Source: Streptomyces sp. AA1529 (GTDB lineage: Bacteria; Actinomycetota; Actinomycetes; Streptomycetales; Streptomycetaceae). Taken from it: a stretch of DNA of 64,000 nucleotides. How positions within the stretch are numbered: the stretch's first letter is position 1; each line of letters begins with the position of its first letter. Below, one piece after another: positions 1-64,000 of this stretch. The notes under the pieces are model-generated. The model saw nothing but the letters and a program-made list of their open reading frames with translations, did not search any database and was not told the origin of the DNA. Position numbers and translations under genes: made by a program. Location of the stretch: assembly GCF_000280905.1 (NCBI RefSeq), contig NZ_ALAP01000099.1, forward strand, positions 1 through 64,000, given 5' to 3'.

Positions 1-51
1 ATCGTCCAGCGCGGCTGCGACCACGCACACCGACTGAAAGGAGCACCCCGG

Positions 52-1581
52 ATGGCACCCTTCCCGACCATCCACCGAGCCTTCGCCGAGCAGGCGGAGC
101 GGCGGCCGGACAAGGCCCTCTTCGAACTGCCCGGCGGGCGGGTCCTCACCTACGGCGACACCGCGACGGCCGTGCGCCGGATCGCCGCCCGGCTCGTCGC
201 CGACGGCGTCGTCCCGGGCGACCGGGTCGCCGTGCAGGTGGAGAAGTCGCCGGAGGCCGTCGCGCTGTATCTGGCGACGCTGCGGATCGGCGGGATCTTC
301 CTGCCGCTCAACCCCGCCTACACCGGTGCGGAGACGGACTACTTCCTCCAGGACGCCGAGCCCCGGGTGCTCGTGTGCGCTCCGCGGCGCCGAGCCGCAC
401 ACGCGCACCACGAAGCGACCGGACTCGTGATCGAGACGCTGGGCACCGACGGCGACGGCAGCCTCCTCGACGCCGCGGACGACGGCGGTGCCCGGCAGGC
501 ACACGAGGCCGCTGCCGGCGACCCGGCGGCGATCCTGTACACCTCCGGCACGACCGGCCGCTCCAAGGGCGCTGTGCTCACCCACGGCAATCTGACCGCC
601 AACTGCGAAGCGCTGCTGGAGAGCTGGCGCTTCACCGCGGAGGACCGGCTGATCCACGCCTTGCCGGTCTTCCACATCCACGGGCTGTTCGTCGCGGCGA
701 ACATGGCGCTGACTTCCGGTGCCTCCATGCACTACCTGCCGAAGTTCGACCCGGACGAAGTCCTTGACCTGCTGCCGACGGCCACGGTGCTGATGGGTGT
801 GCCCACCTTCTACACCAGACTGCTGAGGAACGAGCGTCTCACCCGGGAGTCCTGCGCCGCCATGCGGCTCTTCGTCTCCGGCTCGGCCCCGCTCCTCGCG
901 AGCGACCACGCGGCGTTCGAGGCCCGTACCGGCCACGCCATCCTGGAGCGCTACGGGATGACGGAGACCGGCATGAACGCCACCAACCCCTGCACCGGCG
1001 GCCCCCGCAAGCCCGGTACGGTCGGCAGGCCGCTCCCGGGCACCGAGATCCGGGTGGTGGACGCCGGAACCGGCCGGGTACTGCCCCACGGCGAGGTCGG
1101 CAGCATCGAGGTCCGCGGCCCCAACGTCTTCACCGGCTACTGGCGGATGCCCGAGAAGACCGCCTCGGAGTTCCGTGCCGACGGGTTCTTCGTCACCGGC
1201 GATCTGGGCCGCTTCGACGAGGACGGCTATCTGAGCATCGTCGGCCGGAGCAAGGACCTGGTGATCTCCGGTGGTTACAACATCTACCCCAAGGAGGTCG
1301 AGGAACTGCTCGACGCCCACCCGCAGGTGCTGGAGTCCGCCGTGATCGGGGTTCCCCACCCCGACTACGGCGAGACCGTGGTCGCCGTCGTCGTCCCGGT
1401 CCCGGGGCAGCGGCCACGGGAGGGCGAACTGCTGGACTTCGTCGCGGGCGATCTGGCCCGGTTCAAACACCCGCGCGCCGTACGCGTCGTCGAGTCGCTG
1501 CCGCGCAATGTCATGGGCAAGGTGCAGAAGGCCGAACTGCGCGAACGCTACGGCGACCTGTTCGCCGGGGTGGACGCCTGA
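52..1581 (+). CDS. matB: Malonyl-CoA synthetase (MatB-type acyl-CoA ligase)
   Basis: A 509-residue member of the ANL adenylate-forming family, which activates a dicarboxylate with ATP and then loads CoA. The phosphate-binding motif YTSGTTGRSKG lies near residues 163-173, YGMTETG near 301-307, and the C-terminal catalytic lysine is in VMGKVQK (about residue 490). YGMTETGMN followed by a short Asn/Thr/Pro stretch resembles MatB malonyl/methylmalonyl-CoA synthetases more than fatty-acid ligases, and the downstream malonate transporter genes agree. The start has a GAAAGGAG site about 8 bases upstream. Methylmalonate can also be a MatB substrate in this family. Specificity is inferred from context as well as sequence. 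Confidence 0.9.
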   Translation: MAPFPTIHRAFAEQAERRPDKALFELPGGRVLTYGDTATAVRRIAARLVADGVVPGDRVAVQVEKSPEAVALYLATLRIGGIFLPLNPAYTGAETDYFLQDAEPRVLVCAPRRRAAHAHHEATGLVIETLGTDGDGSLLDAADDGGARQAHEAAAGDPAAILYTSGTTGRSKGAVLTHGNLTANCEALLESWRFTAEDRLIHALPVFHIHGLFVAANMALTSGASMHYLPKFDPDEVLDLLPTATVLMGVPTFYTRLLRNERLTRESCAAMRLFVSGSAPLLASDHAAFEARTGHAILERYGMTETGMNATNPCTGGPRKPGTVGRPLPGTEIRVVDAGTGRVLPHGEVGSIEVRGPNVFTGYWRMPEKTASEFRADGFFVTGDLGRFDEDGYLSIVGRSKDLVISGGYNIYPKEVEELLDAHPQVLESAVIGVPHPDYGETVVAVVVPVPGQRPREGELLDFVAGDLARFKHPRAVRVVESLPRNVMGKVQKAELRERYGDLFAGVDA

Positions 1582-1740
1582 CCCCCTGGCCGGCCACCCC
1601 CCCCATGTCCCCACACCCCGCGGCGCGTCCCGCCTCGGCGGGTTCCACGCCCCATCAGGGGCCGCCGAGCGGACCGATGAGCCGGTCGGCCCGGCCGCTT
1701 GATTTTCCGGTTTCAACAGTCTCTCAGTGCGGAGAAGACG

Positions 1741-2142
1741 ATGGTTATCCATGGAGTGGCAGCACTGGCGTTGTGCATGCTCGCGGGCACGCTCGTCGGT
1801 GAGGTGCTCGGCGCCGCTGTCGGTGTCGACGCCAACGTCGGCGGAGTCGGGTTCGCCATGATCATGCTGGTGCTGGCCACCAGTTGGCTCCGGAGGAAGG
1901 GCTGGTTCCCCGAACCCAGTGAGCAGGGAGTGCTCTTCTGGAGCGCGCTGTACATACCGATCGTCATCGCCATGGCCGCCACCCAGAACGTGGTCAAGGC
2001 GGTCACCGGCGGTCCGATGGCCATCCTGGCGGGCCTCGCCGCGCTCGTCGCGGGAGGCGCTCTGGTACCGGTGCTGGGGCGGATGGGCGGGACGGCGGAG
2101 CCGCTGCCGCCGCAGGCCGCCGAGGAAAAGCAGGAGGTCTGA
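1741..2142 (+). CDS. madL: Malonate transporter subunit MadL
   Basis: A 133-residue membrane protein matching the MadL half of the two-component sodium:malonate symporter. It has about four hydrophobic segments, a conserved mid-section with WLRRKGWF, and a short acidic cytoplasmic tail. The ATG at 1741 is preceded by GGAGAAG five bases upstream; an in-frame TTG at 1699 would add 14 residues but lacks as good a site. It ends one base before the madM start codon, so the two should be translationally coupled. Together with matB it gives import and CoA activation of malonate. Confidence 0.9.
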   Translation: MVIHGVAALALCMLAGTLVGEVLGAAVGVDANVGGVGFAMIMLVLATSWLRRKGWFPEPSEQGVLFWSALYIPIVIAMAATQNVVKAVTGGPMAILAGLAALVAGGALVPVLGRMGGTAEPLPPQAAEEKQEV

Positions 2143-2143
2143 G

Positions 2144-2908
2144 ATGGACACGCTCGTCTCCGTCTTCGAGGACAACGGTCTCCTGGCGGCCTTCGCGCTG
2201 ATCGGCGGACTGATGATGCTCTCCGGCTGGCTCTCGAAGGCCCTGACCCGGGGCCGGTTGCAGGGGTCCGCCATCGCCATCCTGCTCGGGCTGGTGCTCG
2301 CCTACTGGGGAGGTGCGGCGACCGGCGGCGAGGACGGGCTGGCCGACTTCGCCGCGTTCTCCGGGCTGAGCCTGATGGGCGGCGCGATGCTGCGGGACTT
2401 CGCCATCGTCGCCACCGCGTACGGCGTCGACCTTCAGCAGATCAAGCGGGCCGGACCGGCGGGCGCGCTCTCGGTCCTGCTGGGAGTGCTCGTCTCGTTC
2501 GTGGCGGGGTCCGTCGTCGCGGCGGCCTTCGGCTACACGGACGCCGCGTCGATGGCGACCATCGGTGCCGGTGCGGCCACCTACATCGTCGGTCCGGTGA
2601 CCGGCACGGCGGTGGGCGCCAGTTCGGAGGTCATCGCCCTTTCGGTGGCGGCCGGACTGGTGAAGTCCGTCGTGGTGATGGTGGGGACGCCGCTGATCGC
2701 CCCCATGATCGGTCTGAACAACCCGAAGACCGCGATGGCCTTCGGCGGCCTGATGGGCACCACCTCCGGCGTGGCGGGCGGCCTGGCGGCCACCGACAAG
2801 CGGCTGGTGCCCTACGGCGCCATGACGGCCACCTTCTACACCGGCGTGGGCTGCCTGCTCGGCCCCTCGCTGCTGTACGTGACGCTGCGGGCGATCGTCG
2901 GCGGATGA
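2144..2908 (+). CDS. madM: Malonate transporter subunit MadM
   Basis: A 254-residue, very hydrophobic protein of the MadM family, the larger subunit of the malonate/Na+ symporter. It has alternating Gly/Ala-rich transmembrane helices and the segment LNNPKTAMAFGGLMGTTSG typical of the family. The ATG lies one base after the madL stop, with AGGAGGTC at the end of madL as ribosome binding site. It is the last gene of the matB-madL-madM operon and is followed by a strong bidirectional hairpin terminator. No malonyl-CoA decarboxylase gene (matA) is visible in the window; one could lie upstream of position 1. Confidence 0.92.
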   Translation: MDTLVSVFEDNGLLAAFALIGGLMMLSGWLSKALTRGRLQGSAIAILLGLVLAYWGGAATGGEDGLADFAAFSGLSLMGGAMLRDFAIVATAYGVDLQQIKRAGPAGALSVLLGVLVSFVAGSVVAAAFGYTDAASMATIGAGAATYIVGPVTGTAVGASSEVIALSVAAGLVKSVVVMVGTPLIAPMIGLNNPKTAMAFGGLMGTTSGVAGGLAATDKRLVPYGAMTATFYTGVGCLLGPSLLYVTLRAIVGG

Positions 2909-3027
2909 GGCGGCCGGCCGTCGCGGTCCCGTGCGCCCACCGCCGGTCCCCTCCGGCGGTGGTGCGCGGGGAAGAGGCGCGCCGCCGGGCCGTGAGCGCA
3001 GGTCCCCGTCCGTCCTGTGAGGTGGAC

Positions 3028-3066
3028 GCCGGTGCTGCCCCGCCGGACCGGCGGGGCAGCACCGGC
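3028..3066. terminator. Bidirectional hairpin terminator (19-bp perfect stem)
   Basis: Bases 3028-3046 and 3048-3066 are perfect reverse complements separated by a single base, so the hairpin would form with a slightly opened tip. It sits between the convergent madM and HAD genes and can stop transcription from both sides. There is no long T tract, as is common for actinomycete terminators. Confidence 0.8.
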
Positions 3067-3076
3067 ACGGGGTCCG

Positions 3077-3769
3077 CTACCCGGTGGTGAGGGCGGTGGC
3101 CAGCTCCTCCAGGTCCTGCGTCCGCAGGTCGAAGGTGTCGCCCGGCGCCGGCGGATCCCCGGCCGGCCGCCGGACATAGGCGGTGCGCATCCCGGCCGCC
3201 TGGGCGCCCCGGAGGTCCCAGGCGTGGGCGGCGACCATCAGCACCCGCTCCGCCGGGCAGCCCGCCGCGTCGAGCGCGAGCTGGTAGACCTCGGGTGCGG
3301 GCTTGTAGGCGCGGGCGTCCTCGGCGGACAGCGCCTGGTGCCAGCGCAGGCCGGCGAACTGGTTGAGGCGGGGGAGCACGGCGCGGCCGGCGTTGGAGAG
3401 ACCCAGCACGGGGAAGCGCCGCGCGATGCGGGCGAGCCCGGTCTGCGAGTCCTCCCACGGGGGCAGTCGCCGCCCCGCGGTGGCCAGCCGCTCGACGGCC
3501 GCCGGATCGGCGACTCCGGCGCGGTCGGCCACCCGGTGTGCCGCCTCGCGGTCGATGACGTCGGTGCCCGCATAGGAGCGGCGCCCCTCCCGGATGCGGT
3601 CCTGCTCGTGCGCGACGTGCTCGTGCCACACCGTGAGCAGCCGGTCCGCGGCCGCGTCGTCGGTGCCGGGCACCGCCTCGCGGACGGCGGCCCGGAGGCC
3701 ACCGGGCTCGTCGACCATCGTTCCGAGCACGTCGAATACGACGACCTCGATGTCGGGTGTCTCGGCCAT
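3077..3769 (-). CDS. HAD-superfamily hydrolase, haloacid dehalogenase type II-like
   Basis: A 230-residue HAD hydrolase. The nucleophile motif FDVLGTMVD is near residue 10 (Asp nucleophile), LSNAG is motif II, KPAPEVY is motif III with the lysine, and VMVAAHAWDLRGA is the acidic-end motif. The HAWDL variant is characteristic of L-2-haloacid dehalogenase-like proteins. The substrate is unknown; phosphatase activity is possible. The ATG at 3769 is chosen because AGGAGA lies five bases upstream; an upstream start would add 19 unlikely residues. The gene diverges from the CGNR regulator and shares the intergenic region that carries two palindromes, so that regulator may control it. Confidence 0.85.
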   Translation of the reverse strand: MAETPDIEVVVFDVLGTMVDEPGGLRAAVREAVPGTDDAAADRLLTVWHEHVAHEQDRIREGRRSYAGTDVIDREAAHRVADRAGVADPAAVERLATAGRRLPPWEDSQTGLARIARRFPVLGLSNAGRAVLPRLNQFAGLRWHQALSAEDARAYKPAPEVYQLALDAAGCPAERVLMVAAHAWDLRGAQAAGMRTAYVRRPAGDPPAPGDTFDLRTQDLEELATALTTG

Positions 3770-3915
3770 CCGGTCTCCTGCTCCCTGGTGCCGGGCCGAC
3801 GGTGGGCCCGGCGCTTTCACGGACACCGGTGCGCCTGCGGCCCGTCCGGGTGTCCGCGCACGTTCCGCGTGGCTGCGGACGGCGTGCGCGGCGGACGGTC
3901 CGGCGCACCGGACGC

Positions 3916-3944
3916 CTCCGTCACCGGTTCAACTGGTGACGGAG
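3916..3944. promoter_or_regulatory. Palindromic operator 1 upstream of the CGNR gene
   Basis: The arms CTCCGTCACC (3916-3925) and GGTGACGGAG (3935-3944) are perfect 10-bp inverted repeats with a 9-base spacer. The core CGTCACC-N9-GGTGACG recurs 54 bases downstream at 3973-3995. This looks like a dimer-binding site, probably for the CGNR protein encoded next door. Binding is inferred. Confidence 0.65.
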
Positions 3945-3972
3945 ACTGTCCGGCGATTGTTGCGCCGCAACG

Positions 3973-3995
3973 CGTCACCGGTCAAGATGGTGATG
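3973..3995. promoter_or_regulatory. Palindromic operator 2 abutting the CGNR start
   Basis: CGTCACC (3973-3979), a 9-base spacer and GGTGATG (3989-3995) repeat the core of operator 1 with one mismatch and identical spacing. The last base is the first base of the GTG start codon, so occupancy would block expression of the regulator itself. The centres of the two sites are 54 bp apart, about five helical turns, placing them on the same face of the DNA. Confidence 0.6.
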
Positions 3996-4591
3996 TGAGA
4001 TTCGCATTCGTCAGCGGCAATCCGGCCCTGGACCTGGTGGGCACCGTGGGGTACCGGCGGGACGAGCCCGTGGACCTGCTGGACGCCCCCGCCGCCCTTG
4101 AGCAGTGGGTCCTGGAGTGCGAGGAGCTGCCCGATCATGTGACCGCCGACGCCGCGGACCTCGCCTCCGCGCTGCGGCTGCGGGAGGCGGTCCACCGGCT
4201 GGCGCTCGACCGCCTGGCGGGCCGCCCCTTCGCGCCGGCCGAGCTGGACGTCGTCAACACCGCCGCCGCCGGGCCCCTACCCGCGGTCGAACTAGGCGAC
4301 GGAGGTCTGCGCCGGTCGGGGGACCTGCGCTCCGCGCTGGTCCAGGTCGCCCGCAGTGCGGTCACGGTGCTCGCCGACCGCAGTGTGCCGCTGAAGGAGT
4401 GCGGCCGCGCGGGCTGCACCCGCCTCTACCTCGACCGCTCCCGCGGTGCGCGGCGCACCTGGTGCGGTATGGACGCCTGCGGCAACCGCGTCAAGGCCGC
4501 CGCCTACCGCGCCCGCCGGCAGGCGGCCCGGCACGGCCCCGAGGCGGCGAGCCGGTCAGGGGCGGCCCCGGGGCCGGAGGGCGCGGGGTAG
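3995..4591 (+). CDS. CGNR zinc-finger transcriptional regulator
   Basis: A 198-residue protein with the usual N-terminal ABATE-like stress domain (FVSGNPALDLVGTV near the start) and a C-terminal CGNR treble-clef zinc finger. Zinc-ligand cysteines are seen in KECGRAGCTRLYLD, TWCGMDACGNR and the arginine-rich tail after it. Proteins of this family bind DNA through the finger. The GTG start at 3995 gives the canonical family N-terminus; there is no good Shine-Dalgarno site, so translation may be leaderless or weak. Two palindromes upstream suggest autoregulation and control of the divergent HAD gene. Confidence 0.85.
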   Translation: MRFAFVSGNPALDLVGTVGYRRDEPVDLLDAPAALEQWVLECEELPDHVTADAADLASALRLREAVHRLALDRLAGRPFAPAELDVVNTAAAGPLPAVELGDGGLRRSGDLRSALVQVARSAVTVLADRSVPLKECGRAGCTRLYLDRSRGARRTWCGMDACGNRVKAAAYRARRQAARHGPEAASRSGAAPGPEGAG

Positions 4592-4908
4592 AACGCGCGG
4601 AGCAGGCGGCACAGGCGCCGGTCGCTTCGCGCGCGGTCGAGCGCCCGTAGCGGCCCCCCACGACCGCCGGCGCCGCCGTCCCCGTGCCGTTGCCGCGCTT
4701 GCTCCCGGCTGCGGCGCACCCGGCGACCGCGTCGCGGAGCCGTTCGGACGCACGCGTCGGCGCGTCGCTGCGGTGTCCGCCGCCCCGCTTGCGAGTCTGG
4801 GAGGGGCGACGCGTCCGACGGAGCGGCCGGCGGCTCGGCGGGCCCTCGGCCCCGTGTGATCCGGCCCGCCGCCGGAGTGCGGACATGCGGGAACGGGAGG
4901 ATACGCGG
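4592..4908. other. Intergenic region upstream of the proton ATPase
   Basis: This 317-base stretch has no convincing gene. Open frames on both strands have low-complexity, arginine-rich translations without recognisable motifs. It presumably contains the promoter of the downstream P-type ATPase, but I could not pick out clear -35/-10 elements. The last 20 bases hold the GGGAGG ribosome binding site. Confidence 0.5.
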
Positions 4909-7386
4909 ATGCCCGGTTCTGCCGCCGGTGACGAGGTCGGTGCTGCGGCGTCTCAGCGGGTCGGCGGACAGCCGGTCCGCGATCAGCGCACCGAGGAGGA
5001 TGCGCGAGCCGATGCCGGCAAGGGCTCCGACGAGGGGCTCGGTTCCGCGCAGGCGGCCGCCCGGCGGGAGCGCTACGGGCCCAACGCCGTCGAGGAGGAG
5101 GAACGCAGCGTCCTCCTGGAGTTCCTGGCACATTTCTGGGGACCGATCCCGTGGATGATCGAGGCGGCCCTGGTGCTGACGGCGGTGACCGGTCGCTGGG
5201 TGGACTTCGCGATCATTCTGGCCCTGCTGCTCCTCAACGGGGTCGTCGGGTTCTGGGAGGAGCATCAGGCGCAGAACGCGATCGCCGCCCTCGCCGAGCG
5301 GCTGGCGAAGGTGGCGCGGGTCAGGCGCGACGGGGAGTGGACGACGGTTCCGGCCGCCGAGCTGGTCCCGGGGGATCTGGTGCGGATCGACCGCGGAGGC
5401 GTGGTGCCCGCGGACGGGGTCGTGGTCGAGGGCGGCAGCGAGGCGGACGAGTCGGCGCTCACCGGGGAGTCACTGCCGGCGGTCAAGGACGTCGGTGACG
5501 ACATGTACTCCGGATCGGCGGTGTCGCGGGGCGGATCCGCGATGCGGGTCCTGGCCACCGGTGCGGACACCGTGTTCGGCCGCACGGCCCAGCTCGCGGG
5601 CCGGGCGGCTCCGGTGAGCCACTTCCAGCGCGCGGTCGTCGACATCGGCAAGTATCTGAGTCTGCTCGCGCTCGGATTGGTCGTCGTGATCATCGTGCTC
5701 TCGCTGCTGCGCGGCACCGGCGTGAGCCGCACGCTGGAGTTCGCGCTGGTCGTGGTCATCGCCTCGATTCCGGTGGCCCTCCCCGCGGTGCTGTCGGTGA
5801 CCATGGCCGTCGGAGCCCGGTATCTGGCCAAGCGGGAGGCGGTGGTCAGCCATCTGCCTGCGGTGGAGGAAATGGCCGGAGTGGACGTGCTGTGCGCGGA
5901 CAAGACCGGCACGATCACCCGCAACGAACTGGCCGTGGCCGAAGTCCTCGTCCTGGCGGAGGGGGTCGACGAGGGAGAGGTGCTGCTGCAGGCAGCCCTC
6001 ACCGCCGAGCCTGGGGGCGGCGATCCCGTCGACGAGGCGATCCTCCAGGCGTGCGGGGCGGAACGGCCCGCGGACTGGGAGGTCCTCGACTTCACGCCGT
6101 TCGACTCCGCCCGCAAATTCGCCCGCGCGCGGGTACGGGGCCCCGGGCCGGAAAGGGCCGTGGCCAAGGGAGCTGTGCAGGCCGTGCTCGGCCTCGCGCA
6201 GGGGGACGATGCGCTCGCGGGGCGTGCCGAGGAGGTGGCACGTGGCTTCGCGCGCCGGGGATACCGCGCGATGGCCGTCGCCTGTACGGACGGCGGCGCG
6301 TGGCGGGTGACGGGCATGATCGGATTGCAGGACCCGCCGCGCGCGGATTCCCGGACGACCCTGGAAGCGGCGGGGCGGCTGGGCGTGCAGGTCAGGATGG
6401 TGACCGGGGACCGGGTGGAGATCGCGCGCGAGGTCTGCGCACGCGTGGGCCTGGGCACCGGAATCCTGGAGTCGAGCCGGATCGAACAGCTCCGGGGCGA
6501 GGAACTCGCCCGCGTGGTCGAGGGGGCGGACGGGTTCGCGCAGGTGGTGCCCGAGGACAAGTACCGCATCGTGCAGGCCCTGCAGGAGCACGGCCACATC
6601 GTCGGCATGACCGGCGACGGAGTGAACGACGCTCCGGCCCTGCACCGCGCGGACGCCGGTATCGCGGTCTGCGGCGCCACCGACGCGGCACGGGCGGCCT
6701 CCGACATCGTCTTTCTCGCGGCGGGGCTCTCGACGATCGTCGAGGCCGTTCACCGCTCCCGCGAGGTGTTCCGGCGGATGAAGAACTATGCGATCTACCG
6801 GATCACCGAGACGCTCCGTGTCGTGCTCTTCGTCACCGCCACGATCGTGGCGTTCGCCTTCTTCCCGGTCACGCCGGTCCAGGTGGTCCTCCTGGCCATT
6901 CTCAACGACGCGGCCGTGCTGTCCATCGCCTACGACCGGGTACGGCCTTCCCCGAGGCCGGAACGCTGGGATCTGACCGAGGTCATGGCGATTGCGGCCG
7001 TCCTGGGCCTGTTCGGCCTTGCCTCGACGTTCGTGCTGGTCTGGGCCACCCACCTGCCGTTCGGACTGCCGGATGCGCAGGTGCGCACCCTGGTCTACCT
7101 CAAGTTGTCGGTCAGCGGACATCTCACCGTCTTCCTCGCCCGCACGCGCGGTCCGTTCTGGTCCTACCGACCCTCCTGGATCCTGCTCACCGCCGTGATC
7201 GGCACCCAGATCGTCGCCACGGTGATCGCCTTGACCGGGTTCCTGATGCATCCCGTCGGCTGGGGCCCGGCCGTGCTCGTGTGGGGTTGGGCCTTCGCGG
7301 AGTTCCTGCTGCTCGACCCGGTCAAACTGCTGGCCTACCGGGTTCTCGGGCGGCGGGGGAGAGCCGCGGAGGGCGCCGCGACCTGA
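4909..7386 (+). CDS. Plasma-membrane proton-efflux P-type ATPase (P3A-like)
   Basis: An 825-residue P-type ATPase. The actuator motif TGES is near residue 185, the phosphorylation motif CADKTGTITRNEL has its Asp near 331, and the hinge motif MTGDGVNDAPAL is near 567-578. Helix M4 contains IPVALPAVLSVTMAVG, which is characteristic of P3A proton pumps rather than Ca, Cu or K transporters. The N-terminus lacks metal-binding CxxC motifs. The length fits bacterial, archaeal and fungal-type H+-ATPases. ATG 4909 is selected for the GGGAGG eight bases upstream; another ATG at 4885 is possible. A role in acid tolerance or membrane energisation is inferred. Confidence 0.9.
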   Translation: MPGSAAGDEVGAAASQRVGGQPVRDQRTEEDARADAGKGSDEGLGSAQAAARRERYGPNAVEEEERSVLLEFLAHFWGPIPWMIEAALVLTAVTGRWVDFAIILALLLLNGVVGFWEEHQAQNAIAALAERLAKVARVRRDGEWTTVPAAELVPGDLVRIDRGGVVPADGVVVEGGSEADESALTGESLPAVKDVGDDMYSGSAVSRGGSAMRVLATGADTVFGRTAQLAGRAAPVSHFQRAVVDIGKYLSLLALGLVVVIIVLSLLRGTGVSRTLEFALVVVIASIPVALPAVLSVTMAVGARYLAKREAVVSHLPAVEEMAGVDVLCADKTGTITRNELAVAEVLVLAEGVDEGEVLLQAALTAEPGGGDPVDEAILQACGAERPADWEVLDFTPFDSARKFARARVRGPGPERAVAKGAVQAVLGLAQGDDALAGRAEEVARGFARRGYRAMAVACTDGGAWRVTGMIGLQDPPRADSRTTLEAAGRLGVQVRMVTGDRVEIAREVCARVGLGTGILESSRIEQLRGEELARVVEGADGFAQVVPEDKYRIVQALQEHGHIVGMTGDGVNDAPALHRADAGIAVCGATDAARAASDIVFLAAGLSTIVEAVHRSREVFRRMKNYAIYRITETLRVVLFVTATIVAFAFFPVTPVQVVLLAILNDAAVLSIAYDRVRPSPRPERWDLTEVMAIAAVLGLFGLASTFVLVWATHLPFGLPDAQVRTLVYLKLSVSGHLTVFLARTRGPFWSYRPSWILLTAVIGTQIVATVIALTGFLMHPVGWGPAVLVWGWAFAEFLLLDPVKLLAYRVLGRRGRAAEGAAT

Positions 7387-7507
7387 TCCGCCGAGGGGTC
7401 GCGGTCCGGTGCCGATGCCCCCGGGCACCGGTGCTGCTGCGCCGAGATGCGGGTGCGGCCCCGCTCGCGCAGACTGTGGGGGACCGATCGTGATCAGTGG
7501 AGCAGCC

Positions 7508-8827
7508 ATGCACGAATCCGGTACGGGGGGTGCAGGCGCCGAAGGGCCCCGCTGGCGTCCCCTGGTATCGGAGGCCTTCAAGTTCGGGCTCGTCGGTGGG
7601 GTCGGGATCGCCGTGAATTTCGCGGTTTTCGACCTGAGCCGTCTCCTCACCCCGCTGAGTGTGTTCTGGTGTGGGTTCGTGGGGACGGGCGTGGCCATCG
7701 TCGGCAATTATCTCGGATTCCGGTATTTCACCTACCGCGACCGGGACAAGCGGCGCCGCGTCCGGGAGTTCGCCCTGTTCGTCCTCTTCAGCCTGGCCGG
7801 GCTCGTCATCGAGAACGGGACGCTGTACGCCGCCACGGTCCGGCTCGGCTGGGAGAGCCCGTTGCAGAGCAATCTGGCCAAAGCCGTGGGGATCGTGGCT
7901 GCGACCTGTTTCCGGTTCCTCACCTACCGGACGTGGGTCTTCCGTCCCAGTCGCCGGCCCGCCGCGCCGGGTGCGGCCGGCCACCGGCCGGCCCAGGTGA
8001 CGACGGTGTCCGGGACCGGTCCGGCCGCTGGAGATGTGCTGTCGGGGGGGCATCAGGAACGGAGGATGCCGATGTCCGAGGCCCCGATCGATCAGGCCCT
8101 GATTCTGGCGGGCGGCAGGGCGACGCGGATGCGCCCCTATACCGACGATGTGCCCAAAGCGATGGTCCCGGTGGGCGGCGTCCCGATCGTGGCCTACCAA
8201 CTGGCCTGGCTCGCCCGCCACGGGGTGACCCGGGTGACGATCAGCGGCGGCTACAAGCACGAAGCGATCAGGCGGTACGCCGGGGACGGTTCGCGCTTCG
8301 GCATGGAGATCCGGTACGCGGTCGAGAGCGAACCGCTGGGGCGAGGCGGTGGTCTGAAGTTCGCGGCGGGACACCTGCCGGCCGCGGACGCAGCGTTCTT
8401 CGTGCTCAACGGCGATGTGATCACGGTGTTCGCACTGCCGGAGCTGTCCCGGTTCCACCACCGCAGCGGCGCGGCGGTCACCGTCGCGCTGTCGCCCTAT
8501 CGCTCGGACTGGGGCGTCGCCGAACTGGACGAGGACGGCCACCGCATCCGGGGATTCGTCCAGTCGCCCGAACTGCCGTACTGGATCAACGCGGGTGTGT
8601 ACGTCTTCGGGCCCGAGGCAGTCGGAATGCTCCCCGACAGAGGCGACCACGAGGACCACACCTTCCCTCAGCTGGCCCGGGACGGGAAGCTGTTCGGTTA
8701 CCGGCTCGGCGGCTACTGGCGCGGCCTGGACACGGTCAAGGACGTGCTGCAAGCGGCCGAGGAGGTCCCGGAAGCGGTCGGTGGGCTACCGCCCGCCTTC
8801 CGCACGGTTCCGGACGCCCCCGGCTGA
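7508..8827 (+). CDS. GtrA-like membrane protein fused to a sugar-nucleotide transferase
   Basis: A 439-residue protein in two parts. Residues about 15-155 are a four-helix GtrA/DPMS-type membrane domain (FKFGLVGGVGIAVNF; GNYLGFRYFTYRD; FLTYRTWVF), a family associated with moving lipid-linked sugars across the membrane. Residues about 190-425 are a nucleotidyltransferase of the mannose-1-phosphate guanylyltransferase type (LILAGGRATRMRPYT, DVPKAMVPVGG, FFVLNGDVIT). No stop codon separates them. GGAGG at 8061-8065, six bases before an in-frame ATG at 8072, could also start the enzyme alone. The start at 7508 has a GGAG site. The product likely supplies NDP-hexose to the mannosyltransferase-like gene ten bases downstream. 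Confidence 0.82.
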   Translation: MHESGTGGAGAEGPRWRPLVSEAFKFGLVGGVGIAVNFAVFDLSRLLTPLSVFWCGFVGTGVAIVGNYLGFRYFTYRDRDKRRRVREFALFVLFSLAGLVIENGTLYAATVRLGWESPLQSNLAKAVGIVAATCFRFLTYRTWVFRPSRRPAAPGAAGHRPAQVTTVSGTGPAAGDVLSGGHQERRMPMSEAPIDQALILAGGRATRMRPYTDDVPKAMVPVGGVPIVAYQLAWLARHGVTRVTISGGYKHEAIRRYAGDGSRFGMEIRYAVESEPLGRGGGLKFAAGHLPAADAAFFVLNGDVITVFALPELSRFHHRSGAAVTVALSPYRSDWGVAELDEDGHRIRGFVQSPELPYWINAGVYVFGPEAVGMLPDRGDHEDHTFPQLARDGKLFGYRLGGYWRGLDTVKDVLQAAEEVPEAVGGLPPAFRTVPDAPG

Positions 8828-8837
8828 CGGAGGCGCC

Positions 8838-9995
8838 ATGGCCACCGACTCCACGGCGGTTCTGCGACGCGCCGCCAGGCGATGGGCACCGACCGGCCGC
8901 ATCCTCTCCGCCGCCGTTCCGGCGCTCGGTGTCTACGGCGCGGTACGGCTGACCGGAATCCTCGCGTTGGCGGTCTACGCCTGGACGACCGGCAAGGACC
9001 CCGTCGCCCTGCTCGGTCACACCTGGGACGCACGCTGGTATGCGTCGATCGCCGAACACGGCTACGGGACAGTCGTCCGCTCCCGGTTCAGCGATCTGGC
9101 CTACTTTCCGCTGCTGCCGGGTCTGGAGCGGACACTGACCGCCGTGCTGCCGCTGAGCGTGCCCCGGGCGGGCATCCTCCTCGGCTGGTTCTCGGCGCTG
9201 GCCGCAGCCTGGGGCATCCATGCCGTGGGCAGCACCCTCCACGACCGCCGCACGGCGACCTGGCTGGTCATCCTGTGGGGTCTGTGGCCCAACGCGCTGA
9301 TCCAGACCATGGCCTATGTCGAGTCCCTGATGACCGCCCTGTCGGCCTGGGCCCTCTACGCGATCCTCACCGGACGGTGGCTGTGGGCCGGTTCCCTCGC
9401 ACTGCTGGCGGGGCTCGCCCGGCCCAACGGCTTCGCCGCGGCGGCAGCCGTCATCACCGCCGCCGTGCTGATGATGTGGCGTGACCCGGCCCGGCGCCGG
9501 AGCCCCGGGCCCTGGGCGGCTCTGGCACTGGCGCCGCTGGGCTGGCTCGGCTACGTCGCCTGGGTCGCGGTACGCACCGGCTCACCGACGGGCTACTTCG
9601 CCGTACAGCGGGCGTGGGGATCCGAGTTCGACTTCGGCCGCTACAACCTCGGCTTCCTCCTCCGCCTCGTGACCACAGGAGGGGTGGTCCCCCAGTACCT
9701 GGCCGCGGTGGTCGTGCTGGCCGCTCCGGTGGCGCTCTTCCTCCTGGTCCGGGAGCGGCCCCCCGTACCATTGGTGGTCTATACCACTGTGCTGGTCGTG
9801 ATCGCACTCGGTGGCGCCCACTACTTCGCCTCCCGGCCCCGCTTCCTCATCCCCGCATTCCCCCTGCTGTTCGTCGCCGCCCGCTGGGCCTCCGGTACCC
9901 GAAAACAGGTCCTGATACCGGTCGTGACCGGCGCCACGGCGCTCTCCTGCTGGTACGGCGTCTACCTGCTCACCGCGTCCACCGTCGCTCCCTGA
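8838..9995 (+). CDS. PIG-V-like membrane mannosyltransferase
   Basis: A 385-residue polytopic membrane protein resembling the PIG-V/GPI mannosyltransferase-like family. It has an early periplasmic loop with TWDARWYASIAEHGY, matching the family's acidic/aromatic W-D-x-x-W-Y signature, then YFPLLPG and about ten hydrophobic helices. Such enzymes use polyprenyl-phosphate mannose as donor. The GGAGG ribosome site spans the end of the previous gene, ten bases away, so the two are probably one operon: a GtrA domain, a sugar-nucleotide synthase and a lipid-linked glycosyltransferase. The acceptor (glycoprotein, glycolipid or polymer) is not known. Confidence 0.8.
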   Translation: MATDSTAVLRRAARRWAPTGRILSAAVPALGVYGAVRLTGILALAVYAWTTGKDPVALLGHTWDARWYASIAEHGYGTVVRSRFSDLAYFPLLPGLERTLTAVLPLSVPRAGILLGWFSALAAAWGIHAVGSTLHDRRTATWLVILWGLWPNALIQTMAYVESLMTALSAWALYAILTGRWLWAGSLALLAGLARPNGFAAAAAVITAAVLMMWRDPARRRSPGPWAALALAPLGWLGYVAWVAVRTGSPTGYFAVQRAWGSEFDFGRYNLGFLLRLVTTGGVVPQYLAAVVVLAAPVALFLLVRERPPVPLVVYTTVLVVIALGGAHYFASRPRFLIPAFPLLFVAARWASGTRKQVLIPVVTGATALSCWYGVYLLTASTVAP

Positions 9996-10072
9996 CCGGA
10001 GGCCGCGCCTTCCGGTCCCCGGTCGGGCGACGAGCTCCGGGACCGGTCTTCAGCGGTGCGGCCCGTCCGCAC

Positions 10073-10116
10073 GGTGCGGGGCTGCACCCGGCGGCTCCGC
10101 CGCACAGCCCCGCACC
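10073..10116. terminator. Bidirectional hairpin terminator
   Basis: GGTGCGGGGCTG (10073-10084) and CAGCCCCGCACC (10105-10116) form a 12-bp perfect stem. The 20-base loop contains a second small hairpin (GGCGG/CCGCC). It lies between the convergent mannosyltransferase and ferritin-like genes. Confidence 0.75.
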
Positions 10117-10126
10117 CGCGTGCGGT

Positions 10127-11071
10127 TCAGCCCAGGTGGTGCAGAGCGTGCCGGAACGCGGCGGCATGGCCGGCCTCGTCCCCGGCGATCTCCCTGAACA
10201 GCGCCGCGGACTGCCCGTCACCCGCTTTCTCGGCCCGACGCGCGAAGGTGGGGTACATCACCTCGGCCTCGTAGGTCTCGCCGGCGATGGAGGTGCGCAG
10301 GTTGGACGGGGTGTCGGAGACCAGTCCGTCCAGACGGGCCTCGGCGGCGAAGTGCTCGTGCAGTTCCACCTCGGCCAACCCGCCGAAGAGGCGGGCCAGT
10401 TGCTTCTGACCCGTCTCGCGTGCGTGACGGGCGTAGAGCGTGTAGGAAGCGTTGGCCAGCCCCTCGCCGTGCATGGCGTCCTCGAGGTTGGCCCGGGTCC
10501 GGGCGGAGGACACCTGCGGCAGCCCGGCCGGCACTTCGACCGGGTCCGTCTTCGGCGGCGCCGGCACCCGGCCACTTCCGGTGGTGACCGCGTCGAGCGC
10601 CGAGGCGAGCAGCCGGCGGTGCTCGGCCTCGTCCGCCGCGATCTCCGTGAAGAGCTCGGCCGCGGCCTCGTCCCCGTCCTGCCGGGCCTCTTCGGCGTAC
10701 GTGGGATACATCGACGTGGCCTCGAAACGCTCGCCCTCGAGGGCCTGCCGGATGTTGGCCTCGTCGCTTCCCACGTACGCGATCGTCTCGGCCTCCTTGG
10801 TGAAGTGGTCGTCGAGCTCCACCTCGGCCGCATCGCGGAACAGTTCGGCCACTCGGCGGTGTCCCTCGCGGTCGGCCTGGTCGGCGTAGAACAGGTACGA
10901 GGCGTGGGCGAATCCTTCGCCCCGCATCGCGGCGCGGGTGTCCTGCACGGTGCTCAGGGCCGGTGTCCGGGGGTCGGCCAGGGCGGCCTGCGCTCCGGTC
11001 ACGGACACGGCGGTCGTGAGCGCCAACGCGGTACCTGTCACTCTCGCGAGGCGAGCCAGGGAAAGCGTCAT
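10127..11071 (-). CDS. Secreted tandem ferritin-like (rubrerythrin-type) protein
   Basis: A 314-residue protein with a Sec-type signal peptide (MTLSLARLARVTGTALALTT, ending near ALA at residue 32) and two homologous ferritin-like four-helix domains. Each half carries GEG-A-ASY, AEVELxxHF, GExxEAxxMYPTxA and an ADEAEH or GDEAGH helix, giving the Glu/His pattern of a rubrerythrin di-iron site. There is no C-terminal rubredoxin domain. Rubrerythrins are usually cytoplasmic peroxide-scavenging proteins, so export and internal duplication are unusual. ATG 11071 is chosen because it gives the signal peptide; GAGAGA lies about 9 bases upstream. Peroxidase or iron binding outside the membrane is inferred. 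Confidence 0.8.
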   Translation of the reverse strand: MTLSLARLARVTGTALALTTAVSVTGAQAALADPRTPALSTVQDTRAAMRGEGFAHASYLFYADQADREGHRRVAELFRDAAEVELDDHFTKEAETIAYVGSDEANIRQALEGERFEATSMYPTYAEEARQDGDEAAAELFTEIAADEAEHRRLLASALDAVTTGSGRVPAPPKTDPVEVPAGLPQVSSARTRANLEDAMHGEGLANASYTLYARHARETGQKQLARLFGGLAEVELHEHFAAEARLDGLVSDTPSNLRTSIAGETYEAEVMYPTFARRAEKAGDGQSAALFREIAGDEAGHAAAFRHALHHLG

Positions 11072-11417
11072 GATCAGAGTTCTCTCTCTGCGGGGCCTGG
11101 GCCCGGATGGTTGCTGATGCCGGGTCATGTTGGGCCCGCCGGCGCCTCGTCGGGCGACCCGAACGGACGGGGAGGGACCGAACCCACCGGTTCGGGGGAA
11201 CACGTCCGCCGCCGAACGGAGCAGCGGGCCCGGTGCGTGCGGGCGAACCCGTCACCACGGATGTGCCACCCATGCGCCAGGAGCGGAGCGCAGGGCGGCG
11301 GGGCCGGCGCAGCCGGTCACACGGCGCCCACGGCGCGGAGCATCGTGCACGGGTCGGCGCTCTCTTCTGTGCCGGCCCCTGCCCGGTGCATCCGGCGGTC
11401 CGCGCCGTCCGACTCGT
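11072..11417. other. Divergent intergenic region (ferritin-like / APC transporter)
   Basis: This 346-base region separates divergently transcribed genes and must hold their promoters. No convincing small gene was found; translations are low-complexity. The N-terminus of the downstream transporter is uncertain, so part of this region or of the following 250 bases may belong to either class. Confidence 0.4.
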
Positions 11418-13655
11418 ATGGCGGACGGCGCGGTGTTGCTGACCGCTCCTGCTCCGCACCGGCCGGACCCTGGGCACGTGGCCGAAGCGAGCGAGGAAGG
11501 GACCGGGCCGCCGGGGCCCGGCGCCGTCCTGCCCGCACTCAATTCCGAGCAGCAGGCGGCTCTGGTGGCCATCGGTCGGTCCTGGGAGCCCCTGGTCGCC
11601 GGGCCCCGGGTGTGGAGGCGTGCGCTGCCGGTCGATCCGGACCTCGCGGCCTTCCCCTCGCGGCGGGAGATGACGCCCTCCCGCTTCGCGCGGGTGGTGT
11701 CCATGCCGCCGCTGCCGCCCCGCGGCGGTCCGGCCCGGGAAGGTGACGCCGTACGGGTGCGGACGCGGCGGTGGCTGCTGGGTGCCCCGTTGCGCAGTTC
11801 GGCGTTCGTCACCGAGCGGATGCGCAAGGCGCTCGCGCTGCCGGTGCTCGCGGCGGACGCCCTCTCCTCCGTCGCGTACGGACCCGAAGCGCTCCTGGCC
11901 GTGCTGGTGCTGGCCGGGGCGGCCGGAGGCGGCTATCTGCTTCCCATGGCCTCCGTGATCGTGGTTCTCATGATCGTCGTGGGTCTGTCGTACCGGCAGA
12001 CCATCCGCGCGTATCCGCACGGAGGCGGTTCCTACATCGTCGCCGGCGACAATCTGGGGCCGAACGCCGGGCTGGTGGCGGCCGCGGGGCTGCTGACGGA
12101 CTACGTGCTGACGGTCGCGGTCTCGGTGGCCTCGGGCGTGGCCGCGATCACGGCCGCCCTGCCCCCGCTGCATCCGTGGAGTGCCGTCCTGGGCGTGCTG
12201 GTCGTCATGGTCCTGCTGGCGGGCAACATGCGCGGAGTCCGGCAGGCCGGTGCGCTCTTCGCGGCTCCCACCTACGCGTTCATCGCGGCGATGGCGGTGC
12301 TGATCGCGGCCGGTGTCGGTGCCGCGGTGAGCGGTTCAGCGCCTGCCGGAGCCGCGCAGCCGGCCCAGGCCGCTGCCGGAGCCTCCTCGGTGGGCGTCCT
12401 GCTGATCGTCAGGGCTTTCTCCTCCGGAGCCACCGCGATGACGGGCATCGAGGCGATCTCCAACGCCGTCCCCGTCTTCCGTCCCGTCTCCTGGCGGAAC
12501 GCCCGCACGACCCTGAGTTCGATGATCGCTCTGCTGGCCGTCATGTTCACCGGAATCGTCGTCCTCATCCATCTCACCGGAGTCGTCCCCCGTCCCCACA
12601 CCACCGTCCTGTCCCAACTGGCTCACCTCTACTTCGGCTCCGGCGGCCTGTACGTCTTCGTGCAGGCGGCGACCGCGGGAGTGCTCCTGCTGGCGGCCAA
12701 CACCGCCTACAACGATTTTCCGCGGGTGCTCTCCCTGCTCGCCCGTGACGACTACGCGCCCAAGATCTTCCTGCGCCTCGGCGACAGACTGGCCTACACC
12801 AACAGCATCCTGCTGCTGTCCGCGTCGGCGGCCCTGCTGCTGGTCGTCTTCGGAGGGAACACCGCCGCACTCATCCCGCTGTATGCCGTCGGAGTCTTCC
12901 TCTCCTTCACGCTCTCCCAGGTCGGCATGGCCGTCCGTTGGCGTCGGTCCGCCGCCCGGCACCGTCGGCGCCGCATGGCGCTCAACGTCCTCGGCGGGAG
13001 TCTCACCGGCCTGGTCCTGCTGTCCGCGGCCATCGGCAAGTTCGCCGCCGGAGCCTGGGTCTCGCTCCTGGCCATCGCGGGGCTCCTGGTGATCACCCGC
13101 CGCATCCACGCCCATTACGCCTTCGCCTGGTCCGCGCTGCGTCTGCGCCCGTACGCCACGGTCCTGCCGACCGCTCCTGCCGCGCTGCCCTTCCGGCCGA
13201 CGGCCCCGGTCCGGGCAGCGGCCGTCGCCGAGGAGAGCGAGGAAATCCCGGAGGAGATCCGCCATCTGTATCTGATCCCGGTCGCCACCCTGGACCTGGC
13301 GGCCATGCGTACGCTCGCCTACGCCGCGTCTCTGGGCCAGCCGGTCCTCGCCCTGCACATCAGCACCACCGATGAGGAGACCCGGCGGTTTCGCGCCTAC
13401 TGGGAGCTGTGGGGCGACCACCTGCCACTGCACATTCTCCCCTCGCCCTACCGCGCGGTCATCGCCCCACTCATCCACTACATCGCCGCGCTCCACCGGA
13501 CGAGGCCGGACCTGACCCTCACCGTGCTGCTTCCCGAGATCGTCACCCGCCACCGCCGCCACCAGTTCCTGCATCATCGGACCGCCCCGCGGCTGCGGCG
13601 CGCGCTGCGCCACCTGCCCCGCGTCGTCGTCACCAGCGTGCCTTTCCACCTCTAG
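11418..13655 (+). CDS. APC-superfamily amino acid/potassium permease
   Basis: A large APC-type transporter of up to 745 residues. The core begins near RWLLGAPL and LPVLAADALSSVAYGPEALL, followed by about twelve helices with AYPHGGGSYIVAGDNLG and AFSSGATAMTGIEAISNAVP, typical of the YdaO-like/KUP-like branch found in actinomycetes. A roughly 160-residue cytoplasmic tail follows, with YLIPVATLDLAAMRTLAYA, resembling a nucleotide-binding Usp-like fold. Start is uncertain: ATG 11418, GTG 11478 and ATG 11670 are in frame and none has a good ribosome site. The first 120 residues are proline/arginine-rich and not family-like, so translation may begin later. Substrate unknown. Confidence 0.8.
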   Translation: MADGAVLLTAPAPHRPDPGHVAEASEEGTGPPGPGAVLPALNSEQQAALVAIGRSWEPLVAGPRVWRRALPVDPDLAAFPSRREMTPSRFARVVSMPPLPPRGGPAREGDAVRVRTRRWLLGAPLRSSAFVTERMRKALALPVLAADALSSVAYGPEALLAVLVLAGAAGGGYLLPMASVIVVLMIVVGLSYRQTIRAYPHGGGSYIVAGDNLGPNAGLVAAAGLLTDYVLTVAVSVASGVAAITAALPPLHPWSAVLGVLVVMVLLAGNMRGVRQAGALFAAPTYAFIAAMAVLIAAGVGAAVSGSAPAGAAQPAQAAAGASSVGVLLIVRAFSSGATAMTGIEAISNAVPVFRPVSWRNARTTLSSMIALLAVMFTGIVVLIHLTGVVPRPHTTVLSQLAHLYFGSGGLYVFVQAATAGVLLLAANTAYNDFPRVLSLLARDDYAPKIFLRLGDRLAYTNSILLLSASAALLLVVFGGNTAALIPLYAVGVFLSFTLSQVGMAVRWRRSAARHRRRRMALNVLGGSLTGLVLLSAAIGKFAAGAWVSLLAIAGLLVITRRIHAHYAFAWSALRLRPYATVLPTAPAALPFRPTAPVRAAAVAEESEEIPEEIRHLYLIPVATLDLAAMRTLAYAASLGQPVLALHISTTDEETRRFRAYWELWGDHLPLHILPSPYRAVIAPLIHYIAALHRTRPDLTLTVLLPEIVTRHRRHQFLHHRTAPRLRRALRHLPRVVVTSVPFHL

Positions 13656-13674
13656 GCGGGCGCAGCTCCCGCCT
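13654..13674 (+). terminator. Hairpin terminator after the APC transporter
   Basis: AGGCGGG (13654-13660) and CCCGCCT (13668-13674) form a 7-bp perfect stem with a 7-base loop, overlapping the stop codon of the transporter. Short, so assigned with moderate confidence. Confidence 0.5.
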
Positions 13675-13826
13675 CGTGCCCCTGGCGGCTCTCGGATCCC
13701 ACGCCCTGCCGATCGTCCCTCCGGCTGCTGTGGCCCATGACCACCTGCGGTCGGGGCGGACGGCTCGCGCCGGCGGGCTTGCTCCTCGCGAGGACGGCGA
13801 CGAGAGCGTGCCAGCAGGCCGAGGGA

Positions 13827-13867
13827 TTGATTCCGTCTACATCTAAATGCATAATAGGGTTATGCAT
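13827..13867 (+). promoter_or_regulatory. marR-type promoter with overlapping palindromic operator
   Basis: TTGATT (13827-13832), a 17-base spacer and CATAAT (13850-13855) form a near-consensus sigma-70-type promoter. A perfect inverted repeat, ATGCATAA (13847-13854) and TTATGCAT (13860-13867) with a 5-base spacer, covers the -10 box and the expected start site. This is a typical MarR dimer site placed for autorepression. Predicted transcription start is about 13861-13863. Confidence 0.75.
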
Positions 13868-14323
13868 AAGCGGGTTATGGGTGCCGGTGCTGCTCGGAAC
13901 GTGTCGCCGGAGGATCTGATGATCGCCGTGGAGCAGATCGTGCGCCACGTGCGGCACAGTGCGACCGCGGGCGGACTGAGCACCGCGGCCTCCTCGGCGC
14001 TGGGCCGGCTGGGCCGCGAGGGTGCGCAGCGCCTCTCCGAACTGGCCCGGTCCGAGGGCGTCTCGCAGCCGAACATGACGCAGCTCGTCACCCGCATGGA
14101 GCGGGCGGGCCTGGTGCGGCGCACCGCCGACCGGAGCGACGGGAGAGGCGTCCTGGTGGCGGTCACCGACACCGGCCTGGAGGTCTTCCGCCGGCGGCGG
14201 GCCGAGCGCACCCGCGCCCTGACCGAGCTGATCGACGAGCTGGCGGAGCCGGAGCAGCAGGCGGTGGACATCGCACTTCCGGCCCTGGCACGCGCGATCC
14301 AGGACCACTGGTCGCGGACCTGA
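13862..14323 (+). CDS. MarR-family transcriptional regulator (probably leaderless)
   Basis: A winged-helix MarR regulator of about 153 residues. It shows RLGREGAQRLSELARSEGVSQPNMTQLVTRMERAGLV as the DNA-binding helices and RRTADRSDGRGVLVAVTDTG as the wing (longer motifs span residues 45-110). Three in-frame ATGs lie at 13847, 13862 and 13877. Since the promoter predicts transcription starting at about 13862 and no ribosome site is visible, the ATG at 13862 is preferred as a leaderless start; 13877 is the alternative. The gene precedes an MFS drug-exporter-like gene in the same direction, so it probably represses both. Confidence 0.85.
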   Translation: MHKRVMGAGAARNVSPEDLMIAVEQIVRHVRHSATAGGLSTAASSALGRLGREGAQRLSELARSEGVSQPNMTQLVTRMERAGLVRRTADRSDGRGVLVAVTDTGLEVFRRRRAERTRALTELIDELAEPEQQAVDIALPALARAIQDHWSRT

Positions 14324-14447
14324 CCCCCGCCGGTGCCGACCCCACGGGTCCCGAACCCGGCCGGCTCCGGCCCGGGCCGCTCCGGACACCACCGGCCCCT
14401 GACCCCTGTGCGATCCCTGCCCCCGACTGCGCGGAAGAGAAACGGAC

Positions 14448-16187
14448 ATGAGTGCCTCGCACGACGATCCCGTGAAACCCGGAACGGCCGCGAGCCCGTT
14501 CCGGCAGCCGAAAGCCGTCTGGGCCGTCGCCTTCGCCTGCGTCATCTCCTTCATGGGGATCGGCCTGGTGGACCCGATCCTGCCCGCCCTGGCCGAGAAC
14601 CTGAACGCCTCGCCCAGCCAGGTCTCCCTGCTGTTCAGCAGCTACCTCATCGTCACCGCCGTGGCCATGCTCGTCGTCGGCGCGGTCTCCAGCCGGGTCG
14701 GCGCCAAGCGCACCCTGGTGATCGGGCTGGCCGTCATCGTCACCTTCTCGGCACTGGCCGGGGCCACCGACTCCATCAACGGGATCGTCGGCTTCCGAGC
14801 GGGCTGGGGCCTGGGCAACGCGCTGTTCATCGCCACCTCCCTCGCGGTGATCGTCGCCTCGGCCAGCGGCGGGTTCGGCGGCGCCATCATCCTCTACGAG
14901 ACCGCGCTCGGCCTCGGCATCGCCGTGGGCCCGCTGCTGGGCGGCGAGTTGGGCGCCATCAGCTGGCGCGGCCCCTTCTTCGGCGTCTCCGCGCTCATGG
15001 CCGTGGCGCTGGTCGCGACCCTGGCGTTCGTCTCCGACCCGCCAAGGCCCCGGCGCCCCACCTCGCCCGCAGCGCCGCTCAAGGCACTGCGGCACCGCGG
15101 GCTGCTGACGATGGGCATCATGGCCCTGCTCTACAACTGGGGCTTCTTCACCATGCTCGGCTACGCGCCCTACCCGATGGAGCTGAACGCCCACCGACTC
15201 GGACTGGTCTTCACCGGCTGGGGACTGCTGGTCGCCCTCTTCAGCGTGCTGGTGGCGCCCCGGCTGCAGGCCCGGTTCGGCACCGCTCCCGTCCTCTACG
15301 CCAATCTGCTGGGCCTCGGCATCGTGATGGCGCTGATCGCCGCCGGCGTCGAGACCCCCACCGTGGTCGTGGTGGCCGTCATCGCCAGCGGCGCCTTCAT
15401 CGGCATCAACAACACCCTCACCACCCAGGCGGTGATGCTCGTCTCGCCCGTCGAGCGGTCGGTGGCCTCCTCCGCGTACGGCTTCCTGCGCTTCATCGGC
15501 GGCGGCCTGGCACCCTACGCGGCGGGAAAGATCGCCGAGGCCACCGACCTCGGTGTGCCCTTCTACGTCGGCGCGGCCGCCTTCCTGCTCGCCATCCCGG
15601 TGCTGGCCAGCGGCCACCGGCTGGTCCGGCAGGCCGAACAGCGCACCGGTGAGGGCGAGTCCGTCGAACCCGCGCTCACCCCCGTCGGCCCGCAGACCGC
15701 GGGCGCCGAAGCCCCGGTCATCGTCGCCGTCGGGGCCCACGACCACGCTGCGGCCGTCGTCGAGGCCGCGGCGCGGCTCGCCCGGGACTCCGGCAGTCCG
15801 CTGCAGATCGTCCATGTGCAGCAGACCGCCGTCGTCGAGGAGCAGGCAGTCGAGACCGAGACCCACGACCAGGCCCGCGCCGCCGTCACGGCACACCTCG
15901 ACCGGCTCGCCGCGCAGGGAGTCGCCGCCACCGGCCAGATCCTCACCAGCGTCGGCGACCGCGCCGCCGCCGGACGCGCCCTCGCACGGCACGCCGCCGA
16001 CGCGGGCGCCCCCACCGTCGCCGTGGGACGCTCCCCGCTGGGCGCCGGCACCCAGTTCGGCGAGGGCAGCCTCACCACGGCCCTCACCCGCGCGGCCACG
16101 AGCACCGTGGTACTCATCGACCCCGACAGCACGCACCGGCCCCTGACCGCGAGTGCGCTGGCGGAACTGCGCAGCGGCGGCGCCTGA
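14448..16187 (+). CDS. MFS exporter fused to a UspA domain
   Basis: A 579-residue protein. Residues about 20-400 are a 12-helix MFS transporter of the DHA1 drug:H+ antiporter type (ISFMGIGLVDPILPAL in helix 1; VGAVSSRVGAKRTLV after helix 2; LYETALGLGIAVGPLLGG in helix 5, the motif C of antiporters). Residues about 425-570 form a universal stress protein domain (PVIVAVGAHDHAAAVVEAA; then IVHVQQ). The domain's usual ATP loop G-x2-G-x9-G-S is only partly matched (VGRSPLGAGTQFGEGSLT). The MarR gene just upstream suggests induction by an exported compound. Whether the Usp part binds nucleotide is unknown. Confidence 0.85.
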   Translation: MSASHDDPVKPGTAASPFRQPKAVWAVAFACVISFMGIGLVDPILPALAENLNASPSQVSLLFSSYLIVTAVAMLVVGAVSSRVGAKRTLVIGLAVIVTFSALAGATDSINGIVGFRAGWGLGNALFIATSLAVIVASASGGFGGAIILYETALGLGIAVGPLLGGELGAISWRGPFFGVSALMAVALVATLAFVSDPPRPRRPTSPAAPLKALRHRGLLTMGIMALLYNWGFFTMLGYAPYPMELNAHRLGLVFTGWGLLVALFSVLVAPRLQARFGTAPVLYANLLGLGIVMALIAAGVETPTVVVVAVIASGAFIGINNTLTTQAVMLVSPVERSVASSAYGFLRFIGGGLAPYAAGKIAEATDLGVPFYVGAAAFLLAIPVLASGHRLVRQAEQRTGEGESVEPALTPVGPQTAGAEAPVIVAVGAHDHAAAVVEAAARLARDSGSPLQIVHVQQTAVVEEQAVETETHDQARAAVTAHLDRLAAQGVAATGQILTSVGDRAAAGRALARHAADAGAPTVAVGRSPLGAGTQFGEGSLTTALTRAATSTVVLIDPDSTHRPLTASALAELRSGGA

Positions 16188-16324
16188 GACGGGACGTCCC
16201 GCGACCCGGGCGGTGCGAGGCCCGGTACGGCCCGGGGCCGCGGGGGAGACCCGGCGGTTTCGGGCGCCCGGCGGGCGGGAACCGGTCCTGGGCCACCGCG
16301 CCGCCGCCCGAAGGAGCCCGCACG

Positions 16325-17656
16325 ATGACCCGACCCCGCAGCCGACCGGGCTCGTCGAGCGGACAGCCCGGCGGACCACTGCCCCGGCACTGCGACGTCG
16401 TCGTGGTAGGCGCCGGCCTCGCGGGGCTGGCGGCGGCGCGCCGGCTGCGGGAGGCCGGAGTGGAGGCCGTCGTCCTGGAGGCGGCCGACGGAGTGGGCGG
16501 GCGCATCCGCACCGACGCGGTGGACGGCTTCCTGCTGGACCGGGGCTTCCAACTGCTCAACACCGGGTATCCGCAGCTCGCCCGGCAGGTCGACCTTGTC
16601 GACCTCGAACGGCTGCGGCTGCACGCCCTGCCCCGGGCGCTCCGGATCCGTACCGGTGGGCACTGGGCGAGGCTGAGCGATCCGCGCCGGCGGATGAGCG
16701 CGGTCCCCGGACTGCTGCGTGCGCCGATCGGCCCGTTCTCCGCGAAAGCCGCGCTGGCCGCCCACGCCGCCGCGGCCGCCTACCTGCCCGCGCGCGTACT
16801 CCTGCGCCGCGCGGACCTGCCGTCGGCCGCTGCCTGGCAGCGCCGCGGACTGGGCGGAGCGGCGACCGAGCGGGTGCTGGGCCCCTTCTTCGAGGGCGTG
16901 ACCTGCGACCCCGAGCAGGAGACCTCCAGTCGCTTCACCGATCTGATGCTGCGCATGTTCGTACGGGGCCGGGCCGCCGTGCCCCGCGCCGGAATGCAGG
17001 CACTGCCCCGGCAGCTCGCCGACGGGCTCGACGACGGTGCGCTGCACCTGCACACCCCGGTCCGCGAGGTACACGCCGACCGGGTCGTGACCGAGCACGG
17101 AACTCTCACCGCGCGCGCCGTCGTCCTCGCCACCGACGCGGACGCGGCGCACGCACTCCTCCCGGACCTCGCCCCGGTGCGGTGGCGCGGGCTGACCACC
17201 TACTACCACCGCGTGCGGGGCCCGCTGGACGCCGACGCGACGTTCGTCGTGGACGCCGAGCCGTCCCCGGTGACCAACACCGTGCCGATCAGCGAGGCCG
17301 CCCCCACCTACGCGCCGCCGGACCAGACACTCGTGGCGACCACGGTCGTGCCCGGCGAGGGCGGCCGGGACGAGGAACGCCGCGTACGGGAGCGCCTCGC
17401 GCGGCTGTACGGCACCGGCTTCGGCGAGTTGGAGCCGCTGGCCACCTACGAGGTGCCCCGCGCACTGCCCTCCATGTCCGCGCCGCATCCCTTCCGGCGG
17501 CCGGTCGAGGTCGCCGGTGTCTTCGTGTGCGGGGACCACCGCGCCACCAGTTCGATCCAGGGCGCCCTGGAGTCGGCGCGCCGCGCCGCGGCCGCGGTCC
17601 GCGCCCGACTGGGCGCCCCGCGGCGGACCGCCCCCGCGGCACCCGCGGACGGCTGA
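16325..17656 (+). CDS. FAD-dependent amine oxidase/phytoene desaturase-like oxidoreductase
   Basis: A 443-residue flavoprotein. The Rossmann dinucleotide motif DVVVVGAGLAGLAAARRL is at about residues 23-40, followed by VLEAADGVGGRIRTD, the FAD-binding GG-R motif shared by amine oxidases and phytoene desaturases. A C-terminal FAD motif (GVFVCGDHRATSSIQGALES) completes the fold. The family includes protoporphyrinogen oxidase- and desaturase-like enzymes; no carotenoid genes are nearby, so the substrate is unknown. ATG 16325 has AAGGAG about nine bases upstream. It is convergent with the ornithine-lipid genes. Confidence 0.8.
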   Translation: MTRPRSRPGSSSGQPGGPLPRHCDVVVVGAGLAGLAAARRLREAGVEAVVLEAADGVGGRIRTDAVDGFLLDRGFQLLNTGYPQLARQVDLVDLERLRLHALPRALRIRTGGHWARLSDPRRRMSAVPGLLRAPIGPFSAKAALAAHAAAAAYLPARVLLRRADLPSAAAWQRRGLGGAATERVLGPFFEGVTCDPEQETSSRFTDLMLRMFVRGRAAVPRAGMQALPRQLADGLDDGALHLHTPVREVHADRVVTEHGTLTARAVVLATDADAAHALLPDLAPVRWRGLTTYYHRVRGPLDADATFVVDAEPSPVTNTVPISEAAPTYAPPDQTLVATTVVPGEGGRDEERRVRERLARLYGTGFGELEPLATYEVPRALPSMSAPHPFRRPVEVAGVFVCGDHRATSSIQGALESARRAAAAVRARLGAPRRTAPAAPADG

Positions 17657-17714
17657 GCCGGGCGCGCCGGTCCCGCCGCGCGGGCGCCGCCTGCCGCGGT
17701 CCGTCGCCCGACCC

Positions 17715-17776
17715 CGCGGAGCCGCACGGCCGCTCCGCGGAGCCGAACCGGTCCCGCGCAGCCGCACGGTTCACGG
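17715..17776. repeat. Three imperfect 21-bp tandem repeats
   Basis: Three adjacent units begin at about 17715, 17736 and 17757. Each starts with CGCGGAGCCG or a close variant (third copy CGCAGCCG) and continues with a C/G-rich part ending near ACGG. They lie between the convergent FAD oxidoreductase and olsA-like genes, overlapping the last codons of the latter. No function is evident. Confidence 0.5.
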
Positions 17777-18562
17777 ATGGGCGGGCACGCAGGTGCCGCG
17801 GATCGCCGCGTACGCGGCCGCCGCCAGGGCACGGCGGTCCCGCGCCGGGTGCAGCGCGGGATGCGGCGTGACGCGTACGGCCAGGTCCCGGGCGCTGATC
17901 ACCCGGTGCAGCGAAGCGGCGAACGTGTCGTCGCCGAGGAAGGCCGCCACCGTGCTGGGCTCGCCGCACTGCCGGTAGCTGACCGTCACCGGCCGCACCG
18001 GTGCTCCGGCGTCGACGGCGGCCTGGAACAGAGCGCGGCGGAATCCGCTGCCCGACTCGGTGCACCACGTGGTGCCCTGCGGAAACACCAGGACCGAACG
18101 GCCCCCGCGCAGCACGGCCGTCACCTGCGCCACCGTGCCGGGCAGCGTGCGGATCCGGTCCCGGTCGATGAACTGCACTCCCGCGCGTTCCGCCAGGGGA
18201 CCGAGCAACGGCCACTGCGCCACCTCCCGTTTGGCGAGCGCGGTCGCCGGTTCGACCGCCAGCAGCGCGAGCGCGTCCAGCCAGGAGATGTGGTCGGAGA
18301 CGATCAGCGAACCCGTCTCGCCCGGGCGCGGTCCGGAGAAGGGTGCCGGGGCCTCCAGCGTGGTACCGAGCGCCCGGATCACCCCCCGGGCCCGGGTGCG
18401 CAGCACCTCCCCGCGGGCGAGGCGCGGACCGCTGGCCAGTCCCCAAAGCAGCGCCCCGGCCAGTGCCGTGTACCGGCTCGCCCGCACGGGGGCGGCCACC
18501 GGCGGCACCCGGTGCGCCGTGCACCGCACGGTGCAGGGGGAGGTCACCGTCCAGCAGTTCAT
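17771..18562 (-). CDS. olsA: Lyso-ornithine-lipid / lysophospholipid O-acyltransferase (OlsA/PlsC-like)
   Basis: A 263-residue PlsC-family acyltransferase. SDHISWLD contains the catalytic H-x4-D, FIDRD and VFPQGTTW are the later acyl-acceptor motifs. An N-terminal hydrophobic segment would anchor it at the membrane. The start codon overlaps the stop of the upstream N-acyltransferase gene (ATGA), implying coupling. This gene pair is the arrangement expected for ornithine-lipid synthesis: N-acylation by OlsB, then O-acylation by OlsA. A general phospholipid role cannot be excluded. Confidence 0.78.
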   Translation of the reverse strand: MNCWTVTSPCTVRCTAHRVPPVAAPVRASRYTALAGALLWGLASGPRLARGEVLRTRARGVIRALGTTLEAPAPFSGPRPGETGSLIVSDHISWLDALALLAVEPATALAKREVAQWPLLGPLAERAGVQFIDRDRIRTLPGTVAQVTAVLRGGRSVLVFPQGTTWCTESGSGFRRALFQAAVDAGAPVRPVTVSYRQCGEPSTVAAFLGDDTFAASLHRVISARDLAVRVTPHPALHPARDRRALAAAAYAAIRGTCVPAHP

Positions 18563-19317
18563 CCCGGCTCCCCGAGGAAGTAGCGCTGGTAGCGTTCGTT
18601 CAACTGCTCCATGTCGAGCACCACGAAGAAGTCCGCGACGCCGAACTCCGGGTCGTGGGCGGGCGCTCCGCACACCCACGCGCCCAGCCGCAGATATCCG
18701 CGCAGCAGCGGCGGGAGCGGCGCGGAGCCGGGCCCGGGCGGTTCCGCCGTCCGCACCGGCCCCGACGGCCGCCACGGTCGGTGCGGGAAGACCTCCATGC
18801 CGGAGGGCGGCGCATGGCGTGCGGCGCACAGCGCCCACGTGTGCGCCGCGCTCCGTCCGCCGTCCGCCAGCGGTACCGAGGCGCAGCCCGCCAGGTAGCG
18901 GTGTCCGGACGCAAGCACGTAGCGGGCCAGCGCCGACCACATCAGGTTGATCACCGCTCCGGAGCGGTGGTCCGGATGCACGCACGACCGCCCGGCCTCG
19001 ATCATCGACGTGCGGATCCCCGCCAGTGCCGCCAGGTCGAACTCGCCGTCCGCGTAGGAGTGCCGGACCCTTCCCGGGGGCAGGAGGCGGTAGGTGCCGA
19101 CGACATCGCCCGTGGCGGTGTCCGTGACGATCAGATGGTCAGCGGCGGAGTCGAAGGCGTCCATGTCGAGGCCGGACGGGCAGGACCCGGCGGCGGCCCC
19201 CATCTCCTCGCCGAACACCTGGTGGCGGAGCCGCTGCGCGGCTCGCACCTCGGCCGCGGAATCGGCGACGGCCGCGGTGTAGGCGGCGCTTCCCCTTGCC
19301 GTGGATGAGGTCGTCAT
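18559..19317 (-). CDS. olsB: Ornithine N-acyltransferase (OlsB-like GNAT-fold protein)
   Basis: A 252-residue acyl-ACP-dependent N-acyltransferase of the OlsB/hemolysin-like GNAT family. Recognisable features are RLRHQVFGEEMGA near the N-terminus, GLDMDAFDSAADHLIV, VVGTYRLLPP and EAGRSCVHPDHRSGAVINLMW. OlsB transfers a 3-hydroxyacyl group from ACP to ornithine, giving the lyso-lipid for OlsA. It is the first gene of a two-gene operon with olsA. ATG 19317 has GAGGAGA about nine bases upstream. Ornithine lipids replace phospholipids under phosphate limitation in many bacteria; no Pho box was identified here. Confidence 0.8.
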   Translation of the reverse strand: MTTSSTARGSAAYTAAVADSAAEVRAAQRLRHQVFGEEMGAAAGSCPSGLDMDAFDSAADHLIVTDTATGDVVGTYRLLPPGRVRHSYADGEFDLAALAGIRTSMIEAGRSCVHPDHRSGAVINLMWSALARYVLASGHRYLAGCASVPLADGGRSAAHTWALCAARHAPPSGMEVFPHRPWRPSGPVRTAEPPGPGSAPLPPLLRGYLRLGAWVCGAPAHDPEFGVADFFVVLDMEQLNERYQRYFLGEPG

Positions 19318-19809
19318 CGGTGGTGTCTCCTCAGCGGGCTCGTGCCCGGCCCGACGGACCGGGCCGTGCGGTGGGCGGGGCCGGATCCGTGCGGGCCCGG
19401 CCTTCTCGCAGCGGCACGGGACCCCGGTTCCCGGGCGGTGGGGCTCGCCCGGCGTCCTTCGGGAGCACGTCCCGCCGGGTCATGAGTAGCGCCGCGGGCG
19501 GGCCGGCCGATGGCCCGCAGGCGTCAGCCGCCTGAACCGGGGGTTCCGGCTCGGCGGGTGCCGCGCGGGGACGAGCCGCGCAGCCGGACCTCTCCGGGCG
19601 AACCGCCGCGTTTCGCGCGCCTCCCGGCTTCCCGGACGCTGCCGCCCGCCGCCCCCGATCCGGTGCGCCGCGCACGTGCGCGGCCGGCGCCGCGCGCCCA
19701 CTCGGCACGCGCGTGAACGCCCGTGCCGTTGCGCGCCGGTGCCCGGCCGCCGGGGTGCGCGACCCGGGACGCCGAGGTGACCTCCGCTTTCGCACTCCCT
19801 GCCCCCGGC
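19318..19809. other. Divergent intergenic region (olsB / cobalamin riboswitch)
   Basis: These 492 bases lie between divergent transcription units. Open frames in it are GC-driven and show no motifs. The promoter of the ols operon is expected near its left end, but no clear elements were seen. The riboswitch promoter starts at its right end. Confidence 0.5.
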
Positions 19810-19838
19810 TTGTCACCTGGCGTGTGTGCGACTAGTGT
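19810..19838 (+). promoter_or_regulatory. Promoter of the cbiMNQO riboswitch leader
   Basis: TTGTCA (19810-19815), a 17-base spacer and TAGTGT (19833-19838) match a housekeeping-type actinomycete promoter. The predicted transcription start, about 19844-19845, coincides with the first base of the riboswitch P1 stem, which supports the call. Confidence 0.65.
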
Positions 19839-19844
19839 CGCCAC

Positions 19845-20001
19845 GCCTTGGTGAACGGGAAATCCGGTGCGATACCGGTGCGGCCCTCGCCACTGTGATC
19901 GGGAATGCCGGCTCCGGCCCTTGCGGGCAGCCACTGGGTCCTCGGACCCGGGAAGGCGGAGTGCGGGCGGTGTACCCGTGAGCCAGGAGACCGGCCAAGG
20001 C
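19845..20001 (+). ncRNA. Cobalamin (adenosylcobalamin) riboswitch
   Basis: The leader has the conserved class features: GGTGAACGGGAAATCCGGTG at the 5' side, GCCACTGT, CACTGGGTC and the B12 box AGCCAGGAGACC at 19981-19992. The P1 stem is GCCTTGG (19845-19851) paired with CCAAGGC (19995-20001), seven perfect pairs. About 42 bases separate it from the cbiM start, with GGAGAGGG as ribosome site. Regulation is probably by sequestering the ribosome site, or termination, when cobalamin is abundant. Confidence 0.93.
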
Positions 20002-20043
20002 ACGTCGTCCATCCACGAGGTGCTGGAGAGGGTCTGCTGAGCC

Positions 20044-20745
20044 ATGCACATAGCCGAGGGTTTTCTGCCTCCGGCGCACGCGGTCGCCTGGGGCGTCGCG
20101 GCGGCGCCGTTCGTCGTCCACGGAGCCCGGTCCCTGACCCGTGAGGTCAGGGAGCATCCCGAGAGCACGCTGCTGCTGGGAGCCGCGGGCGCCTTCACGT
20201 TCGTCCTGTCGGCACTGAAGCTGCCATCGGTCACCGGCAGTTGTTCCCACCCCACCGGTACCGGTCTGGGCGCCATCCTGTTCCGGCCGCCGATCATGGC
20301 CGTGCTGGGCACCATCGTGCTGCTGTTCCAGGCGCTGCTGCTCGCGCACGGCGGACTGACCACGCTCGGCGCCAACGTCTTCTCGATGGCGATCGTCGGG
20401 CCGTGGGCCGGCTACGCGGCCTACCGGCTGCTGCGGCGCTTCGGCGCGCCGCTGATGGTCGGAGTGTTCGCGGGCGCTTTCGTCGCCGACCTGTCCACCT
20501 ACTGCGTCACCAGCGTGCAGCTCGCGCTCGCCTTCCCCGACCCGAGCAGCGGCTTCCTCGGCGCACTGGGCAAGTTCGGTTCCATCTTCGCGGTCACCCA
20601 GGTCCCGCTCGCGATCAGCGAGGGACTTCTCACGGTGCTCGTCATGCGGCTGCTGGTGCAGTCCAGCAAGGGCGAACTGACCCGGCTGGGCGTGCTCCTG
20701 TCGGGCGGGCGGAAGCGGACCGAGACGGAGGCGACGGCACGATGA
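20044..20745 (+). CDS. cbiM: Cobalt ECF transporter, substrate-binding membrane protein CbiM
   Basis: A 233-residue membrane protein of the CbiM/NikM family. It begins MHIAEGF; the N-terminal Met-His pair forms part of the metal-binding site in this family, which fixes the start codon. It also has [16 protein letters not shown] and about six helices. It is the first gene downstream of a cobalamin riboswitch, so cobalt rather than nickel is the likely metal. Its stop overlaps the cbiN start (ATGA). Confidence 0.95.
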
Positions 20746-21113
20746 AGCGCAACACCAGGATCAACGCGCTGCTGCTCGTCCTCGTGGCGGCACTCGCCGT
20801 CCTGCCGCTCGCCCTGGGGCTCGGCGACGACAAGGAAGAGCCGTTCACCGGATCCGACGCGCAGGCCGAGACGGCCATCACCGAGCTGGAGCCGGACTAC
20901 GAGCCGTGGTTCTCGCCGCTGTACGAACCACCCTCCGGCGAGATCGAGTCGGCGCTCTTCGCGCTGCAGGCCGCCCTCGGCGCGGGCGTCCTGGCCTACT
21001 ACTTCGGACTGCGCCGGGGCCGCCGCCAGGGGGAGCAGCGGGCCGCCCGGGCGCGGCAGGCCGGCGAGCGCAGCGACAGCGGCGCCGACGAGTCCGCCAC
21101 CGGGCGGGTCTGA
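20742..21113 (+). CDS. cbiN: Cobalt transporter auxiliary subunit CbiN
   Basis: A 123-residue protein with an N-terminal transmembrane helix, a short extracytoplasmic loop ([23 protein letters not shown]) and a second helix ([18 protein letters not shown]). This is the two-helix CbiN layout, which couples metal loading into CbiM. Its C-terminal cytoplasmic tail is longer and more charged than usual. It overlaps cbiM by four bases. Confidence 0.92.
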
Positions 21114-21119
21114 TCCGCT

Positions 21120-21869
21120 GTGCTGCCCATCGACGCGGCGGCGCACAGCAGCCGCTGGCGCCGCCGCCACCCCGTGGACAAAGCCGTGCTCGGGCTGGGG
21201 CTGACCGTCCTGGCCATCTCGCTGCCGCCCTGGCCCGGCGCCGCACTCGTGCTCGGGACGGCGCTCGCCGTGCTGCTGGGCCCGGCCGGGGTGCCGGCGC
21301 GCAGGCTCTGGCGGGCCTACCGGGTGCCGCTGGGCTTCTGCGTGACCGGAGCGGTCACTCTGCTGTTCCAGGTCGGCGGGCCGGACGCGTTCGTCTCGCT
21401 TGCCGACGGCGGCCCCGCCCGCGCGGGCGGGCTGCTGCTGCGCACCTCCGCGGCCTCGCTCGGCGTGCTCCTGTTCGCCTTCACCACACCGATGTCCGAC
21501 CTGCTGCCGCGTCTGGTCCGGGCCGGGGTGCCCGCGCCCGTGGTGGACGTCGCGCTGATGACGTACCGCACCGGCTTCCTGCTCCTCGACTCCGTGCGCC
21601 GCGTGCGGGAGGCGCAGGCCGCCCGGCTCGGACACACCACCCGGTCCGCGCAGTGGCGCTCTGCGGCCGGGCTCGGCGCGATCGCTTTCGTACGCGCCTT
21701 CGACCGGGCGGCCCGGCTCCAGGCCGGCCTCGCCGGACGGGGCTACGAGGGCACCCTGCACGTCCTGGTGCCCGAAGCGCGCATCTCCCCCCGCTTCACC
21801 GCCGCGAGCCTGCTGCTGCTCGCCGCCGTCACCGCAGCCACCCTCGGATTGGAGAGCCCGCTGTCATGA
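21120..21869 (+). CDS. cbiQ: Cobalt ECF transporter transmembrane subunit CbiQ
   Basis: A 249-residue ECF T-component. It shows HPVDKAVLGLGL near the N-terminus, several membrane helices and two coupling-helix signatures with the family's A-R-G pattern (RVREAQAARLG and RLQAGLAGRGYEG), which contact the ATPase. A GTG start six bases after cbiN fits the operon. It overlaps cbiO by four bases. Confidence 0.93.
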   Translation: MLPIDAAAHSSRWRRRHPVDKAVLGLGLTVLAISLPPWPGAALVLGTALAVLLGPAGVPARRLWRAYRVPLGFCVTGAVTLLFQVGGPDAFVSLADGGPARAGGLLLRTSAASLGVLLFAFTTPMSDLLPRLVRAGVPAPVVDVALMTYRTGFLLLDSVRRVREAQAARLGHTTRSAQWRSAAGLGAIAFVRAFDRAARLQAGLAGRGYEGTLHVLVPEARISPRFTAASLLLLAAVTAATLGLESPLS

Positions 21870-22729
21870 ACGAGTCGGCGCTGGTCGCCCTGCGGGGCGT
21901 GTCCTTCGCGTACGAGGACGGCCCGGTCGTGCTCGGCGCCCTCGACTTCGAGGTGCACGAGGGCCGCGCCCTCGCCCTCCTGGGCCGCAACGGCAGCGGC
22001 AAGACCACCCTGATGCGGCTGCTCAGCGGCGGGTTGCGGCCTCGGAGCGGGCAACTGGCGGTGGCGGGCGACCCGGTCCGGCACGACCGCAAGGGCCTCA
22101 CCCGGCTCCGCACGGCCGTGCAGCTCGTCGTGCAGGACCCCGACGACCAGCTGTTCGCCGCGTCCGTCGCCCAGGACGTCTCCTTCGGGCCGCTCAACCT
22201 CGGGCTGCCCGCCGCGCAGGTGCACGAGCGCGTCCAGGAGGCGCTCACCGCGCTGGACATCGCGGCACTCGCCGACCGGCCCACCCATCTGCTCTCCTAC
22301 GGCCAGCGCAAACGGGCCGCGATCGCGGGCGCGGTCGCGATGCGGCCGCGGGTGCTGATCCTGGACGAGCCGACGGCGGGGCTCGACCCCGACGGCCAGG
22401 AGCGGCTGCTGGCGACCCTCGGCGAGCTCCGGGACGGCGGCACCACGGTGGTGATGGCCACGCACGACGTCGATCTCGCGCTGCGCTGGGCCGACGACGC
22501 CGCGCTGCTCACCCCGGGCGGGGTGCGCTCCGGCCCGGTGGACGCCGTCCTCGCACGCCCGGAACTGCTGCGCGAGGCCGGTCTGGGACTGCCCTGGGGC
22601 ATCGCCGCGCGGGAGCTGCTGCTGGCGTACGAGATGCTGGAGGACGCCGCGTCCGCCCCGCGCACCCCGGCCGAACTGGCCGCTCTGGCCGCCCTGCGAG
22701 CCGTCCCCCGGACCGCGGCCGAGGGGTGA
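21866..22729 (+). CDS. cbiO: Cobalt ECF transporter ATPase CbiO
   Basis: A 287-residue ABC ATPase. Walker A is LLGRNGSGKTTL (about residues 40-51), the Q-loop is VVQDPDDQLF, and Walker B is VLILDEPTAGLDPDG. The signature is LLSYGQRKRAAIAGAVAM, in which SYGQRKR replaces the usual SGGQ as often seen in CbiO, and the switch histidine is in ATHDVD. It completes a full cbiMNQO operon under riboswitch control. The C-terminal ~40 residues extend beyond the nucleotide-binding domain. Confidence 0.95.
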   Translation: MNESALVALRGVSFAYEDGPVVLGALDFEVHEGRALALLGRNGSGKTTLMRLLSGGLRPRSGQLAVAGDPVRHDRKGLTRLRTAVQLVVQDPDDQLFAASVAQDVSFGPLNLGLPAAQVHERVQEALTALDIAALADRPTHLLSYGQRKRAAIAGAVAMRPRVLILDEPTAGLDPDGQERLLATLGELRDGGTTVVMATHDVDLALRWADDAALLTPGGVRSGPVDAVLARPELLREAGLGLPWGIAARELLLAYEMLEDAASAPRTPAELAALAALRAVPRTAAEG

Positions 22730-22759
22730 GCCCGGCTCCCTCGACGGGTGCCGTCGGTG

Positions 22760-22787
22760 CCGCCCCGTAACTGTGGTGGTGGGGCGG
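22760..22787 (+). terminator. Possible hairpin after cbiO
   Basis: CCGCCCC (22760-22766) and GGGGCGG (22781-22787) could pair across a 14-base loop 30 bases after the cbiO stop. The stem is short and the assignment is tentative. Confidence 0.35.
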
Positions 22788-23384
22788 GGAACGTCGTCCG
22801 GGGGCGTTCACCTGGGTCCATCGGCGGTTCGCCGCGGTACGGTGGCGACTCCGGGCCTCGCCTGAACGGCCGTGAACGGGGCTGGGCGAGACGGAATCTG
22901 AGACGGTCCTCGCTTCGTTGACCCGGAGCGAGACCGACGGGGCGACAGACCGCGAAGCGCCTCGTGCAAGTTGTCGTCGACGCCCCAACAGTCGACACGT
23001 CCATCGTTGTTCAGACTTCCTGGGTACCAGCCCTCGTCGTTGGCCGGCTTCACCAGACACAGCTCATGGAACGACAGGACGAATTCGGGTCGTCGCTCAG
23101 CGGTCGGGCTGGGTCGGCGCTGAGCCTTCTGTCCTTGCGTGCTCGCCGGCTGATCTCCAGTGCTTCCCGTCTCGCGCTTTCACGAGGTTGGTGTCGCGAC
23201 GCTGTCGCGGTGCATGGCGTCGGCCTCGTACGGGGTACGGGGTGATCGGGGCGAGGGCGCGCCGGGTATCTGCATCCGGATGGTGTGTGCCACTGGTCAG
23301 AGGTACCGAACCGTGCGTCATTGGAAGCTCAGGCGGGCATAGTGCTGGGGTTCTCCTGCTTCATCTGCCCTGGGAGGAGCAGCC
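22788..23384. other. Region without an intact gene, less GC-biased than its surroundings
   Basis: About 600 bases lie between cbiO and the next gene. Base composition is visibly less extreme than in the neighbours (for example gaattcgggt, cgttgttcagac). One stretch on the minus strand (22940-23089) encodes a protein-like sequence with no start context and broken upstream frames. The rest shows no motif. Together with the following membrane protein it looks like an accessory insertion. Confidence 0.45.
22940..23089 (-). pseudogene. Possible remnant of a small protein gene
   Basis: Translated on the minus strand this segment reads, in pieces, PEFVLSFHELCLVKPANDE, GWYPGSLNNDGRVDCWGVD and DNLHEALRGL. 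This composition (aromatic, Trp/Cys, mixed charge) differs from the Arg/Pro/Ala-rich shadows elsewhere and looks like real coding sequence. Upstream the same frame has no plausible start and the codons quickly become uninformative; downstream it turns into low-complexity sequence. I do not recognise the family. It is probably a decayed fragment, though a short gene starting at an internal GTG/ATG (frame open from 23053) is possible. Confidence 0.35.
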
Positions 23385-24641
23385 GTGAGTCAGTCGTCCA
23401 TCGACCTTGTCCGCGCGGAGGCTGCGCGGTACCGCAACCGAGTAACAGCCTCCTACGGCGCTGCACTGAACGCGGAGGAGACCGCACTCGTCGGTAGGGC
23501 GGTGGCCAGGGCCGCTGCCCGCCGAGCCATCCATGAGGAGGTCACAAAAGAATGGTGGCCGCTTGCCATCCCGGGAGGGCTCCTCCTCGCCGCCGCGTTT
23601 CCCTGGATCATCCGGCTGGTGGCAGTCCACGGGCACGACGAGGTGTCCCTTGGGCTCCCCTGGCTCAACCATGTCATCAACACGCATGACGCCCCCGGGC
23701 CCCACTCCGCGTTCCGGTGGCTCGGCTTCGGCTTCCTTGTCGTGGCGGGCGTCATGATGCTGCGGACCCAGCATATGTACCTACGTCCGCCCCGCGGGCG
23801 GAGCCTGCACGGCGGACGGATGGCCTTACTCCAAACCCTCGGCCTCGGCCTCGTCTCCGTCTCTCTCTTCTTCTTCGCCTACTCGGGAGACGTCCACGGC
23901 GGACATTGGCCCACCGCCCGTGATGCCCTGGTGCGCTTGGCCGCCAAGGGCGCTCAGGCCGTGCTCTTGACCCTGGCAATCGTCCTGCTCGTCTCGGGCT
24001 GGATGTCGATGTGCTTCGCCCTGATCAAGTGGGTCGTCCGCCCCGTCCTGCGACCTTATGACCTGCTGCTCCTCGGCTTGGTCGACGTCTGCGAAGTCAC
24101 GCACGCCCACCGCGGCACCTGGTTCCAGGAAGGCTCACGAAAGGCGGTGGAACGTGCCTTGGAGAAGGCGGCCCGCAAGGCGGAGACCGCACTGCCCGCG
24201 CGCCCCTTCCCAGACGGGCGCGGGCCAGCCCGGGCCGACACGTTGCGGCTGGCCGCCGTTATCCGGCAGCACCGGACGCCCATAGCCCGGGCCGGCGGTC
24301 CAGCCTCCTTCGACATCGTCACCGAGTCCCTCTGGGCTGGAGTGCTCGCGCTGATCGATGACGACTGGGAGACCCTGACCGCCGCGGCTCCGCCGGTGAC
24401 CGCCCTCTCCCGGCTGCGCAGGATCGCGGCTGCGGTGTGGCCCCCGGTCGTCCTCCTCACCGCCGCCGTCGCGCTGCCCTGGATTCCAGCGGTGGCGCAA
24501 GCGCCCGACGTGGCGGACGGGGTGCGGGTCACCCTCATCATCACGGCCGTGCTCAGCCTCGTCCTTCCCCGTGATTCCTCCGCGAAGGCCTCGATCCTCG
24601 ACGCCCTCAGCAAGGCCCTGTCCAGCCGCACTGAAAAGTAG
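23385..24641 (+). CDS. Unknown multi-helix membrane protein
   Basis: A 418-residue protein I do not recognise. After a charged N-terminal ~55 residues (VRAEAARYRNRVTASYGA), hydrophobic segments are visible at about 58-78, 110-126, 145-165, 185-215 and two more at about 345-365 and 380-395, with a soluble, positively charged stretch between 225 and 340. GTG 23385 has GGGAGGAG eight bases upstream. Codon use and base composition are less GC-extreme than in neighbouring operons, and no partner gene is adjacent, consistent with horizontal acquisition. No catalytic motif was seen. Confidence 0.75.
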   Translation: MSQSSIDLVRAEAARYRNRVTASYGAALNAEETALVGRAVARAAARRAIHEEVTKEWWPLAIPGGLLLAAAFPWIIRLVAVHGHDEVSLGLPWLNHVINTHDAPGPHSAFRWLGFGFLVVAGVMMLRTQHMYLRPPRGRSLHGGRMALLQTLGLGLVSVSLFFFAYSGDVHGGHWPTARDALVRLAAKGAQAVLLTLAIVLLVSGWMSMCFALIKWVVRPVLRPYDLLLLGLVDVCEVTHAHRGTWFQEGSRKAVERALEKAARKAETALPARPFPDGRGPARADTLRLAAVIRQHRTPIARAGGPASFDIVTESLWAGVLALIDDDWETLTAAAPPVTALSRLRRIAAAVWPPVVLLTAAVALPWIPAVAQAPDVADGVRVTLIITAVLSLVLPRDSSAKASILDALSKALSSRTEK

Positions 24642-24860
24642 ACCCGGCCGCGCCGCTCCTTACCGTCACGAAACACCGAGGCTCGTTGCACCACCTCGGT
24701 TCGGGCACAACAGGCCCGCCCCATGACGCACGCCCGTGCGTGGCGGTCTCCGTGCTGAGCACGGATGCCGTGCGCGTGCTGCCGGGGAGAGGCTGTGACC
24801 ACAGCGCGGCCGCGGAGTGACACCGGCCGACAGGACCCACGACGACGAGGACGGCCGGCC

Positions 24861-25313
24861 ATGACCAGCACCAAGACCAGCGCCTACGAGGGATTCACGG
24901 CACAGGAGCGGGCCGCGATGAAGGAGCACGCGCAGGAGCGGAAGAAGGCGGCGCGCCGCGCCTCGCAGGCCGAGAAGGCCGCGGAGGCCGAACGGGACGT
25001 CCTGGTGAAGATCGCCGAGATGCAGGACTCGGACCGGGCCATGGCCGAGCGCGTCCACGCCGTCGTCACGGCCGCCGCACCGGTCCTCGCACCGAAGCTC
25101 TGGTACGGGATGCCCGCCTACGCGGTGGACGGAAAGATCGTCTGCTTCTTCCAGAGCGCGGCCAAGTTCAAGGCGCGGTACGCCACTCTCGGGTTCAGCG
25201 ACCAGGCGCGGTTGGACGACGGGCCGATGTGGCCGGCGGGTTTCGCGCTGACGGAGGTGACGCCCGAGGTGGAGGCACGGATCGCCGCTCTCGTCGAGCG
25301 GGCGGTGAGCTGA
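24861..25313 (+). CDS. DUF1801/YdhG-like protein
   Basis: A 150-residue protein. The N-terminal half is a charged helix rich in Arg/Lys/Glu (about residues 14-60). The C-terminal half carries APKLWYGMPAYAVDGKIVCFFQSAAKFK and ARYATLGFSD, matching the DUF1801 fold, which has been linked to a frataxin-like iron chaperone function in Bacillus (YdhG). The ATG at 24861 is used; an upstream in-frame start would add 32 unlikely residues. A 7-bp palindrome (24749-24765, TCCGTGC and GCACGGA around TGA) lies about 95 bases upstream. Function remains uncertain. Confidence 0.7.
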   Translation: MTSTKTSAYEGFTAQERAAMKEHAQERKKAARRASQAEKAAEAERDVLVKIAEMQDSDRAMAERVHAVVTAAAPVLAPKLWYGMPAYAVDGKIVCFFQSAAKFKARYATLGFSDQARLDDGPMWPAGFALTEVTPEVEARIAALVERAVS

Positions 25314-25421
25314 GAGGCCCGCCCGGCGCACACCGGGCCGGACCCGGGCGGCCGGACGAACGGCGGGTCCGCCGACGCCGCGTCCGCGCCGCCCGCCCCC
25401 CCCGGGCGCGTGTCCCGGCGG

Positions 25422-28220
25422 CTACCGCGAGGCCGCGGGTGCCGCGAGGCCGAGGGCGGCGAGCGCGGCCGATCCGGCCGCCGCGTGCTCGCCTCCGGCG
25501 AGCAGCAGTGTGCGAGCCGACTGGTAGCGGCAGTCCGCCGCCTCGAACGCCGTGGCGATGGCCGGCAGCCGCTCCGGGGCCCCGTCCAGCAGCGCCTCGG
25601 CCCGGTCCACCTGGGCGGAGGCGACCGGGTTGCCGGCGACGGTGCGCCGGGCGGCCTCGACCCGCCGGCGGGCCTGCGGATCTCCGGCCAGCACCGCGGC
25701 CTCCGTGCGGAGCCCCACGTACCAGTGCAGCCAGATCCAGCAGACCCACTTCCACACCTGGTCCGGCTCCGGTGCCACCCGCTCCCAGGCCGCCTCCGCG
25801 GCTCCCTGGTGGAGCAGGACCACCGCGTCGCAGACCGCGCCGTAGCCGCGCCGGTACTCCTGCGGAGTGCCGGCCTCCTCGACGACGGCGAGCCACTCCG
25901 CCCGGGCCTCCGTGTCGCCCCGCAGTCCGTGGACCATCGCCACCGAGGCCGCAGCCGGCCCCAGCGAGGAGGACCGCTGCCGGCCGCTGCGCTCCCACGC
26001 GTCGCGGAACCGGACGCTGCCGCCGAGCACTTCGGAGCCGCGGCCCGCGAACGCGTCCGCGACCAGCAGCCAGGACGTGGCGTGATGGCCCACCTCGGCC
26101 AGCAGCGGCTGGTCCGCGAGCTGCCCGGCCCGGCGGCGGGCCTCCGGCAGCTCGCCCGCCCCCAGCGCCGTACCCGCGGCCATCGCCAGGGCGTCCACCA
26201 ACTCGTGCGTGGCGGCCGGGGTGCGCGGCAGCGGGTCCAGCACCTCGATGCGGCGCCGCACCGCGGCGGCGGTGGCGAAGGTGTCCCCGGCCCAGCTCCG
26301 GGCGCCCGAGAGCGCGTCCAGAGCAGCGGACTCGGCCACCGGATCACCCGCCAGCCGGGCCAGCTCGACCGTCCGTTCGGCATATGCGGCCGTCTTCCGC
26401 ACGAGGTTGTCCGCGTCTCCCTGGACCGCGCCGTACGCGTCCACCACCACCGCCGTCTCGGCCAGCGCGAGTGCCGCATCGTTCGCCGGGTCGCCCTGGG
26501 GGCACAGTTCCCGCGCCTCGGCGAGCAGCGCCTTCGTCTCGCTCACCGCCGGAATACGCGCGAACGTGCTGGAGAAGCGGTACGCGACGGTGGCCGCGGT
26601 GGCCAGGTCCCGGCCGGCGGCTGCGGCGTCCCCGGCCCGGCGGGCGGCCGCCGCGGCTGCCCGGTGCAGGCGGAACATCTGGTCCCCGCTTCCGCGGCAG
26701 CCGGCCACCCCGGCCGCGCTCCGCAGCGCCGCGGCCCCGGCAGCGTCCCCGGCGAGCCCGGCCGCCTGCTCGAACCGCTGCTGCGCCTCGTCGAGCAGAT
26801 TGCGGGCGAAGGCCAACTCGGCCACGTACAGGGCGAGCCGGTGCGCGTCGGCGCGCCGCTCCGGCCGCTCCGCCGCCCAGGCCAGGGCCGCCCGCAACTC
26901 CTCGGCCAGGGCGTCGAACCGGGCGCTGCGGCCCTCGTCCGCCGAGCGGGCGAGTTCGCCCGCCGCGGCCAGGCACCAGTCCAGATGGCGGGAGCGGATC
27001 GCGGTCGACTCACCGGATTCCGCGAGCCGTTCCGCCCCGTACTGGCGGATCGTCGCCAGGGCACGGTACCGGGTGCCGGTCCCGGACCGCGCCACGGTCA
27101 GCAGGCTCTGCTCGGCGAGCCTGCCGAGCCCGTCGGCCACCCCGGCCGCATCCAGCGGTGCGGCCCCGGCCACCTCGGCCGCCGCCTGCGCGGTGAACGG
27201 CACGGCGAACACCGAGATCCGCCGCAGCAGCGCCCGGTCCTGCGGCTCCAGCAGCTCGTGGCTCCAGTCCAGCACGGCCCGCACCGACCGGTGCCTGCCG
27301 TCGGCGCGGGGGCCGCCGGACAGGATGCGCAGCTGGTCGGAGAGACCGGCCGTCAGACCGTCCAGCCCCAGCGTGGCCCACCGCGCCGCCGCCAGCTCGA
27401 TCGCCAGCGCCATACCGTCGAGCCGTTCGCACAGGGCCGCCACCTGGTCGCCGGCCATCGGGTCGCACGCCCGGCCCACCGCCGCCGCCCGCTCCACGAA
27501 CAGGGCCGCGGCGTCCGAATCGCCCCCGCCGACCCGCGAGAGCGGCGGCACCGGGAAGACCCACTCGAAGGGCACCAGCAGCCGGGCCCGGCTGGTCGCG
27601 AGCACCCGCACCCGCGGGCAGGCCACCAGCAGCCGCTCCACGAACGGCGCCACCCCGTCCGGGATCTGCTCGCAGTTGTCCAGCACCAGCAGCGCCTCCC
27701 GGTCGGCGAGCGCCGCCACCACCGTGTCCTCGACGCCGGAGCCGGGCTGCTCTCCCACCCCCAGGGCCGCGGCGACCGCCGCGGCCACCCGGCCCGGGTC
27801 GGTGACCGGTACCAGGTCGCAGAACCACACGCCGTCGGCGAAGTCGCCTGCGATCTCCGCGGCGACCGCCAGCGCCAGCCGGGTCTTGCCCACCCCGCCC
27901 GGCCCGACCGCGGTCACCTGCCGATGCGCCTCGACCGCGCCGGCCAGCTCCGCGCACTCCCGCGCGCGGCCGACGAACGCGGTCAGCGGCGCCGGCAGGG
28001 CGGGTGCCGGGCGGGACCGCCCGGCACCCGCCGACTCGCCCGCCCGCCGGGACAGGGCACGCCGGTCCGGCGCCTCCAGCTTCCGCAGCAGCGCCGAGAC
28101 GTGCGATTCCACCGTGCGCACCGAGATGAACAGCCGCGCGGCGATCTCCGCGTTGCTGAGGTGCTGCCCGAGCAGACCGAGTACTTCGGCCTCGCGGGCC
28201 GAGATCACTGGAGTGGACAC
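25422..28220 (-). CDS. LuxR-type HTH regulator with AfsR-like ATPase and TPR-like region
   Basis: A 932-residue regulator. Residues about 5-60 are a LuxR/GerE helix-turn-helix (ISAREAEVLGLLGQHLSNAE and SVRTVESHVSALLRKLEA). About 85-400 is an NB-ARC-like STAND ATPase (Walker A VGPGGVGKTRLAL, Walker B ALLVLDNCEQI, then CPRVRVLATSR). The remaining ~500 residues are Ala/Arg/Glu-rich helical repeats resembling TPRs. An N-terminal rather than C-terminal HTH is a known arrangement in actinomycete predicted-ATPase regulators. GTG 28220 is the only start close to the HTH. It diverges from the VOC-protein gene, a possible target. Confidence 0.85.
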   Translation of the reverse strand: MSTPVISAREAEVLGLLGQHLSNAEIAARLFISVRTVESHVSALLRKLEAPDRRALSRRAGESAGAGRSRPAPALPAPLTAFVGRARECAELAGAVEAHRQVTAVGPGGVGKTRLALAVAAEIAGDFADGVWFCDLVPVTDPGRVAAAVAAALGVGEQPGSGVEDTVVAALADREALLVLDNCEQIPDGVAPFVERLLVACPRVRVLATSRARLLVPFEWVFPVPPLSRVGGGDSDAAALFVERAAAVGRACDPMAGDQVAALCERLDGMALAIELAAARWATLGLDGLTAGLSDQLRILSGGPRADGRHRSVRAVLDWSHELLEPQDRALLRRISVFAVPFTAQAAAEVAGAAPLDAAGVADGLGRLAEQSLLTVARSGTGTRYRALATIRQYGAERLAESGESTAIRSRHLDWCLAAAGELARSADEGRSARFDALAEELRAALAWAAERPERRADAHRLALYVAELAFARNLLDEAQQRFEQAAGLAGDAAGAAALRSAAGVAGCRGSGDQMFRLHRAAAAAARRAGDAAAAGRDLATAATVAYRFSSTFARIPAVSETKALLAEARELCPQGDPANDAALALAETAVVVDAYGAVQGDADNLVRKTAAYAERTVELARLAGDPVAESAALDALSGARSWAGDTFATAAAVRRRIEVLDPLPRTPAATHELVDALAMAAGTALGAGELPEARRRAGQLADQPLLAEVGHHATSWLLVADAFAGRGSEVLGGSVRFRDAWERSGRQRSSSLGPAAASVAMVHGLRGDTEARAEWLAVVEEAGTPQEYRRGYGAVCDAVVLLHQGAAEAAWERVAPEPDQVWKWVCWIWLHWYVGLRTEAAVLAGDPQARRRVEAARRTVAGNPVASAQVDRAEALLDGAPERLPAIATAFEAADCRYQSARTLLLAGGEHAAAGSAALAALGLAAPAASR

Positions 28221-28349
28221 CGACTCATTATCCGTGGCGGCTTCCGTGGCCGGCACGGAGGTGGCCGCGACCACCTCCGGGAGAGGCTGCCGACACGGCG
28301 ATCGGCCCGGGGCCACCGGAGCGATCCACCCGCGACCACAGGAGCGACC

Positions 28350-28706
28350 ATGAGCGGCTCTGCCACCCTCGGCGTCAAGACCGTGCTGCACCCCGTGTCC
28401 GACCTGGCGGCGGCCAAGGCCGTGTACACCGCGCTGCTCGGTGTCCCGCCACAGAACGACAGCCCCCACTACGTCGGCTTCGATGCCGGGGGCCAGCACC
28501 TCGGCCTGATCCCGGACGGTGGCCCGCAGGGCCTGACCGCACCGCTGGCCTACTGGCACGTGACCGACATCGAGGCCGGGCTCGCCGAGGTGACCGCGGC
28601 GGGCGCCGTGGTGAAGGAGCCCGTGCACGATGTGGGCGCCGGCCGCCTGGTGGCCACTCTCGTCGACCCGGACGGCAACCTCCTCGGCCTGCTGCAGGAC
28701 CGATGA
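28350..28706 (+). CDS. VOC-family (glyoxalase/bleomycin-resistance fold) protein
   Basis: A 118-residue single-domain VOC protein with two beta-alpha-beta-beta-beta halves: VLHPVSDLAAAKAVYTALLG, and the closing strand ATLVDPDGNLLGLLQD typical of the family. The ATG at 28350 has GGAGCG five bases upstream. It overlaps the next gene by four bases (ATGA) and is divergent from the large LuxR-ATPase regulator. VOC proteins bind metals and small molecules or act as dioxygenases and resistance proteins; the substrate is unknown. Confidence 0.8.
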   Translation: MSGSATLGVKTVLHPVSDLAAAKAVYTALLGVPPQNDSPHYVGFDAGGQHLGLIPDGGPQGLTAPLAYWHVTDIEAGLAEVTAAGAVVKEPVHDVGAGRLVATLVDPDGNLLGLLQDR

Positions 28707-29155
28707 GCGCCGCGCCCCGTACCCGCGCCCGGCGCCGCCGGGACACCGAGCACCGGCTGGGCGGCGATGTCGACGTCTGGGTCGCCAGCGCTTCGCCGGA
28801 CGGTATCCCGTATCTGGTACCGCTGTCCTTCGACTGGGACGGCGAGGCCCTGTTGGTGTCGACTCCGGCCGGCAGCCCGACCGGGCGGAATCTGGCCGCC
28901 ACCCGGACCGCGCGGCTCGGTCTGGGCCCCACCCGCGATGTGACCATGATCGAGGGGGTGGTGGAGGTGCTGGACCTCGACGCCCTGCCGCGGGAGCGGG
29001 CCGACCGGTTCGCGGCCCGCACCGGATTCGACCCGCGCGCCGCGGCCGCCTGCCACCGCTGGTTCCGCATCATCCCCCGCCGGGTGCAGGCGTGGCGCGA
29101 GGCGAACGAACTGCGCGGCCGTGAGCTGCTGCGCGACGGCGCCTGGCTGGAGTGA
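28703..29155 (+). CDS. Pyridoxamine-phosphate oxidase-like flavin/F420-binding protein
   Basis: A 150-residue split-barrel protein. ASPDGIPYLVPLSFDWDGEA followed by LLVSTPAGSPTGRNL matches the N-terminal core of the PPOX family, including F420-dependent reductases; HRWFRIIPRRVQAWREANE forms the C-terminal part. It starts inside the stop codon of the VOC gene, so the two are co-translated. Redox activity on a small molecule is inferred; the cofactor cannot be assigned from sequence alone. Confidence 0.75.
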   Translation: MSAAPRTRARRRRDTEHRLGGDVDVWVASASPDGIPYLVPLSFDWDGEALLVSTPAGSPTGRNLAATRTARLGLGPTRDVTMIEGVVEVLDLDALPRERADRFAARTGFDPRAAAACHRWFRIIPRRVQAWREANELRGRELLRDGAWLE

Positions 29156-29361
29156 CGGAGCGGCCTCGTGCGCCGGCCCGGCCGCCGACTCCGGTCGGCC
29201 GCCGGGGACACGGCCTCCGCCGATTCCCGCCGCCGGCCGACGTCCGGCCGGGTGCGGCACGTCCGGTCGTGCCGGACCGGATGTCGTGCGCCGCAACCGG
29301 GCCGCCTGCCGCCGCGGCCGCTGAGAGCGTGCGCGCGGCGGCCCGGGGTAAGTGGTGGCGC

Positions 29362-29880
29362 ATGACTCAAAGCGTTCATGTCAAGGGTTCCGTGTCGTCC
29401 GGAAAGCCCCGCGGAGGGATGCTCCGCGCTCTCGGCAGGGCGTTTGCCGTACTGCTGGCCTTCGCCGCGATGGTGCTGTTCGCCGCGCTGCTCTCCCGCG
29501 CGACGCTGCAACCCTCGCAGGCGGCGGAGAGCCTGACGCACACCAACCTGCGGCCCGGTGCCTCGATCCGCGACTACCTGGAGCAGCCGGAGGTCTTCGC
29601 CGTCGTCCAGCAGCTGGGCGGGAACATCCTGCTGGGAGCACCCTTCGGTGTCCTGCTGCCGGTCATGGCACCGCAGTTGCGCGGCTTCCTGAAGGTGACA
29701 CTCTGCACGGCCGTGGTGATGCTGCTGGTGGAGACCGTGCAGGGGGTGTGGGTGACCGGCCGGGCGTTCGACGTGGACGACGTGCTCCTCAACGCGACCG
29801 GTGCGCTGCTCGGATACCTCCTGGTGGGCCGCCGCCTCAGCCGTGCCGTCCACGTGCAGCGGCACTCCGCTGCGGCGTGA
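29362..29880 (+). CDS. VanZ-family membrane protein
   Basis: A 172-residue VanZ-like protein. It has an N-terminal hydrophobic helix (ALGRAFAVLLAFAAMVLFAALL), the motif QLGGNILLGAPFGVLLPV, and VETVQGVWVTGRAFDVDDVLLNATGALLGY (residues about 115-150), whose N-x-L-x3-P-F-G and D-x2-D-x3-N residues are the hallmark of the family. VanZ was named from teicoplanin resistance, but most members have no known role. It is transcribed alone and convergent with ilvE. Confidence 0.85.
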   Translation: MTQSVHVKGSVSSGKPRGGMLRALGRAFAVLLAFAAMVLFAALLSRATLQPSQAAESLTHTNLRPGASIRDYLEQPEVFAVVQQLGGNILLGAPFGVLLPVMAPQLRGFLKVTLCTAVVMLLVETVQGVWVTGRAFDVDDVLLNATGALLGYLLVGRRLSRAVHVQRHSAAA

Positions 29881-29923
29881 AGCCCGGCGGAGCATGCGCC
29901 TCCCGGGCGGGACAGGAGCGGCG

Positions 29924-29947
29924 GGGAGGCGGGGCTGCCCGCCTCCC
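29924..29947. terminator. Bidirectional hairpin terminator (VanZ / ilvE)
   Basis: GGGAGGCGGG (29924-29933) and CCCGCCTCCC (29938-29947) form a perfect 10-bp stem with a GCTG loop, between convergent genes. Confidence 0.7.
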
Positions 29948-29962
29948 GCCCCCGACCCGGGT

Positions 29963-31048
29963 TCAGAGCACCCGGCGCAGCCAGCCGTGGGTGTCCTCGG
30001 CGCGGCCGTACTGGATGTCCAGCACCCGCGCGCGCAGGGCCGCCGTCTGCTTGCCCGGCTCACCGTCGCCGATGGCGAAGGCGTAGCCGTCGCCCTTGAA
30101 GCCGACGATCGGGGTGACCACCGCCGCCGTCCCCGCCGCGAACACCTCCGTGACGGTGCCGTCGGCGGCTCCGGACCGCAGCTCATCCAGGGTGATCTGG
30201 CGCTCCTCGCAGGTCAGTCCGGACTCGGCGGCCAGGGTGAGGATGGTGTCCCGGGTGACCCCCTCCAGGATGGTGCCCAGCGCCGGGGTGATCAGCCTGC
30301 CGTCCGCGGTGACCAGGCACAGGTTCATCGTGCCCGACTCCTCCAGGTACCCCTCGCCCGCGCTGTCCAGATACAGCACCTGGTCGCAGCCGTGCTCCTC
30401 GGCCTCCAGCTGTGCGGCCAGGCTGCCCGCGTAGTTGCCGCCGCACTTGGCGGTGCCGGTACCGCCCTTGCCCGCCCGGGTGTAGGTGCCGCTGACCCAC
30501 AGGGTCACCCCGGAGAGGCCGCCTTCGAAGTACGAGCCCGCCGGACTCGCGATCACCGAGAAGACGATCTCCTTGGCGGGCCGCACCCCCAGGAACGCCT
30601 CGGAGGCGAACATGAACGGCCGCAGGTAGAGGCTCTCCTCGTTGCTCGGCGTCGGCACCCAGGGCTCGTCGGCCCGGATCAGCTCCTCCACCCCCGCCAG
30701 GAAGTCCTCCTCGGGCAGCTCCGGCAGGGCCATCCGCCGCGCGGAGCGGGCGAAGCGCCGCGCGTTGGCCTCGGGGCGGAAGAGCCACACGCTGCCGTCC
30801 GCGTGCCGGTAGGCCTTGAGTCCCTCGAAGATCTCCTGCGCGTAGTGCAGCACGGCGGCGCTGGGGTGCAGCGAGAACGGCTCCAGCGGGCCGACCCGGT
30901 GGCCGTGCCAGCCGCGCCCGGCCGACCAGGTGGCCGTGGACATGTGGTCGGTGAAGAACCGGCCGAAGCCCGGCGCCGCGAGGATCTCCTGCCGCTCCGC
31001 CGGGGAAACGGGACTCGTCGTCCTGGTGAGGGGGAAGTCAGAGGCCAC
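29963..31048 (-). CDS. ilvE: Branched-chain amino acid aminotransferase
   Basis: A 361-residue fold-type IV PLP transaminase. SAAVLHYAQEIFEGLKAYR near residues 68-86, RPFMFASEAFLGV, the PLP-lysine region GTAKCGGNYAGS, and EESGTMNLCLV are typical of IlvE. It interconverts Val/Leu/Ile and their 2-keto acids, which feed branched acyl-CoA starters. GTG 31048 has AAGGAG six bases upstream. It follows the fabI gene in the same direction after 118 bases. This may be the housekeeping ilvE or a cluster-dedicated supplier of branched starter units; only genome context would tell. Confidence 0.92.
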   Translation of the reverse strand: MASDFPLTRTTSPVSPAERQEILAAPGFGRFFTDHMSTATWSAGRGWHGHRVGPLEPFSLHPSAAVLHYAQEIFEGLKAYRHADGSVWLFRPEANARRFARSARRMALPELPEEDFLAGVEELIRADEPWVPTPSNEESLYLRPFMFASEAFLGVRPAKEIVFSVIASPAGSYFEGGLSGVTLWVSGTYTRAGKGGTGTAKCGGNYAGSLAAQLEAEEHGCDQVLYLDSAGEGYLEESGTMNLCLVTADGRLITPALGTILEGVTRDTILTLAAESGLTCEERQITLDELRSGAADGTVTEVFAAGTAAVVTPIVGFKGDGYAFAIGDGEPGKQTAALRARVLDIQYGRAEDTHGWLRRVL

Positions 31049-31166
31049 GGCCAACTCCTTACGCCGATGCGGCTGTCGCGGTGCGGGCACCGCCGCCGAT
31101 GTTCGTGTCTGCCGACGCCGCACACCGACGTCACCCGGTCGATGTTAATGACCGTTAAGCGGTACG

Positions 31167-31970
31167 TCACCGAGGGGGTTCGCCGATTCCGCCCGCGACG
31201 GCGTGCAGCCCGCCGTCGGCGTGCACGATCTGGCCGGTGGTGTGTGCGGCGAGGTCGGAGAGCAGGAAGAGCACCGCGCCCACGACCTGCCCCGGATCGG
31301 TGCGGTCCCAGCCCAGTGGCGCCCAGCGCTCGTAGTGCTCGGCGAGCGCCTCGAACGAGCCGATGCCCTGCGCGGAGAGCGTCTCCAGCGGCCCCGCGGC
31401 CACGAGGTTGACCCGCACCCCGCGCGGACCCAGATGCGCGGCCAGATAGCGGGCCACCGCCTCCAGGGTCGACTTGAAGACGCCCATCCAGTCGTAGCCG
31501 GGCAGGGCCCGGGAACTGTCCACGGTCACCCCCACGACGCTGCCCCCGTGCTGCGAGGCGGTCAGCAGCGGGGCGAGGGCGGCCGCCAGACGCTGCAGCG
31601 AGTAGGCCGAGACCTGGAAGCCCCGCAGCGCGCCGGCCGCCGGGGTCTCCAGGAAGGCACCGCTCACCGCGTCGGCGGGCGCGTACGCCACGCTGTGCAG
31701 CACCCCGTCCAGGGCGCCCCAACGCGCCTGGAGCTCCTCGGCCAGGCGGGCGAAATCCCCCTCGTCGGTGACGTCGAGCTCCAGCACGTCCGGCTCGCGG
31801 GGCAGCCGGGCCGCGGCCTTGCGGGCGATCCGCGCCGTGCGGCCGAAGGAGCTGAGCACCACCTCGGCACCGGCGCGCTGCAGTGCGGCCGCCACATGCC
31901 AGGCGATGGACTCCTGGTTGGTCACCCCGGTCACCAGATACCGCCGGCCGGTGAGGTCGTACGTGCTCAC
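31167..31970 (-). CDS. fabI: Enoyl-ACP reductase, FabI-type
   Basis: A 267-residue short-chain dehydrogenase of the FabI type. YLVTGVTNQESIAWHVA is the nucleotide-binding motif, HSVAYAPADAV carries the first active-site tyrosine, and YDWMGVFKSTLEA carries the Y-x6-K pair specific to FabI/InhA. It reduces enoyl-ACP in fatty-acid elongation. GTG 31970 overlaps the end of the ketosynthase gene by four bases (GTGA). Actinomycetes usually have one housekeeping FabI/InhA elsewhere, so this copy, embedded with its own ACP and synthase, is probably pathway-specific. Confidence 0.88.
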   Translation of the reverse strand: MSTYDLTGRRYLVTGVTNQESIAWHVAAALQRAGAEVVLSSFGRTARIARKAAARLPREPDVLELDVTDEGDFARLAEELQARWGALDGVLHSVAYAPADAVSGAFLETPAAGALRGFQVSAYSLQRLAAALAPLLTASQHGGSVVGVTVDSSRALPGYDWMGVFKSTLEAVARYLAAHLGPRGVRVNLVAAGPLETLSAQGIGSFEALAEHYERWAPLGWDRTDPGQVVGAVLFLLSDLAAHTTGQIVHADGGLHAVAGGIGEPPR

Positions 31971-33139
31971 GGCGCCCCCAGTACCAGCACACTGTTGTGG
32001 CCGCCGAAGCCCAGCGAGTTGGACAGCCCCAGTCGGCCGCGCGGCCCGGCGCTCAGCGTGCGGGCGGCCTGGATGTGCGACAGCCGCCCCAGCTCCGGGT
32101 CGGGCGCGGCCAGGCCGAGAGTGGGCGGGGCGAGCCGGTCGCGCAGCGCGGCCAGGGTGACGATGGCCTCCACCGCGCCGCCCGCACCGAAGAGGTGGCC
32201 GGTCGCGGCCTTGGTGGAGGAGAGCGGTACCGACGGCAGGGCCGCTCCCAGGGCCAGCTCCAGGGAGCGGATCTCGGACGCGTCGTTCAGCGGGGTGCCG
32301 GTGCCGTGCGCGTTGAGGTAGCACAGGTCCTCGGGGGCGGCACCGGCGTCGGCCAGCGCCTGCGAGACGGCGTGCGCGGCCGGCGCGCCGTCCGGTGGCG
32401 GGGCCGTGACGTGGTGGGCGTCGGAGCCGGCCCCGTAGCCCCGGACATGGCCCAGGACGCGGGCGCCCCGGGCACGGGCCCCGGCCGCGTCCTCCAGGAC
32501 GAGGACTCCCGCGCCCTCGCCCATCACGAAGCCGTCCCGGTCCGCACTGAACGGGGCGCAGCGCCCGGTGGGGGAGAGGGCGCCGGCCTGGGCGAAGGAC
32601 TCCCGCACCAGCGGCACGCAGGCGGCCTCGGCGCCGCCGGCGAGCACCGCCCGGGCCTCGCCCCGGCGGATCGCCCCGGCGGCGAGACCGATGGCCTGGG
32701 CGCCGGCTGCGCAGGCCCCGGAGGGAGCGGTGGACTCGCCGCGGATGCCGTAGCGGCGGCTGAGGCTCGCTGCGGCGCTGTTGGGCATCATCAGCGGCAC
32801 CGTCAGCGGGCTCGCCGTCCGCGCCGCCAGGACCTCGGGGCCACCGCCCAGGCCGCTGCCGATCACGCAGCGGACGTCCTCGGCCGGGTAGGGGAGTCCG
32901 TCGTCCCAGCCCGCCTGCCGCACCGCCTCGTCGGCGGCGACGAGGGCGAACTGTGCGAACCGGGCGTTCCGCTTGCGGTCGCGTGCCGTCAGGTGGTCGC
33001 GCGCGTCGAAATCCGTGCACCGCGCCTCACCGCCGTCGATCCCGGTTCCGCCCGCGACCAGCCGCGAGACGAGCCGGGCGGCACCGACGCCGAGCGGGGT
33101 GACCGCACCGACGCCGGTGACGGCGACCGCGACCGTCAA
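31967..33139 (-). CDS. Beta-ketoacyl-ACP synthase, FabF (KAS II)-like
   Basis: A 390-residue thiolase-fold condensing enzyme with the Cys-His-His triad: SGACAAGAQ (Cys near 143), [11 protein letters not shown] (His near 277) and KAATGHLFGAGG (His near 312). It extends acyl-ACP with malonyl-ACP. The start is probably TTG 33139, overlapping the acp stop (TTGA); no ATG or GTG lies near. The tight acp-KAS-fabI overlap implies one transcript. It is not a chain-length-factor pair, as no second subunit is present. Confidence 0.87.
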   Translation of the reverse strand: MTVAVAVTGVGAVTPLGVGAARLVSRLVAGGTGIDGGEARCTDFDARDHLTARDRKRNARFAQFALVAADEAVRQAGWDDGLPYPAEDVRCVIGSGLGGGPEVLAARTASPLTVPLMMPNSAAASLSRRYGIRGESTAPSGACAAGAQAIGLAAGAIRRGEARAVLAGGAEAACVPLVRESFAQAGALSPTGRCAPFSADRDGFVMGEGAGVLVLEDAAGARARGARVLGHVRGYGAGSDAHHVTAPPPDGAPAAHAVSQALADAGAAPEDLCYLNAHGTGTPLNDASEIRSLELALGAALPSVPLSSTKAATGHLFGAGGAVEAIVTLAALRDRLAPPTLGLAAPDPELGRLSHIQAARTLSAGPRGRLGLSNSLGFGGHNSVLVLGAP

Positions 33140-33384
33140 CGCGCGGCCGCTTCCACGACCCGCCGGGCGAGCTGGTCCACGGTGACCTCCGCCAGTTCGG
33201 GCCGCGGGATGGTGACGCCGTACTCCCGCTTGAGGGTCGACATCAGCTCCGCTGCGTCGAGCGAGTCGATGTCGAGATCGTCGAACCTGGCGTCGGGCGT
33301 GAGGGTCTCCTCCTCGACTCCGGAGTCGACCAACTCCGTGCGGATCAGGTCCCGTACGGTCTCGACGGTGACGGGTTCGGCCAT
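33136..33384 (-). CDS. Free-standing acyl carrier protein
   Basis: An 82-residue acidic four-helix ACP. DDLDIDSLDAAELMS contains the phosphopantetheine serine at residue 41 in the D-S-L motif. The ATG has AAGGAG six bases upstream, and the stop overlaps the start of the ketosynthase gene. It probably carries the acyl chain for the adjacent KAS and FabI enzymes, and perhaps for the radical SAM and di-iron proteins encoded just upstream. Confidence 0.92.
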   Translation of the reverse strand: MAEPVTVETVRDLIRTELVDSGVEEETLTPDARFDDLDIDSLDAAELMSTLKREYGVTIPRPELAEVTVDQLARRVVEAAAR

Positions 33385-33481
33385 GGCTGCTCCTTGGTGT
33401 GGTGCGGTGCTGTGTCGGGCGAGCGGAAGGAGGGGGCGGGAGAGGGCAGGGCGGCGGTGCCGCGGGTCGGTCGGGCGGGCC

Positions 33482-34594
33482 TCAGCGGGCGAAAGCGGGG
33501 GCGTGCGACTGCGCCCAGTACCACTGGCGCCAGTAGCTCTCGGCGAGGTCCAGCCAGGTCTCCAACCGCTGCACGCTGTCGAGGAACCGGTGGAAGCTGA
33601 CCATCAGCCAGCTGTAGACGGCCTGGCTGTCGCGGCAGCCGTCGCAGTCGCCCGAGGTGCAGCAGAACTGCAGGGTCTCGTAGTCGGCGCCGTACACGGC
33701 GAAACCGTCCAGCACCGGATTGCCGTTGGCCACGCGCTGCTCGTGCTCCGGCAGGTCGACGCTGATGCTGGGGCACACGTCGTAGCCGAACCGGCCGCCC
33801 CAGTGGGTGCGCCCGGTGATCAGCGTCTCGATGAAGTACGGGTGCGCGACCACGGCCTCCGGATATGCCTCCGCGACCCGCAGCGCTTCGGCGAGCGTGC
33901 GCTGCTCGTCGTCGATCCGCAGCGGACTGTCCGAGCCGTGCTCGCTGTAGAAGTTGAACGTCACCTGGTTGCCGTTGTCCCGGATCGCCCGCACCGTCGG
34001 CTCGATGTACGGCAGCCCCGCCTCCGAGAGGGCGAAGACGAACGTGACCCTGGGATCGTCCCGGTAGTGGCCCAGCGCCTTCTCGAACAGCCCGGTGAAG
34101 GAGGAGCCGTTGGGCCGGTGCGCGCGCAGCTCGTCGTCCAGTGGCCCGCCGCCGAACAGGCTGATGCCGACGGCCACGTTCTCGAAGCCGTCCATCGGCA
34201 GCGGACGCAGCCCGTTGGTGGAGATCGTCAGATACGGCAGCTGCTCGACGAAGGGGCGCACCCGGTCCAGCACCAGGGTCGGCTCGCCGCCGATGAGTGT
34301 CGCCTGGGTGACCCCGTCCGCGGCGAGCTTCTCCGCGAAGGCCCGGATCAGGCCGGGGTCGGAGGTCTCCCGGACCGCCGTGTCGAAGCCGCCCTCGAAG
34401 TACCAGCAGCCCTTGCAGCGGATGTTGCAGGTGGTCGTCAGATGCACCTCGCATCCGCGCACCCGCGTCCCCATTCTGCGCACGTCCTTCAGCCGGGCCG
34501 CGAGATCCGGGCGGTCGGCCAGATGCCCCCGCAGCCGTGCCTTGGCCTCCGCGCGGGAGGGCGGGCGCGGGGTGATGTGTACTGCTGTGGTCAT
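33482..34594 (-). CDS. Radical SAM protein with C-terminal cysteine cluster
   Basis: A 370-residue radical SAM enzyme. C56-x3-C60-x2-C63 (TTTCNIRCKGCWYFEGG) binds the catalytic 4Fe-4S cluster, and TLIGGEPTL is the glycine-rich SAM-binding GGE motif. Further cysteines at about 285 (DVCPS) and in QFCCTSGDCDGC near residues 319-330 suggest an auxiliary SPASM/twitch-type cluster. Such enzymes modify peptides, sugars or small molecules by hydrogen abstraction. No peptide precursor gene is visible nearby. GGGAGG lies five bases before ATG 34594. It is 14 bases after the di-iron gene and 97 before the acp. The substrate is unknown; a carrier-bound acyl chain is one possibility. Confidence 0.88.
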   Translation of the reverse strand: MTTAVHITPRPPSRAEAKARLRGHLADRPDLAARLKDVRRMGTRVRGCEVHLTTTCNIRCKGCWYFEGGFDTAVRETSDPGLIRAFAEKLAADGVTQATLIGGEPTLVLDRVRPFVEQLPYLTISTNGLRPLPMDGFENVAVGISLFGGGPLDDELRAHRPNGSSFTGLFEKALGHYRDDPRVTFVFALSEAGLPYIEPTVRAIRDNGNQVTFNFYSEHGSDSPLRIDDEQRTLAEALRVAEAYPEAVVAHPYFIETLITGRTHWGGRFGYDVCPSISVDLPEHEQRVANGNPVLDGFAVYGADYETLQFCCTSGDCDGCRDSQAVYSWLMVSFHRFLDSVQRLETWLDLAESYWRQWYWAQSHAPAFAR

Positions 34595-34608
34595 GGCTGC
34601 CTCCCGGC

Positions 34609-35328
34609 TCATTCCGGCACGCGCAGGCCCAGGTTGGCGACTCGCGGACCGACCTTCTGCCGCCACAGCTCGATCGCCTCGCCGTTGGTCGTCCTGCGCA
34701 GCCCGTAGCGCACCGCCAGCTTCGAGCGCTTGGTGTTCGCACTGCCGAAGATGCCCACGAACATCGGCCACAGCCGCTCCAGCGCGGCCTGTAGTTCGGC
34801 GCGGCCCTCCTCGGTGGCGGCGAGGTTGCGGCAGACCCGCGCGCCGTGCGCGATGTGGATCTTCTCGTCCAGGATGATCGTGCGGACGGCCTCCGCCCAT
34901 GGCTTGTAGCTGCTCTCCGCGAACTCGCGCAGCATCACCATCGCGGTCTCCTCGCCGATGTAGGAGTACACCCCCCGCTCGGCCCACGTGGTGCAGGAGT
35001 GCATCCGCTCGTCCGCGAACAGCATCCGCTCGGAGACCGCCTGGGTCTCCATGTAGGTGGTGTCGATGCCGAGATCGGCCAGCACCCGCTTGCCGATCTT
35101 GTAGTGGTCGTACTCCTCGGCGGCCCGCTCCGCGCACACCTGGCGTTCCTCGGCGTCCGGCGCCAGCGGCAGGAACATCTGTACATAGTCGTCGCCGCCC
35201 GAGAGCTCACCCTCGGTGTTGATGGTGACCTGACTGATCAGCATCTTCTGGTAGTCGCGGGGCATCCGGTGGAACTCGTCCGGGGTGCGCACCACGACTT
35301 CCTCGTCGTCCAGGACCGCGATCGTCAT
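34609..35328 (-). CDS. PaaA/PaaC-like ferritin-fold di-iron protein
   Basis: A 239-residue protein of the phenylacetyl-CoA epoxidase (PaaA/PaaC) ferritin-like family. Candidate iron ligands are E39, E72 and H75 (EEYDHY), E126 (YIGEETA) and E155 with H158 (LDEKIH), giving two Glu sets and two ExxH motifs as in di-iron oxygenases. The other Paa subunits (B, C, D, E) are not present in the window, so it must act alone or with an unlinked reductase. GAGAGG lies about seven bases upstream of ATG 35328. It leads the minus-strand operon with the radical SAM gene. Hydroxylation or epoxidation of an acyl-thioester is a reasonable guess only. Confidence 0.78.
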   Translation of the reverse strand: MTIAVLDDEEVVVRTPDEFHRMPRDYQKMLISQVTINTEGELSGGDDYVQMFLPLAPDAEERQVCAERAAEEYDHYKIGKRVLADLGIDTTYMETQAVSERMLFADERMHSCTTWAERGVYSYIGEETAMVMLREFAESSYKPWAEAVRTIILDEKIHIAHGARVCRNLAATEEGRAELQAALERLWPMFVGIFGSANTKRSKLAVRYGLRRTTNGEAIELWRQKVGPRVANLGLRVPE

Positions 35329-35471
35329 AAGCGACCTCTCAGCTCTGCCTCGTGCCGACGTGCGGGAAGCAGCACGATCGCGACAGCCGCACGACGCGGC
35401 GCACGGCCCGAACCGACCCCCCGTTGTCCCTCGAGCACACAGTGCCACAACGCGCGCTGCCAGGAACAGCC

Positions 35472-35500
35472 TTGACATCCAGGACCGGGATATGGATGTC
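35472..35500. promoter_or_regulatory. Inverted repeat overlapping a possible promoter in the PKS cluster
   Basis: GACATCC (35474-35480) and GGATGTC (35494-35500) are perfect inverted repeats with a 13-base spacer, centred between the divergent di-iron and ketosynthase genes. TTGACA at 35472-35477 is a consensus -35; 17 bases downstream GATGTC is a weak -10. The palindrome would overlap both elements for the plus-strand ketosynthase. Possible operator of a cluster regulator. Confidence 0.5.
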
Positions 35501-35587
35501 TTGAACCAACTGGACGCTGTGCACGGGAAGTTCGACCGACCGGCGCGGGGCTGGAACCGCGGCCGCCACCTGCTAGCGTCGCGGCCG

Positions 35588-37357
35588 ATGTCAACTTCCC
35601 AGCAGTCGGACGCTCACCCGCCCGGCGCGGCAGCGGAGGCGCCCGCCGGGCCGCTGCGCCGCGCCATGGAGACGATCCGCGCCCTGCGCGGCGAGCTGGC
35701 CGCCTTGCGGGGAGCGCAGCGGACGGCCGTCGTCGGCACCGGTCTGCGCGCCCCCGGCGGCATCGCCGGCCGCGACGCCTACTGGCAGGCGCTGGCGGCG
35801 GGGCAGGACCTGGTGGGCGAACTGCCCGAGCAGCGCCGCCGCGCCTTCCCCGGCGGCTGGGAAGGGCTGCTGACCCGCGGTGGCTATCTGCCCGACGTCC
35901 TCGGCTTCGACGCCCGCTTCTTCGGCATCTCGCCGCGGGAGGCGCGCAGCCTCGACCCGCAGCACCGGCTGCTGCTGGAAGTGGTGTGGGAGGCGTTCGA
36001 GGACGCCGCCCTGCCCCCGGAGGACGTCGCCGAGCGCACCGGGGTCTACGTCGGCATCACCGGCCAGGACCACCGGCTGTGGGACGAGGGCGAACCCAAC
36101 GCCTCCTGGCTGATCGGCAACGGCCACTGCTTCGCCGCCGGCCGGCTCGCCTACACGCTCGGCCTCCGGGGCCCCGCACTGGCGCTGGACACCGCGTGCT
36201 CGTCGTCGCTGGTGGCGGTGCACACGGCCTGCCGGGCGCTGGCGGCCGGAGACTGCGACGTGGCCGTGGCCGGCGGCGTCAACCTGGTGCTCGCGCCCCG
36301 GTCGACGGCGGAGATCCAGCGCACCGAGGCGCTCTCGCCCGACGGCCGGTGCCGCCCCTTCGACGCGCGCGCCAACGGGTTCGTCCGGGGCGAGGGCGCC
36401 GGTGCCGTCGTGCTCAAGCGGCTGGCCGACGCCGAGCGCGACGGCGACCGGATCCTCGGGGTGATCGAGGGCAGCGGAGTCAACCAGGACGGCCGCTCCT
36501 CCGGGTTCACCGCACCCAACGTACTGGCCCAGCAGACCCTGATCGAGGGCGTTCTCACCGCGGCCGGCCTCACCGGCGCCGACATCGGCTACCTGGAGGC
36601 GCACGGCACCGGCACCCCGCTGGGCGACCCGATCGAGATCGAGGCCGCCCGGGCCGCCCTGGACTCGCCGGGGCGCAGCTGGCATGTCGGATCGGTCAAG
36701 GCGAACCTCGGCCATGCCGAGGCCGCCGCCGGCATCCTCGGCCTGATCAAGGCGCTGCTCTGTCTGGAGCGGCGGCAGATCCCGCGCCAAGCCCACTTCG
36801 AGACGCTCAACCCCCGGATCCGCCTGGACGGCAGCGGTCTGACGGTACCGGCCGAGACCCGGCCCTGGGAGCCGTCGGCGGGCCGGTGCGCGGCCGTCAG
36901 TTCCTTCGGGATGAGCGGCACCAACGCGCACGTCGTCCTCTCCCGTCCCACCGCCGGGCCCGTACCGGCTCCCGCACCGGCCGCCGGATTCCCGGTGTAC
37001 GCGCACACCGAAGCGGCCCTGCGCACCCTGGCGGGCCGGTACGCGCGACGACTGGCCGAGTCCGGGGACGGCGCGTCCGCCGGGGACGGATACGCGGCCT
37101 TCGCCACGACCGCGCAGCACGGGCGCACCCGGCTGCGGCGGGCCGCCTGGATCACCGCGGCGGGCTCCGAGGAGGCCGCGGAAGCGCTGCGCGCCCTCGC
37201 GGCGGGCCGGGACCATCCGCGGGTGCGGATGCTGGAGACCGCCGAGCACCCCCCGCCCGGCAGCGCGGACGGCACCGCCCAGGAGCGTCCGGTCCGCGCG
37301 GGCATGACCGCGCTGCCGGGCTACCCGTGGGAGCGGACGACCTACTCCAGCCGCTGA
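35588..37357 (+). CDS. Free-standing type I PKS ketosynthase lacking an acyltransferase
   Basis: A 589-residue protein. After a short charged helix ([20 protein letters not shown]-like, a docking-domain type segment near residues 20-45), it is a complete modular-PKS ketosynthase: [12 protein letters not shown] (Cys near 204), [12 protein letters not shown] (His near 339), [10 protein letters not shown] (His near 376) and [14 protein letters not shown] closing it. The remaining ~130 residues look like the KS-AT linker and end with [10 protein letters not shown], the sequence normally found after an acyltransferase. No AT motif (GHSxG) is present between. It therefore looks like a KS-AT protein from which the AT was deleted, though the KS triad is intact. 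It is convergent with the thioesterase/PKS genes. Confidence 0.87.
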
Positions 37358-37410
37358 ACGCGCACGCACCGCCGCCCGGCGCACCGCCCTACGGGCGTCC
37401 GCTCCCGCCC

Positions 37411-37854
37411 TCAGCGCGCGCCCGCACCGGGCCGGCTCCGCCTCCCCGGAAACGAGAAGTGCAGCGTGGCCAGGGCGACGGGGCACCCGTCCGGGCTCTC
37501 GACCCGTGCCGAGACGACCGCCGTACGCCGGCCGATCCGCTCGGGCACGACGCGCGCGTGCAGCCGCTCCGGCGCGGTTGCCTCCAGGAAGCTGATGCTG
37601 CTGGAGGTCAGCATCGCCGACGGCGTCCCGCCCAGATAGGCGTTCACCGCCAGATAGCCCGCCACGTCCGCGAACGCGAACAGGGCGGGCCCGGAGACGG
37701 TGCCGCCGGGCCGCACCGTGAGCCCCGCCGGGTCCGCGACGAACACCAGCCCGCCGGGCCCGACGTCGAGGAGGTCGACGCCCGGCGGATCGGGCAGATA
37801 TGCGGCGATCAGGTCCCGGATCTGCGCGGGCCCGAGGACCGGCCCGTCACCCAT
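37411..37854 (-). CDS. Hotdog-fold acyl-CoA/ACP thioesterase (PaaI-like)
   Basis: A 147-residue hotdog thioesterase. GGTVSGPALFAFADVAGYLAV contains the helix with the catalytic Asp/Gly region of the PaaI/4HBT type, followed by LTSSSISFLEATAPERLHARVV. The start overlaps the end of the PKS gene by eight bases, so the two are co-expressed. The PKS itself ends with an ACP and has no thioesterase domain, making this protein the probable chain-release or editing enzyme. Confidence 0.82.
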   Translation of the reverse strand: MGDGPVLGPAQIRDLIAAYLPDPPGVDLLDVGPGGLVFVADPAGLTVRPGGTVSGPALFAFADVAGYLAVNAYLGGTPSAMLTSSSISFLEATAPERLHARVVPERIGRRTAVVSARVESPDGCPVALATLHFSFPGRRSRPGAGAR

Positions 37855-40800
37855 GGGCCCCCGCCTCGTCCGCAGCCGGGGCGGCCGGGGGGCGGGGCCC
37901 CGCCCCCGCCTCCCCTTCCGGTCCGGCCTCCACCAGCGCGGTCAGCGCCGGGGCGAGCCGGGCCAGGGTGCCGTACTTCCACAGCAGCGTCGGGCTCAGC
38001 CGCACCCCCAGGAACGCCTCGAGCTTGTTGCGCAGCTCCAGCGACATCAGCGAGTCCAGCCCGAGTGCGCGCAGCGGCACATCGTGCGGCAGCTTCTCCG
38101 GCGCCAGGCGCAGTACCGCCGCCGCCGTACGGCGCACCTCCGCCTCCACCACCTCGCGCCGCCGCGCCGCCGGGATGCTCCGCAGCTCCGTCGGCGCGAC
38201 CGTTCCGCCGGTCCCGGCGAGCGGCTGCCAGCTCGCCAGCGCGGCCGCCGCCGGGTAGGACTCCAGCCAGTGCCGCGGATCGAGGTCGAGGCAGGCCACC
38301 TGCGCCTCGTCCGACTCCAGATACCGCCGCAGCGCCCGCCAGCACACCTCGGCCGGGACACTGCCCAGCCCGCGCGCCGCGAGCCGGTCCCCGCGCCCGG
38401 TGCCGGTGGCCATCCCGGCTCCGGAGACCGGCCCCCACTGCACGCTCAGCGCCGGCAGCCCCGCCGCCCGCCGCTGCGCCGCCAACGCGTCCAGGGCGCT
38501 GTTCGCCGCCGCGTAGGCCGCCTGCCCGGCTGTGCCCACGAACGCGGCGGCGGAGGAGAACAGCACGAACAGGTCCAGCGCGTCCCCCTCGGTCAGCTCG
38601 TGCAGGACGCGTGCTCCGTCGGCCTTCGGCCGCAGCACCCGCGTCAGCAGCGCGCCGTCCAGGTTCGCCACGGTCGCATCCGCCAGCACCCCCGCTGCAT
38701 GGAAGACCCCGCGCAGCGGCGGCAGTTGCGCGCGCACCTCCGCCAGCACCGTGCGCATCCGCGCCTCGTCGGCCACGTCCGCCGACCACACCCCCACCCG
38801 CACGCCGCGCTCGCGCAGCGCCTCGACCCGCTCCGGGTCCCGGGGCGCCGAGCGCCCGACCAGGGCCAGGGCGCCGGCTCCGGAGGCGGCCAGGTACTCG
38901 GCGAGCGACATGCCGAGCGCCCCGAGCCCGCCGGTGATCAGATAGCTGCCCGCGGCCCGGAACCGTCCCCCGGGCAGCGGCTGCGGGGCGACGGGAACCG
39001 TGCCGCCTCCGCTCGGGATCGGCTCGGTGAGTACGAGCTTGCCGGTGTGCCGCCCGTGGGAGAGCGTGCGGAAGGCCTCCTGGGCCTGCGTGAAGGGCAT
39101 CTCGCGCACCGGCAGCGGCCGCAGTTCCCCGCCCGTCACCCGCGCCCACACGGTGGCCAGGAGCGCCGCGAACCGTTCGGGGCGGCGGCGGAGCAGCCCG
39201 GCGACGTCCACGGCGGTGAAGGACACCGCCTTGCGGAAGGCACCCAGTTCGACGGATGTCTCCCGATGGATGTCGCGCTTCCCGGCCTCCACGAACCGCC
39301 CGTCCTCGGCCAGCGCCTCCAGACCGAGCGGAATCGCCGCCCCGGGCAGGGAGTTGAGCACCACGTCGACGCCGCGCCCCCCGGTCGCGGCCCGCACCCC
39401 CTCGGCCCACTCCAGGGTGCGGGAGTCGAAGACGTGCTCCACGCCCCCGGCGCGCAGCTGCTCCCGCTTCTCCTCGGTACCGGCCGTGGCGATCACCTCG
39501 GCTCCCGCGAGCCGGGCCACGCGCAGCGCGGCGAGTCCGAGCCCGCCGGCGGCCGAGTGCACGAGCACGGTCTCGCCCGGCTCCAGCCGGGCCACCTCCA
39601 TCAGCGCGTACCAGGCGGTGACCAGCACCATCGGCAGCGCCGCCGCCTGCGCCGCGGTCAACTCCCGCGGAATGCGGGCGGTGTGCCGGGCCTCGACCAG
39701 CGCGTGCGAGGCCAGGACGCCGAAGCCGCAGGCCGCCACCCGGTCACCGACCGCCACGCCGCCGGCCCCCGGACCGACCGCGGTCACCGTGCCCGCGCAG
39801 TCCAGGCCGAGCAGTTCCCGGCCGGGGGAGTGGTCGTCCGGGTAGACGCCCATCGCCTTCATCACGTCGATGAAGTTCAGCGACGCGGCCTCGACCGCCA
39901 CCTCGACCTGTCCGGGGCCCGGCCGGGGCCGCTCCAGCGGACGGGCGCACAGCGCCGACAGGTCGCCCGGCCGCGGAGTGCCCAGCCGGAACGGCTGGGC
40001 GCCCGAGCCCGTCCGCCACGGCGGGTCGGCGGCGGGCGGACCTCCGCTCACCCGCTCGCCCACCAGCCGCTCGCCGCCGGACAGCACGACCCGGTCCTCC
40101 GTGGCGGCGAGCTCCGCCACCAGGTCGGCGTCGAACGTGTCGGTCTCGATCAGCCGCGTCCCGAACTGTGGGTACTCCGCCTGCACGACCGCCACGAACC
40201 CCGGGTACAGCCCGGCGTCCGGGTCGCCCCGGCGGACCACCACCGCCAGCCGCGCGGACGGGTTCTCGTCCGCGCAGCGGCCGACCAGCCGTGCCAGCTC
40301 CAGCAGCCCGTCCCGGCCCTCCTGCGGCGCGACGAACACCACGGTGTCCGCCCCGGCCGGATCCTCCCCGGCCATGTCCGGCAGCACCCCGGGCCGCCCG
40401 CGGACCACCACCTTGCCCGGCAGCCCGCCGTCCCCGGCCGCGCCGTCCGGCCCCGCAGCCGGGGCGGCGGGCCGCTCCCGGGGCACGAAGCGCATCCGGT
40501 AGGTGAGCCGCCCGGTCTCCGCGGCGTCGCCGGCGCCGCCGGGAAGCGCCGTCAGCAGCACTCCCTCCAGCCGTCCCAGCGGGCGCTGCCCGGTGTCGAA
40601 GAGCGCCAGGTCGACCTCGCCCCCCGCGCCCGGCCGGGCGTGCACCCACAGGGCGTCGGCGTCCGTCACCGCGACCGCGGCCCGCCGGACCCGGCGCGGC
40701 AGGACCGGACCGTCGCACACGACCAGCGCGGCCTGCAGCATGCCGTCCCACAGCACCGGGTGCGGTGTCCCCGACAGCGCCCCCGAGCGGCTGCCGGGAG

Positions 40801-43800
40801 GCAGTTCGAGCCGGACCAGTGCCTCCCGTCCGGTTCCCGAAGCGGCTTCGGCGACGTGGCCGCCGGCGATCGGCCGGAAGGCGGGTCCGTAGTCGAGGTC
40901 TCTCGCCGCGCAGTCCCGGTAGAAGCCGTCCGCGTCCAGTGGCGCGGCGCCCAGCAGGTGTGCGGGGAACCCGCCGGCCGGCGGGGCGCTGTCGCGGGCG
41001 GCTGTCGCACGGCAGTGCCGCGTCCACCCGGCATCCGCCTCCGCGCCGGGTGCGGGCCCGGTCGAGCCGGCCTCGCGGGACCGCACCTCCAGCGCGCCCG
41101 AGTCCCCGGGGCCGGGGCGCTGGACGAGGGCGGTGCGGACCGGTTCCTCGCCCACCGCCAGCGCGCCGGTCAGCTGCACGTCCCGCAGCACGGGCGTCCC
41201 CCGCCCGGCGGATCCGGACTCGTGCGCCCCGCCGTGCAGCGACTGGTGGAGCAGCGCCAGGAAGCCGCCCGCCGGGAACAGCACCGTGCCGTGCACCCGG
41301 TGGTCGGCCAGCCACGGGTGGGTGCCCGTGTCCAGTTCGACGGCGCTCTCCCGCACGCCGCCCGCGGTCGAGGGCACCTCGGCCGGGACCAGCCGCCCGC
41401 TGCGGACTCCGCTGTGCCGTCCCGGCGCGACCCAGTACCGCTCCCGCTGGAAGGGGTAGGGCGGCGGAACGGCGTCCGGGCGCCGCGCCGGGCGCGGTCC
41501 GAGCGCGGGCAGGCCCGAGACGTAGGCTTCCGCGAACGCGCGCATCAGGTCCGGGTGTTCGCCCTCGTCGCGGCGCAGTGTGCCCAGCACCACCGGTGGT
41601 TCCGGCCGCTCCTCCGCGAGCTGGCGCAGTGCCGCGCCGAGTCCCGGATGCGGGCTGACCTCCACCAGGTGGGTGACGTCCTCGTCGATCAGGGTGTCCA
41701 CCGCCTCGGCGAACCGCACCGGGCGGCGCAGGTTCTCGGCCCAGTAGCGGGCATCCGCCTCCGGCCCGCGCAGCCGGGTGAGGCCGACCGTGGAGAGCAG
41801 CGGTGTGTCCGCGGGGCCCGGCGCGACGGCTGCGAGCGCCTCGCGGATCCTCGGCAGGAGGGGATCGACTTGCGGGCTGTGCGAGCCGTAGTCGACGTCG
41901 ACCAGCCGGCAGAACACTCCGTCGGCCTCCAGGATCTCCCGCAGCAGCAGCACCGAGTCGGCGTCGCCGGACAGCACGCAGGAGCGCGGCCCGTTGTACA
42001 CCGCCGGTTCGACCAGTCCCTCGAAGCCCGCGACGGCCTGCCGTGCCGCGTCCGGAGCCAGGTCCACGGCCAGCATCCGCCCGCCGCCGGCGATCTCGCG
42101 CAGCAGGCCGCTGCGGCGGCAGACCACCAGCGCCCCGTCCTCCGGCGTGAGCACACCGGCGACCGTGGCGGCGGCGATCTCGCCCTGGCTGTGCCCGACG
42201 ACGACATCCGGCTCCACCCCGGCCGCCCGCCACGCCGCGGCCAGCGACACCGACATCGCCCACAGCGCGGGCTGCACCTCGGCCACGTCCCGCGGTGCCG
42301 GGCCGCCCGTGACCATCTCGCGTACGTCGCGCGGCGCATGCGGGGCCAGCGCCCGTGCACAGCGGTCCATGGCCCGAGTGAACGCGGCGTCGCGCCCGTA
42401 GAGGCCCGCGCCCATGCCCGCCCACTGGGCGCCCTGGCCGGGGAAGACGAAGGCGACCTTGCCCCGCCGCCGGGCGCGGCCCCGCGCCACCTCCGCCAGG
42501 TCCGGGCCCAGCAGAGCGCACCGCTCCGCGAAGTGGTCCCGGTGCCAGGCCATGGCCCGCGCCAGCTCCGGTGCCGACGTACCCGCGGCCAGCTGCTCCC
42601 GGATGCCGCGGGTCCGTTCCTCCAGCGCCCGGGGGGTGTGCCCGCTGACCGGCAGCAGGAACGGCTCACCGGCCTCCTGCCGCGCCGCCGCGCCGGGCTC
42701 CTCCCGCACGGCCCGGGAGTCCTGCTCCGGGGTCCGGTCCTGCTCGGGCGTCCGGGCTGGAGCCGGTCTCGCGGCCCGGGCGGACGGCTGCGCGGTCGCG
42801 GCCTGCGGCGTGGTGACGACGGCGTGGGCGTTGGTGCCGCCCCAGCCGAAGGAGTTGACGCCGAGGAAGCTGCCGGGCTCCAGCGGCAGCGGGTCCCGGG
42901 TGACGGCGAGGTTCAGCCCGGTGAAGTCGATGGCCGGGTTGGGCACCTGCGCGTGCAGGCTCGGCGGGACGGTGCCGTGCTCCAGCGCCAGGACGGCCTT
43001 GACGAGTCCGGCGAGTCCGGCGGCCGGCTCCAGATGGCCGATGTTGGTCTTCACCGAGCCGATGTGCAGCGCACGGCCGGGCCGGGCCGCGCCCAGCACC
43101 TCGCCGAGCGCCTGCGCCTCGGCCGCGTCCCCGCGTGCGGTGCCGGTGCCGTGCGCCTCGACGTAGGCGAGCCGGTCCAGTGGGATGCGGCCGGAGGCGT
43201 AGACGCCGCGCAGCAGGTCGCGCTGCGCGGCCGGATGCGGAGTGACCAGGCTCTCGCCGCCGCCGTCGTTGTTGACCGCGCTGGCCGCCACCACCGCGCG
43301 GATCCGGTCGCCCGCGCGGCGGGCGTCGGCCAGCCGCTTGAGGTAGACCACGGCGACGCCCTCGCCGCGGACGAACCCGTCCGCGGCGGCGCCGAAGGCG
43401 TGGCAGCGGCCGGTGGGGGACAGGCCGCCGAAGTGGGTGAGGCCGACCGTCACCTCGGGCGTGAGCATCAGATTGGAGCCGCCGACCAGGGCTCCCTCGA
43501 TCTCGCCGGAGCGCAGCGCCTGGCAGGCCTGGTGCACGGCGACCAGGGAGGAGGAGCAGCTGCTCATGAGCGTCAGGCTGGGCCCGGTCAGTCCGAGGTG
43601 GTAGGAGACCCGGGAGGAGACGATGTCCAGTGAGTTCCCGACGATGCTGTGCTGGGTCACCGCGGCGCCCCGGTCCTTGCGGAGCAGTTCGTAGTCGTGC
43701 CAGAGCCCGCCGACGTAGACGCCGGTGCGGGAGCCGCGCAGCGCGGACGCGGGTGCACCGGCGTCCTCCAGGGCCCGCCAGGTCGTCTCCAGCATCAACC

Positions 43801-44071
43801 GCTGCTGCGGGTCGAGCACTTCGGCCTCGCGCGGTGAGATCGTGAAGAAGACCGGGTCGAACGCGTCGATGTCCTCCAGGAACGCGCCGACCCGCTGGAT
43901 CTCCCGGGTCGCGTCGAACACCGCTGCCGGATCCCAGCGTTCGGGCGGCACCGGCCCCACCGCGTCGCCCCCGCCGATCAGCAGTTCCCAGAACGCCTCC
44001 GTGTCCGGCGCCTGCGGGAAGCGCCCCGCCATGCCGACGACCGCCACCGCACCGCTGTCCGCGTCACTCAT
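37847..44071 (-). CDS. Fully reducing type I polyketide synthase, KS-AT-DH-ER-KR-ACP (MAS-like)
   Basis: A 2074-residue one-module synthase. [13 protein letters not shown] (Cys near 172), EAHGTGTARGD, NIGHLEPAAG. AT: FPGQGAQWAGMG near 543, GHSQGE with the Ser near 627, YGSH near 728. DH: DHRVHGTVLFP (H-x3-G-x4-P) near 924, LWDGMLQ. ER: HSAAGGLGLAAL near 1505. KR: TGGLGALGMSLAEYL near 1714 and AAYAAANSALDALA (Tyr near 1852). ACP: LGLDSLMSLELRN (Ser near 2006). All domains keep catalytic residues. The domain order matches mycocerosic acid synthase and other iterative reducing PKSs. GHSQG with YGSH leans toward methylmalonyl-CoA. ATG 44071 has GGGGGAGG upstream. Confidence 0.95.
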   Translation of the reverse strand: MSDADSGAVAVVGMAGRFPQAPDTEAFWELLIGGGDAVGPVPPERWDPAAVFDATREIQRVGAFLEDIDAFDPVFFTISPREAEVLDPQQRLMLETTWRALEDAGAPASALRGSRTGVYVGGLWHDYELLRKDRGAAVTQHSIVGNSLDIVSSRVSYHLGLTGPSLTLMSSCSSSLVAVHQACQALRSGEIEGALVGGSNLMLTPEVTVGLTHFGGLSPTGRCHAFGAAADGFVRGEGVAVVYLKRLADARRAGDRIRAVVAASAVNNDGGGESLVTPHPAAQRDLLRGVYASGRIPLDRLAYVEAHGTGTARGDAAEAQALGEVLGAARPGRALHIGSVKTNIGHLEPAAGLAGLVKAVLALEHGTVPPSLHAQVPNPAIDFTGLNLAVTRDPLPLEPGSFLGVNSFGWGGTNAHAVVTTPQAATAQPSARAARPAPARTPEQDRTPEQDSRAVREEPGAAARQEAGEPFLLPVSGHTPRALEERTRGIREQLAAGTSAPELARAMAWHRDHFAERCALLGPDLAEVARGRARRRGKVAFVFPGQGAQWAGMGAGLYGRDAAFTRAMDRCARALAPHAPRDVREMVTGGPAPRDVAEVQPALWAMSVSLAAAWRAAGVEPDVVVGHSQGEIAAATVAGVLTPEDGALVVCRRSGLLREIAGGGRMLAVDLAPDAARQAVAGFEGLVEPAVYNGPRSCVLSGDADSVLLLREILEADGVFCRLVDVDYGSHSPQVDPLLPRIREALAAVAPGPADTPLLSTVGLTRLRGPEADARYWAENLRRPVRFAEAVDTLIDEDVTHLVEVSPHPGLGAALRQLAEERPEPPVVLGTLRRDEGEHPDLMRAFAEAYVSGLPALGPRPARRPDAVPPPYPFQRERYWVAPGRHSGVRSGRLVPAEVPSTAGGVRESAVELDTGTHPWLADHRVHGTVLFPAGGFLALLHQSLHGGAHESGSAGRGTPVLRDVQLTGALAVGEEPVRTALVQRPGPGDSGALEVRSREAGSTGPAPGAEADAGWTRHCRATAARDSAPPAGGFPAHLLGAAPLDADGFYRDCAARDLDYGPAFRPIAGGHVAEAASGTGREALVRLELPPGSRSGALSGTPHPVLWDGMLQAALVVCDGPVLPRRVRRAAVAVTDADALWVHARPGAGGEVDLALFDTGQRPLGRLEGVLLTALPGGAGDAAETGRLTYRMRFVPRERPAAPAAGPDGAAGDGGLPGKVVVRGRPGVLPDMAGEDPAGADTVVFVAPQEGRDGLLELARLVGRCADENPSARLAVVVRRGDPDAGLYPGFVAVVQAEYPQFGTRLIETDTFDADLVAELAATEDRVVLSGGERLVGERVSGGPPAADPPWRTGSGAQPFRLGTPRPGDLSALCARPLERPRPGPGQVEVAVEAASLNFIDVMKAMGVYPDDHSPGRELLGLDCAGTVTAVGPGAGGVAVGDRVAACGFGVLASHALVEARHTARIPRELTAAQAAALPMVLVTAWYALMEVARLEPGETVLVHSAAGGLGLAALRVARLAGAEVIATAGTEEKREQLRAGGVEHVFDSRTLEWAEGVRAATGGRGVDVVLNSLPGAAIPLGLEALAEDGRFVEAGKRDIHRETSVELGAFRKAVSFTAVDVAGLLRRRPERFAALLATVWARVTGGELRPLPVREMPFTQAQEAFRTLSHGRHTGKLVLTEPIPSGGGTVPVAPQPLPGGRFRAAGSYLITGGLGALGMSLAEYLAASGAGALALVGRSAPRDPERVEALRERGVRVGVWSADVADEARMRTVLAEVRAQLPPLRGVFHAAGVLADATVANLDGALLTRVLRPKADGARVLHELTEGDALDLFVLFSSAAAFVGTAGQAAYAAANSALDALAAQRRAAGLPALSVQWGPVSGAGMATGTGRGDRLAARGLGSVPAEVCWRALRRYLESDEAQVACLDLDPRHWLESYPAAAALASWQPLAGTGGTVAPTELRSIPAARRREVVEAEVRRTAAAVLRLAPEKLPHDVPLRALGLDSLMSLELRNKLEAFLGVRLSPTLLWKYGTLARLAPALTALVEAGPEGEAGAGPRPPAAPAADEAGAHG

Positions 44072-44235
44072 CGGTCCTCCCCCGTGATCACGCCGCCGGT
44101 CCATCCTGGAGCCCTTTCCCCCCGGTGTCGACCCCCGCCCGCACCTCCCGCCCGCAGCGGTACGTGCGGACAACACGCCTCTGCGTCAGGGGTGTTGGGG
44201 AGCCCCGGGGCCACGCCCGGTGCGCGGGCGCCGCC

Positions 44236-45096
44236 TCACCGGAGCGAGGAGTCCTCGGCCCGGACGGGGAACGTCTGCGTACCGAGCACCGACAGCAGTT
44301 CCATCCGCTCGCGGGCCTCCGCGTCCGCCGGGGTGAGCACCAGCAACTGCTGCAGCCGGTCAGGGGCGACCAGGGTCTCGCAGTCCATCAGCAGCCGGCC
44401 CACGCGCGGATGGAGCAGGGTCTTGCGGTCGGCGCGCCGGACGGCCACCTCGTGCTCGTCCCACAGCCGCTCGAAGTGCTCGCTCGCGTCCCGCAGCCGG
44501 TCGACGAGGCCGGTGACCGCGGGGTCCCCGTACCGGCGGCCGACGGCCGCGCGCAGGTCCGCCACGAGCTGACGGGAGTGGTGCGCGTGCTCCTCGGGCG
44601 GATGGACGGCACGCACGGCGGGATCGGTGAACCAGCGGTACACGAGGTAGCGGCTGTCGCCGGAGCGGCGGGTGTGATCGCCCGTCAACAGGACGGCTGC
44701 CCGGTTCTGGGCGAGGACCTCGCCCAGGTCGGACAGCACCAGCGCCGGGGTGCCGCCGAGCAGGCCGAGCATCCGCACCAGGCCGGCCCGGGCCTGTCCG
44801 GCCGCCCCGTCGCCGGGCGCGGGCTGGTGCCCGGCCAGATGGAAGAGGTACTCGCGCTCGTCGTCGGACAGGCGCAGCGCCCGGGCCAGCGCCTCCAGCA
44901 ACCCGGCCGAGGGGCGGCTGCTGCGTCCCTGCTCGAGGCGGACCACGTAGTCCACCGACATCCCGGCGAGCCCGGCCACCTCTTCCCGGCGCAGACCGGC
45001 GGTGCGGCGCCGGGGCCCGGCGGCGATGCCCGCCTCGGCCGGGTCGATCGCCTCGCGGCGGTGGCGCAGGAAGGCGGCGAGCTGTTCGCGTTGCAT
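44236..45096 (-). CDS. XRE-type HTH regulator with MmyB-like C-terminal domain
   Basis: A 286-residue regulator. The N-terminal ~75 residues hold a helix-turn-helix (LRREEVAGLAGMSVDYVVRL and GRSSRPSAGLLEALARALRL). The C-terminal domain is the MmyB-like ligand-binding fold (NRAAVLLTGDHTRRSGDSRYLVYRWFTDP and RLLMDCETLVAPD). Genes of this type are commonly divergent from a short-chain dehydrogenase or aldo/keto reductase that they control, exactly the arrangement here with the gene at 45265. ATG 45096 is chosen for the canonical N-terminus QREQLAAFLRHRREA. Confidence 0.87.
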   Translation of the reverse strand: MQREQLAAFLRHRREAIDPAEAGIAAGPRRRTAGLRREEVAGLAGMSVDYVVRLEQGRSSRPSAGLLEALARALRLSDDEREYLFHLAGHQPAPGDGAAGQARAGLVRMLGLLGGTPALVLSDLGEVLAQNRAAVLLTGDHTRRSGDSRYLVYRWFTDPAVRAVHPPEEHAHHSRQLVADLRAAVGRRYGDPAVTGLVDRLRDASEHFERLWDEHEVAVRRADRKTLLHPRVGRLLMDCETLVAPDRLQQLLVLTPADAEARERMELLSVLGTQTFPVRAEDSSLR

Positions 45097-45264
45097 GGCT
45101 CCATGGTCCTCTCGGCGGATGCGCCGATCCAGGGAGCGCCGCTCCCAGGATGCACGCTCCGCTCCCGCGAGCCGCGCTGCCGGAGCACAGTGGGAAGCCG
45201 GTCGACGACGAACACGACGGACCGGACACCACGAACACGTCGAACGCGACGAAGGGGAAGCTCG

Positions 45265-46260
45265 ATGCAGGCACGAACCCTGGGCAGCACCGGCCCGACC
45301 GTTTCCACCCTGGGCCTGGGTGCCATGGGTATGTCGGGCGCCTACGGTGCGACCGACAGGGCGGAGAGCATCGCCACCGTGCACGCCGCCTTGGACGCAG
45401 GCGTCACGCTGATCGACACCGGCGACTTCTACGCCATGGGACACAATGAACTGCTGCTCGCGGAGGCGCTGCGCGGCCGGGACCGGGACACCTACACACT
45501 GAGCGTCAAATTCGGCATGCTGCGCGGGCCCGGCGCGGGCTTCGGCGGATGCGACGCCCGGCCGGAGGCGGTGAAGAACTTCCTCGCCTACTCGCTGACC
45601 CGGCTGGGCACCGACCACATCGACCTCTACCGCCCGGCCCGGCTGGACCCCTCCGTACCGATCGAGGAGACGGTGGGCGCGATCAAGGAGATGGTCGACG
45701 CCGGACACGTACGGCACATCGGCCTCTCGGAGGTCGACGCGGCGACGGTCCGCCGGGCGCAGGCCGTGCACCCGATCGCCGACCTGCAGATCGAGTACTC
45801 GCTGATCTCCCGCGCGGTGGAGGCCGACATCCTGCCCACCCTGCGCGAGCTCGGCGTGGGCCTGACCGCCTACGGAGTCCTCGGCCGCGGGCTCATCTCC
45901 GGACACTGGACCCCCGGCCGCACCGCCGGCCCCGGCGACATGCGCGGCTCCAGCCCCCGGTTCTCCGAAGGCAACGTGGAACACAACCTCACCCTGGTGG
46001 AGGCGCTGCGCCGGGTCGCGGAGGCCAAGGGCTGCAGCGTCGCGCAGCTGGCCATCGCCTGGGTGGCCGCCCAGGGCGACGACATCGTCCCCCTGGTCGG
46101 CGCCCGCACCCGCGAGCGACTCGCCGAGGCGCTCCCCGCGACGGAACTGACCCTGACCACGGAGGACCTGGCCGCCATCGAGCGCGCCGTGCCGCCGGGC
46201 GCCGCACGCGGAGACCGGTACCCGTCCGCACTCATGGCGGGCCTCGGCGCGGGCAACTGA
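45265..46260 (+). CDS. Aldo/keto reductase
   Basis: A 331-residue NADPH-dependent aldo/keto reductase. It has STLGLGAMGMSGAYG, the catalytic Asp in LIDTGDFYAMGHNE (Asp and Tyr), a lysine in SVKFGM, and IGLSEVDAATVRRA and PLVGARTRERLAEAL as cofactor-binding segments. The position usually holding catalytic His is altered: DLYRPARLDP replaces the common D-x-Y-x-x-H, so His seems to be absent. GGGGAAG lies six bases upstream of ATG 45265. It is divergent from, and probably regulated by, the MmyB-type regulator. Confidence 0.88.
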   Translation: MQARTLGSTGPTVSTLGLGAMGMSGAYGATDRAESIATVHAALDAGVTLIDTGDFYAMGHNELLLAEALRGRDRDTYTLSVKFGMLRGPGAGFGGCDARPEAVKNFLAYSLTRLGTDHIDLYRPARLDPSVPIEETVGAIKEMVDAGHVRHIGLSEVDAATVRRAQAVHPIADLQIEYSLISRAVEADILPTLRELGVGLTAYGVLGRGLISGHWTPGRTAGPGDMRGSSPRFSEGNVEHNLTLVEALRRVAEAKGCSVAQLAIAWVAAQGDDIVPLVGARTRERLAEALPATELTLTTEDLAAIERAVPPGAARGDRYPSALMAGLGAGN

Positions 46261-46289
46261 TCCGGGCCGCGTTCCGGAGGCCTCCCCGG

Positions 46290-48233
46290 TCACCCTCCGG
46301 CGCGGCCCGCGCACGCTTCGGCCGCCGCGCGGTAGCGCTCGACCGGCCCGAGGGTGAGCACGCCGCTGGCGGCACCTGCCTGTTCGGTGCGGGCACCCCG
46401 CAGCGCCGCTGCGGCCCGCGCGGCGGTGCCGGGCTCCTCCAGGCGGGCGGCGGCGTGCGCGGTCAGGCACCAGAGCGCTTCCTGGAGGTGGTCGTACGGC
46501 GGCTCCGGGACGGTGGCGAGGGCCGCGCGGGCCTCGGCCGGACGCTCCCGGGCGAGGAGCACGAGCGGCGCCGCCCAGGGCAGATACGGTCCCCAGTCCA
46601 GCTGCGGGTCGGCGGGGGCCGGGCGGCCGTGCAGCAGACGCAGACCGAGCAGCGCGAGCGGCAGCAGGCCGCGGTGCAGCCCCGGCATCCCGGCTGTGCG
46701 CAGGGCACCGTCGGCGGCGCGGTAGGCGCCCGCGGCGGCTGCCGGGGACGGCCCGTCGGGTCCGGTGCTCCGCGCTGCGGCGGCCCGGGCCCGGAACCAG
46801 GCGGTGAGGACCGGGACGAGCGGGGCCTCGTGGACGGCGGCGACCGCTTCGGCGGCGGCCGCGTGCCCGGCGGCGCCCGCCAGGTCACCGACGGCCGAGG
46901 CGGACTGCAGGCGGATGAGCCGGCCCAGGATGGCGAAGGTCGGCAGCTCGTGCCGGGTGGCCAGGGCGACGAGTTCGGCACCGATGGCGTCCCGCCGCAA
47001 CGCGAGCCCCGGGCGCCCGAAGGACTGCAGGAAGACGCCGTTGAGCGCGAAGGCCAGCAGCGCGGGATCGCCCAGGCCCCGCGCGAGCGCCTCGGCCCGG
47101 TGCGCGGCCTCGTACCCGGCCCGCAGCGCTGCCCCGCGCAGGTCGCCGCTGCGGCTCTCGACGGCGACGGTGGCCAGCAGCCGCGCCCGCAGCGCGGGAG
47201 GACCGTCGGGTCCCAGGGCCCGTAGCGTGCGCTCGGCGAGTGCCACGACGGCGCGGCACTGCTCCGGATCGTCGGCACGGCTCCAGATCGAGGGCACGTC
47301 GTAGGCGCCGACGACCCGGGCGGTCAGTTCGGTGTCCCCCGTGCGCTCGGCGGCCCGGGCGGCGGCGAGCCGGTCGCGCCGCGAGAGGACGAGCGCGTCG
47401 CTGCCCGCCAGGGCCAGGGTGCGGGCCAGTTCCACGGTGGTACGGGGGCCGAGCCGGGCAGCGGCCCCGGAGCGGAGGTCGAGGGCCGGTTCGAGGGACG
47501 CGGATCCGTCGAGGATCTCCGCCTCCAGCCGCCGCAGTTCGGTTCCGGGGTCGAGCCCCAGTTGTTCGACGAGCATCGTGCGGGCCCGGCGGAGCGTGGC
47601 CAGCGCGTCGGCCTGGCGTCCGTCCCGGTGCAGGGCGCGTGCCAGCAGCGCCCAGGCCGCCTCGCGCCAGGGGTGCTCGTCGGAGTGTGCGCCGAGTTCG
47701 GCGACGAGTCCGCCGCTCGCCCCCGCGTCGAGGAGAAGGCCGGCCCGGAGCTCGATCCCCTGCAGCCGCAACTCCTCCAGCCGGGCGCGCTCCCGCTGCG
47801 CCCAGGCGGCGTCGGGCAGGTCGGCGTAGGCCGGTCCGCGCCAGGAGGAGAGGACCTCGCCGAGCGCGGCGACCTCGCCGGGGGAGCGGCGGGCGCGTTC
47901 CAGGACGTCCTGGAACCGGTGCGCGTCCACGGCCTCGCGCGGCAGCCGCAATGCGTAGCCGGAACCCTCCGTGACCAGGATCCGCGGCGGGGTGCGCGGC
48001 GGCCGGTCGGGCTCGACGGCGCGGCGCAGGGCGGCGACGAAGGTGCGCAGCGCACCCGGGCCGCGGGCCGGGGGCTCGGGCCACAGGTCCGCCACCAGGG
48101 TGTCGGTGGCCACCATCCGCCCCTCGGCGGCGACGAGCCGGGCGAGCACCTCCCGGTGCCGGGGTCCGCCCAGCGCGATCGGGGTGCCGTCGCCGCGCAG
48201 CGCCCGCACCGGGCCCAGTACATCGATCCGCAT
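46290..48233 (-). CDS. SARP/BTAD-family transcriptional activator with long helical C-terminus
   Basis: A 647-residue regulator. Residues about 1-90 are an OmpR-type winged helix (MRIDVLGPVRALRGDG, LGGPRHREVLARLVAAEGR, TDTLVADLWPEPP). Residues about 95-240 are the bacterial transcriptional activation domain (YADLPDAAWAQRERARLEEL, HPWREAAWALLARALHRDGR). The rest is a long alanine-rich helical region with possible TPR-like repeats; no P-loop ATPase was seen, unlike AfsR. SARPs often activate biosynthetic clusters; the PKS cluster begins about 2 kb away, but an immediate target is the divergent alpha/beta hydrolase gene. Confidence 0.87.
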   Translation of the reverse strand: MRIDVLGPVRALRGDGTPIALGGPRHREVLARLVAAEGRMVATDTLVADLWPEPPARGPGALRTFVAALRRAVEPDRPPRTPPRILVTEGSGYALRLPREAVDAHRFQDVLERARRSPGEVAALGEVLSSWRGPAYADLPDAAWAQRERARLEELRLQGIELRAGLLLDAGASGGLVAELGAHSDEHPWREAAWALLARALHRDGRQADALATLRRARTMLVEQLGLDPGTELRRLEAEILDGSASLEPALDLRSGAAARLGPRTTVELARTLALAGSDALVLSRRDRLAAARAAERTGDTELTARVVGAYDVPSIWSRADDPEQCRAVVALAERTLRALGPDGPPALRARLLATVAVESRSGDLRGAALRAGYEAAHRAEALARGLGDPALLAFALNGVFLQSFGRPGLALRRDAIGAELVALATRHELPTFAILGRLIRLQSASAVGDLAGAAGHAAAAEAVAAVHEAPLVPVLTAWFRARAAAARSTGPDGPSPAAAAGAYRAADGALRTAGMPGLHRGLLPLALLGLRLLHGRPAPADPQLDWGPYLPWAAPLVLLARERPAEARAALATVPEPPYDHLQEALWCLTAHAAARLEEPGTAARAAAALRGARTEQAGAASGVLTLGPVERYRAAAEACAGRAGG

Positions 48234-48344
48234 GCCCCCATCCTGCGCCCGACGGCTCCGCTCCGCCGCGCCGTACTGATCGGCTGCTCATCGGGCTGGT
48301 GCACCGTGGTCCGGTCAGTCGCCCGACCTGGGGAAAGGACCCTT

Positions 48345-49232
48345 ATGACACCCGCCCCGCCGGCCCTGCCCGGCTTCGACCACCTCCGCGTGCCCGGTGC
48401 GGAGGGCGTGGAGCTCTCCGTCGCCACCGGCGGCAGCGGCACCCCCGTGGTGCTGCTGCACGGCTTCCCGCAGACCCGCCTGATGTGGCGGCACGTCGCG
48501 CCGCTGCTGGCCGCCGAGCACACGGTGATCTGCCCCGACCTGCGTGGCTACGGCGCCAGCGACAAGCCGGCGCCCGCGGCCGCGGACGTGTACGCCAAGC
48601 GCACCATGGCCGCCGACATCGTCGCCGCCGCGGCGGCGCTGGGGCACGACCGGTTCGCGCTCGTCGGTCATGACCGCGGCGCGCTCGTCGCCTTCCGGGC
48701 CGGGCTGGACCATCCCGAGACCGTCACCCACCTCGGCATCCTCGACGTCGTGCCCACGCTGGACATGTGGAACGTGCTGCAGGGGGTCCCGGCCGCGGTC
48801 GGCTACCACCTGTTCCTGATGGCCCAGCCGCCGGGACTGCCCGAGACGATGATCGCCAACAGCGCCGACGCGTTCTTCGGGTCCTTCCTCGACGCCTGGG
48901 CGGGGGACCGGGCGGCGATCCCGGATCCGGTGCGGAGCGCGTACCTGCGGGCGAGTGCCGCTGCGGTGCCCTCGATCGTGGCCGACTACCGGGCCTCCGC
49001 CGGTGTCGACGTCGACCACGACCAGGCGGACCTGGACGCCGGTTCCCAGCTCGCGATGCCCGTCACCGTCGTCCAGCAGGACTGGGGAGCGCGGCTCGGG
49101 TACGACGCAGCGCAGGTGTGGCAGGCGTGGGCGCCCGACCTCGACCACCGTCTCACCGGCGCGGGGCACTTCATGGCCGAGGAGGCGCCCGAGGAGATCG
49201 CGGGGGCGGTCCGGGAGCTGCTGGCGCGCTGA
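48345..49232 (+). CDS. Alpha/beta hydrolase, epoxide hydrolase/haloacetate dehalogenase-like
   Basis: A 295-residue alpha/beta-hydrolase. VVLLHGFPQTRLMWRHVAPLL is the oxyanion region, VGHDRGALVAFR has an Asp nucleophile (GHDRG) as in epoxide hydrolases and fluoroacetate dehalogenases rather than a serine, and the late His is in GAGHFMAEEAPEE. ICPDLRGYGASDKP also matches this subgroup. The AAAGGA site is about eight bases before ATG 48345. It is divergent from the SARP gene. Confidence 0.87.
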   Translation: MTPAPPALPGFDHLRVPGAEGVELSVATGGSGTPVVLLHGFPQTRLMWRHVAPLLAAEHTVICPDLRGYGASDKPAPAAADVYAKRTMAADIVAAAAALGHDRFALVGHDRGALVAFRAGLDHPETVTHLGILDVVPTLDMWNVLQGVPAAVGYHLFLMAQPPGLPETMIANSADAFFGSFLDAWAGDRAAIPDPVRSAYLRASAAAVPSIVADYRASAGVDVDHDQADLDAGSQLAMPVTVVQQDWGARLGYDAAQVWQAWAPDLDHRLTGAGHFMAEEAPEEIAGAVRELLAR

Positions 49233-49246
49233 CGGTGCGCCGTCGC

Positions 49247-49278
49247 GGACCGTGCACGGGCCGGACCGTGCACGGTCC
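49247..49278. repeat. GGACCGTGCACGG direct repeat and 16-bp palindrome
   Basis: GGACCGTGCACGG occurs at 49247-49259 and again at 49263-49275. The second copy extends to a perfect 16-bp palindrome, GGACCGTGCACGGTCC, at 49263-49278. It lies between convergent hydrolase and DoxX genes, where a terminator is expected, and can fold as a hairpin, but the direct repetition is unusual. Confidence 0.45.
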
Positions 49279-49306
49279 CGCCCGCCGCCGGACCGCGGAG
49301 CGGTGC

Positions 49307-49669
49307 TCACAGCCGTGCAGTCCCCAGCCAGGCGGTGGTGGCAGCGGCGCACAGGAGCGTGAGGTCGAGCGCGATCCTGCGGTCCCCGAGCCGCAGATGG
49401 ACACCGATCGCACCGATCTGCAGGACCGTGAATCCCAGGGCGGCGGCCGGGGCCGGCGAGGGTGCGATGCCGGTCGCGGGCGGCAGCACCAGCCCGAGCG
49501 CACCGAGCACTTCGAGCAGCCCGATCCCCCGGACGGCCGGCATCGGCACACTGTCCACCCAGGCCATCCTCGGCCGGAGCCGCGCGCGGCTGCGGACCGC
49601 TTTCGCTCCGCCCCCGTAGAGGGAGAAGAGCGCGAGGGGACCGGCGACGAGCCGGTATGCGACGTTCAC
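49307..49669 (-). CDS. DoxX-like membrane protein
   Basis: A 120-residue protein with four hydrophobic helices in the DoxX-like pattern: LVAGPLALFSLYGGGAKAV, then RGIGLLEVLGALGLVLP with the family's central glutamate, then TVLQIGAIGVHLRLGD. The GTG start has GGAG eight bases upstream. It follows the cupin gene in the same direction (39 bases apart) and probably shares its LysR-controlled promoter. Function is not established for this branch. Confidence 0.78.
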   Translation of the reverse strand: MNVAYRLVAGPLALFSLYGGGAKAVRSRARLRPRMAWVDSVPMPAVRGIGLLEVLGALGLVLPPATGIAPSPAPAAALGFTVLQIGAIGVHLRLGDRRIALDLTLLCAAATTAWLGTARL

Positions 49670-49708
49670 AGTTCCGCTCCGGGACGGTCGGTGGAAAGTG
49701 ACATGCCG

Positions 49709-50242
49709 TCATCGAGGGGAGGGGCGTGCGGACTTCGGACCGCCTGTGCCGGGGGCGAAGTCGGTGGCCGGTTCGGTGGCGTACCGGCTCATCGTGCGGA
49801 TGTGTGCCCCGGGTGACGACGTCTCCTCGGCGCTCAGGTCCCGGAGGTCCCGGAAGTACTGCACATAGAGGTCGGGGGTGAAGGTGCTGAGCAGCACGGC
49901 CGGCCGGTCGGAGACGTTGGCGAAGGTGTGCGGGGCTCCCGGCGGGACCATCACCAGCGTTCCCGCCGGTGCGTCGTGCTCCTGCTCCCCGACCGTGAAC
50001 CGCACGGTGCCGGAGACGACGTAGAAGCCCTCGTCGTGCTCCGCGTGGCGGTGCTGCGGCGGGCCGGCGGTGCGGGGTGCGAGGACGGACTCGGCGATCC
50101 CCAGCCGGTGCCCGGTGGTGCTGCCGTCCTCGAGTATGCGCAGGCGGGTGGTGCCCAGCGCGATCGTCTCGCCCTCGTCCGGACCGACCACCGATACCGC
50201 GGGGTCGGCTGCCGGGGCGCTGTTCGTCGGTTCGTCAGCCAT
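49709..50242 (-). CDS. Cupin-domain protein
   Basis: A 177-residue single cupin. Motif 1 is PPQHRHAEHDEGFYVVSGTV with metal-ligand histidines and glutamate; motif 2 is PAGTLVMVPPGAPHTFANVSD with the later histidine. Metal binding is therefore likely. The ~30-residue tail is disordered. It is divergent from the LysR gene, and the palindrome at 50297-50315 lies just upstream of its start. Confidence 0.82.
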   Translation of the reverse strand: MADEPTNSAPAADPAVSVVGPDEGETIALGTTRLRILEDGSTTGHRLGIAESVLAPRTAGPPQHRHAEHDEGFYVVSGTVRFTVGEQEHDAPAGTLVMVPPGAPHTFANVSDRPAVLLSTFTPDLYVQYFRDLRDLSAEETSSPGAHIRTMSRYATEPATDFAPGTGGPKSARPSPR

Positions 50243-50296
50243 GGCCCGATTCCACCCGCGGGGCGCCGCCCGCGTCCAAGACCCGTTCAGCGCATG

Positions 50297-50315
50297 CGAT
50301 ACCGCGGGGGTATCG
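50297..50315. promoter_or_regulatory. LysR-type operator between cupin and lysR genes
   Basis: CGATACC (50297-50303) and GGTATCG (50309-50315) form a perfect inverted repeat with a 5-base GCGGG spacer. It contains the T-N11-A pattern usual for LysR recognition sites and ends eight bases before the lysR start codon. Confidence 0.7.
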
Positions 50316-50322
50316 TCGCAGG

Positions 50323-51174
50323 ATGGAGCTACGCACGCTGCGCTACTTCGTGGCGGTCGCCGAGGAACTCCACTTCGGCCGGGCGGCCGCCCGGCTGCAC
50401 ATGAGCCAGCCGCCGCTGAGCCGGGCGATCAAACAGCTGGAGACCGAACTCGGTGCTGTGCTGTTCCACCGGTCGTCCTCGGGTGTCGCCCTCACCCCGG
50501 CGGGAGAGGTGCTGCTCGACGAGGCGCGGACGCTGCTCGCCGGGGCCGACCGGGTCCGGGCCCGGGTGGCGGCGGCGTCCGGTGCCGACGTCCTCACCGT
50601 CGGGCTCCTCGGGGACAGCACCGACCCCGGTGTGCGGCAGCTGGCCGCCACCTGCCGCCTGCGCCGTCCGCAGCTGGAGGTCCGGCTCCGGGAGACCGAT
50701 CTGAGCGATCCCACCTGCGGGCTGCACCGGGGCCTGGTGGACCTGGCCCTCACCCGCGCCCCGTTCGACGAGACCGGCCTGGCCGTGCGCGAGTTGCGCG
50801 CCGATCCGGTGGGGGCGCTGCTGCGCAGCGACGATCCGCCGGCGCGCCGCGGGCGGTTGCGGTCGTCCGAGCTCGCGGACCGCCGCTGGTTCGTCTTCCC
50901 GGCAGGCACCGACTCCCGCTGGCAGGCGTACTGGAGCGGGGGCGAGCGCCGTGAGGGGCCGGTGGTGCGCACCGTCCAGGAGTGCCGGCAGGCCGTCCTG
51001 TGGAACGGCACGGTGGGCATGACCCTCCTGGACCACCGGCCTCCTGAGGGGCTGACCGTGGTGCCGCTGACGGACCTGCCGCCGAGCCGTGTGGTGGTGG
51101 CGTGGAAGGAGGGCGACCGGAATCCGCTGATCCGCTCGTTCGTCCGGATCGCGCTGGAGGTCTACCGCGGCTGA
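50323..51174 (+). CDS. LysR-family transcriptional regulator
   Basis: A 283-residue LysR regulator. The N-terminal winged HTH is canonical (MELRTLRYFVAVAEELHFGR, AAARLHMSQPPLSRAIKQLE, GAVLFHRSSSGVALTPAG). The C-terminal periplasmic-binding-like effector domain starts near residue 88 (LTVGLLGDSTDPGVRQLA). It is divergent from the cupin-DoxX operon, with an operator palindrome immediately upstream of its ATG, so it probably regulates itself and that operon. Leader length must be very short. Confidence 0.9.
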   Translation: MELRTLRYFVAVAEELHFGRAAARLHMSQPPLSRAIKQLETELGAVLFHRSSSGVALTPAGEVLLDEARTLLAGADRVRARVAAASGADVLTVGLLGDSTDPGVRQLAATCRLRRPQLEVRLRETDLSDPTCGLHRGLVDLALTRAPFDETGLAVRELRADPVGALLRSDDPPARRGRLRSSELADRRWFVFPAGTDSRWQAYWSGGERREGPVVRTVQECRQAVLWNGTVGMTLLDHRPPEGLTVVPLTDLPPSRVVVAWKEGDRNPLIRSFVRIALEVYRG

Positions 51175-51214
51175 GCTGCCGCACCGGTGGCCGGTACGCG
51201 GCGGGCGCGGAAGG

Positions 51215-51784
51215 TCAGGTGGCCGCCCAGGCCGCCTCGATCATCCGGAAGACCTCGTCCACCGCCGCCTGCGGATCGGCCGACTCGCGGGCCAGTGAGT
51301 AGGCGTCGACCGTGAACCTGGCGAGTGTCCGGCAGGCTGTGCTGGTCCGGGCCAGGTCCGGGTCCGCCGCCATGGCCGCCGCCAGCGACTCCGCGTGGCG
51401 CAACCGCATCGACTCCTCGTAGGTGCGCAGCGCGGGCGAGGAGTCGATCATGTGCCAGACCGGGGAGGCGCTGTCGGCCGTGCAGTGCCGCACCAGGGCG
51501 TGGATCTCCCGGCGCAGCGCGGGGACGAGGGGCTCCCCGGGCGCCCGGTCGGTGACCGCCCGGACGAGGCGCTGCTCGAAGTCCGCGTCCTGCTCGAACA
51601 CCAGCGCCTCTTTCGAGGCGAAGTGGGAGAAGAGCGTGGTGACGGCCACGTCGGCCTCGGCGGCGACTTCGCGGATGCCCACCGCGTCGTACCCGCGCTC
51701 CAGGAAGAGCCGGAGGGCGGTCTCCGCGATCTTCTGGCGGGTCGCCGCCTTCTTGCGTTCGCGGCGTCCGGGCGGCGTGGTCAT
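51215..51784 (-). CDS. TetR-family transcriptional regulator
   Basis: A 189-residue TetR regulator. The HTH spans about residues 12-58: TRQKIAETALRLFLERGYDA, VGIREVAAEADVAVTTLFSH, FASKEALVFEQ. The C-terminal helical domain is ligand-binding. It diverges from the quinone oxidoreductase gene 70 bases away; the perfect palindrome at 51811-51838 lies between, implying repression of both genes. Confidence 0.9.
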   Translation of the reverse strand: MTTPPGRRERKKAATRQKIAETALRLFLERGYDAVGIREVAAEADVAVTTLFSHFASKEALVFEQDADFEQRLVRAVTDRAPGEPLVPALRREIHALVRHCTADSASPVWHMIDSSPALRTYEESMRLRHAESLAAAMAADPDLARTSTACRTLARFTVDAYSLARESADPQAAVDEVFRMIEAAWAAT

Positions 51785-51810
51785 GCGCTGAAGCTACCAG
51801 ATGCGAAACC

Positions 51811-51838
51811 CTAACCGTTTCGAAAAACTAACGGTTAG
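51811..51838. promoter_or_regulatory. TetR-type operator
   Basis: CTAACCGTT (51811-51819) and AACGGTTAG (51830-51838) are perfect 9-bp inverted repeats with a 10-base AT-rich spacer (tcgaaaaact). The site lies between divergent TetR and oxidoreductase genes, ending 16 bases before the latter's ATG, where it would block its promoter. Confidence 0.78.
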
Positions 51839-51854
51839 TGTTACGTTCGTCGTC

Positions 51855-52748
51855 ATGAGAAAAGTGAGCTTCGCCGAGTTCGGCGGTCCGGAAGTGCTGC
51901 GCCTCGTGGACGCCGAGGAGCCCCATGCGGGCCCCGGCCAGGTGCGCGTCGCCGTGCGCGCCGCCGGCGTGAACCCCGTCGACTGGAGGATCCGGGAGGG
52001 ACAGACCCTGCGCGCCCATCCGATCGAACTGCCCGCCGGAGTCGGGCTGGACGCCGCCGGAGTGGTGGACGAGGTCGGCGAGGGGGTCGAAGGCGTCGAG
52101 GCCGGCGACCCGGTGTTCGGCGAGGGGGCCGACACCTACGCCGAGTTCGCCGTGCTGACGGCCTGGGCCCGGATACCCGAGGGCCTGACCTTCGAGGAGG
52201 CGGCCGGATACCCCTCCGTGGTGGAGACCGCGCTGCGCATCATCCGCGAGGTCGGGGTGCGGCCCGGGCAGACCCTGCTGGTCAGCGGCGCGTCCGGGGG
52301 AGTCGGCTCGGCCGTGCTGCAGATCGCCCGCGACCGCGGCATCGCGGTGATCGGCACGGCCGGGGCGGCGAACCAGGACTATCTGCGCGGCCTGGGCGCA
52401 ACCGCCACCTCCTACGGCGCGGGCTGGGCGGAGCGGGTCCGGCGGCTCGGCCGCATCGACGCCGCGCTGGATCTCGCCGGTGCGGGCGTCCTGGCCGAAC
52501 TCGTCGAACTGACCGGGGACGCGCGGAAGGTCGTCTCCATCGCCGATCTCACCGCACCGGAACTCGGCGTCCGGTTCTCCGGGACGGCCGGGAGCGTCCC
52601 GGCGGCCCTGGCCGAAGCCGGCCGCCTCATCGCGCAGAGGAAGCTCCACATCCCGGTCGAGAAGTCCTACCCGCTCGCCGAGGCCGCGGCGGCGCACATC
52701 GACAGCCGGGCCGGCCACACCCGCGGGCGCCGGGTCCTGGTCGTCTGA
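51855..52748 (+). CDS. Zinc-free medium-chain quinone oxidoreductase (MDR family)
   Basis: A 297-residue NADPH:quinone reductase-like protein. It has VRAAGVNPVDWRIREG and AGVGLDAAGVVDEVGEGV in the catalytic domain and LLVSGASGGVGSAVLQIARD as the NADPH Rossmann motif. Zinc-binding cysteines of alcohol dehydrogenases are absent. The ATG at 51855 has no ribosome site and only 16 bases follow the operator, so the transcript may be leaderless or have a very short leader. Controlled by the adjacent TetR protein. Confidence 0.88.
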   Translation: MRKVSFAEFGGPEVLRLVDAEEPHAGPGQVRVAVRAAGVNPVDWRIREGQTLRAHPIELPAGVGLDAAGVVDEVGEGVEGVEAGDPVFGEGADTYAEFAVLTAWARIPEGLTFEEAAGYPSVVETALRIIREVGVRPGQTLLVSGASGGVGSAVLQIARDRGIAVIGTAGAANQDYLRGLGATATSYGAGWAERVRRLGRIDAALDLAGAGVLAELVELTGDARKVVSIADLTAPELGVRFSGTAGSVPAALAEAGRLIAQRKLHIPVEKSYPLAEAAAAHIDSRAGHTRGRRVLVV

Positions 52749-52958
52749 GCCGTCTCCGGCCCGGTCACGCCGCCCGGCCCGCCGGTTCCGCCGCCGGCTC
52801 CGGCGACGATGCGCCCGGGCCGTCGCCGTTGCCGTCGCCGGAGGTCCGTTCCGTCGCGGAGCCCGGGCCGCCGGCGGAGGGCGCGGGCACCGGGCCCCGC
52901 TGCCGGACGGGCTCGCGCGCGGCTGCGCGGTGCTCCCGTCCGGCGGCGCCCGGTGCCG

Positions 52959-53726
52959 TCACTTCCCGGCGCCGACGGGGCCGACCGTTACCCCGGACTC
53001 GGTGGTTTCGGAGACCGGCAGGTTGAAGCTGATCGGCAGGGTCTGCGAGGTGGTCTCGTTCGGCGGAGTGACCACGAGGCCGGTGACGTCCACGCCGCTG
53101 CCGCCGGTGTCGTTCGGCGGGTAGTGCAGGGTGAAACGTGTCGACTCGCCGGGGCTGACGCGGACCGTCGGGGCGGCGACGCCGTTCCGGGCGGCGTTCA
53201 TGGTGCCCGCCGGGCTCTGCAGGTCGACCCCGGGGTATCCGTGCATCGTGCACGCCGTGGCGGTGGTGTTCTCGAGGTTCACCAGGAGGCTGCCCCGGGC
53301 CATGCCGGGGGAGGTGCTGAAGTCGAGTCCGGAGGTCTTGCAGGGGCCGATCTCGGGCGTCCCGCCATCGGCACCGCCCTGCCCTCCGGAGGAGCCCGCG
53401 CCCTCGCTCTTCCCCGAGGAACCGGACGTCTCCTTGCCGGAGTTCTCGCTGCCCTCGTCCCGGGCGCGGGACGAGGGTGAGGGGGAGGTGCCGCTCTCCT
53501 TCCGCGAGCTGTCCTCGGAGGAGTCGCCGGGCACGGGGGCCGCTTCGCCGGCCACCTTCTCGGGTGCGTCAGCCGCCTGTTCGCCGCATCCGGTCAGCAG
53601 GGCCGCCGCGAGCAGGGCCGTGAGCCCGGCCGCGAGCCGCGCGCCCCCGGTGCCGCGCGACCTTCCGGCCCTGCCCCCCGCGGCCCTCCGGGCCGCCCGC
53701 ACCGCATGCTGCTCTCGTTCGCTCAT
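52959..53726 (-). CDS. Secreted lipoprotein with DUF4232-like domain
   Basis: A 255-residue lipoprotein. The signal region ends in a lipobox (ALLTGC near residue 46), preceded by an Arg-rich n-region (GRAGRSRGTGGARLAAGL). A Ser/Gly/Glu-rich linker of about 80 residues follows, then a beta-rich DUF4232-type domain (GSLLVNLENTTATACTMHGY, AAPTVRVSPGESTRFTLHY). Two cysteines in this domain could form a disulfide. The start is uncertain: ATG 53726 is chosen over 53762. Function unknown; exported proteins with this domain are common in Streptomyces. Confidence 0.78.
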   Translation of the reverse strand: MSEREQHAVRAARRAAGGRAGRSRGTGGARLAAGLTALLAAALLTGCGEQAADAPEKVAGEAAPVPGDSSEDSSRKESGTSPSPSSRARDEGSENSGKETSGSSGKSEGAGSSGGQGGADGGTPEIGPCKTSGLDFSTSPGMARGSLLVNLENTTATACTMHGYPGVDLQSPAGTMNAARNGVAAPTVRVSPGESTRFTLHYPPNDTGGSGVDVTGLVVTPPNETTSQTLPISFNLPVSETTESGVTVGPVGAGK

Positions 53727-54015
53727 CGCCGCCACGCCCTGATCATCCCATCGTGTGTCCATGCCGGATGCGGGGGAGTCACTGTCCGGACCGCCCCGTG
53801 CCCTACGACTTCGATGCCGGAGGCCGGGAAAAAGTTCACAACGGGGTGCGTGCGGCGGTCCGTTGCGGCGCGATTCCGGTGCCGGTCCGCGCAACTCGCC
53901 GCTTCCGGAGGCGCGTTCTCCGTTCCCGGAGGGAGTGTTCCGGGCGGTGCGGGCACCTTCCACCGCGCCCGCGGGACGGGGCGCGCCGGCCGGTCGCGGC
54001 CGGGCGTCCCGGGGA

Positions 54016-55005
54016 TCAGGCGTTCCGGGCGCAGGAGGTGAGGCGGTCGGCGAGCGCCGTGACGAGGTCGCGCAGCTCCGCGGGGCGCTCGATGACGAAC
54101 GGCCGGTCCAGCGAGGCGAGGACGGCGGGCAGCCAGTCGAGCTCCGCCACCCGCAGTTCGGCCCGCAGCCACCGCTCGGCCGGAGCGTCCGTGCCCTTCG
54201 CGGGCGCGGGCTCCGTCAGGCGCGCGACCGACGCGGGCAGACCGGCGCGGATCTGCTCCACGGTCCCGTGGATCCGCAGGACCACCTCGTACCGGTACTC
54301 GGCCGTCGCGAAGCCGTCCAGTACGCGCTGCGCCGGGTCGGTCCCGGCCGGGATCCCGAAGGTGCCGGGCAGGGGCCGGGCGCCCTCGATGCGGTCGAGG
54401 CGGAGGGTCCGGTCCTGCCCGATCCCGGGATCCCTGCCCGTGACGTACCACCGGCCCGCGTGGGCGACGATGCCGTAGGCGTGCAGGGTGCGTTCGCTGC
54501 GCCGGCCGTGGCGGTCGCGGTATCCGAGCGAGAGCGGCCGGCGGTGGTGTACCGCGTCGGCGACGGTCAGCAGGACCTCGGCGTCCGGGGTGGTGAACTC
54601 ACCGGGTGCGGAGGTGAAGGCGAGGGACTCCAGGACCGTGTCGAGTCTGCGGGCCACATGCCTGGGCAGCACCCTGCGCACCTTGGCCGCCGCGGTCTCG
54701 CCGGCCGTGCCCGCCGCCGTCGTCAGTCCCGCCCGGCGCCCGGCGACCAGGCCGAGCAGCACGGCGAGGGCCTCGTCGTCGCCGAGCATCAGCGGAGGCA
54801 ACCGGTGCCCCGGGGTGAGCCGGTATCCGCCGTAGCGGCCCCGCACCGTCTCCACGGGCACGTCCAGGTCGATCAGCTGGCCCACGTACCGCCGCACGGT
54901 GCGGTCGTCGACGCCGAGCCGGTCGGCGAGTTCGGCCACCGACCGGATGCCGCCCGACTGCAGAAGTTCCAGGAGGGTCAGCACGCGCCCGGTGGGTCGA
55001 GACAT
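54016..55005 (-). CDS. YafY-type HTH/WYL-domain transcriptional regulator
   Basis: A 329-residue regulator. N-terminal HTH_11 (MSRPTGRVLTLLELLQSGG, VAELADRLGVDDRTVRRYV) followed by a WYL domain, where the usual W-Y-L is seen as GRWYVTGRDPG, and a C-terminal WCX-like region. WYL domains bind nucleic acid or small ligands. It diverges from a VOC-family gene 103 bases away, a frequent pairing in Streptomyces, and probably regulates it. Confidence 0.88.
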   Translation of the reverse strand: MSRPTGRVLTLLELLQSGGIRSVAELADRLGVDDRTVRRYVGQLIDLDVPVETVRGRYGGYRLTPGHRLPPLMLGDDEALAVLLGLVAGRRAGLTTAAGTAGETAAAKVRRVLPRHVARRLDTVLESLAFTSAPGEFTTPDAEVLLTVADAVHHRRPLSLGYRDRHGRRSERTLHAYGIVAHAGRWYVTGRDPGIGQDRTLRLDRIEGARPLPGTFGIPAGTDPAQRVLDGFATAEYRYEVVLRIHGTVEQIRAGLPASVARLTEPAPAKGTDAPAERWLRAELRVAELDWLPAVLASLDRPFVIERPAELRDLVTALADRLTSCARNA

Positions 55006-55108
55006 GGCGGCAGCCTAGCGCGCATACCGGACCGATTCCGTCCGCTATCTGTCCTAGCGTGCGCAGCGCAGCCGCTTCACCGGCACTTCACCGACCAGGG
55101 AGAACACC

Positions 55109-55507
55109 GTGGACTTCGTTTCGATCCGCATCATCACCGGCGACGTCGCACGCCTCGTCGCCTTCTACGAGAGGGCCACCGGGGTGTCGGCGGCCTGGGC
55201 GACCGAGGACTTCGCCGAACTCGTCACCCCCAGGGCCACCCTCGCGATCGGCAGTACCCGCACCGTCCCGATGTTCGCACCGGACTCCGCTCGTCCCGCC
55301 GCCAACCACAGTGTGATCATCGAGTTCCTCGTCGAGGACGTGGACCGGGTGCACGGCAACCTGGGCGGCCTGGTGGAGGAGTTCGTCGCCGGGCCCACCA
55401 CCATGCCCTGGGGCAACCGGGCGCTGCTCTTCCGCGACCCCGACGGCAACCTCGTCAACTTCTTCACGCCGGTCACCCCGGCCGCCGTGGCGAAGTTCGC
55501 CCGCTGA
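55109..55507 (+). CDS. VOC-family (glyoxalase-like) protein
   Basis: A 132-residue VOC protein: SIRIITGDVARLVAFYERAT opens the first half, and ALLFRDPDGNLVNFFTPV closes the second with the conserved glutamine/asparagine region. GTG 55109 has AGGGAGA five bases upstream. It is divergent from the WYL regulator, its likely controller. The substrate is unknown. Confidence 0.83.
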   Translation: MDFVSIRIITGDVARLVAFYERATGVSAAWATEDFAELVTPRATLAIGSTRTVPMFAPDSARPAANHSVIIEFLVEDVDRVHGNLGGLVEEFVAGPTTMPWGNRALLFRDPDGNLVNFFTPVTPAAVAKFAR

Positions 55508-55702
55508 CCCGGCGCCCGGCCCCGCGCCGCCGGCCCGTGCACGCCGCGGGCCGGCGGCGGATCCGTCGGGCACTGCCCGGGCGCCGGTCCCGTACGACCC
55601 CGAGCAGGGGCCGCGCGGGACCGCTCCGCTGCCGCCGGCCCGGGGTGAGGGGCGCCCCCCCCGGATGCGGGGAGGCCCGGCGGGACGCCCCTCAGGCGGG
55701 GG

Positions 55703-56008
55703 TCACCGGGAGGACTTGGTGACTCCCGGAAGTTCGCCCGCGTGTGCCATCGCGCGCATGCGGACGCGGGAGAGTCCGAAGGCCCGCAGGTGGCCGCGGG
55801 GGCGGCCGTCGACGCCGTCCCGGTTGCGCACTCGCGTCGCGCCGGCGTCCCGCGGCTGCCGCCGCAGTTCCCGGAGCGCGGCCCCGTACTCGGCCGGTGT
55901 GGCGGCCGGGTCGCGCAGGATCTCCTTCAGCTCGGCCCGGCGCCGTGCGTACCGCGCGACGAGCGCCCTGCGTTTCTCGTTCTTGGCGATCTTGCTCTGC
56001 TTGGCCAT
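55703..56008 (-). CDS. rpsN: Zinc-independent 30S ribosomal protein S14
   Basis: A 101-residue long-form S14 ([40 protein letters not shown]). It has no cysteines, so it is the C- paralogue used in zinc starvation, unlike the 61-residue zinc-binding form. The ATG overlaps the rpmB stop by one base (TGATG). It is the second gene of the minus-strand half of the zinc-response island. Confidence 0.95.
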
Positions 56009-56244
56009 CAGACCTTTCCTCCCCGTGCGCGGATCCGCGCGACGGCGGCCGCGACGCCGATCACGTCGACCGTCCGGATCCCCTTCGTGCTCAGCGTGAG
56101 GCGCACGTGGCGGTTCTCGCTCGCGAGCCAGTAGCGCTTGCGCTGGATGTTGGGGTCGAAGCGCCGGCTGGTGCGCCGGTGCGAGTGGGAGACGGACTTG
56201 CCGAACACCGGCTGTGCGCCGGTCAACTGGCAGTGGGCGGACAC
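56008..56244 (-). CDS. rpmB: Zinc-independent 50S ribosomal protein L28
   Basis: A 78-residue L28: [20 protein letters not shown] followed by [20 protein letters not shown]. Only one cysteine is present, so the four-cysteine zinc site of the C+ form is lost. GTG 56244 gives the canonical N-terminus, with GAGAAAG-type site upstream. Transcribed away from rpmG from a shared intergenic operator. Confidence 0.94.
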
Positions 56245-56272
56245 GGGAGACCTTTCTCTCGGTGGAACAGAC

Positions 56273-56300
56273 TTGGTAATGGTAACCATTTCCATATACT
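56273..56300 (+). promoter_or_regulatory. Zur-like operator and rpmG promoter
   Basis: TTGGTA (56273-56278), a 16-base spacer and TATACT (56295-56300) form a promoter. A palindrome, TGGTAATGG (56274-56282) and CCATTTCCA (56286-56294) around TAA, with one mismatch, fills the space between the two boxes. Between divergent C- ribosomal genes this is the expected place for the zinc repressor Zur. The sequence is only related to, not identical with, the TGAAAATGATTTTCA-type sites I recall for actinobacterial Zur, so the assignment rests on context. Confidence 0.7.
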
Positions 56301-56306
56301 GCTCGC

Positions 56307-56471
56307 ATGGCACGCGACGAACTCCGCCCGATCATCAAGCTCACCTCCACCGCCGGAACCGGCTACACCTACGTGACCCGCAAGAACCGCCGGAACGACC
56401 CCGACCGCCTGACGCTGCGCAAGTACGACCCCGTCGCCCGCCGGCACGTCGACTTCCGCGAAACCCGCTGA
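56307..56471 (+). CDS. rpmG: Zinc-independent 50S ribosomal protein L33 (leaderless)
   Basis: A 54-residue L33 ([20 protein letters not shown], then [20 protein letters not shown]). The two CxxC zinc pairs of the C+ form are absent. The TATACT -10 box ends six bases before the ATG, so transcription should start at or next to the A of ATG and the mRNA would be leaderless; no ribosome site is seen. First gene of the plus-strand half of the zinc island. Confidence 0.95.
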
Positions 56472-56517
56472 CCCCCTGCCGCACACCCGCCACCCGACCC
56501 AGCAGAAGGACACCGCT

Positions 56518-56772
56518 GTGCAGCCCGGAATCCACCCCGCCTACCGGCCCGTCGTCTTCCGCGACAAGAGCGCCGGCTTCGCCTTCCTCACCCGCTCCAC
56601 CATGACCGGCGACGCGACCGTCGCATGGGAGGACGGCAACACCTATTCCGTCGTCGACGTCGAGATCTCCTCCGCGAGCCACCCCTTCCACACCGGGGCC
56701 GCACGCGTCCTGGACACCGCCGGACGGGTCGAGCGGTTCGAACGCCGCTACGGCCGCCGGGGAGCCCGCTGA
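56518..56772 (+). CDS. rpmE2: Type B (zinc-independent) 50S ribosomal protein L31
   Basis: An 84-residue type B L31 ([40 protein letters not shown]). The CxxC motif of type A L31 is missing. GTG 56518 has AGAAGGA seven bases upstream. The stop overlaps the next start by one base (TGATG). It replaces zinc L31 when zinc is scarce. Confidence 0.95.
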
Positions 56773-57932
56773 TGGCCGCCGACCGCACCCTCCCCGTCGT
56801 CCTGGTCGGCGGACTGCACGCCGAAGCCCGCACCGAGGTCGTCCGGCGGCTGCTCGGCTCGATGCCCGGCAGCGTCGCCCTGCACCACGATCTCGCCGCC
56901 GGGCCGTAGGGCACGGTGCTGCGCACGGTCCGCGACCGCGACGGCCTGCACAGCGCCTCCGAGGCCCCGCTGGTGAACGACTGCGCGTGCTGCGCACTCC
57001 GCGAGGACCTCATCCCGGAGCTGACCCGGCTGGCCGGCGACGGCGTCACCCGCTGCGCCGTCGTCGAACTGTGGGACTCGGTGGAACCCAAGGCCATGGC
57101 CGAGGTCGTCGCCGCGCACAGCCACGGCGTGCTGGAACTCACCGGCGTCATCACGGCGATCGACCCGGCCCTGGTGCTGCCCTTCCTCGCCAACGGCGAC
57201 GATCTCGCCGAGGCCGGTCTCGCCGCGGCACCGTCCGACCGGCGCACCGTCGCCGACACCTGGGCCAGGCAGCTCGAATACGCCGCCGTGCTGGCACTCG
57301 TGGAGGACGAGGAGTGGCCCGCCGACGAGGAGGACCGGGCGCTGCTGGCCCAACTGCACCCCACGGCACGCCAGGTGGACGCCGCCTCGGGCGAACTGGT
57401 GGCGGCAGCCCTGGCGGGCTTCGACGCCGAGGCCGCCGCGGCCGCGCAGCACCCGGCCTGCGCGCTGCTGCCACAGGCGGCCGACGAGGCGGGCGTCGCC
57501 ACCTGCGTATGGCACCGGGACCGCCCCTTCCATCCCGAACGGCTCTACCAGGCGCTGGAGGAGCTGACCTGCGCCGCCGCGCGCAGCCGTGGCCGCTTCT
57601 GGCTCGCCGACCGGCCCGACACCCTCCTGTCCTGGGACGCGGCGGGCGGGGCGCTGTGCGTCGAGGAGGCCGGCCCCTGGCTGGCCGCCCTCCCCGACGC
57701 CGCCTGGGAGAGGGTGCCCCCGGTGCGCCGCGCCGCCGCCGCGCTGGACTGGCACCCCGAGCACGGCGACCGCTGCCAGCACCTCGTCTTCACCGCTCCC
57801 GGCCTGGACCGGGACGGGCTGGCCGAGGTCCTGGAGTCCTGCCTGCTGACGGACGCGGAGTTCGCCGCGGGGCGCGAGGCATGGAAGCACCTGCCGCCCG
57901 CCTTCGACGCCCTCCTCGACCCCGTTCCCTGA
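56772..57932 (+). pseudogene. CobW/COG0523-family GTPase gene interrupted by an in-frame TAG
   Basis: One frame runs from ATG 56772 to 57932 but contains TAG at 56907-56909. Before it: PVVLVGGLHAEARTEVVRRL and VALHHDLAAGP. After it: GTVLRTVRDRDG, NDCACCALREDL (the CxCC metal motif), then RCAVVELWDSVEPKAMAEVV. The joined product of 386 codons would be a YciC/ZigA-like COG0523 metal chaperone in normal order. The Walker A lysine/serine is not conserved. The stop may be a true mutation, a sequencing error or a read-through site; a GTG at 56916 could start the C-terminal 338 residues. The context fits zinc allocation. Confidence 0.8.
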
Positions 57933-57987
57933 CGTCCGCCAGCACCCCCGCAAGCCCGAGCATCCCCGCAAGCAAAGGAAACCTCCC

Positions 57988-58224
57988 ATGGCTCAGCGCC
58001 CCGGCGCCCGCAGGGCCCGTACCCCCCGGCCGAACCCGCTGGACGCGGCGGGCATCACCCGCGTCGACCACAAGGACACCGATCTGCTGCGCACGTTCCT
58101 CTCCGACCGCGGCAAGATCCGCTCCCGCCGCGTCACCCGCCTCACCGCCCAGCAGCAGCGGCAGGTGGCGCGCGCTGTCAAGAACGCCCGCGAGCTGGCG
58201 CTCCTCCCGTACCCGGCCCGCTGA
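57988..58224 (+). CDS. rpsR: 30S ribosomal protein S18 (second copy)
   Basis: A 78-residue S18: [40 protein letters not shown] and [20 protein letters not shown]. No cysteines are present, matching its place as the last gene of the rpmG-rpmE2-cobW-like-rpsR zinc-responsive operon. AAAGGAAA precedes ATG 57988. A strong double hairpin follows. Confidence 0.93.
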
Positions 58225-58240
58225 CGGGCCCGCCCGCACC

Positions 58241-58295
58241 GCTCCCGGCCCGGGCGGCGGCGCCCGGGCCGGCGACCGGCTCCCGGGCCGGGAGC
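58241..58295 (+). terminator. Terminator with two competing hairpins
   Basis: The outer stem pairs GCTCCCGGCCCGGG (58241-58254) with CCCGGGCCGGGAGC (58282-58295), 14 perfect pairs. The inner alternative pairs GGCCCGGGCG (58247-58256) with CGCCCGGGCC (58261-58270), 10 perfect pairs with a GCGG loop. They share bases and cannot form together. It ends the ribosomal protein operon. Confidence 0.7.
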
Positions 58296-58375
58296 GCTGT
58301 TCGGGGGCCGCCGAGGCGCGCCTGCAAGGCGACCGCGAACAGGTCCGATTGGTCATCCCCTGCTACGTTTGTGGT

Positions 58376-58732
58376 GTGATCATTGCTGACACCGAGAGCG
58401 CGCGGCGGGACGCGGAGCTGGTCCTCGACTTCTTCTCCACCGTGCTCTCGGGCGACCGCGACATCTCCGCCGTCCGGCGCTTCCTGGCACCGGACTTCGT
58501 CGACCACGACTCCGAGGGCGACCCCGGCAGGACGGGTGTCGCCGCGAAGCTGACCGCGCTGTGGAACGCCCGGCCCGCTGCGGCCTTCCGCCCGCACCAG
58601 GCGATCGCGGCGGGCGGCTACGTCGCCGTACGGTCCACGCTCGAAGGCGGCGAGCGCCCGGTGCCGTTCGCCGACACCTACCGGGTCGCGGACGGCCGGC
58701 TCACCGAGCACTGGCACGTGGTCGGCGCCTGA
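58376..58732 (+). CDS. SnoaL/NTF2-like protein
   Basis: A 118-residue protein with an NTF2-like cone fold of the SnoaL type. VLDFFSTVLSGDRDISAVRR is the first helix, FLAPDFVDHDSE and HQAIAAGGYVAVRSTLEGG the barrel, and FADTYRVADGRLTEHWHVVG the closing strand with His/Trp. SnoaL-type proteins are ester cyclases, but many homologues are only predicted enzymes. GTG 58376 has no ribosome site; the start may be leaderless. Confidence 0.78.
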   Translation: MIIADTESARRDAELVLDFFSTVLSGDRDISAVRRFLAPDFVDHDSEGDPGRTGVAAKLTALWNARPAAAFRPHQAIAAGGYVAVRSTLEGGERPVPFADTYRVADGRLTEHWHVVGA

Positions 58733-58803
58733 CGCACCGAGCCCCGGCTCCGGGCCGCGGGGGAGGACCAGGACCGCCGCGCCCCGCGGCGGGGAGCCGC
58801 CCC

Positions 58804-60282
58804 TCACACCCTGAAGACGGTGCCCAGGAACTCCTTCAGCAGCCTTTCCTTGAGCGGCCCGGGCAGCGCGTCCAGGAGCATCAGGACGGGCGCCGTCCGG
58901 GCCGGAAGCCCACCCTCGCCGTCCAGTCCGGCATGGGCGAGCACGGCCTCGACCTCCTGCGGCCCGAGCAGGTCCGGATCCAGCCCGGCGGCGAGCTCGG
59001 CGAGCCCCGGGTCGACCGCGGCGCGCGGCAGCCGGCGGGCCGTGCGGAGCGCGGCGGCGAGATCCCCGAGCAGGCCCTCCACCCGGTCCACGGTCGCCGG
59101 GGTCAGGGTGAGGTGCAGGTTGGGCGGCATGCCCGCATAGGAGAGCTGGGGTTGCAGGTACCAGCCCGCAGCGCGCATCTCGTCGGCGGTGTGCAGCACG
59201 AGGCCCGGATCCGGTTCCGCGCCGCCTGCCCCGCCGAGCACGGTGAACGCCACCACCCCCGCGACCGGTTCGCCCAGCACCCGCACCCCGTCGATCCCGC
59301 GCAGCCCCGCCAGCAGCCGCTCCGATGCCTCCGCGACCCGGGCCGCCAGCGCGGTGTAGCCCGTCTCGCCCACGTGCTGGAGCACCGCCCATGCCTGGGC
59401 CAGCAGACCGGCGGATTTCGTGCCCTGCGCGGTCGGGTTCACCACCGGGTACCCCGGCCAGGACGCGTGCGCGAAGTACTGGTGGCGGCGCAGCTCCGCA
59501 TCGGCGTAGAGGACGACGGAGGCCCCCTTGTCGGTGTACGCGTACTTGTGCAGGTCGACGGAGAGCGAGGTGACGCCGGGAACCGTGAGGTCGAACGCGG
59601 GCACCTGGTGCCCGGTGCCGCGCAGCCAGGGCAGCAGCCACCCGCCGAGGCAGGCGTCGACATGGCACAGCACGCCCCGCGCGGCGGCCGACGCGGCGAT
59701 CTCGGCCACCGGATCCAGCACCCCGTGCGCGTACGACGGGGCGGAGGCGACCACGAGCGCCGTGCGGTCGGTGAGCGCGGCGGCCATCGCGCCGGCGTCC
59801 GCGCGGAAGGTGGCCGGGTCGACCGGAACCGTGACCGCCTCCAGCCCCAGATAGTGCGCGGCCTTGTGGAACGCGGCGTGCGCGGTGGCGGGCAGGACCA
59901 GTTGGGGCGCGGTGATGCCGCGCACCGCACGGGCCTGGTCCCGGGCGGCCTTCACGGCGAGCAGGATGCTCTCGGTGCCGCCGCTGGTGAACGTCCCCTG
60001 GGTGCCCGGTGCGCCCAGCAGCGCCGTGGCCGCGCGGACCACGTCGTTCTCCAGCCGCGCCACGCTGGGGAAGACGGTCGGGTCGAGGCCGTTGACGGTC
60101 GCGAACTCCGTGTAGGCGGCGGCCGCGAGTCCGTCCACCTCGGCGCGCCCCGCGTCGTAGACGTAGGCGAAGGTGCGTCCGCCACGGGTGGGCGCGTCCG
60201 CCTCGCGCAGTGTCCGCAGCTCGGCGAGCACCTGCTGCGCGGACCGGCCCTCGGACGGCGGGCGGATGGGATCAGTCGGCAC
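58804..60282 (-). CDS. PLP-dependent decarboxylase / sphingosine-phosphate-lyase-like enzyme
   Basis: A 492-residue fold-type I PLP enzyme of group II decarboxylases. GTQGTFTSGGTESILLAVKA is the phosphate-binding segment, CHVDACLGGWLLPWL contains the PLP aspartate, and SVDLHKYAYTDKG the PLP lysine. The last two are closer to sphingosine-1-phosphate lyase-like proteins (DxHKYGx2PKG) than to amino-acid decarboxylases. GTG 60282 has AAGGAG seven bases upstream. Its start overlaps the stop of a broken transporter remnant, suggesting that the ancestral operon was transporter then decarboxylase. Confidence 0.85.
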   Translation of the reverse strand: MPTDPIRPPSEGRSAQQVLAELRTLREADAPTRGGRTFAYVYDAGRAEVDGLAAAAYTEFATVNGLDPTVFPSVARLENDVVRAATALLGAPGTQGTFTSGGTESILLAVKAARDQARAVRGITAPQLVLPATAHAAFHKAAHYLGLEAVTVPVDPATFRADAGAMAAALTDRTALVVASAPSYAHGVLDPVAEIAASAAARGVLCHVDACLGGWLLPWLRGTGHQVPAFDLTVPGVTSLSVDLHKYAYTDKGASVVLYADAELRRHQYFAHASWPGYPVVNPTAQGTKSAGLLAQAWAVLQHVGETGYTALAARVAEASERLLAGLRGIDGVRVLGEPVAGVVAFTVLGGAGGAEPDPGLVLHTADEMRAAGWYLQPQLSYAGMPPNLHLTLTPATVDRVEGLLGDLAAALRTARRLPRAAVDPGLAELAAGLDPDLLGPQEVEAVLAHAGLDGEGGLPARTAPVLMLLDALPGPLKERLLKEFLGTVFRV

Positions 60283-60489
60283 GGCCGGGCTCCTTCTGCG
60301 CGGATGTGGATGCGGACGGGGACGGGCCGGGTGCGGGCGCCGCCGGGGGGGGGGGCAGCCGCGCCGCCGGGTCGTCCTCCCGGTGGCGGTGCAGCAGGTG
60401 CCCGTGCACAGCGGCCCCAGGCCGTACCCGACGCGCACCCGGCGCGGCAGGGGCGAAGCTGCCGCGCCACCCGCCCCCGTGACTGCCAT
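60272..60489 (-). pseudogene. Internally deleted MFS/GPH transporter remnant
   Basis: On the minus strand, ATG 60489 opens AASPLPRRVRVGYGLGPLCTG, which looks like the N-terminus of a sugar (GPH-type) or related MFS transporter just before helix 1. The frame then becomes meaningless. One base-shift later another frame reads HLLHRHREDDPAARLPPPP and ends with a stop overlapping the decarboxylase start, like a transporter's cytoplasmic tail. The membrane domain between is missing. A run of 11 G (60345-60355) lies in the tail. This is best explained as an in-place deletion of a ~400-residue gene. Confidence 0.6.
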
Positions 60490-60638
60490 GGCGCCGATCA
60501 TGGGGGAGCGGCCGAGCTCCGACAAGAGGCGTGCAGCACGCTGTCCGGTCACCGCGGAAGGCGCCCGAGACGCTTCGCGGACGCGGCCAGTGGGACACAG
60601 GGGCACTGGTGGACGGGGCGCGGTGTTAGGAATGAGTC

Positions 60639-63437
60639 ATGAAGCTGCCTCTCCGCCGCCCCGGGAACCGGCCGCCGCGGCCCGCCACCCGCTCCGCGGA
60701 CAAGGGCCGTTCGCTGCTCCGCCTGCGCAGCGCGGCCGGTCAGGTGTTCGTGCTGCAGGTCGTCCTCGTGCTGCTGCTGGTCGCCGCGGCGGTGGCGGCC
60801 CAGGTCGTACAGGCGCAGCGGGACGCCACGAGCCGGGCCCGCGAGAAGTCGGTCGCGGTGGCCCAGGCGTTCGCGCACGCCCCGGGGGTGGCGGAGGCGA
60901 TGCGGGGCCCGCATCCGGCCAGGGAGCTCCAGCCGCGCACCGAGGCCGCCCGCAAGGACGCCGGTGTCGACTTCATCGTGCTCATGAGCCGGAAGGGGAT
61001 CCGCTACACCCAGCCCAATCCGTCGCTGATCGGGAAGAAGTTCGTCGGCACGATCGAACCGTCGCTCCGCGGCCGCACCACGGTGGAGCGGGTCACCGGC
61101 CCCCGCACCGGCGGGGACACCAACGTCGTGCAAGCCGTCGTGCCCGTCCGGGACTCCGACGGCACCATCGTCGGCCTGTCGTCGGCGGGGCTGGCGGTAC
61201 GCAACGTCGCGGGCATGACCGACCAGCAGCTGCCGATCATCCTCGGCGCGGGCGGTGTCGCCCTGGTGGCCGTCATCGGCGGGACGGCCCTGGTCTCCAG
61301 GCGGCTGCTGCGCCAGACGCACGGCCTCGGGCCCGCGGAGATGACGCGGATGTACGAGCACCACGACGCCGTGCTGCACGCGGTGCGGGAGGGCGTGCTC
61401 ATCCTCGACGCCGACGGGCGCCTCGTGCTGGCCAACGACGAGGCCCGCCGGCTGCTGGACCTGCCTCCCGGCACCGAGCGGCGGCACGTGGGCGAACTGG
61501 ACCTGGCCGAGGGCATCGCACGGCTGCTGGTGTCGGGTGAGCCCGTCACCGACGAGGTGCTGCTGTCCGGGGACCGGCTGCTGGCGGTGAACATACGCCC
61601 CACCTCCCGGCACGGGGGCGCGCTCGGCAGTGTGGTGACGCTGCGTGACACCACGGAGCTGTCGGCCGTGTCGGGGCGTGCCCAGGTGGCGCGGGAGCGG
61701 CTGAAGCTGCTGTACGAGTCGGGGGTGCGGATCGGCACCACGCTGGATGTGGCCCGCACGGCGCGGGAGCTGGCCCAGGTGGCGGTGCCCGGGTTCGCCG
61801 ACCTGGCGGCCGTCGACCTGCTGGACGAGGTGGTGCGCGGCCAGGAACCGGCCCCGCAGGCACAGCGCCGGGTGCGCCGGGTGGCGGTCGGCGAACGGCC
61901 GGAGGGACTCCCGCTGTACGAGGTCGGGGAGGCGATCGTCTTCCGGCCGGGTTCGCCGCAGGCCCGCGCGCTCGACGCGGAGCGGGCGGTGCTGGAGGCT
62001 GATCTGCACCACGCGGAGGAGTGGCTGCGGCACGACCCGGAGCGCGCGCGGCGGACGCTGGAGTTCGGCGTCCACTCGCTGATCACCGTCCCGCTGCGGG
62101 CCAGGGGAGTGATTCTGGGCATCGCGCACTTCTGGCGCAGCGGCGACTCGCCGGGCTTCGACGAGGACGACGTCTCCTTCTCCGAGGAGTTGGCGACGCG
62201 GGCCGCGGTGGCCATCGACAACGCGCGCCGCTACACCCGCGAGCACGCCATGGCCGTGACCCTGCAGCGCAGCCTGCTGCCGCGCGGACTGCCCAAGCAG
62301 GCGGCCCTGGAGGCGGCCTGGCGCTACGTGCCCGCGGAGGCGGGGGTGGGCGGCGACTGGTTCGACGTCATCCCCCTCTCCGGCACCCGCGTCGCGCTGG
62401 TCGTCGGCGACGTGGTGGGGCACGGACTGCACGCGGCCGCGACGATGGGGCGGCTGCGCACCGCCGTGCACAACTTCTCCACCCTCGACCTGCCCCCCGA
62501 CGAACTGCTCGCCCACCTGGACGAGCTGGTGGCCCGCATCGACGACGAGGAGAGCGACGCCGACCCGAGCGGGCGGCAGTACGAGGGAGTGGCCGGAGCG
62601 ACCTGCCTGTACGCCGTGTACGACCCGGTGACGGGCTCCTGCACCCTCGCCCGTGCCGGCCACCACTGCCCCGCGGTGGTGTACCCGGACGGCACGGTCG
62701 GTTATGCGGACGTTCCCGCCTCCCCACCGCTCGGTCTGGGCGGCCACCCCTTCGAGACCACGGAGCTGCACCTGCCCGAGGGCGCCCAGCTCGTGCTGTA
62801 CACCGACGGTCTGGTCGAGAGCCGGGACCGGGACATCGACACCGGTCTGGAGATCCTCCGCTCCGTGCTGGAGGAGACCGCGGGCGCGGGGCCGGACGAG
62901 ACGGCCCGCGCGGTCGCCGGTTCCGTCATGCCGGCCCACCCGTCCGACGATGTCGCCCTGCTGGTGGCCCGCATCCGCAGGCTCGCCCCGGACCAGGTCG
63001 CCAAGTGGCAGGTCGACCCCGACCCGGCGGCCGTCGCCCCGGTCCGCGCCGAGTGCGCGGCGCGGCTGCGCGAGTGGGGCCTGGAGGAGATCGGGCACAC
63101 GACCGAGCTGATCCTCAGCGAACTGATCACCAACGCCATCCGCTACGGGAAGGAGCCGATCCAGGTCCGCCTCCTGCACGACGAGGACAGTCTCATCTGC
63201 GAGGTCTCCGACGGCAGCGGAACCTCCCCGCATCTGCGCCGCGCCTCGACCACCGACGAGGGGGGCCGCGGTCTCTTCCTCGTCGCCCAGTTCGCCCAGC
63301 GCTGGGGCACCCGCTACATCCCCGGCGGCAAGGTCATCTGGACCGAGCAGCAGTTGCGCGGCGGCGGCTCCGCGCGCCCGGCCGAGCAGTTGCCGGCCGA
63401 CGCGCTGCTGGACCAGTTCGACGACGGGGGCTGGTGA
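60639..63437 (+). CDS. Multi-domain sensor PP2C (SpoIIE) phosphatase with anti-sigma-type kinase domain
   Basis: A 932-residue signalling protein. An N-terminal membrane helix (about 36-58), an extracytoplasmic Cache-like sensor (FIVLMSRKGIRYTQPNPSLI), a second helix near 205-225, a PAS domain (GVLILDADGRLVLANDEARR), a GAF domain (ERLKLLYESGVRIGTTLDVA), a SpoIIE/RsbU PP2C phosphatase (GGDWFDVIPLSGTRVALVVG; GHGLHAAATMG; LYTDGLVESRD) and a C-terminal HATPase_c of RsbW type (LILSELITNAIRYG; GRGLFLVAQFA). Such proteins control anti-anti-sigma phosphorylation in Streptomyces stress and development. Starts divergently from the decarboxylase. Confidence 0.92.
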   Translation: MKLPLRRPGNRPPRPATRSADKGRSLLRLRSAAGQVFVLQVVLVLLLVAAAVAAQVVQAQRDATSRAREKSVAVAQAFAHAPGVAEAMRGPHPARELQPRTEAARKDAGVDFIVLMSRKGIRYTQPNPSLIGKKFVGTIEPSLRGRTTVERVTGPRTGGDTNVVQAVVPVRDSDGTIVGLSSAGLAVRNVAGMTDQQLPIILGAGGVALVAVIGGTALVSRRLLRQTHGLGPAEMTRMYEHHDAVLHAVREGVLILDADGRLVLANDEARRLLDLPPGTERRHVGELDLAEGIARLLVSGEPVTDEVLLSGDRLLAVNIRPTSRHGGALGSVVTLRDTTELSAVSGRAQVARERLKLLYESGVRIGTTLDVARTARELAQVAVPGFADLAAVDLLDEVVRGQEPAPQAQRRVRRVAVGERPEGLPLYEVGEAIVFRPGSPQARALDAERAVLEADLHHAEEWLRHDPERARRTLEFGVHSLITVPLRARGVILGIAHFWRSGDSPGFDEDDVSFSEELATRAAVAIDNARRYTREHAMAVTLQRSLLPRGLPKQAALEAAWRYVPAEAGVGGDWFDVIPLSGTRVALVVGDVVGHGLHAAATMGRLRTAVHNFSTLDLPPDELLAHLDELVARIDDEESDADPSGRQYEGVAGATCLYAVYDPVTGSCTLARAGHHCPAVVYPDGTVGYADVPASPPLGLGGHPFETTELHLPEGAQLVLYTDGLVESRDRDIDTGLEILRSVLEETAGAGPDETARAVAGSVMPAHPSDDVALLVARIRRLAPDQVAKWQVDPDPAAVAPVRAECAARLREWGLEEIGHTTELILSELITNAIRYGKEPIQVRLLHDEDSLICEVSDGSGTSPHLRRASTTDEGGRGLFLVAQFAQRWGTRYIPGGKVIWTEQQLRGGGSARPAEQLPADALLDQFDDGGW

Positions 63438-63638
63438 CACGCTGGGGTGGTGCGGCCGCCGTACCGCCCTCACGCGGTGGCGCACGCGAGCAGCCACGCG
63501 GCTTCGGCGTCCCGGTGCGGAGCGACCGGCCGACTGCCCGACGGCGCACGGCACCCACCGGCCCGCAGGCCCGCCGGGGGAGTGGGCCGGGTCCGGCCGC
63601 CGGAGCGGCTCGGGGCGTGCGGCGCCGCGCGGCCGTCG

Positions 63639-64000
63639 TCAGGCCGCGGCGGTGCCGGCTCCCGCGGCGGCCAGGGCGGCGTCCGTGTCGGCGGCCGCCA
63701 GGTCGGCGTTGATCCGGGCGCCCGCCAGCGCCCCCGCTGCGGCGGAGGCCCCCACCTGGGCGGTGGGATCGGCGGCGTTGCCCGCCACCCACACCCCGGG
63801 CACTGCGGTGGCTCCGGCCGCGTCCGCGGTGAACCGGCGGCCCATCCCCTCGGGCAGGTCCTCCAGCGGCAGGCCCAGACCGGTCAGGCCCTCGGCGCGG
63901 GCCCGCATCGAGGTCGCGACCGCGAGCACCCGGCGGGCGACCACCTGGCCGTCCGTCAGCCGCACCCCGGCGATGCCGCCGTCGCCGTCCTGCACGACCT
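63639..64000 (-). CDS. FAD-dependent pyridine-nucleotide oxidoreductase (C-terminal part)
   Basis: The C-terminal ~120 residues of a thioredoxin-reductase-like flavoprotein; the gene runs off the right edge of the window. GVWVAGNAADPTAQVGASAAAG is the FAD motif with the conserved Gly/Asp, and VARRVLAVATSMRARAEGL the end of the nucleotide domain. The frame stays open to 64000 with V-V-Q-D-G, so no start is seen here. Convergent with the SpoIIE gene. The redox-active CxxC region, if any, lies outside the window. Confidence 0.8.
   Translation of the reverse strand, partial: VVQDGDGGIAGVRLTDGQVVARRVLAVATSMRARAEGLTGLGLPLEDLPEGMGRRFTADAAGATAVPGVWVAGNAADPTAQVGASAAAGALAGARINADLAAADTDAALAAAGAGTAAA

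What the first reader, a model, noticed from the sequence alone, without database searches (positions are those of the whole stretch)
29963..44071. Unrecognised lipid/polyketide cluster combining FAS-type enzymes, radical SAM, di-iron protein and a MAS-like PKS
Seen directly: ilvE, fabI, fabF-like KAS, acp, radical SAM and PaaA-like di-iron genes run as a tight minus-strand series (fabI/KAS/acp overlap), next to a lone ketosynthase, a thioesterase and a complete reducing PKS. Established: fabI, KAS and ACP build fatty chains, IlvE makes branched starters, and KS-AT-DH-ER-KR-ACP synthases make reduced, methyl-branched chains. Inferred: a carrier-bound branched acyl chain is made, modified by radical and oxygen chemistry, extended by the PKS and released by the hotdog thioesterase. 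I do not recognise this gene combination from a described pathway.
Basis: partly seen in the sequence, partly recalled or inferred. Interest (0 to 1): 0.88.

Follow-up and report, generated by a model that had tools for sequence, protein, structure and literature searches.

The report
Streptomyces fatty amino acid gene cluster
A nine-gene Streptomyces cluster joins a methyl-branching polyketide synthase to a conserved but apparently undescribed pair of iron enzymes and an aminotransferase that together probably turn a carrier-bound fatty chain into an unusual amino acid.

Summary
A nine-gene set at 29963-44047 is real: iterative PKS, hotdog thioesterase, lone ketosynthase, PaaA-like di-iron protein, Twitch-type radical SAM enzyme, ACP, FabF-like KAS, FabI and IlvE. 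It keeps its order in other Streptomyces while the flanks diverge.

The interpretation changes. The constant core is not the PKS but the PaaA-like/radical-SAM pair, found in 56 non-redundant neighbourhoods from Actinomycetota and Proteobacteria. It usually has its own ACP, FabI, KAS and thioesterase, and an aminotransferase drawn from unrelated families. The chain-making front end varies: FabH, the PKS, cyclohexanecarboxylate-type genes, or a FAAL-ACP-KS. Micromonospora clusters hold every other window component, but with cyclohexanecarboxylate-type genes where the PKS would be.

Best reading (about 0.5): an acyl-ACP is oxidised at the alpha carbon by the two iron enzymes to an alpha-ketoacyl thioester, released by the thioesterase and transaminated to an alpha-amino fatty acid, here probably methyl-branched. 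Fungi make such amino acids with FAS or PKS chains and BCAT-like aminotransferases. The pair, its distribution and the aminotransferase linkage are shown; the chemistry and product are inferred. No description was found in the papers searched.

The parts
29963..31054 (-). IlvE-type (class IV) branched-chain aminotransferase, an extra copy; start uncertain (frame open to 31123)
   Evidence: TIGR01123 389 bits; one of three over the cut-off in the genome; conserved at the operon end in L037-L039 and L070
31167..31970 (-). FabI-type enoyl-ACP reductase, second copy in the genome
   Evidence: NF005908 314.5 bits over cut-off 299; another copy at G000:C78 with 428 bits
31967..33139 (-). FabF-like beta-ketoacyl-ACP synthase with the Cys and two His of active condensing enzymes; overlaps fabI and acp by 4 bases
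33136..33384 (-). free acyl carrier protein (LDIDSLD phosphopantetheine site)
   Evidence: PF00550 47.6 bits, sequence
33482..34594 (-). Twitch-type radical SAM enzyme, 370 aa. CX3CX2C at residues 56-63 (34406-34429); candidate auxiliary-cluster cysteines at residues 274, 311, 317 and 320
34609..35328 (-). PaaA-like di-iron oxygenase, 239 aa; ligand candidates E39 or E41, E72, H75, E126, E155, H158 invariant in 36 homologues
   Evidence: PF05138 65 bits
35519..37357 (+). lone type-I-like ketosynthase with N-terminal coiled-coil-like segment and a post-AT-like tail but no AT; start uncertain (frame open from 35285)
   Evidence: a similar lone KS lies beside IlvE and the thioesterase in L119 and L120
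37411..37854 (-). hotdog (PaaI/4HBT-like) thioesterase
   Evidence: PF03061 41 bits; hotdog genes in 33 of 56 neighbourhoods
37847..44047 (-). single-module reducing PKS: KS-AT-DH-ER-KR-ACP; AT with GHSQG and YGSH, methylmalonyl-like; start uncertain (frame open to 44176)
   Evidence: orthologues in G044, G217, L037, L039, partial in L038 and L070

Best explanation
The cluster makes an unusual alpha-amino acid with a fatty, probably methyl-branched, side chain. The PKS builds a reduced methyl-branched chain. The lone KS, KAS and FabI, with ketoreductase and dehydratase borrowed from primary metabolism, add at least one malonyl unit on the free ACP, so the alpha carbon becomes an unbranched CH2. 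The PaaA-like di-iron enzyme oxidises the ACP-bound chain at the alpha carbon, and the Twitch radical SAM enzyme takes it from hydroxyl to ketone, as the dehydrogenases BtrN and SpeY do. The thioesterase releases the alpha-keto acid and IlvE transaminates it. Shown: gene content, conservation, intact catalytic residues, predicted fold of the two iron enzymes, and linkage of an aminotransferase, thioesterase and ACP to the pair. Inferred: oxidation at the alpha carbon, division of labour between the two iron enzymes, order of PKS and FAS parts, and the product.
For: (1) The pair is a conserved unit: PaaA within 3 genes of the radical SAM gene in 56 non-redundant neighbourhoods, with pairwise identities correlated at 0.94 over 35 loci (neighbours that share descent correlate anyway). 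(2) An aminotransferase lies within 10 kb in 29 of 56, and on the same contig within 18 kb in five more that were checked, with two more likely by position. It comes from unrelated families: IlvE-II class IV, another class IV, and class I/II. From the gene counts about 1% would be expected per 20 kb. (3) Micromonospora L044/L119 and L046/L120 hold PaaA, radical SAM, ACP and FabI, then KAS, IlvE, lone KS and hotdog thioesterase, with cyclohexanecarboxylate-type genes where the window has its PKS, plus a condensation-domain protein. IlvE is not needed to make that starter. (4) Proteobacterial minimal sets are PaaA, radical SAM, thioesterase and aminotransferase; Roseateles L085 and Burkholderia L079/L122 add a LysE/RhtB-type amino-acid exporter. 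(5) The closest solved relatives by sequence include the Twitch dehydrogenase SpeY (7wzv, E 3e-4), and the candidate auxiliary-cluster cysteines are invariant. (6) The PaaA-like model matches CoA-thioester oxygenases PaaA and BoxB, Z 25 and 21. (7) Fungal aspercryptin uses BCAT-like AtnH and AtnJ, presumed to make 2-aminocaprylic, 2-aminodecanoic and 2-aminododecanoic acids (PMC8262921).
Against: No aminotransferase was found near the pair in about 20 of 56 loci, some on short contigs but not all (Tistrella L076/L077, L073/L074, L048, L053). The Nocardia radical SAM clade has P450 genes and no PaaA. A Twitch domain does not fix the reaction: MoaA and SkfB have one too (PMC6231123). PaaA itself works with PaaB, PaaC and PaaE and oxidises an arene; no such partners are in the cluster. 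No ketoreductase or dehydratase gene is in the cluster. IlvE is reversible and could feed the pathway. No NRPS was found among the window genes examined to show use of the amino acid.
Confidence: 0.5

Rival explanations
1. One reading: IlvE supplies a branched starter, the FAS-type enzymes build a chain, radical SAM and di-iron enzymes modify it, and the PKS extends it before thioesterase release.
For: Gene order within the cluster; IlvE homologues can feed branched starters (general knowledge); PKS and core are co-conserved in several Streptomyces genomes.
Against: Thioesterase and aminotransferase accompany the iron-enzyme pair in clusters without a PKS; IlvE persists beside a cyclohexanecarboxylate-type starter set; no decarboxylating ketoacid dehydrogenase was seen in the clusters examined.
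Confidence: 0.17
2. The iron-enzyme pair makes another change on the ACP-bound chain (desaturation, cyclisation, C-C or C-S bond formation), and the aminotransferase works on a different part of the pathway.
For: Radical SAM enzymes with this fold do many reactions (PMC6231123); pair present without a detected aminotransferase in about 20 of 56 loci.
Against: The repeated presence of aminotransferases from unrelated families, and minimal sets with little besides pair, thioesterase and aminotransferase.
Confidence: 0.2
3. The alpha-ketoacyl-ACP is the end point in some clusters and is passed on directly, with amination only in part of the family.
For: L048, L049 and L053 carry the same NRPS family (leading condensation domain, shown in G294/L030) beside the pair and no aminotransferase within 10 kb; an alpha-ketobutyryl cap of unexplained origin exists in mycoplanecin (PMC10817943).
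Against: The window cluster has IlvE and no NRPS gene found nearby; mycoplanecin itself uses a different gene set.
Confidence: 0.1

Closest known systems
Fungal alpha-amino fatty acid pathways (aspercryptin AtnH/AtnJ; from memory also cyclosporin Bmt with SimG-SimJ, and HC-toxin/apicidin)
   Same: FAS or reducing PKS chain, alpha-oxidation, then a BCAT-like aminotransferase
   Different: Fungi are thought to use a P450 and megasynthases (from memory); here a di-iron/radical-SAM pair acting with a free ACP. Not homologous as a system
Twitch radical SAM dehydrogenases SpeY and BtrN
   Same: radical SAM barrel plus one auxiliary Fe-S site with conserved cysteines; SpeY is found by sequence profile
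   Different: Known ones oxidise sugar-like alcohols; this family is linked to ACP-bound chains, and its activity is untested
Phenylacetyl-CoA epoxidase subunit PaaA and BoxB
   Same: di-iron helical fold and ligands; act on CoA thioesters
   Different: 23-24% identity to PaaA; no PaaB/C/E partners; far below the PaaA equivalog cut-off (72.7 vs 280 bits)
Mycobacterial MAS/Pks2-type iterative PKS
   Same: KS-AT-DH-ER-KR-ACP with a methylmalonyl-like AT
   Different: About 1070 bits against a Pks2 cut-off of 2400; linked to a free ACP, KAS and FabI
Mycoplanecin BGC (PMC10817943)
   Same: radical SAM, ACP, KAS and aminotransferase in one cluster; alpha-ketoacyl and homo-amino acid units
   Different: Its radical SAM is assigned as a methyltransferase, and its amino acids arise by 2-isopropylmalate-synthase-type elongation

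Membership tests
Radical SAM superfamily, Twitch/SPASM group | CX3CX2C cluster motif in a partial TIM barrel | tested here: met
   cysteines of CNIRCKGC invariant in 45 homologues; model pLDDT 88.8, SkfB Z 18.5 over 219 residues at 2.6 A; Pfam score is below its cut-off
Radical SAM superfamily, Twitch/SPASM group | auxiliary Fe-S cluster ligands in a C-terminal Twitch domain | tested here: inconclusive
   C274, C311, C317 and C320 invariant, but cluster binding and geometry were not measured
Radical SAM alcohol dehydrogenases (BtrN, SpeY) | oxidation of a secondary alcohol to a ketone | not testable with these tools
   needs enzyme assay; SpeY is only a remote sequence match
PaaA/PaaC di-iron proteins (PF05138) | family profile and carboxylate/histidine di-iron ligands | tested here: met
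   65 bits against 28.5; E72, H75, E126, E155 and H158 invariant
Phenylacetyl-CoA epoxidase complex | equivalog-level PaaA with PaaB, PaaC and PaaE partners | tested here: not met
   TIGR02156 72.7 vs 280 bits; no partner genes identified in the cluster
MAS-like iterative PKS | KS-AT-DH-ER-KR-ACP order | tested here: met
Mycobacterial Pks2/MAS equivalog | curated score cut-off | tested here: not met
   1069.9 vs 2400 bits
Alpha-amino fatty acid biosynthesis (fungal type, as a way of working) | chain builder, alpha-oxidation enzyme, release, and an alpha-keto-acid aminotransferase in one cluster | tested here: inconclusive
   candidate genes for each step present; position of oxidation untested
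Highly reducing type II PKS (cispentacin-like) | KS-CLF pair with KR and DH in the cluster | tested here: not met
   KAS hits AmcF at 218 vs 325 bits; no CLF partner, free KR or DH gene in the cluster

The most novel reading that the evidence does not exclude
A di-iron oxygenase and an oxygen-sensitive radical SAM enzyme form an undescribed two-step alpha-oxidation module for acyl-ACPs, spread through Actinomycetota and Proteobacteria, that lets bacteria turn almost any FAS or PKS chain into an alpha-keto or alpha-amino acid by exchanging the front end.
Probability: 0.35. Interest if true: 0.85.

Novelty: new variant of a known kind. Interest (0 to 1): 0.7.

Why it matters
Alpha-amino fatty acids occur in bioactive peptides, and fungal clusters for them are known; I found no description of a bacterial acyl-ACP route with this enzyme pair. 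If right, the module would be a genome-mining handle for many uncharacterised clusters in Streptomyces, Micromonospora, Nocardia, Burkholderia and Marinobacter, and a tool for making designed amino acids from PKS chains. It also poses a direct question: how an O2-using and an O2-sensitive enzyme share one substrate.

Tried and rejected
Searched PMC full text for the gene combination in several wordings: no match. Mycoplanecin was read and set aside because its radical SAM is assigned as a methyltransferase. Known radical SAM/PKS clusters such as jawsamycin (HemN-like cyclopropanase, from memory) were considered, but this protein is Twitch-like; not tested further. A sequence read in the wrong frame (33345-34742) gave no family and was replaced by 33482-34594. 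An alignment with three rows in the wrong orientation (A2) was discarded and remade. The housekeeping-FAS idea was dropped because the genome holds another FabI and two other IlvE genes. AKR (about 45300-46260) and SARP (46290-48233) were left out because they are absent next to the cluster in G217; VanZ, PPOX and the LAL regulator likewise. NCBIfam gives no family for the radical SAM protein.

Full report
Observation. The window lies in a 7.28 Mb genome (G000:C98); its closest named relative by the radical SAM protein is Streptomyces qinglanensis at 98%. The radical SAM gene is 33482-34594(-), with CNIRCKGC. KAS and the lone KS both keep the Cys-His-His residues of condensing enzymes. The AT motifs GHSQG and YGSH suggest methylmalonyl (motif rule from general knowledge). 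The genome has another FabI and two other IlvE-II genes, so these are extra copies.

Boundaries. In G217 the order PKS-TE-KS-PaaA-rSAM-ACP-KAS-FabI-IlvE is kept at 56-88% identity while the genes on both sides differ. L037, L038, L039 and L070 show the same order as far as their loci reach.

Distribution. The radical SAM protein has homologues in 14 of 395 Streptomycetaceae genomes, and 79 loci were fetched from named genomes, from Streptomyces, Micromonospora, Streptosporangium and Nocardia to Burkholderia, Marinobacter, Tistrella and Alteromonas. Genes were called with a simple GC-frame script and clustered by BLAST, so counts are approximate. In 56 non-redundant neighbourhoods the PaaA-like gene lies within three genes of the radical SAM gene. 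Of these, 36 have the ACP, 34 FabI, 30 a KAS, 33 a hotdog thioesterase, 18 FabH and 24 an acyl ligase; only 4 have the PKS called as such, with L038 partial.

Aminotransferase. Twenty-nine of the 56 have one within 10 kb. Searches of whole genomes add same-contig cases: L044 at 16.6 kb, L046 at 17.2 kb, L054 at 13.8 kb, L079 and L083 at about 11 kb, plus L045 and L047 likely by position. L107, which lies outside the 56, has one at 0.5 kb. The enzymes belong to unrelated families. From 3-4 class IV and 1-2 close class I genes per genome, chance would put one within a 20-kb stretch in about 1% of cases. Relatedness among loci inflates the counts, but the tree places these cases in several separate branches.

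Exchangeable front end. FabH-type clusters, PKS-type clusters, lone-KS clusters and cyclohexanecarboxylate-type clusters fall into orderly groups on the radical SAM tree; the PKS, cyclohexanecarboxylate and lone-KS types form one well-supported branch of 11 rows (100/99). Micromonospora L044/L119 and L046/L120 are the most telling: they contain PaaA, rSAM, ACP and FabI, then EPSP-synthase/ligase, acyl-CoA dehydrogenase, SDR and OYE-type genes, and further on KAS, IlvE, a lone KS and the hotdog thioesterase, with a P450 and a condensation-domain protein (the genes were recognised by eye from sequence, IlvE in part also by PF01063). The assignment of the EPSP-synthase set to cyclohexanecarboxylate follows the ansatrienin pathway from memory and a ligase match to TIGR03208 below its cut-off.

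Enzymes. The radical SAM model (pLDDT 88.8) matches SkfB, BlsE, viperin and anSME; the profile also finds SpeY, a Twitch dehydrogenase. Seven cysteines are invariant over 45 sequences. The PaaA-like model (pLDDT 92.7) matches PaaA and BoxB, which act on CoA thioesters, and its ligand residues are invariant over 36 sequences.

Mechanism. Because the thioesterase and aminotransferase recur with the pair and little else in proteobacteria, and a LysE/RhtB-type exporter follows in L085 and L122 (recognised by eye), I infer acyl-ACP to alpha-ketoacyl-ACP to alpha-keto acid to alpha-amino acid. A methylmalonyl-extended chain has a branched alpha carbon, so at least one malonyl unit must follow; that would explain KAS and FabI beside a complete PKS. 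The order remains unproved. Fungal aspercryptin aminotransferases give a precedent for the last step (PMC8262921). A caution: fold does not predict reaction in the Twitch group (PMC6231123).

Verdict. Interest 0.7.

Noticed in passing
L052:1-8608, L073, L074, L077: Variant of the pair with a Rieske oxygenase, an AurF-like di-iron protein and, in Streptomyces, a FAAL-ACP-KS protein; Tistrella mobilis carries two copies of the pair.
   Followed up: partly
L087, L090-L092, L096, L098-L104, L106, L114 (Nocardia) and L072: Nocardia clade has P450 or P450-like genes around the radical SAM gene and no PaaA; S. tauricus L072 groups with it. May be a P450 replacing the di-iron enzyme.
   Followed up: partly
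L048, L049, L053, L066: Pair next to a one-module NRPS (C-A-PCP-TE in G294/L030), P450, small ACP, Cys/Met-type PLP enzyme and an FAD oxidoreductase-like protein.
   Followed up: partly
L079:17223-20501: YcaO-like and SagB-like genes of a thiazole/oxazole-type peptide cluster beside the pair in Burkholderia (recognised by eye).
   Followed up: no
window 18559-19317 (-): FeeM/autoinducer-synthase-like acyltransferase, possibly an N-acyl amino acid synthase using acyl-ACP; not tested for a link to the cluster.
   Followed up: no
window 20044-22729 (+): CbiM/CbiQ-type cobalt or nickel transporter operon.
   Followed up: no
window 56916-58224 (+): CobW-family protein followed by a ribosomal protein S18 paralogue, as in zinc-limitation responses.
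   Followed up: no
window 25422-28208 (-) and 46290-48233 (-): A LuxR-type STAND regulator and a SARP regulator flank the cluster; neither is next to it in G217.
   Followed up: partly

Follow-up and report, generated by a model that had tools for sequence, protein, structure and literature searches.

A conserved actinobacterial gene cassette with adjacent PaaA-like di-iron and radical SAM genes: a possible path from fatty acyl chains to unusual amino acids

The adjacent genes for a PaaA-like di-iron protein and a radical SAM (rSAM) protein in Streptomyces sp. AA1529 almost certainly belong to a conserved actinobacterial biosynthetic cassette. Together with the gene for an acyl carrier protein (ACP), the pair was shown by gene order and alignment to form what appears to be one inherited unit. 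As judged from sequence, its regular partners were shown to be a putative private FAS-II-like line, a hotdog thioesterase and an aminotransferase of 2-oxo-acid type. The cassette suggests that fatty acids may be turned into unusual amino acids by a route not yet described.

Organisation of the locus

The window, i.e. the whole stretch of 64,000 nucleotides that was analysed, carries both open reading frames on the minus strand where the initial annotation had placed them. The PaaA-like gene (34609..35328) encodes a ferritin-fold di-iron protein of 239 aa, assigned with Pfam, a structure model and alignments, and is followed after 14 bases by the gene for the 370-aa rSAM protein (33482..34594; Pfam and alignment). 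The rSAM stop is separated by 97 bases from the start of the gene for an ACP of 82 aa with a DSL serine (33136..33384, minus strand; PP-binding, 47.6 bits). Next come, likewise on the minus strand, a FabF-like β-ketoacyl-ACP synthase (KASII; 31967..33139, TTG start), which overlaps the ACP gene by 4 bases, and a FabI-like enoyl-ACP reductase of the SDR type (31167..31970, GTG start; 314.7 bits with the FabI model NF005908, cut-off 299), which overlaps the KASII gene by 4 bases. After a gap of 118 bases follows a branched-chain-type aminotransferase (IlvE; 29963..31048, minus strand), with a GTG start at 31048 and AAGGAG ahead of it. The genes are thus ordered PaaA-like, rSAM, ACP, KASII, FabI-like and IlvE in the direction of transcription, and the spacing and overlaps of this six-gene run look as in an operon.

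On the other side of the pair, a stand-alone PKS-type ketosynthase without an acyltransferase domain (KS; 35591..37357, plus strand) precedes a hotdog-fold thioesterase of 147 aa (4HBT, 41 bits; 37411..37854, minus strand). A domain search identified the adjoining gene (37847..44071, minus strand) as a single-module reducing type I PKS (KS-AT-DH-ER-KR-ACP). This PKS is present in the window cluster, yet most of the 37 loci described below have no counterpart; extended matches to it came solely from the closest loci (L032–L035, 61–90%). A SARP-type (BTAD) regulator recognised by profile match (46290..48233, minus strand) is a candidate member and a possible cluster edge. The closest named relative of the locus is in Streptomyces qinglanensis, with 98% identity of the PaaA-like protein.

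Conservation across actinobacteria

A scan of the genomes of 84,980 species with the PaaA-like query yielded at least 36 related loci (L032–L067) with PaaA-like identities of 69–98%, a lower bound because the pattern method catches close relatives only. The hosts were Streptomyces, Streptantibioticus, Micromonospora, Pseudosporangium, Streptosporangium, Sinosporangium, Microbispora, Nocardia, one Pseudonocardiales MAG and one Thermomonosporaceae MAG. By gene calling and clustering, the order PaaA-like, rSAM, ACP was found in all 37 loci (the window and the 36 relatives), with an ACP of the same family throughout. The position of the pair upstream of an ACP, as initially annotated, therefore proved general; in L045 a BCAT gene is inserted between rSAM and ACP. 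The adjacency and order of the pair in the 36 related loci are far beyond chance.

Pairwise distances of the PaaA-like and rSAM proteins correlated with r 0.947 over 37 loci, a value obtained without a genome-wide control; the correlation shows probable joint inheritance and says nothing of function. For ACP (18 loci) and KASII (25 loci), the distance test took in proteins close to the pair with at least 40% identity. Both families are sparsely distributed. Among 391 genomes of the order, 13 encoded a PaaA-like protein with 48% identity or more and a single further genome one with 37%; the remaining matches were 21–28% identical, and sixteen of these were examined and found to be ordinary PaaA, 58–66% identical to the PaaA of the genome from which the window comes. 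The rSAM family was rare, with 3 of 396 genomes sampled over the phylum at E ≤ 1e-15. Residue conservation was read from alignments of 37 rows (the window, L032–L066 and a second copy in L045); L067 was omitted, as both of its frames look broken.

The PaaA-like protein

The protein scored 66.1 bits with the Pfam model PaaA_PaaC (cut-off 28.5) and did not reach the NCBIfam PaaA model TIGR02156 (73.5 vs 280 bits). Its AlphaFold2 model was confident (pLDDT 92.5) and, together with the structural matches, indicated a PaaA-type ferritin fold. SSO1313 and PaaA ranked first (Z 24.2–24.9), followed by PaaC, BoxB and aldehyde-deformylating oxygenase; PaaA, BoxB and the last of these oxidise acyl-CoA or fatty aldehydes. 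The best match was the SSO1313-like PaaA relative of Sulfolobus (PDB 4mud; Z 24.9, 219 aligned residues, 2.2 Å), likewise a short form without the PaaA tail. It is, however, archaeal, shares only 16% identity with the PaaA-like protein, and its title says only that it is phenylacetic-acid-degradation-like. E. coli PaaA, a subunit of the 1,2-phenylacetyl-CoA epoxidase PaaABCDE, shares the ferritin fold (231–234 aligned residues, Z 24.2–24.5, 2.5–2.6 Å, 23% identity; TMq 0.78–0.85 against PaaA chains) and the six ligand positions. Unlike E. coli PaaA, the PaaA-like family occurs without PaaB–E, forms a clade of its own, stands in an ACP rather than a CoA setting and has Glu126 in place of Asp126.

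The di-iron ligand positions, mapped by reading the PaaA-like row against the E. coli PaaA row of the alignment and in agreement with the phmmer alignment, are E41, E72, H75, E126, E155 and H158. The E. coli ligands we take to be E42, E72, H75, D126, E155 and H158. None of the six varies in any of the 37 rows. E72/H75, E155/H158 and E126 had been named in the initial annotation; its fourth element, E39, aligns with H40 and has to give way to E41, which aligns with PaaA E42, although both E39 and E41 are invariant (37/37).

In a phylogeny with PaaA and PaaC, the check that had been proposed, the family was one clade (SH-aLRT 99) far from PaaA (E. coli and Streptomyces) and PaaC, in a tree flagged for long branches; the protein does not fall inside Paa operons. 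PaaB, PaaC, PaaD and PaaE, searched with queries from the same genome and from E. coli, gave no match at E ≤ 1e-3 in the window and the 36 related loci, so that the reported absence of other Paa subunits holds throughout. An intact paaABCDE set is located on another contig of the same genome.

The radical SAM protein

The rSAM protein scored slightly below the Pfam Radical_SAM cut-off (25.5 vs 29.5 bits) and above that of Fer4_12, and combines a partial TIM barrel with the motifs CX3CX2C and GGE. C56, C60, C63, the GGE motif at 102–104, C274, C311, C312, C317 and C320 are invariant in all 37 rows. The second cysteine cluster noticed earlier is thereby confirmed, with the spacing C-X36-C(C)-X5-C-X2-C. 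A 50%-identical relative in a further locus, L072, keeps C274, C311, C317 and C320 and is without C312; from the alignment, these four could be enough for a fully ligated auxiliary [4Fe-4S] cluster.

With the SPASM/Twitch enzymes (anSME, SuiB, CteB, SkfB) the protein shares CX3CX2C, GGE and extra cysteines past the barrel. It differs from them in a cysteine spacing of its own, unlike the usual SPASM pattern (five invariant residues, four kept in L072, in a region where the model is poor), and no peptide substrate gene was seen. None of the curated NCBIfam rSAM families came near its cut-off, and no cobalamin-binding domain was found in the 370 aa, where only Radical_SAM and Fer4_12 matched up to E = 1.

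Confidence in the structure model was low (pLDDT 73.5, with residues 57–75 and 293–308 below 50). With VIA-align the best match was BlsE (Z 13.8, 238 aligned residues, 3.7 Å), followed by SkfB and viperin. The top Foldseek matches were anSMEcpe and CteB, with poor superpositions (rmsd 11–15 Å in the first rows); SuiB and anSME were also among the matches. On these models, the two lists appear to be a mixed set and fix no reaction, and a family missing from them should not be read as excluded. BlsE is a decarboxylase/dehydratase rather than a dehydrogenase.

Partner genes

Partner genes were counted by applying fixed thresholds to all 37 loci, with wider flanks for seven (L036, L037, L042, L050, L056, L061 and L064). 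The pair had been described as lone and lacking its usual partners, which is true of Paa subunits alone; ACP, FabI-like reductase, KAS, thioesterase and aminotransferase genes form a regular partner set. The FabI-like reductase was present in 34 of 37 loci and adjoins ACP or KAS in loci of differing product types. An elongating KAS was found in 30 loci, either of the window type (KASII; relatives of at least 50% identity in 24) or of a second type (KAS-b, 6), and never both. Similarly, loci had a KS-only protein (11/37) or KASIII (18/37), never both. Presumably, KS or KASIII serves the first condensation and KASII or KAS-b the elongation. Relatives of the hotdog thioesterase occurred in 27 loci, an alpha/beta hydrolase in 18, an AMP-binding ligase (Pfam) in 15 and cyclohexanecarboxylate-type genes, counted by their EPSP-like domain, in 9.

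An aminotransferase was encoded in 24 of 37 loci: IlvE-type in 11, class I/II in 12 and a further BCAT in one (L045). IlvE and class I/II enzymes never occurred together (Fisher p 0.005 from the partner-count table, a statistic that ignores kinship). The aminotransferase type switches at least three times on the PaaA+rSAM tree, the initiating-KS type once. Since unrelated aminotransferases swap in one slot, the selected trait would be an amino acid made from a 2-oxo acid and not a particular protein. No IlvE, BCAT or class I/II aminotransferase was found in 13 loci, most of them in short views: nine were seen over 9–21 kb, truncated by the end of the contig or of the stretch read (L038–L041, L044, L046, L047, L049 and L051), and L060 and L065 over 17 and 21 kb. 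L056 and L061 had none even over 60 kb.

The window IlvE is a canonical BCAT (NF009897, 475 bits, cut-off 307), and the same genome holds two more IlvE-like genes. The 11 cluster IlvEs form a dedicated clade (support 100/100) with one of the genome's own copies, which sits on another contig (C15) outside any PaaA-like/rSAM cluster; the clade is set against 14 non-cluster BCATs of this and related genomes (51–56% identity). IlvE was found in all three cyclohexane-type loci for which wider flanks were read, and another BCAT of the non-cluster type in each of 12 genomes checked. The aminotransferase and the thioesterase, both missed in the initial annotation, point to a 2-oxo or 2-amino acid.

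Some loci break or double the pattern. In L072 the rSAM gene lies between two P450-like genes, one of them 20 bases downstream and the other upstream, and no PaaA-like match was found within the 19.9 kb read; the rSAM protein may need an oxygenase, not necessarily a PaaA-like one. In L073 a 37%-identical PaaA-like protein has no rSAM gene beside it; a nitroreductase is nearby, and an amino-acid dehydrogenase (closest model ScyB) stands two genes on from the PaaA-like gene. L045 and L074 have a second PaaA-like/rSAM pair (48% identical for the PaaA-like and 55% for the rSAM protein), in L045 about 8.5 kb from the first, with a Rieske oxygenase, an AMP-ACP-KS protein, an AurF-like protein and thioesterases as neighbours.

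Proposed pathway and alternatives

We propose that the private FAS-II line would assemble, on its private ACP, an acyl chain that is short or branched and in some loci carries a cyclohexyl group. The di-iron enzyme would hydroxylate the ACP-bound chain, most likely at C-2, and the rSAM enzyme would convert the C-2 carbinol to a 2-oxoacyl-ACP by a radical two-electron oxidation. Release of the 2-oxo acid would fall to the hotdog thioesterase and its amination to the aminotransferase; the resulting unusual alpha-amino acid may next be used by a PKS or NRPS. Three considerations led to C-2: an oxidase acting there would directly supply the aminotransferase, the pair stays unchanged across loci with varying starters, and a like synthesis of lipidic amino acids has been proposed for fungi. 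The rSAM enzyme as an alcohol oxidase, modelled on the oxidation of C-OH or C-SH by anSME and BtrN, is a guess by analogy, one pick between several rSAM chemistries. That a 2-oxo acid made by the cluster line is aminated has, in our estimate, an even chance of being right; the whole route as written, with the pair oxidising at C-2, is put forward tentatively and with some doubt.

In favour of this route count the invariant di-iron positions and eight cysteines in 37 of 37 rows, the mutual exclusion of IlvE and class I/II enzymes, and the presence of IlvE in cyclohexane-type loci that need no Val or Leu starter. The amino-acid dehydrogenase accompanying the PaaA-like gene without rSAM in L073 and the four cysteines kept in L072 count likewise. 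Against it count the aminotransferase-less loci, the C15 IlvE outside a cluster, the weak rSAM model with BlsE as best match, and the occurrence of the two genes apart (L072, L073). Additionally, the 37 loci yielded no PaaE-like reductase, an electron donor dedicated to the rSAM enzyme was not noticed at them, and NAD-dependent enzymes could be a simpler way to oxidise a 2-hydroxyacyl group. The earlier suggestion that both enzymes modify one acyl substrate stepwise stands insofar as a shared ACP-bound acyl chain is the likeliest setting, given the dedicated ACP, tracking distances, intact metal sites and FAS-type neighbours; L072 and L073 speak against strict coupling of the two.

About as likely as oxidation at C-2 is that the pair acts on the same ACP-bound chain of the same cassette at a remote C-H bond, desaturating, hydroxylating, rearranging or cyclising the middle or end, with any 2-oxo acid arising otherwise. 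Attack on unactivated C-H bonds is known for both ferritin-fold and rSAM enzymes, and the mixed structural matches to BlsE, SkfB and viperin would be compatible with such chemistry. The pair stays constant while starters vary (cyclohexane-type genes in 9/37 loci), which argues for a site near the thioester and not at the starter end, and the regular aminotransferase would need another source of the oxo group.

The aminotransferase could instead act first, deaminating Val, Leu or Ile for branched starters, which are common in Streptomyces, while the PaaA-like and rSAM proteins perform unrelated tailoring. The canonical nature of the window IlvE agrees with this supply role. Its presence in all three widely read cyclohexane-type loci despite their own starter genes, the separate non-cluster BCAT kept by 12 of 12 genomes and the class I/II enzyme filling the slot in 12 loci make it improbable. 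A still poorer account makes the extra IlvE, perhaps with the KAS and the FabI-like reductase, a resistant version of a target of the product: each of the three has housekeeping relatives and the genome has two more IlvE-like genes, but the swap of IlvE for an unrelated aminotransferase is hard to reconcile with this, as is a reductase beside ACP or KAS across loci of different product types. That the locus is a degenerate or relocated fragment of a phenylacetate operon with an unrelated rSAM gene next to it, as the Pfam and NCBIfam labels might suggest, was ruled out at the level of sequence by the separate clade, the absence of PaaB–E from 37 loci, the invariant ligands, the constant gene order and the full paa operon elsewhere.

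Comparison with known systems and implications

The proposed route through C-2 oxidation resembles that of the fungal products apicidin F and HC-toxin, in whose available published text a fatty acid synthase, a 2-oxo acid formed via a P450 and a ToxF-type BCAT are proposed to act in sequence, the oxidation step being proposed and not reconstituted (PMC4109984, PMC3729494). The cassette likewise contains dedicated fatty-acid-type enzymes with a carrier and a dedicated BCAT-type or other aminotransferase (24/37). As far as those texts extend, the fungi use a type I FAS and P450s, whereas the bacterial cassette has FAS-II parts and the PaaA-like/rSAM pair. The mycoplanecin cluster similarly groups ACP, KAS III, rSAM and amino-acid building genes; in the part of its description available, the rSAM protein is proposed to be a methyltransferase, a P450 is given as the source of the 2-oxo group and no PaaA-like gene is named (PMC10817943). 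It was rejected as the same system, its company being similar and its enzymes other. Biotin-antimetabolite clusters were also set aside, since the accessible portion of their description covers ACP, KAS and P450 genes and no PaaA-like/rSAM pair (PMC13336041).

In nine loci the cassette is adjoined by EPSP-synthase-like/AMP-ligase, acyl-CoA dehydrogenase and OYE-type genes, as in the cyclohexanecarboxyl-CoA starter pathway. That pathway (ansatrienin and phoslactomycin type) is not known to include a PaaA-like/rSAM pair. No description of a PaaA-like, rSAM and ACP cassette was found in the titles and abstract openings of the open-licence literature, which is weak evidence of novelty. That this is the first route in which an O2-dependent PaaA-type di-iron oxygenase and then an rSAM enzyme act on one ACP-bound fatty acyl chain, installing a 2-oxo group for an alpha-amino group in an exchangeable module with differing starters (branched, cyclohexyl, other) and downstream PKS/NRPS lines, is a claim in which we place low confidence.

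If true, the route would be a direct bacterial path from fatty acids to non-proteinogenic alpha-amino acids. It would unite two enzyme types thought to belong to opposite oxygen worlds, and PaaA-like proteins, named for phenylacetate catabolism, would have been recruited to carrier-bound biosynthesis. With 36 loci in named records, several of them belonging to strains in culture collections, the cassette offers a handle for genome mining. Small, apparently self-contained versions occur in S. litmocidini, S. tanashiensis and S. nymphaeiformis (L057, L062 and L066), from which the whole cassette could be expressed.

Within the window, a PKS-type protein that carries only a KS domain was encoded at 35591–37357; the C-terminal extension of the KS was present, without an AT. 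This KS-only protein was kept in 11 of the 37 loci (the window and 36 related loci) and never co-occurred with KASIII. It is perhaps a PKS KS that was taken over for the first condensation. In a cyclohexane-type cluster of Micromonospora, a stand-alone condensation-domain protein and a P450 (L077:7931–9685) adjoined KAS, IlvE and a KS-only protein.

At four loci (L050, L056, L060 and L061), the cassette adjoined an NRPS, an FAD protein and a PLP enzyme of Cys/Met metabolism. The NRPS of L050 comprised C, A, carrier and TE domains (Pfam). The usual aminotransferase types were not found within 60 kb in L056 and L061.

A second pair of PaaA-like and radical SAM genes (protein identity of 48% and 55%, respectively) belonged to a different cluster type (L045:1380–9862 and L074:9580–18067), accompanied by a Rieske oxygenase, an AMP-ACP-KS protein, an ACP, a thioesterase, an AurF-like protein and a hotdog thioesterase. 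In S. netropsis, the first and second pairs adjoined each other. Each gene also occurred singly. A radical SAM relative (50% identity) without a PaaA-like gene was flanked by two P450-like genes, all on the same strand (L072:8018–12147). A distant PaaA-like gene (37%) without the radical SAM gene (L073:6933–11027) was accompanied by genes for an amino-acid dehydrogenase of the ELFV type, a nitroreductase, a 264-aa protein assigned to no family and a 4HBT protein. In Streptomyces sp. WAC08241, both frames were apparently broken near their starts (L067:9970–11843), which may reflect decay or sequencing error.

The window's own genome encoded a third IlvE-like gene (L114:12148–13290, contig C15), which belonged to the cluster IlvE clade, yet lay outside any cassette cluster. 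Approximately 11 kb from it, the contig encoded a relative (55%) of the L045 AurF-like protein.
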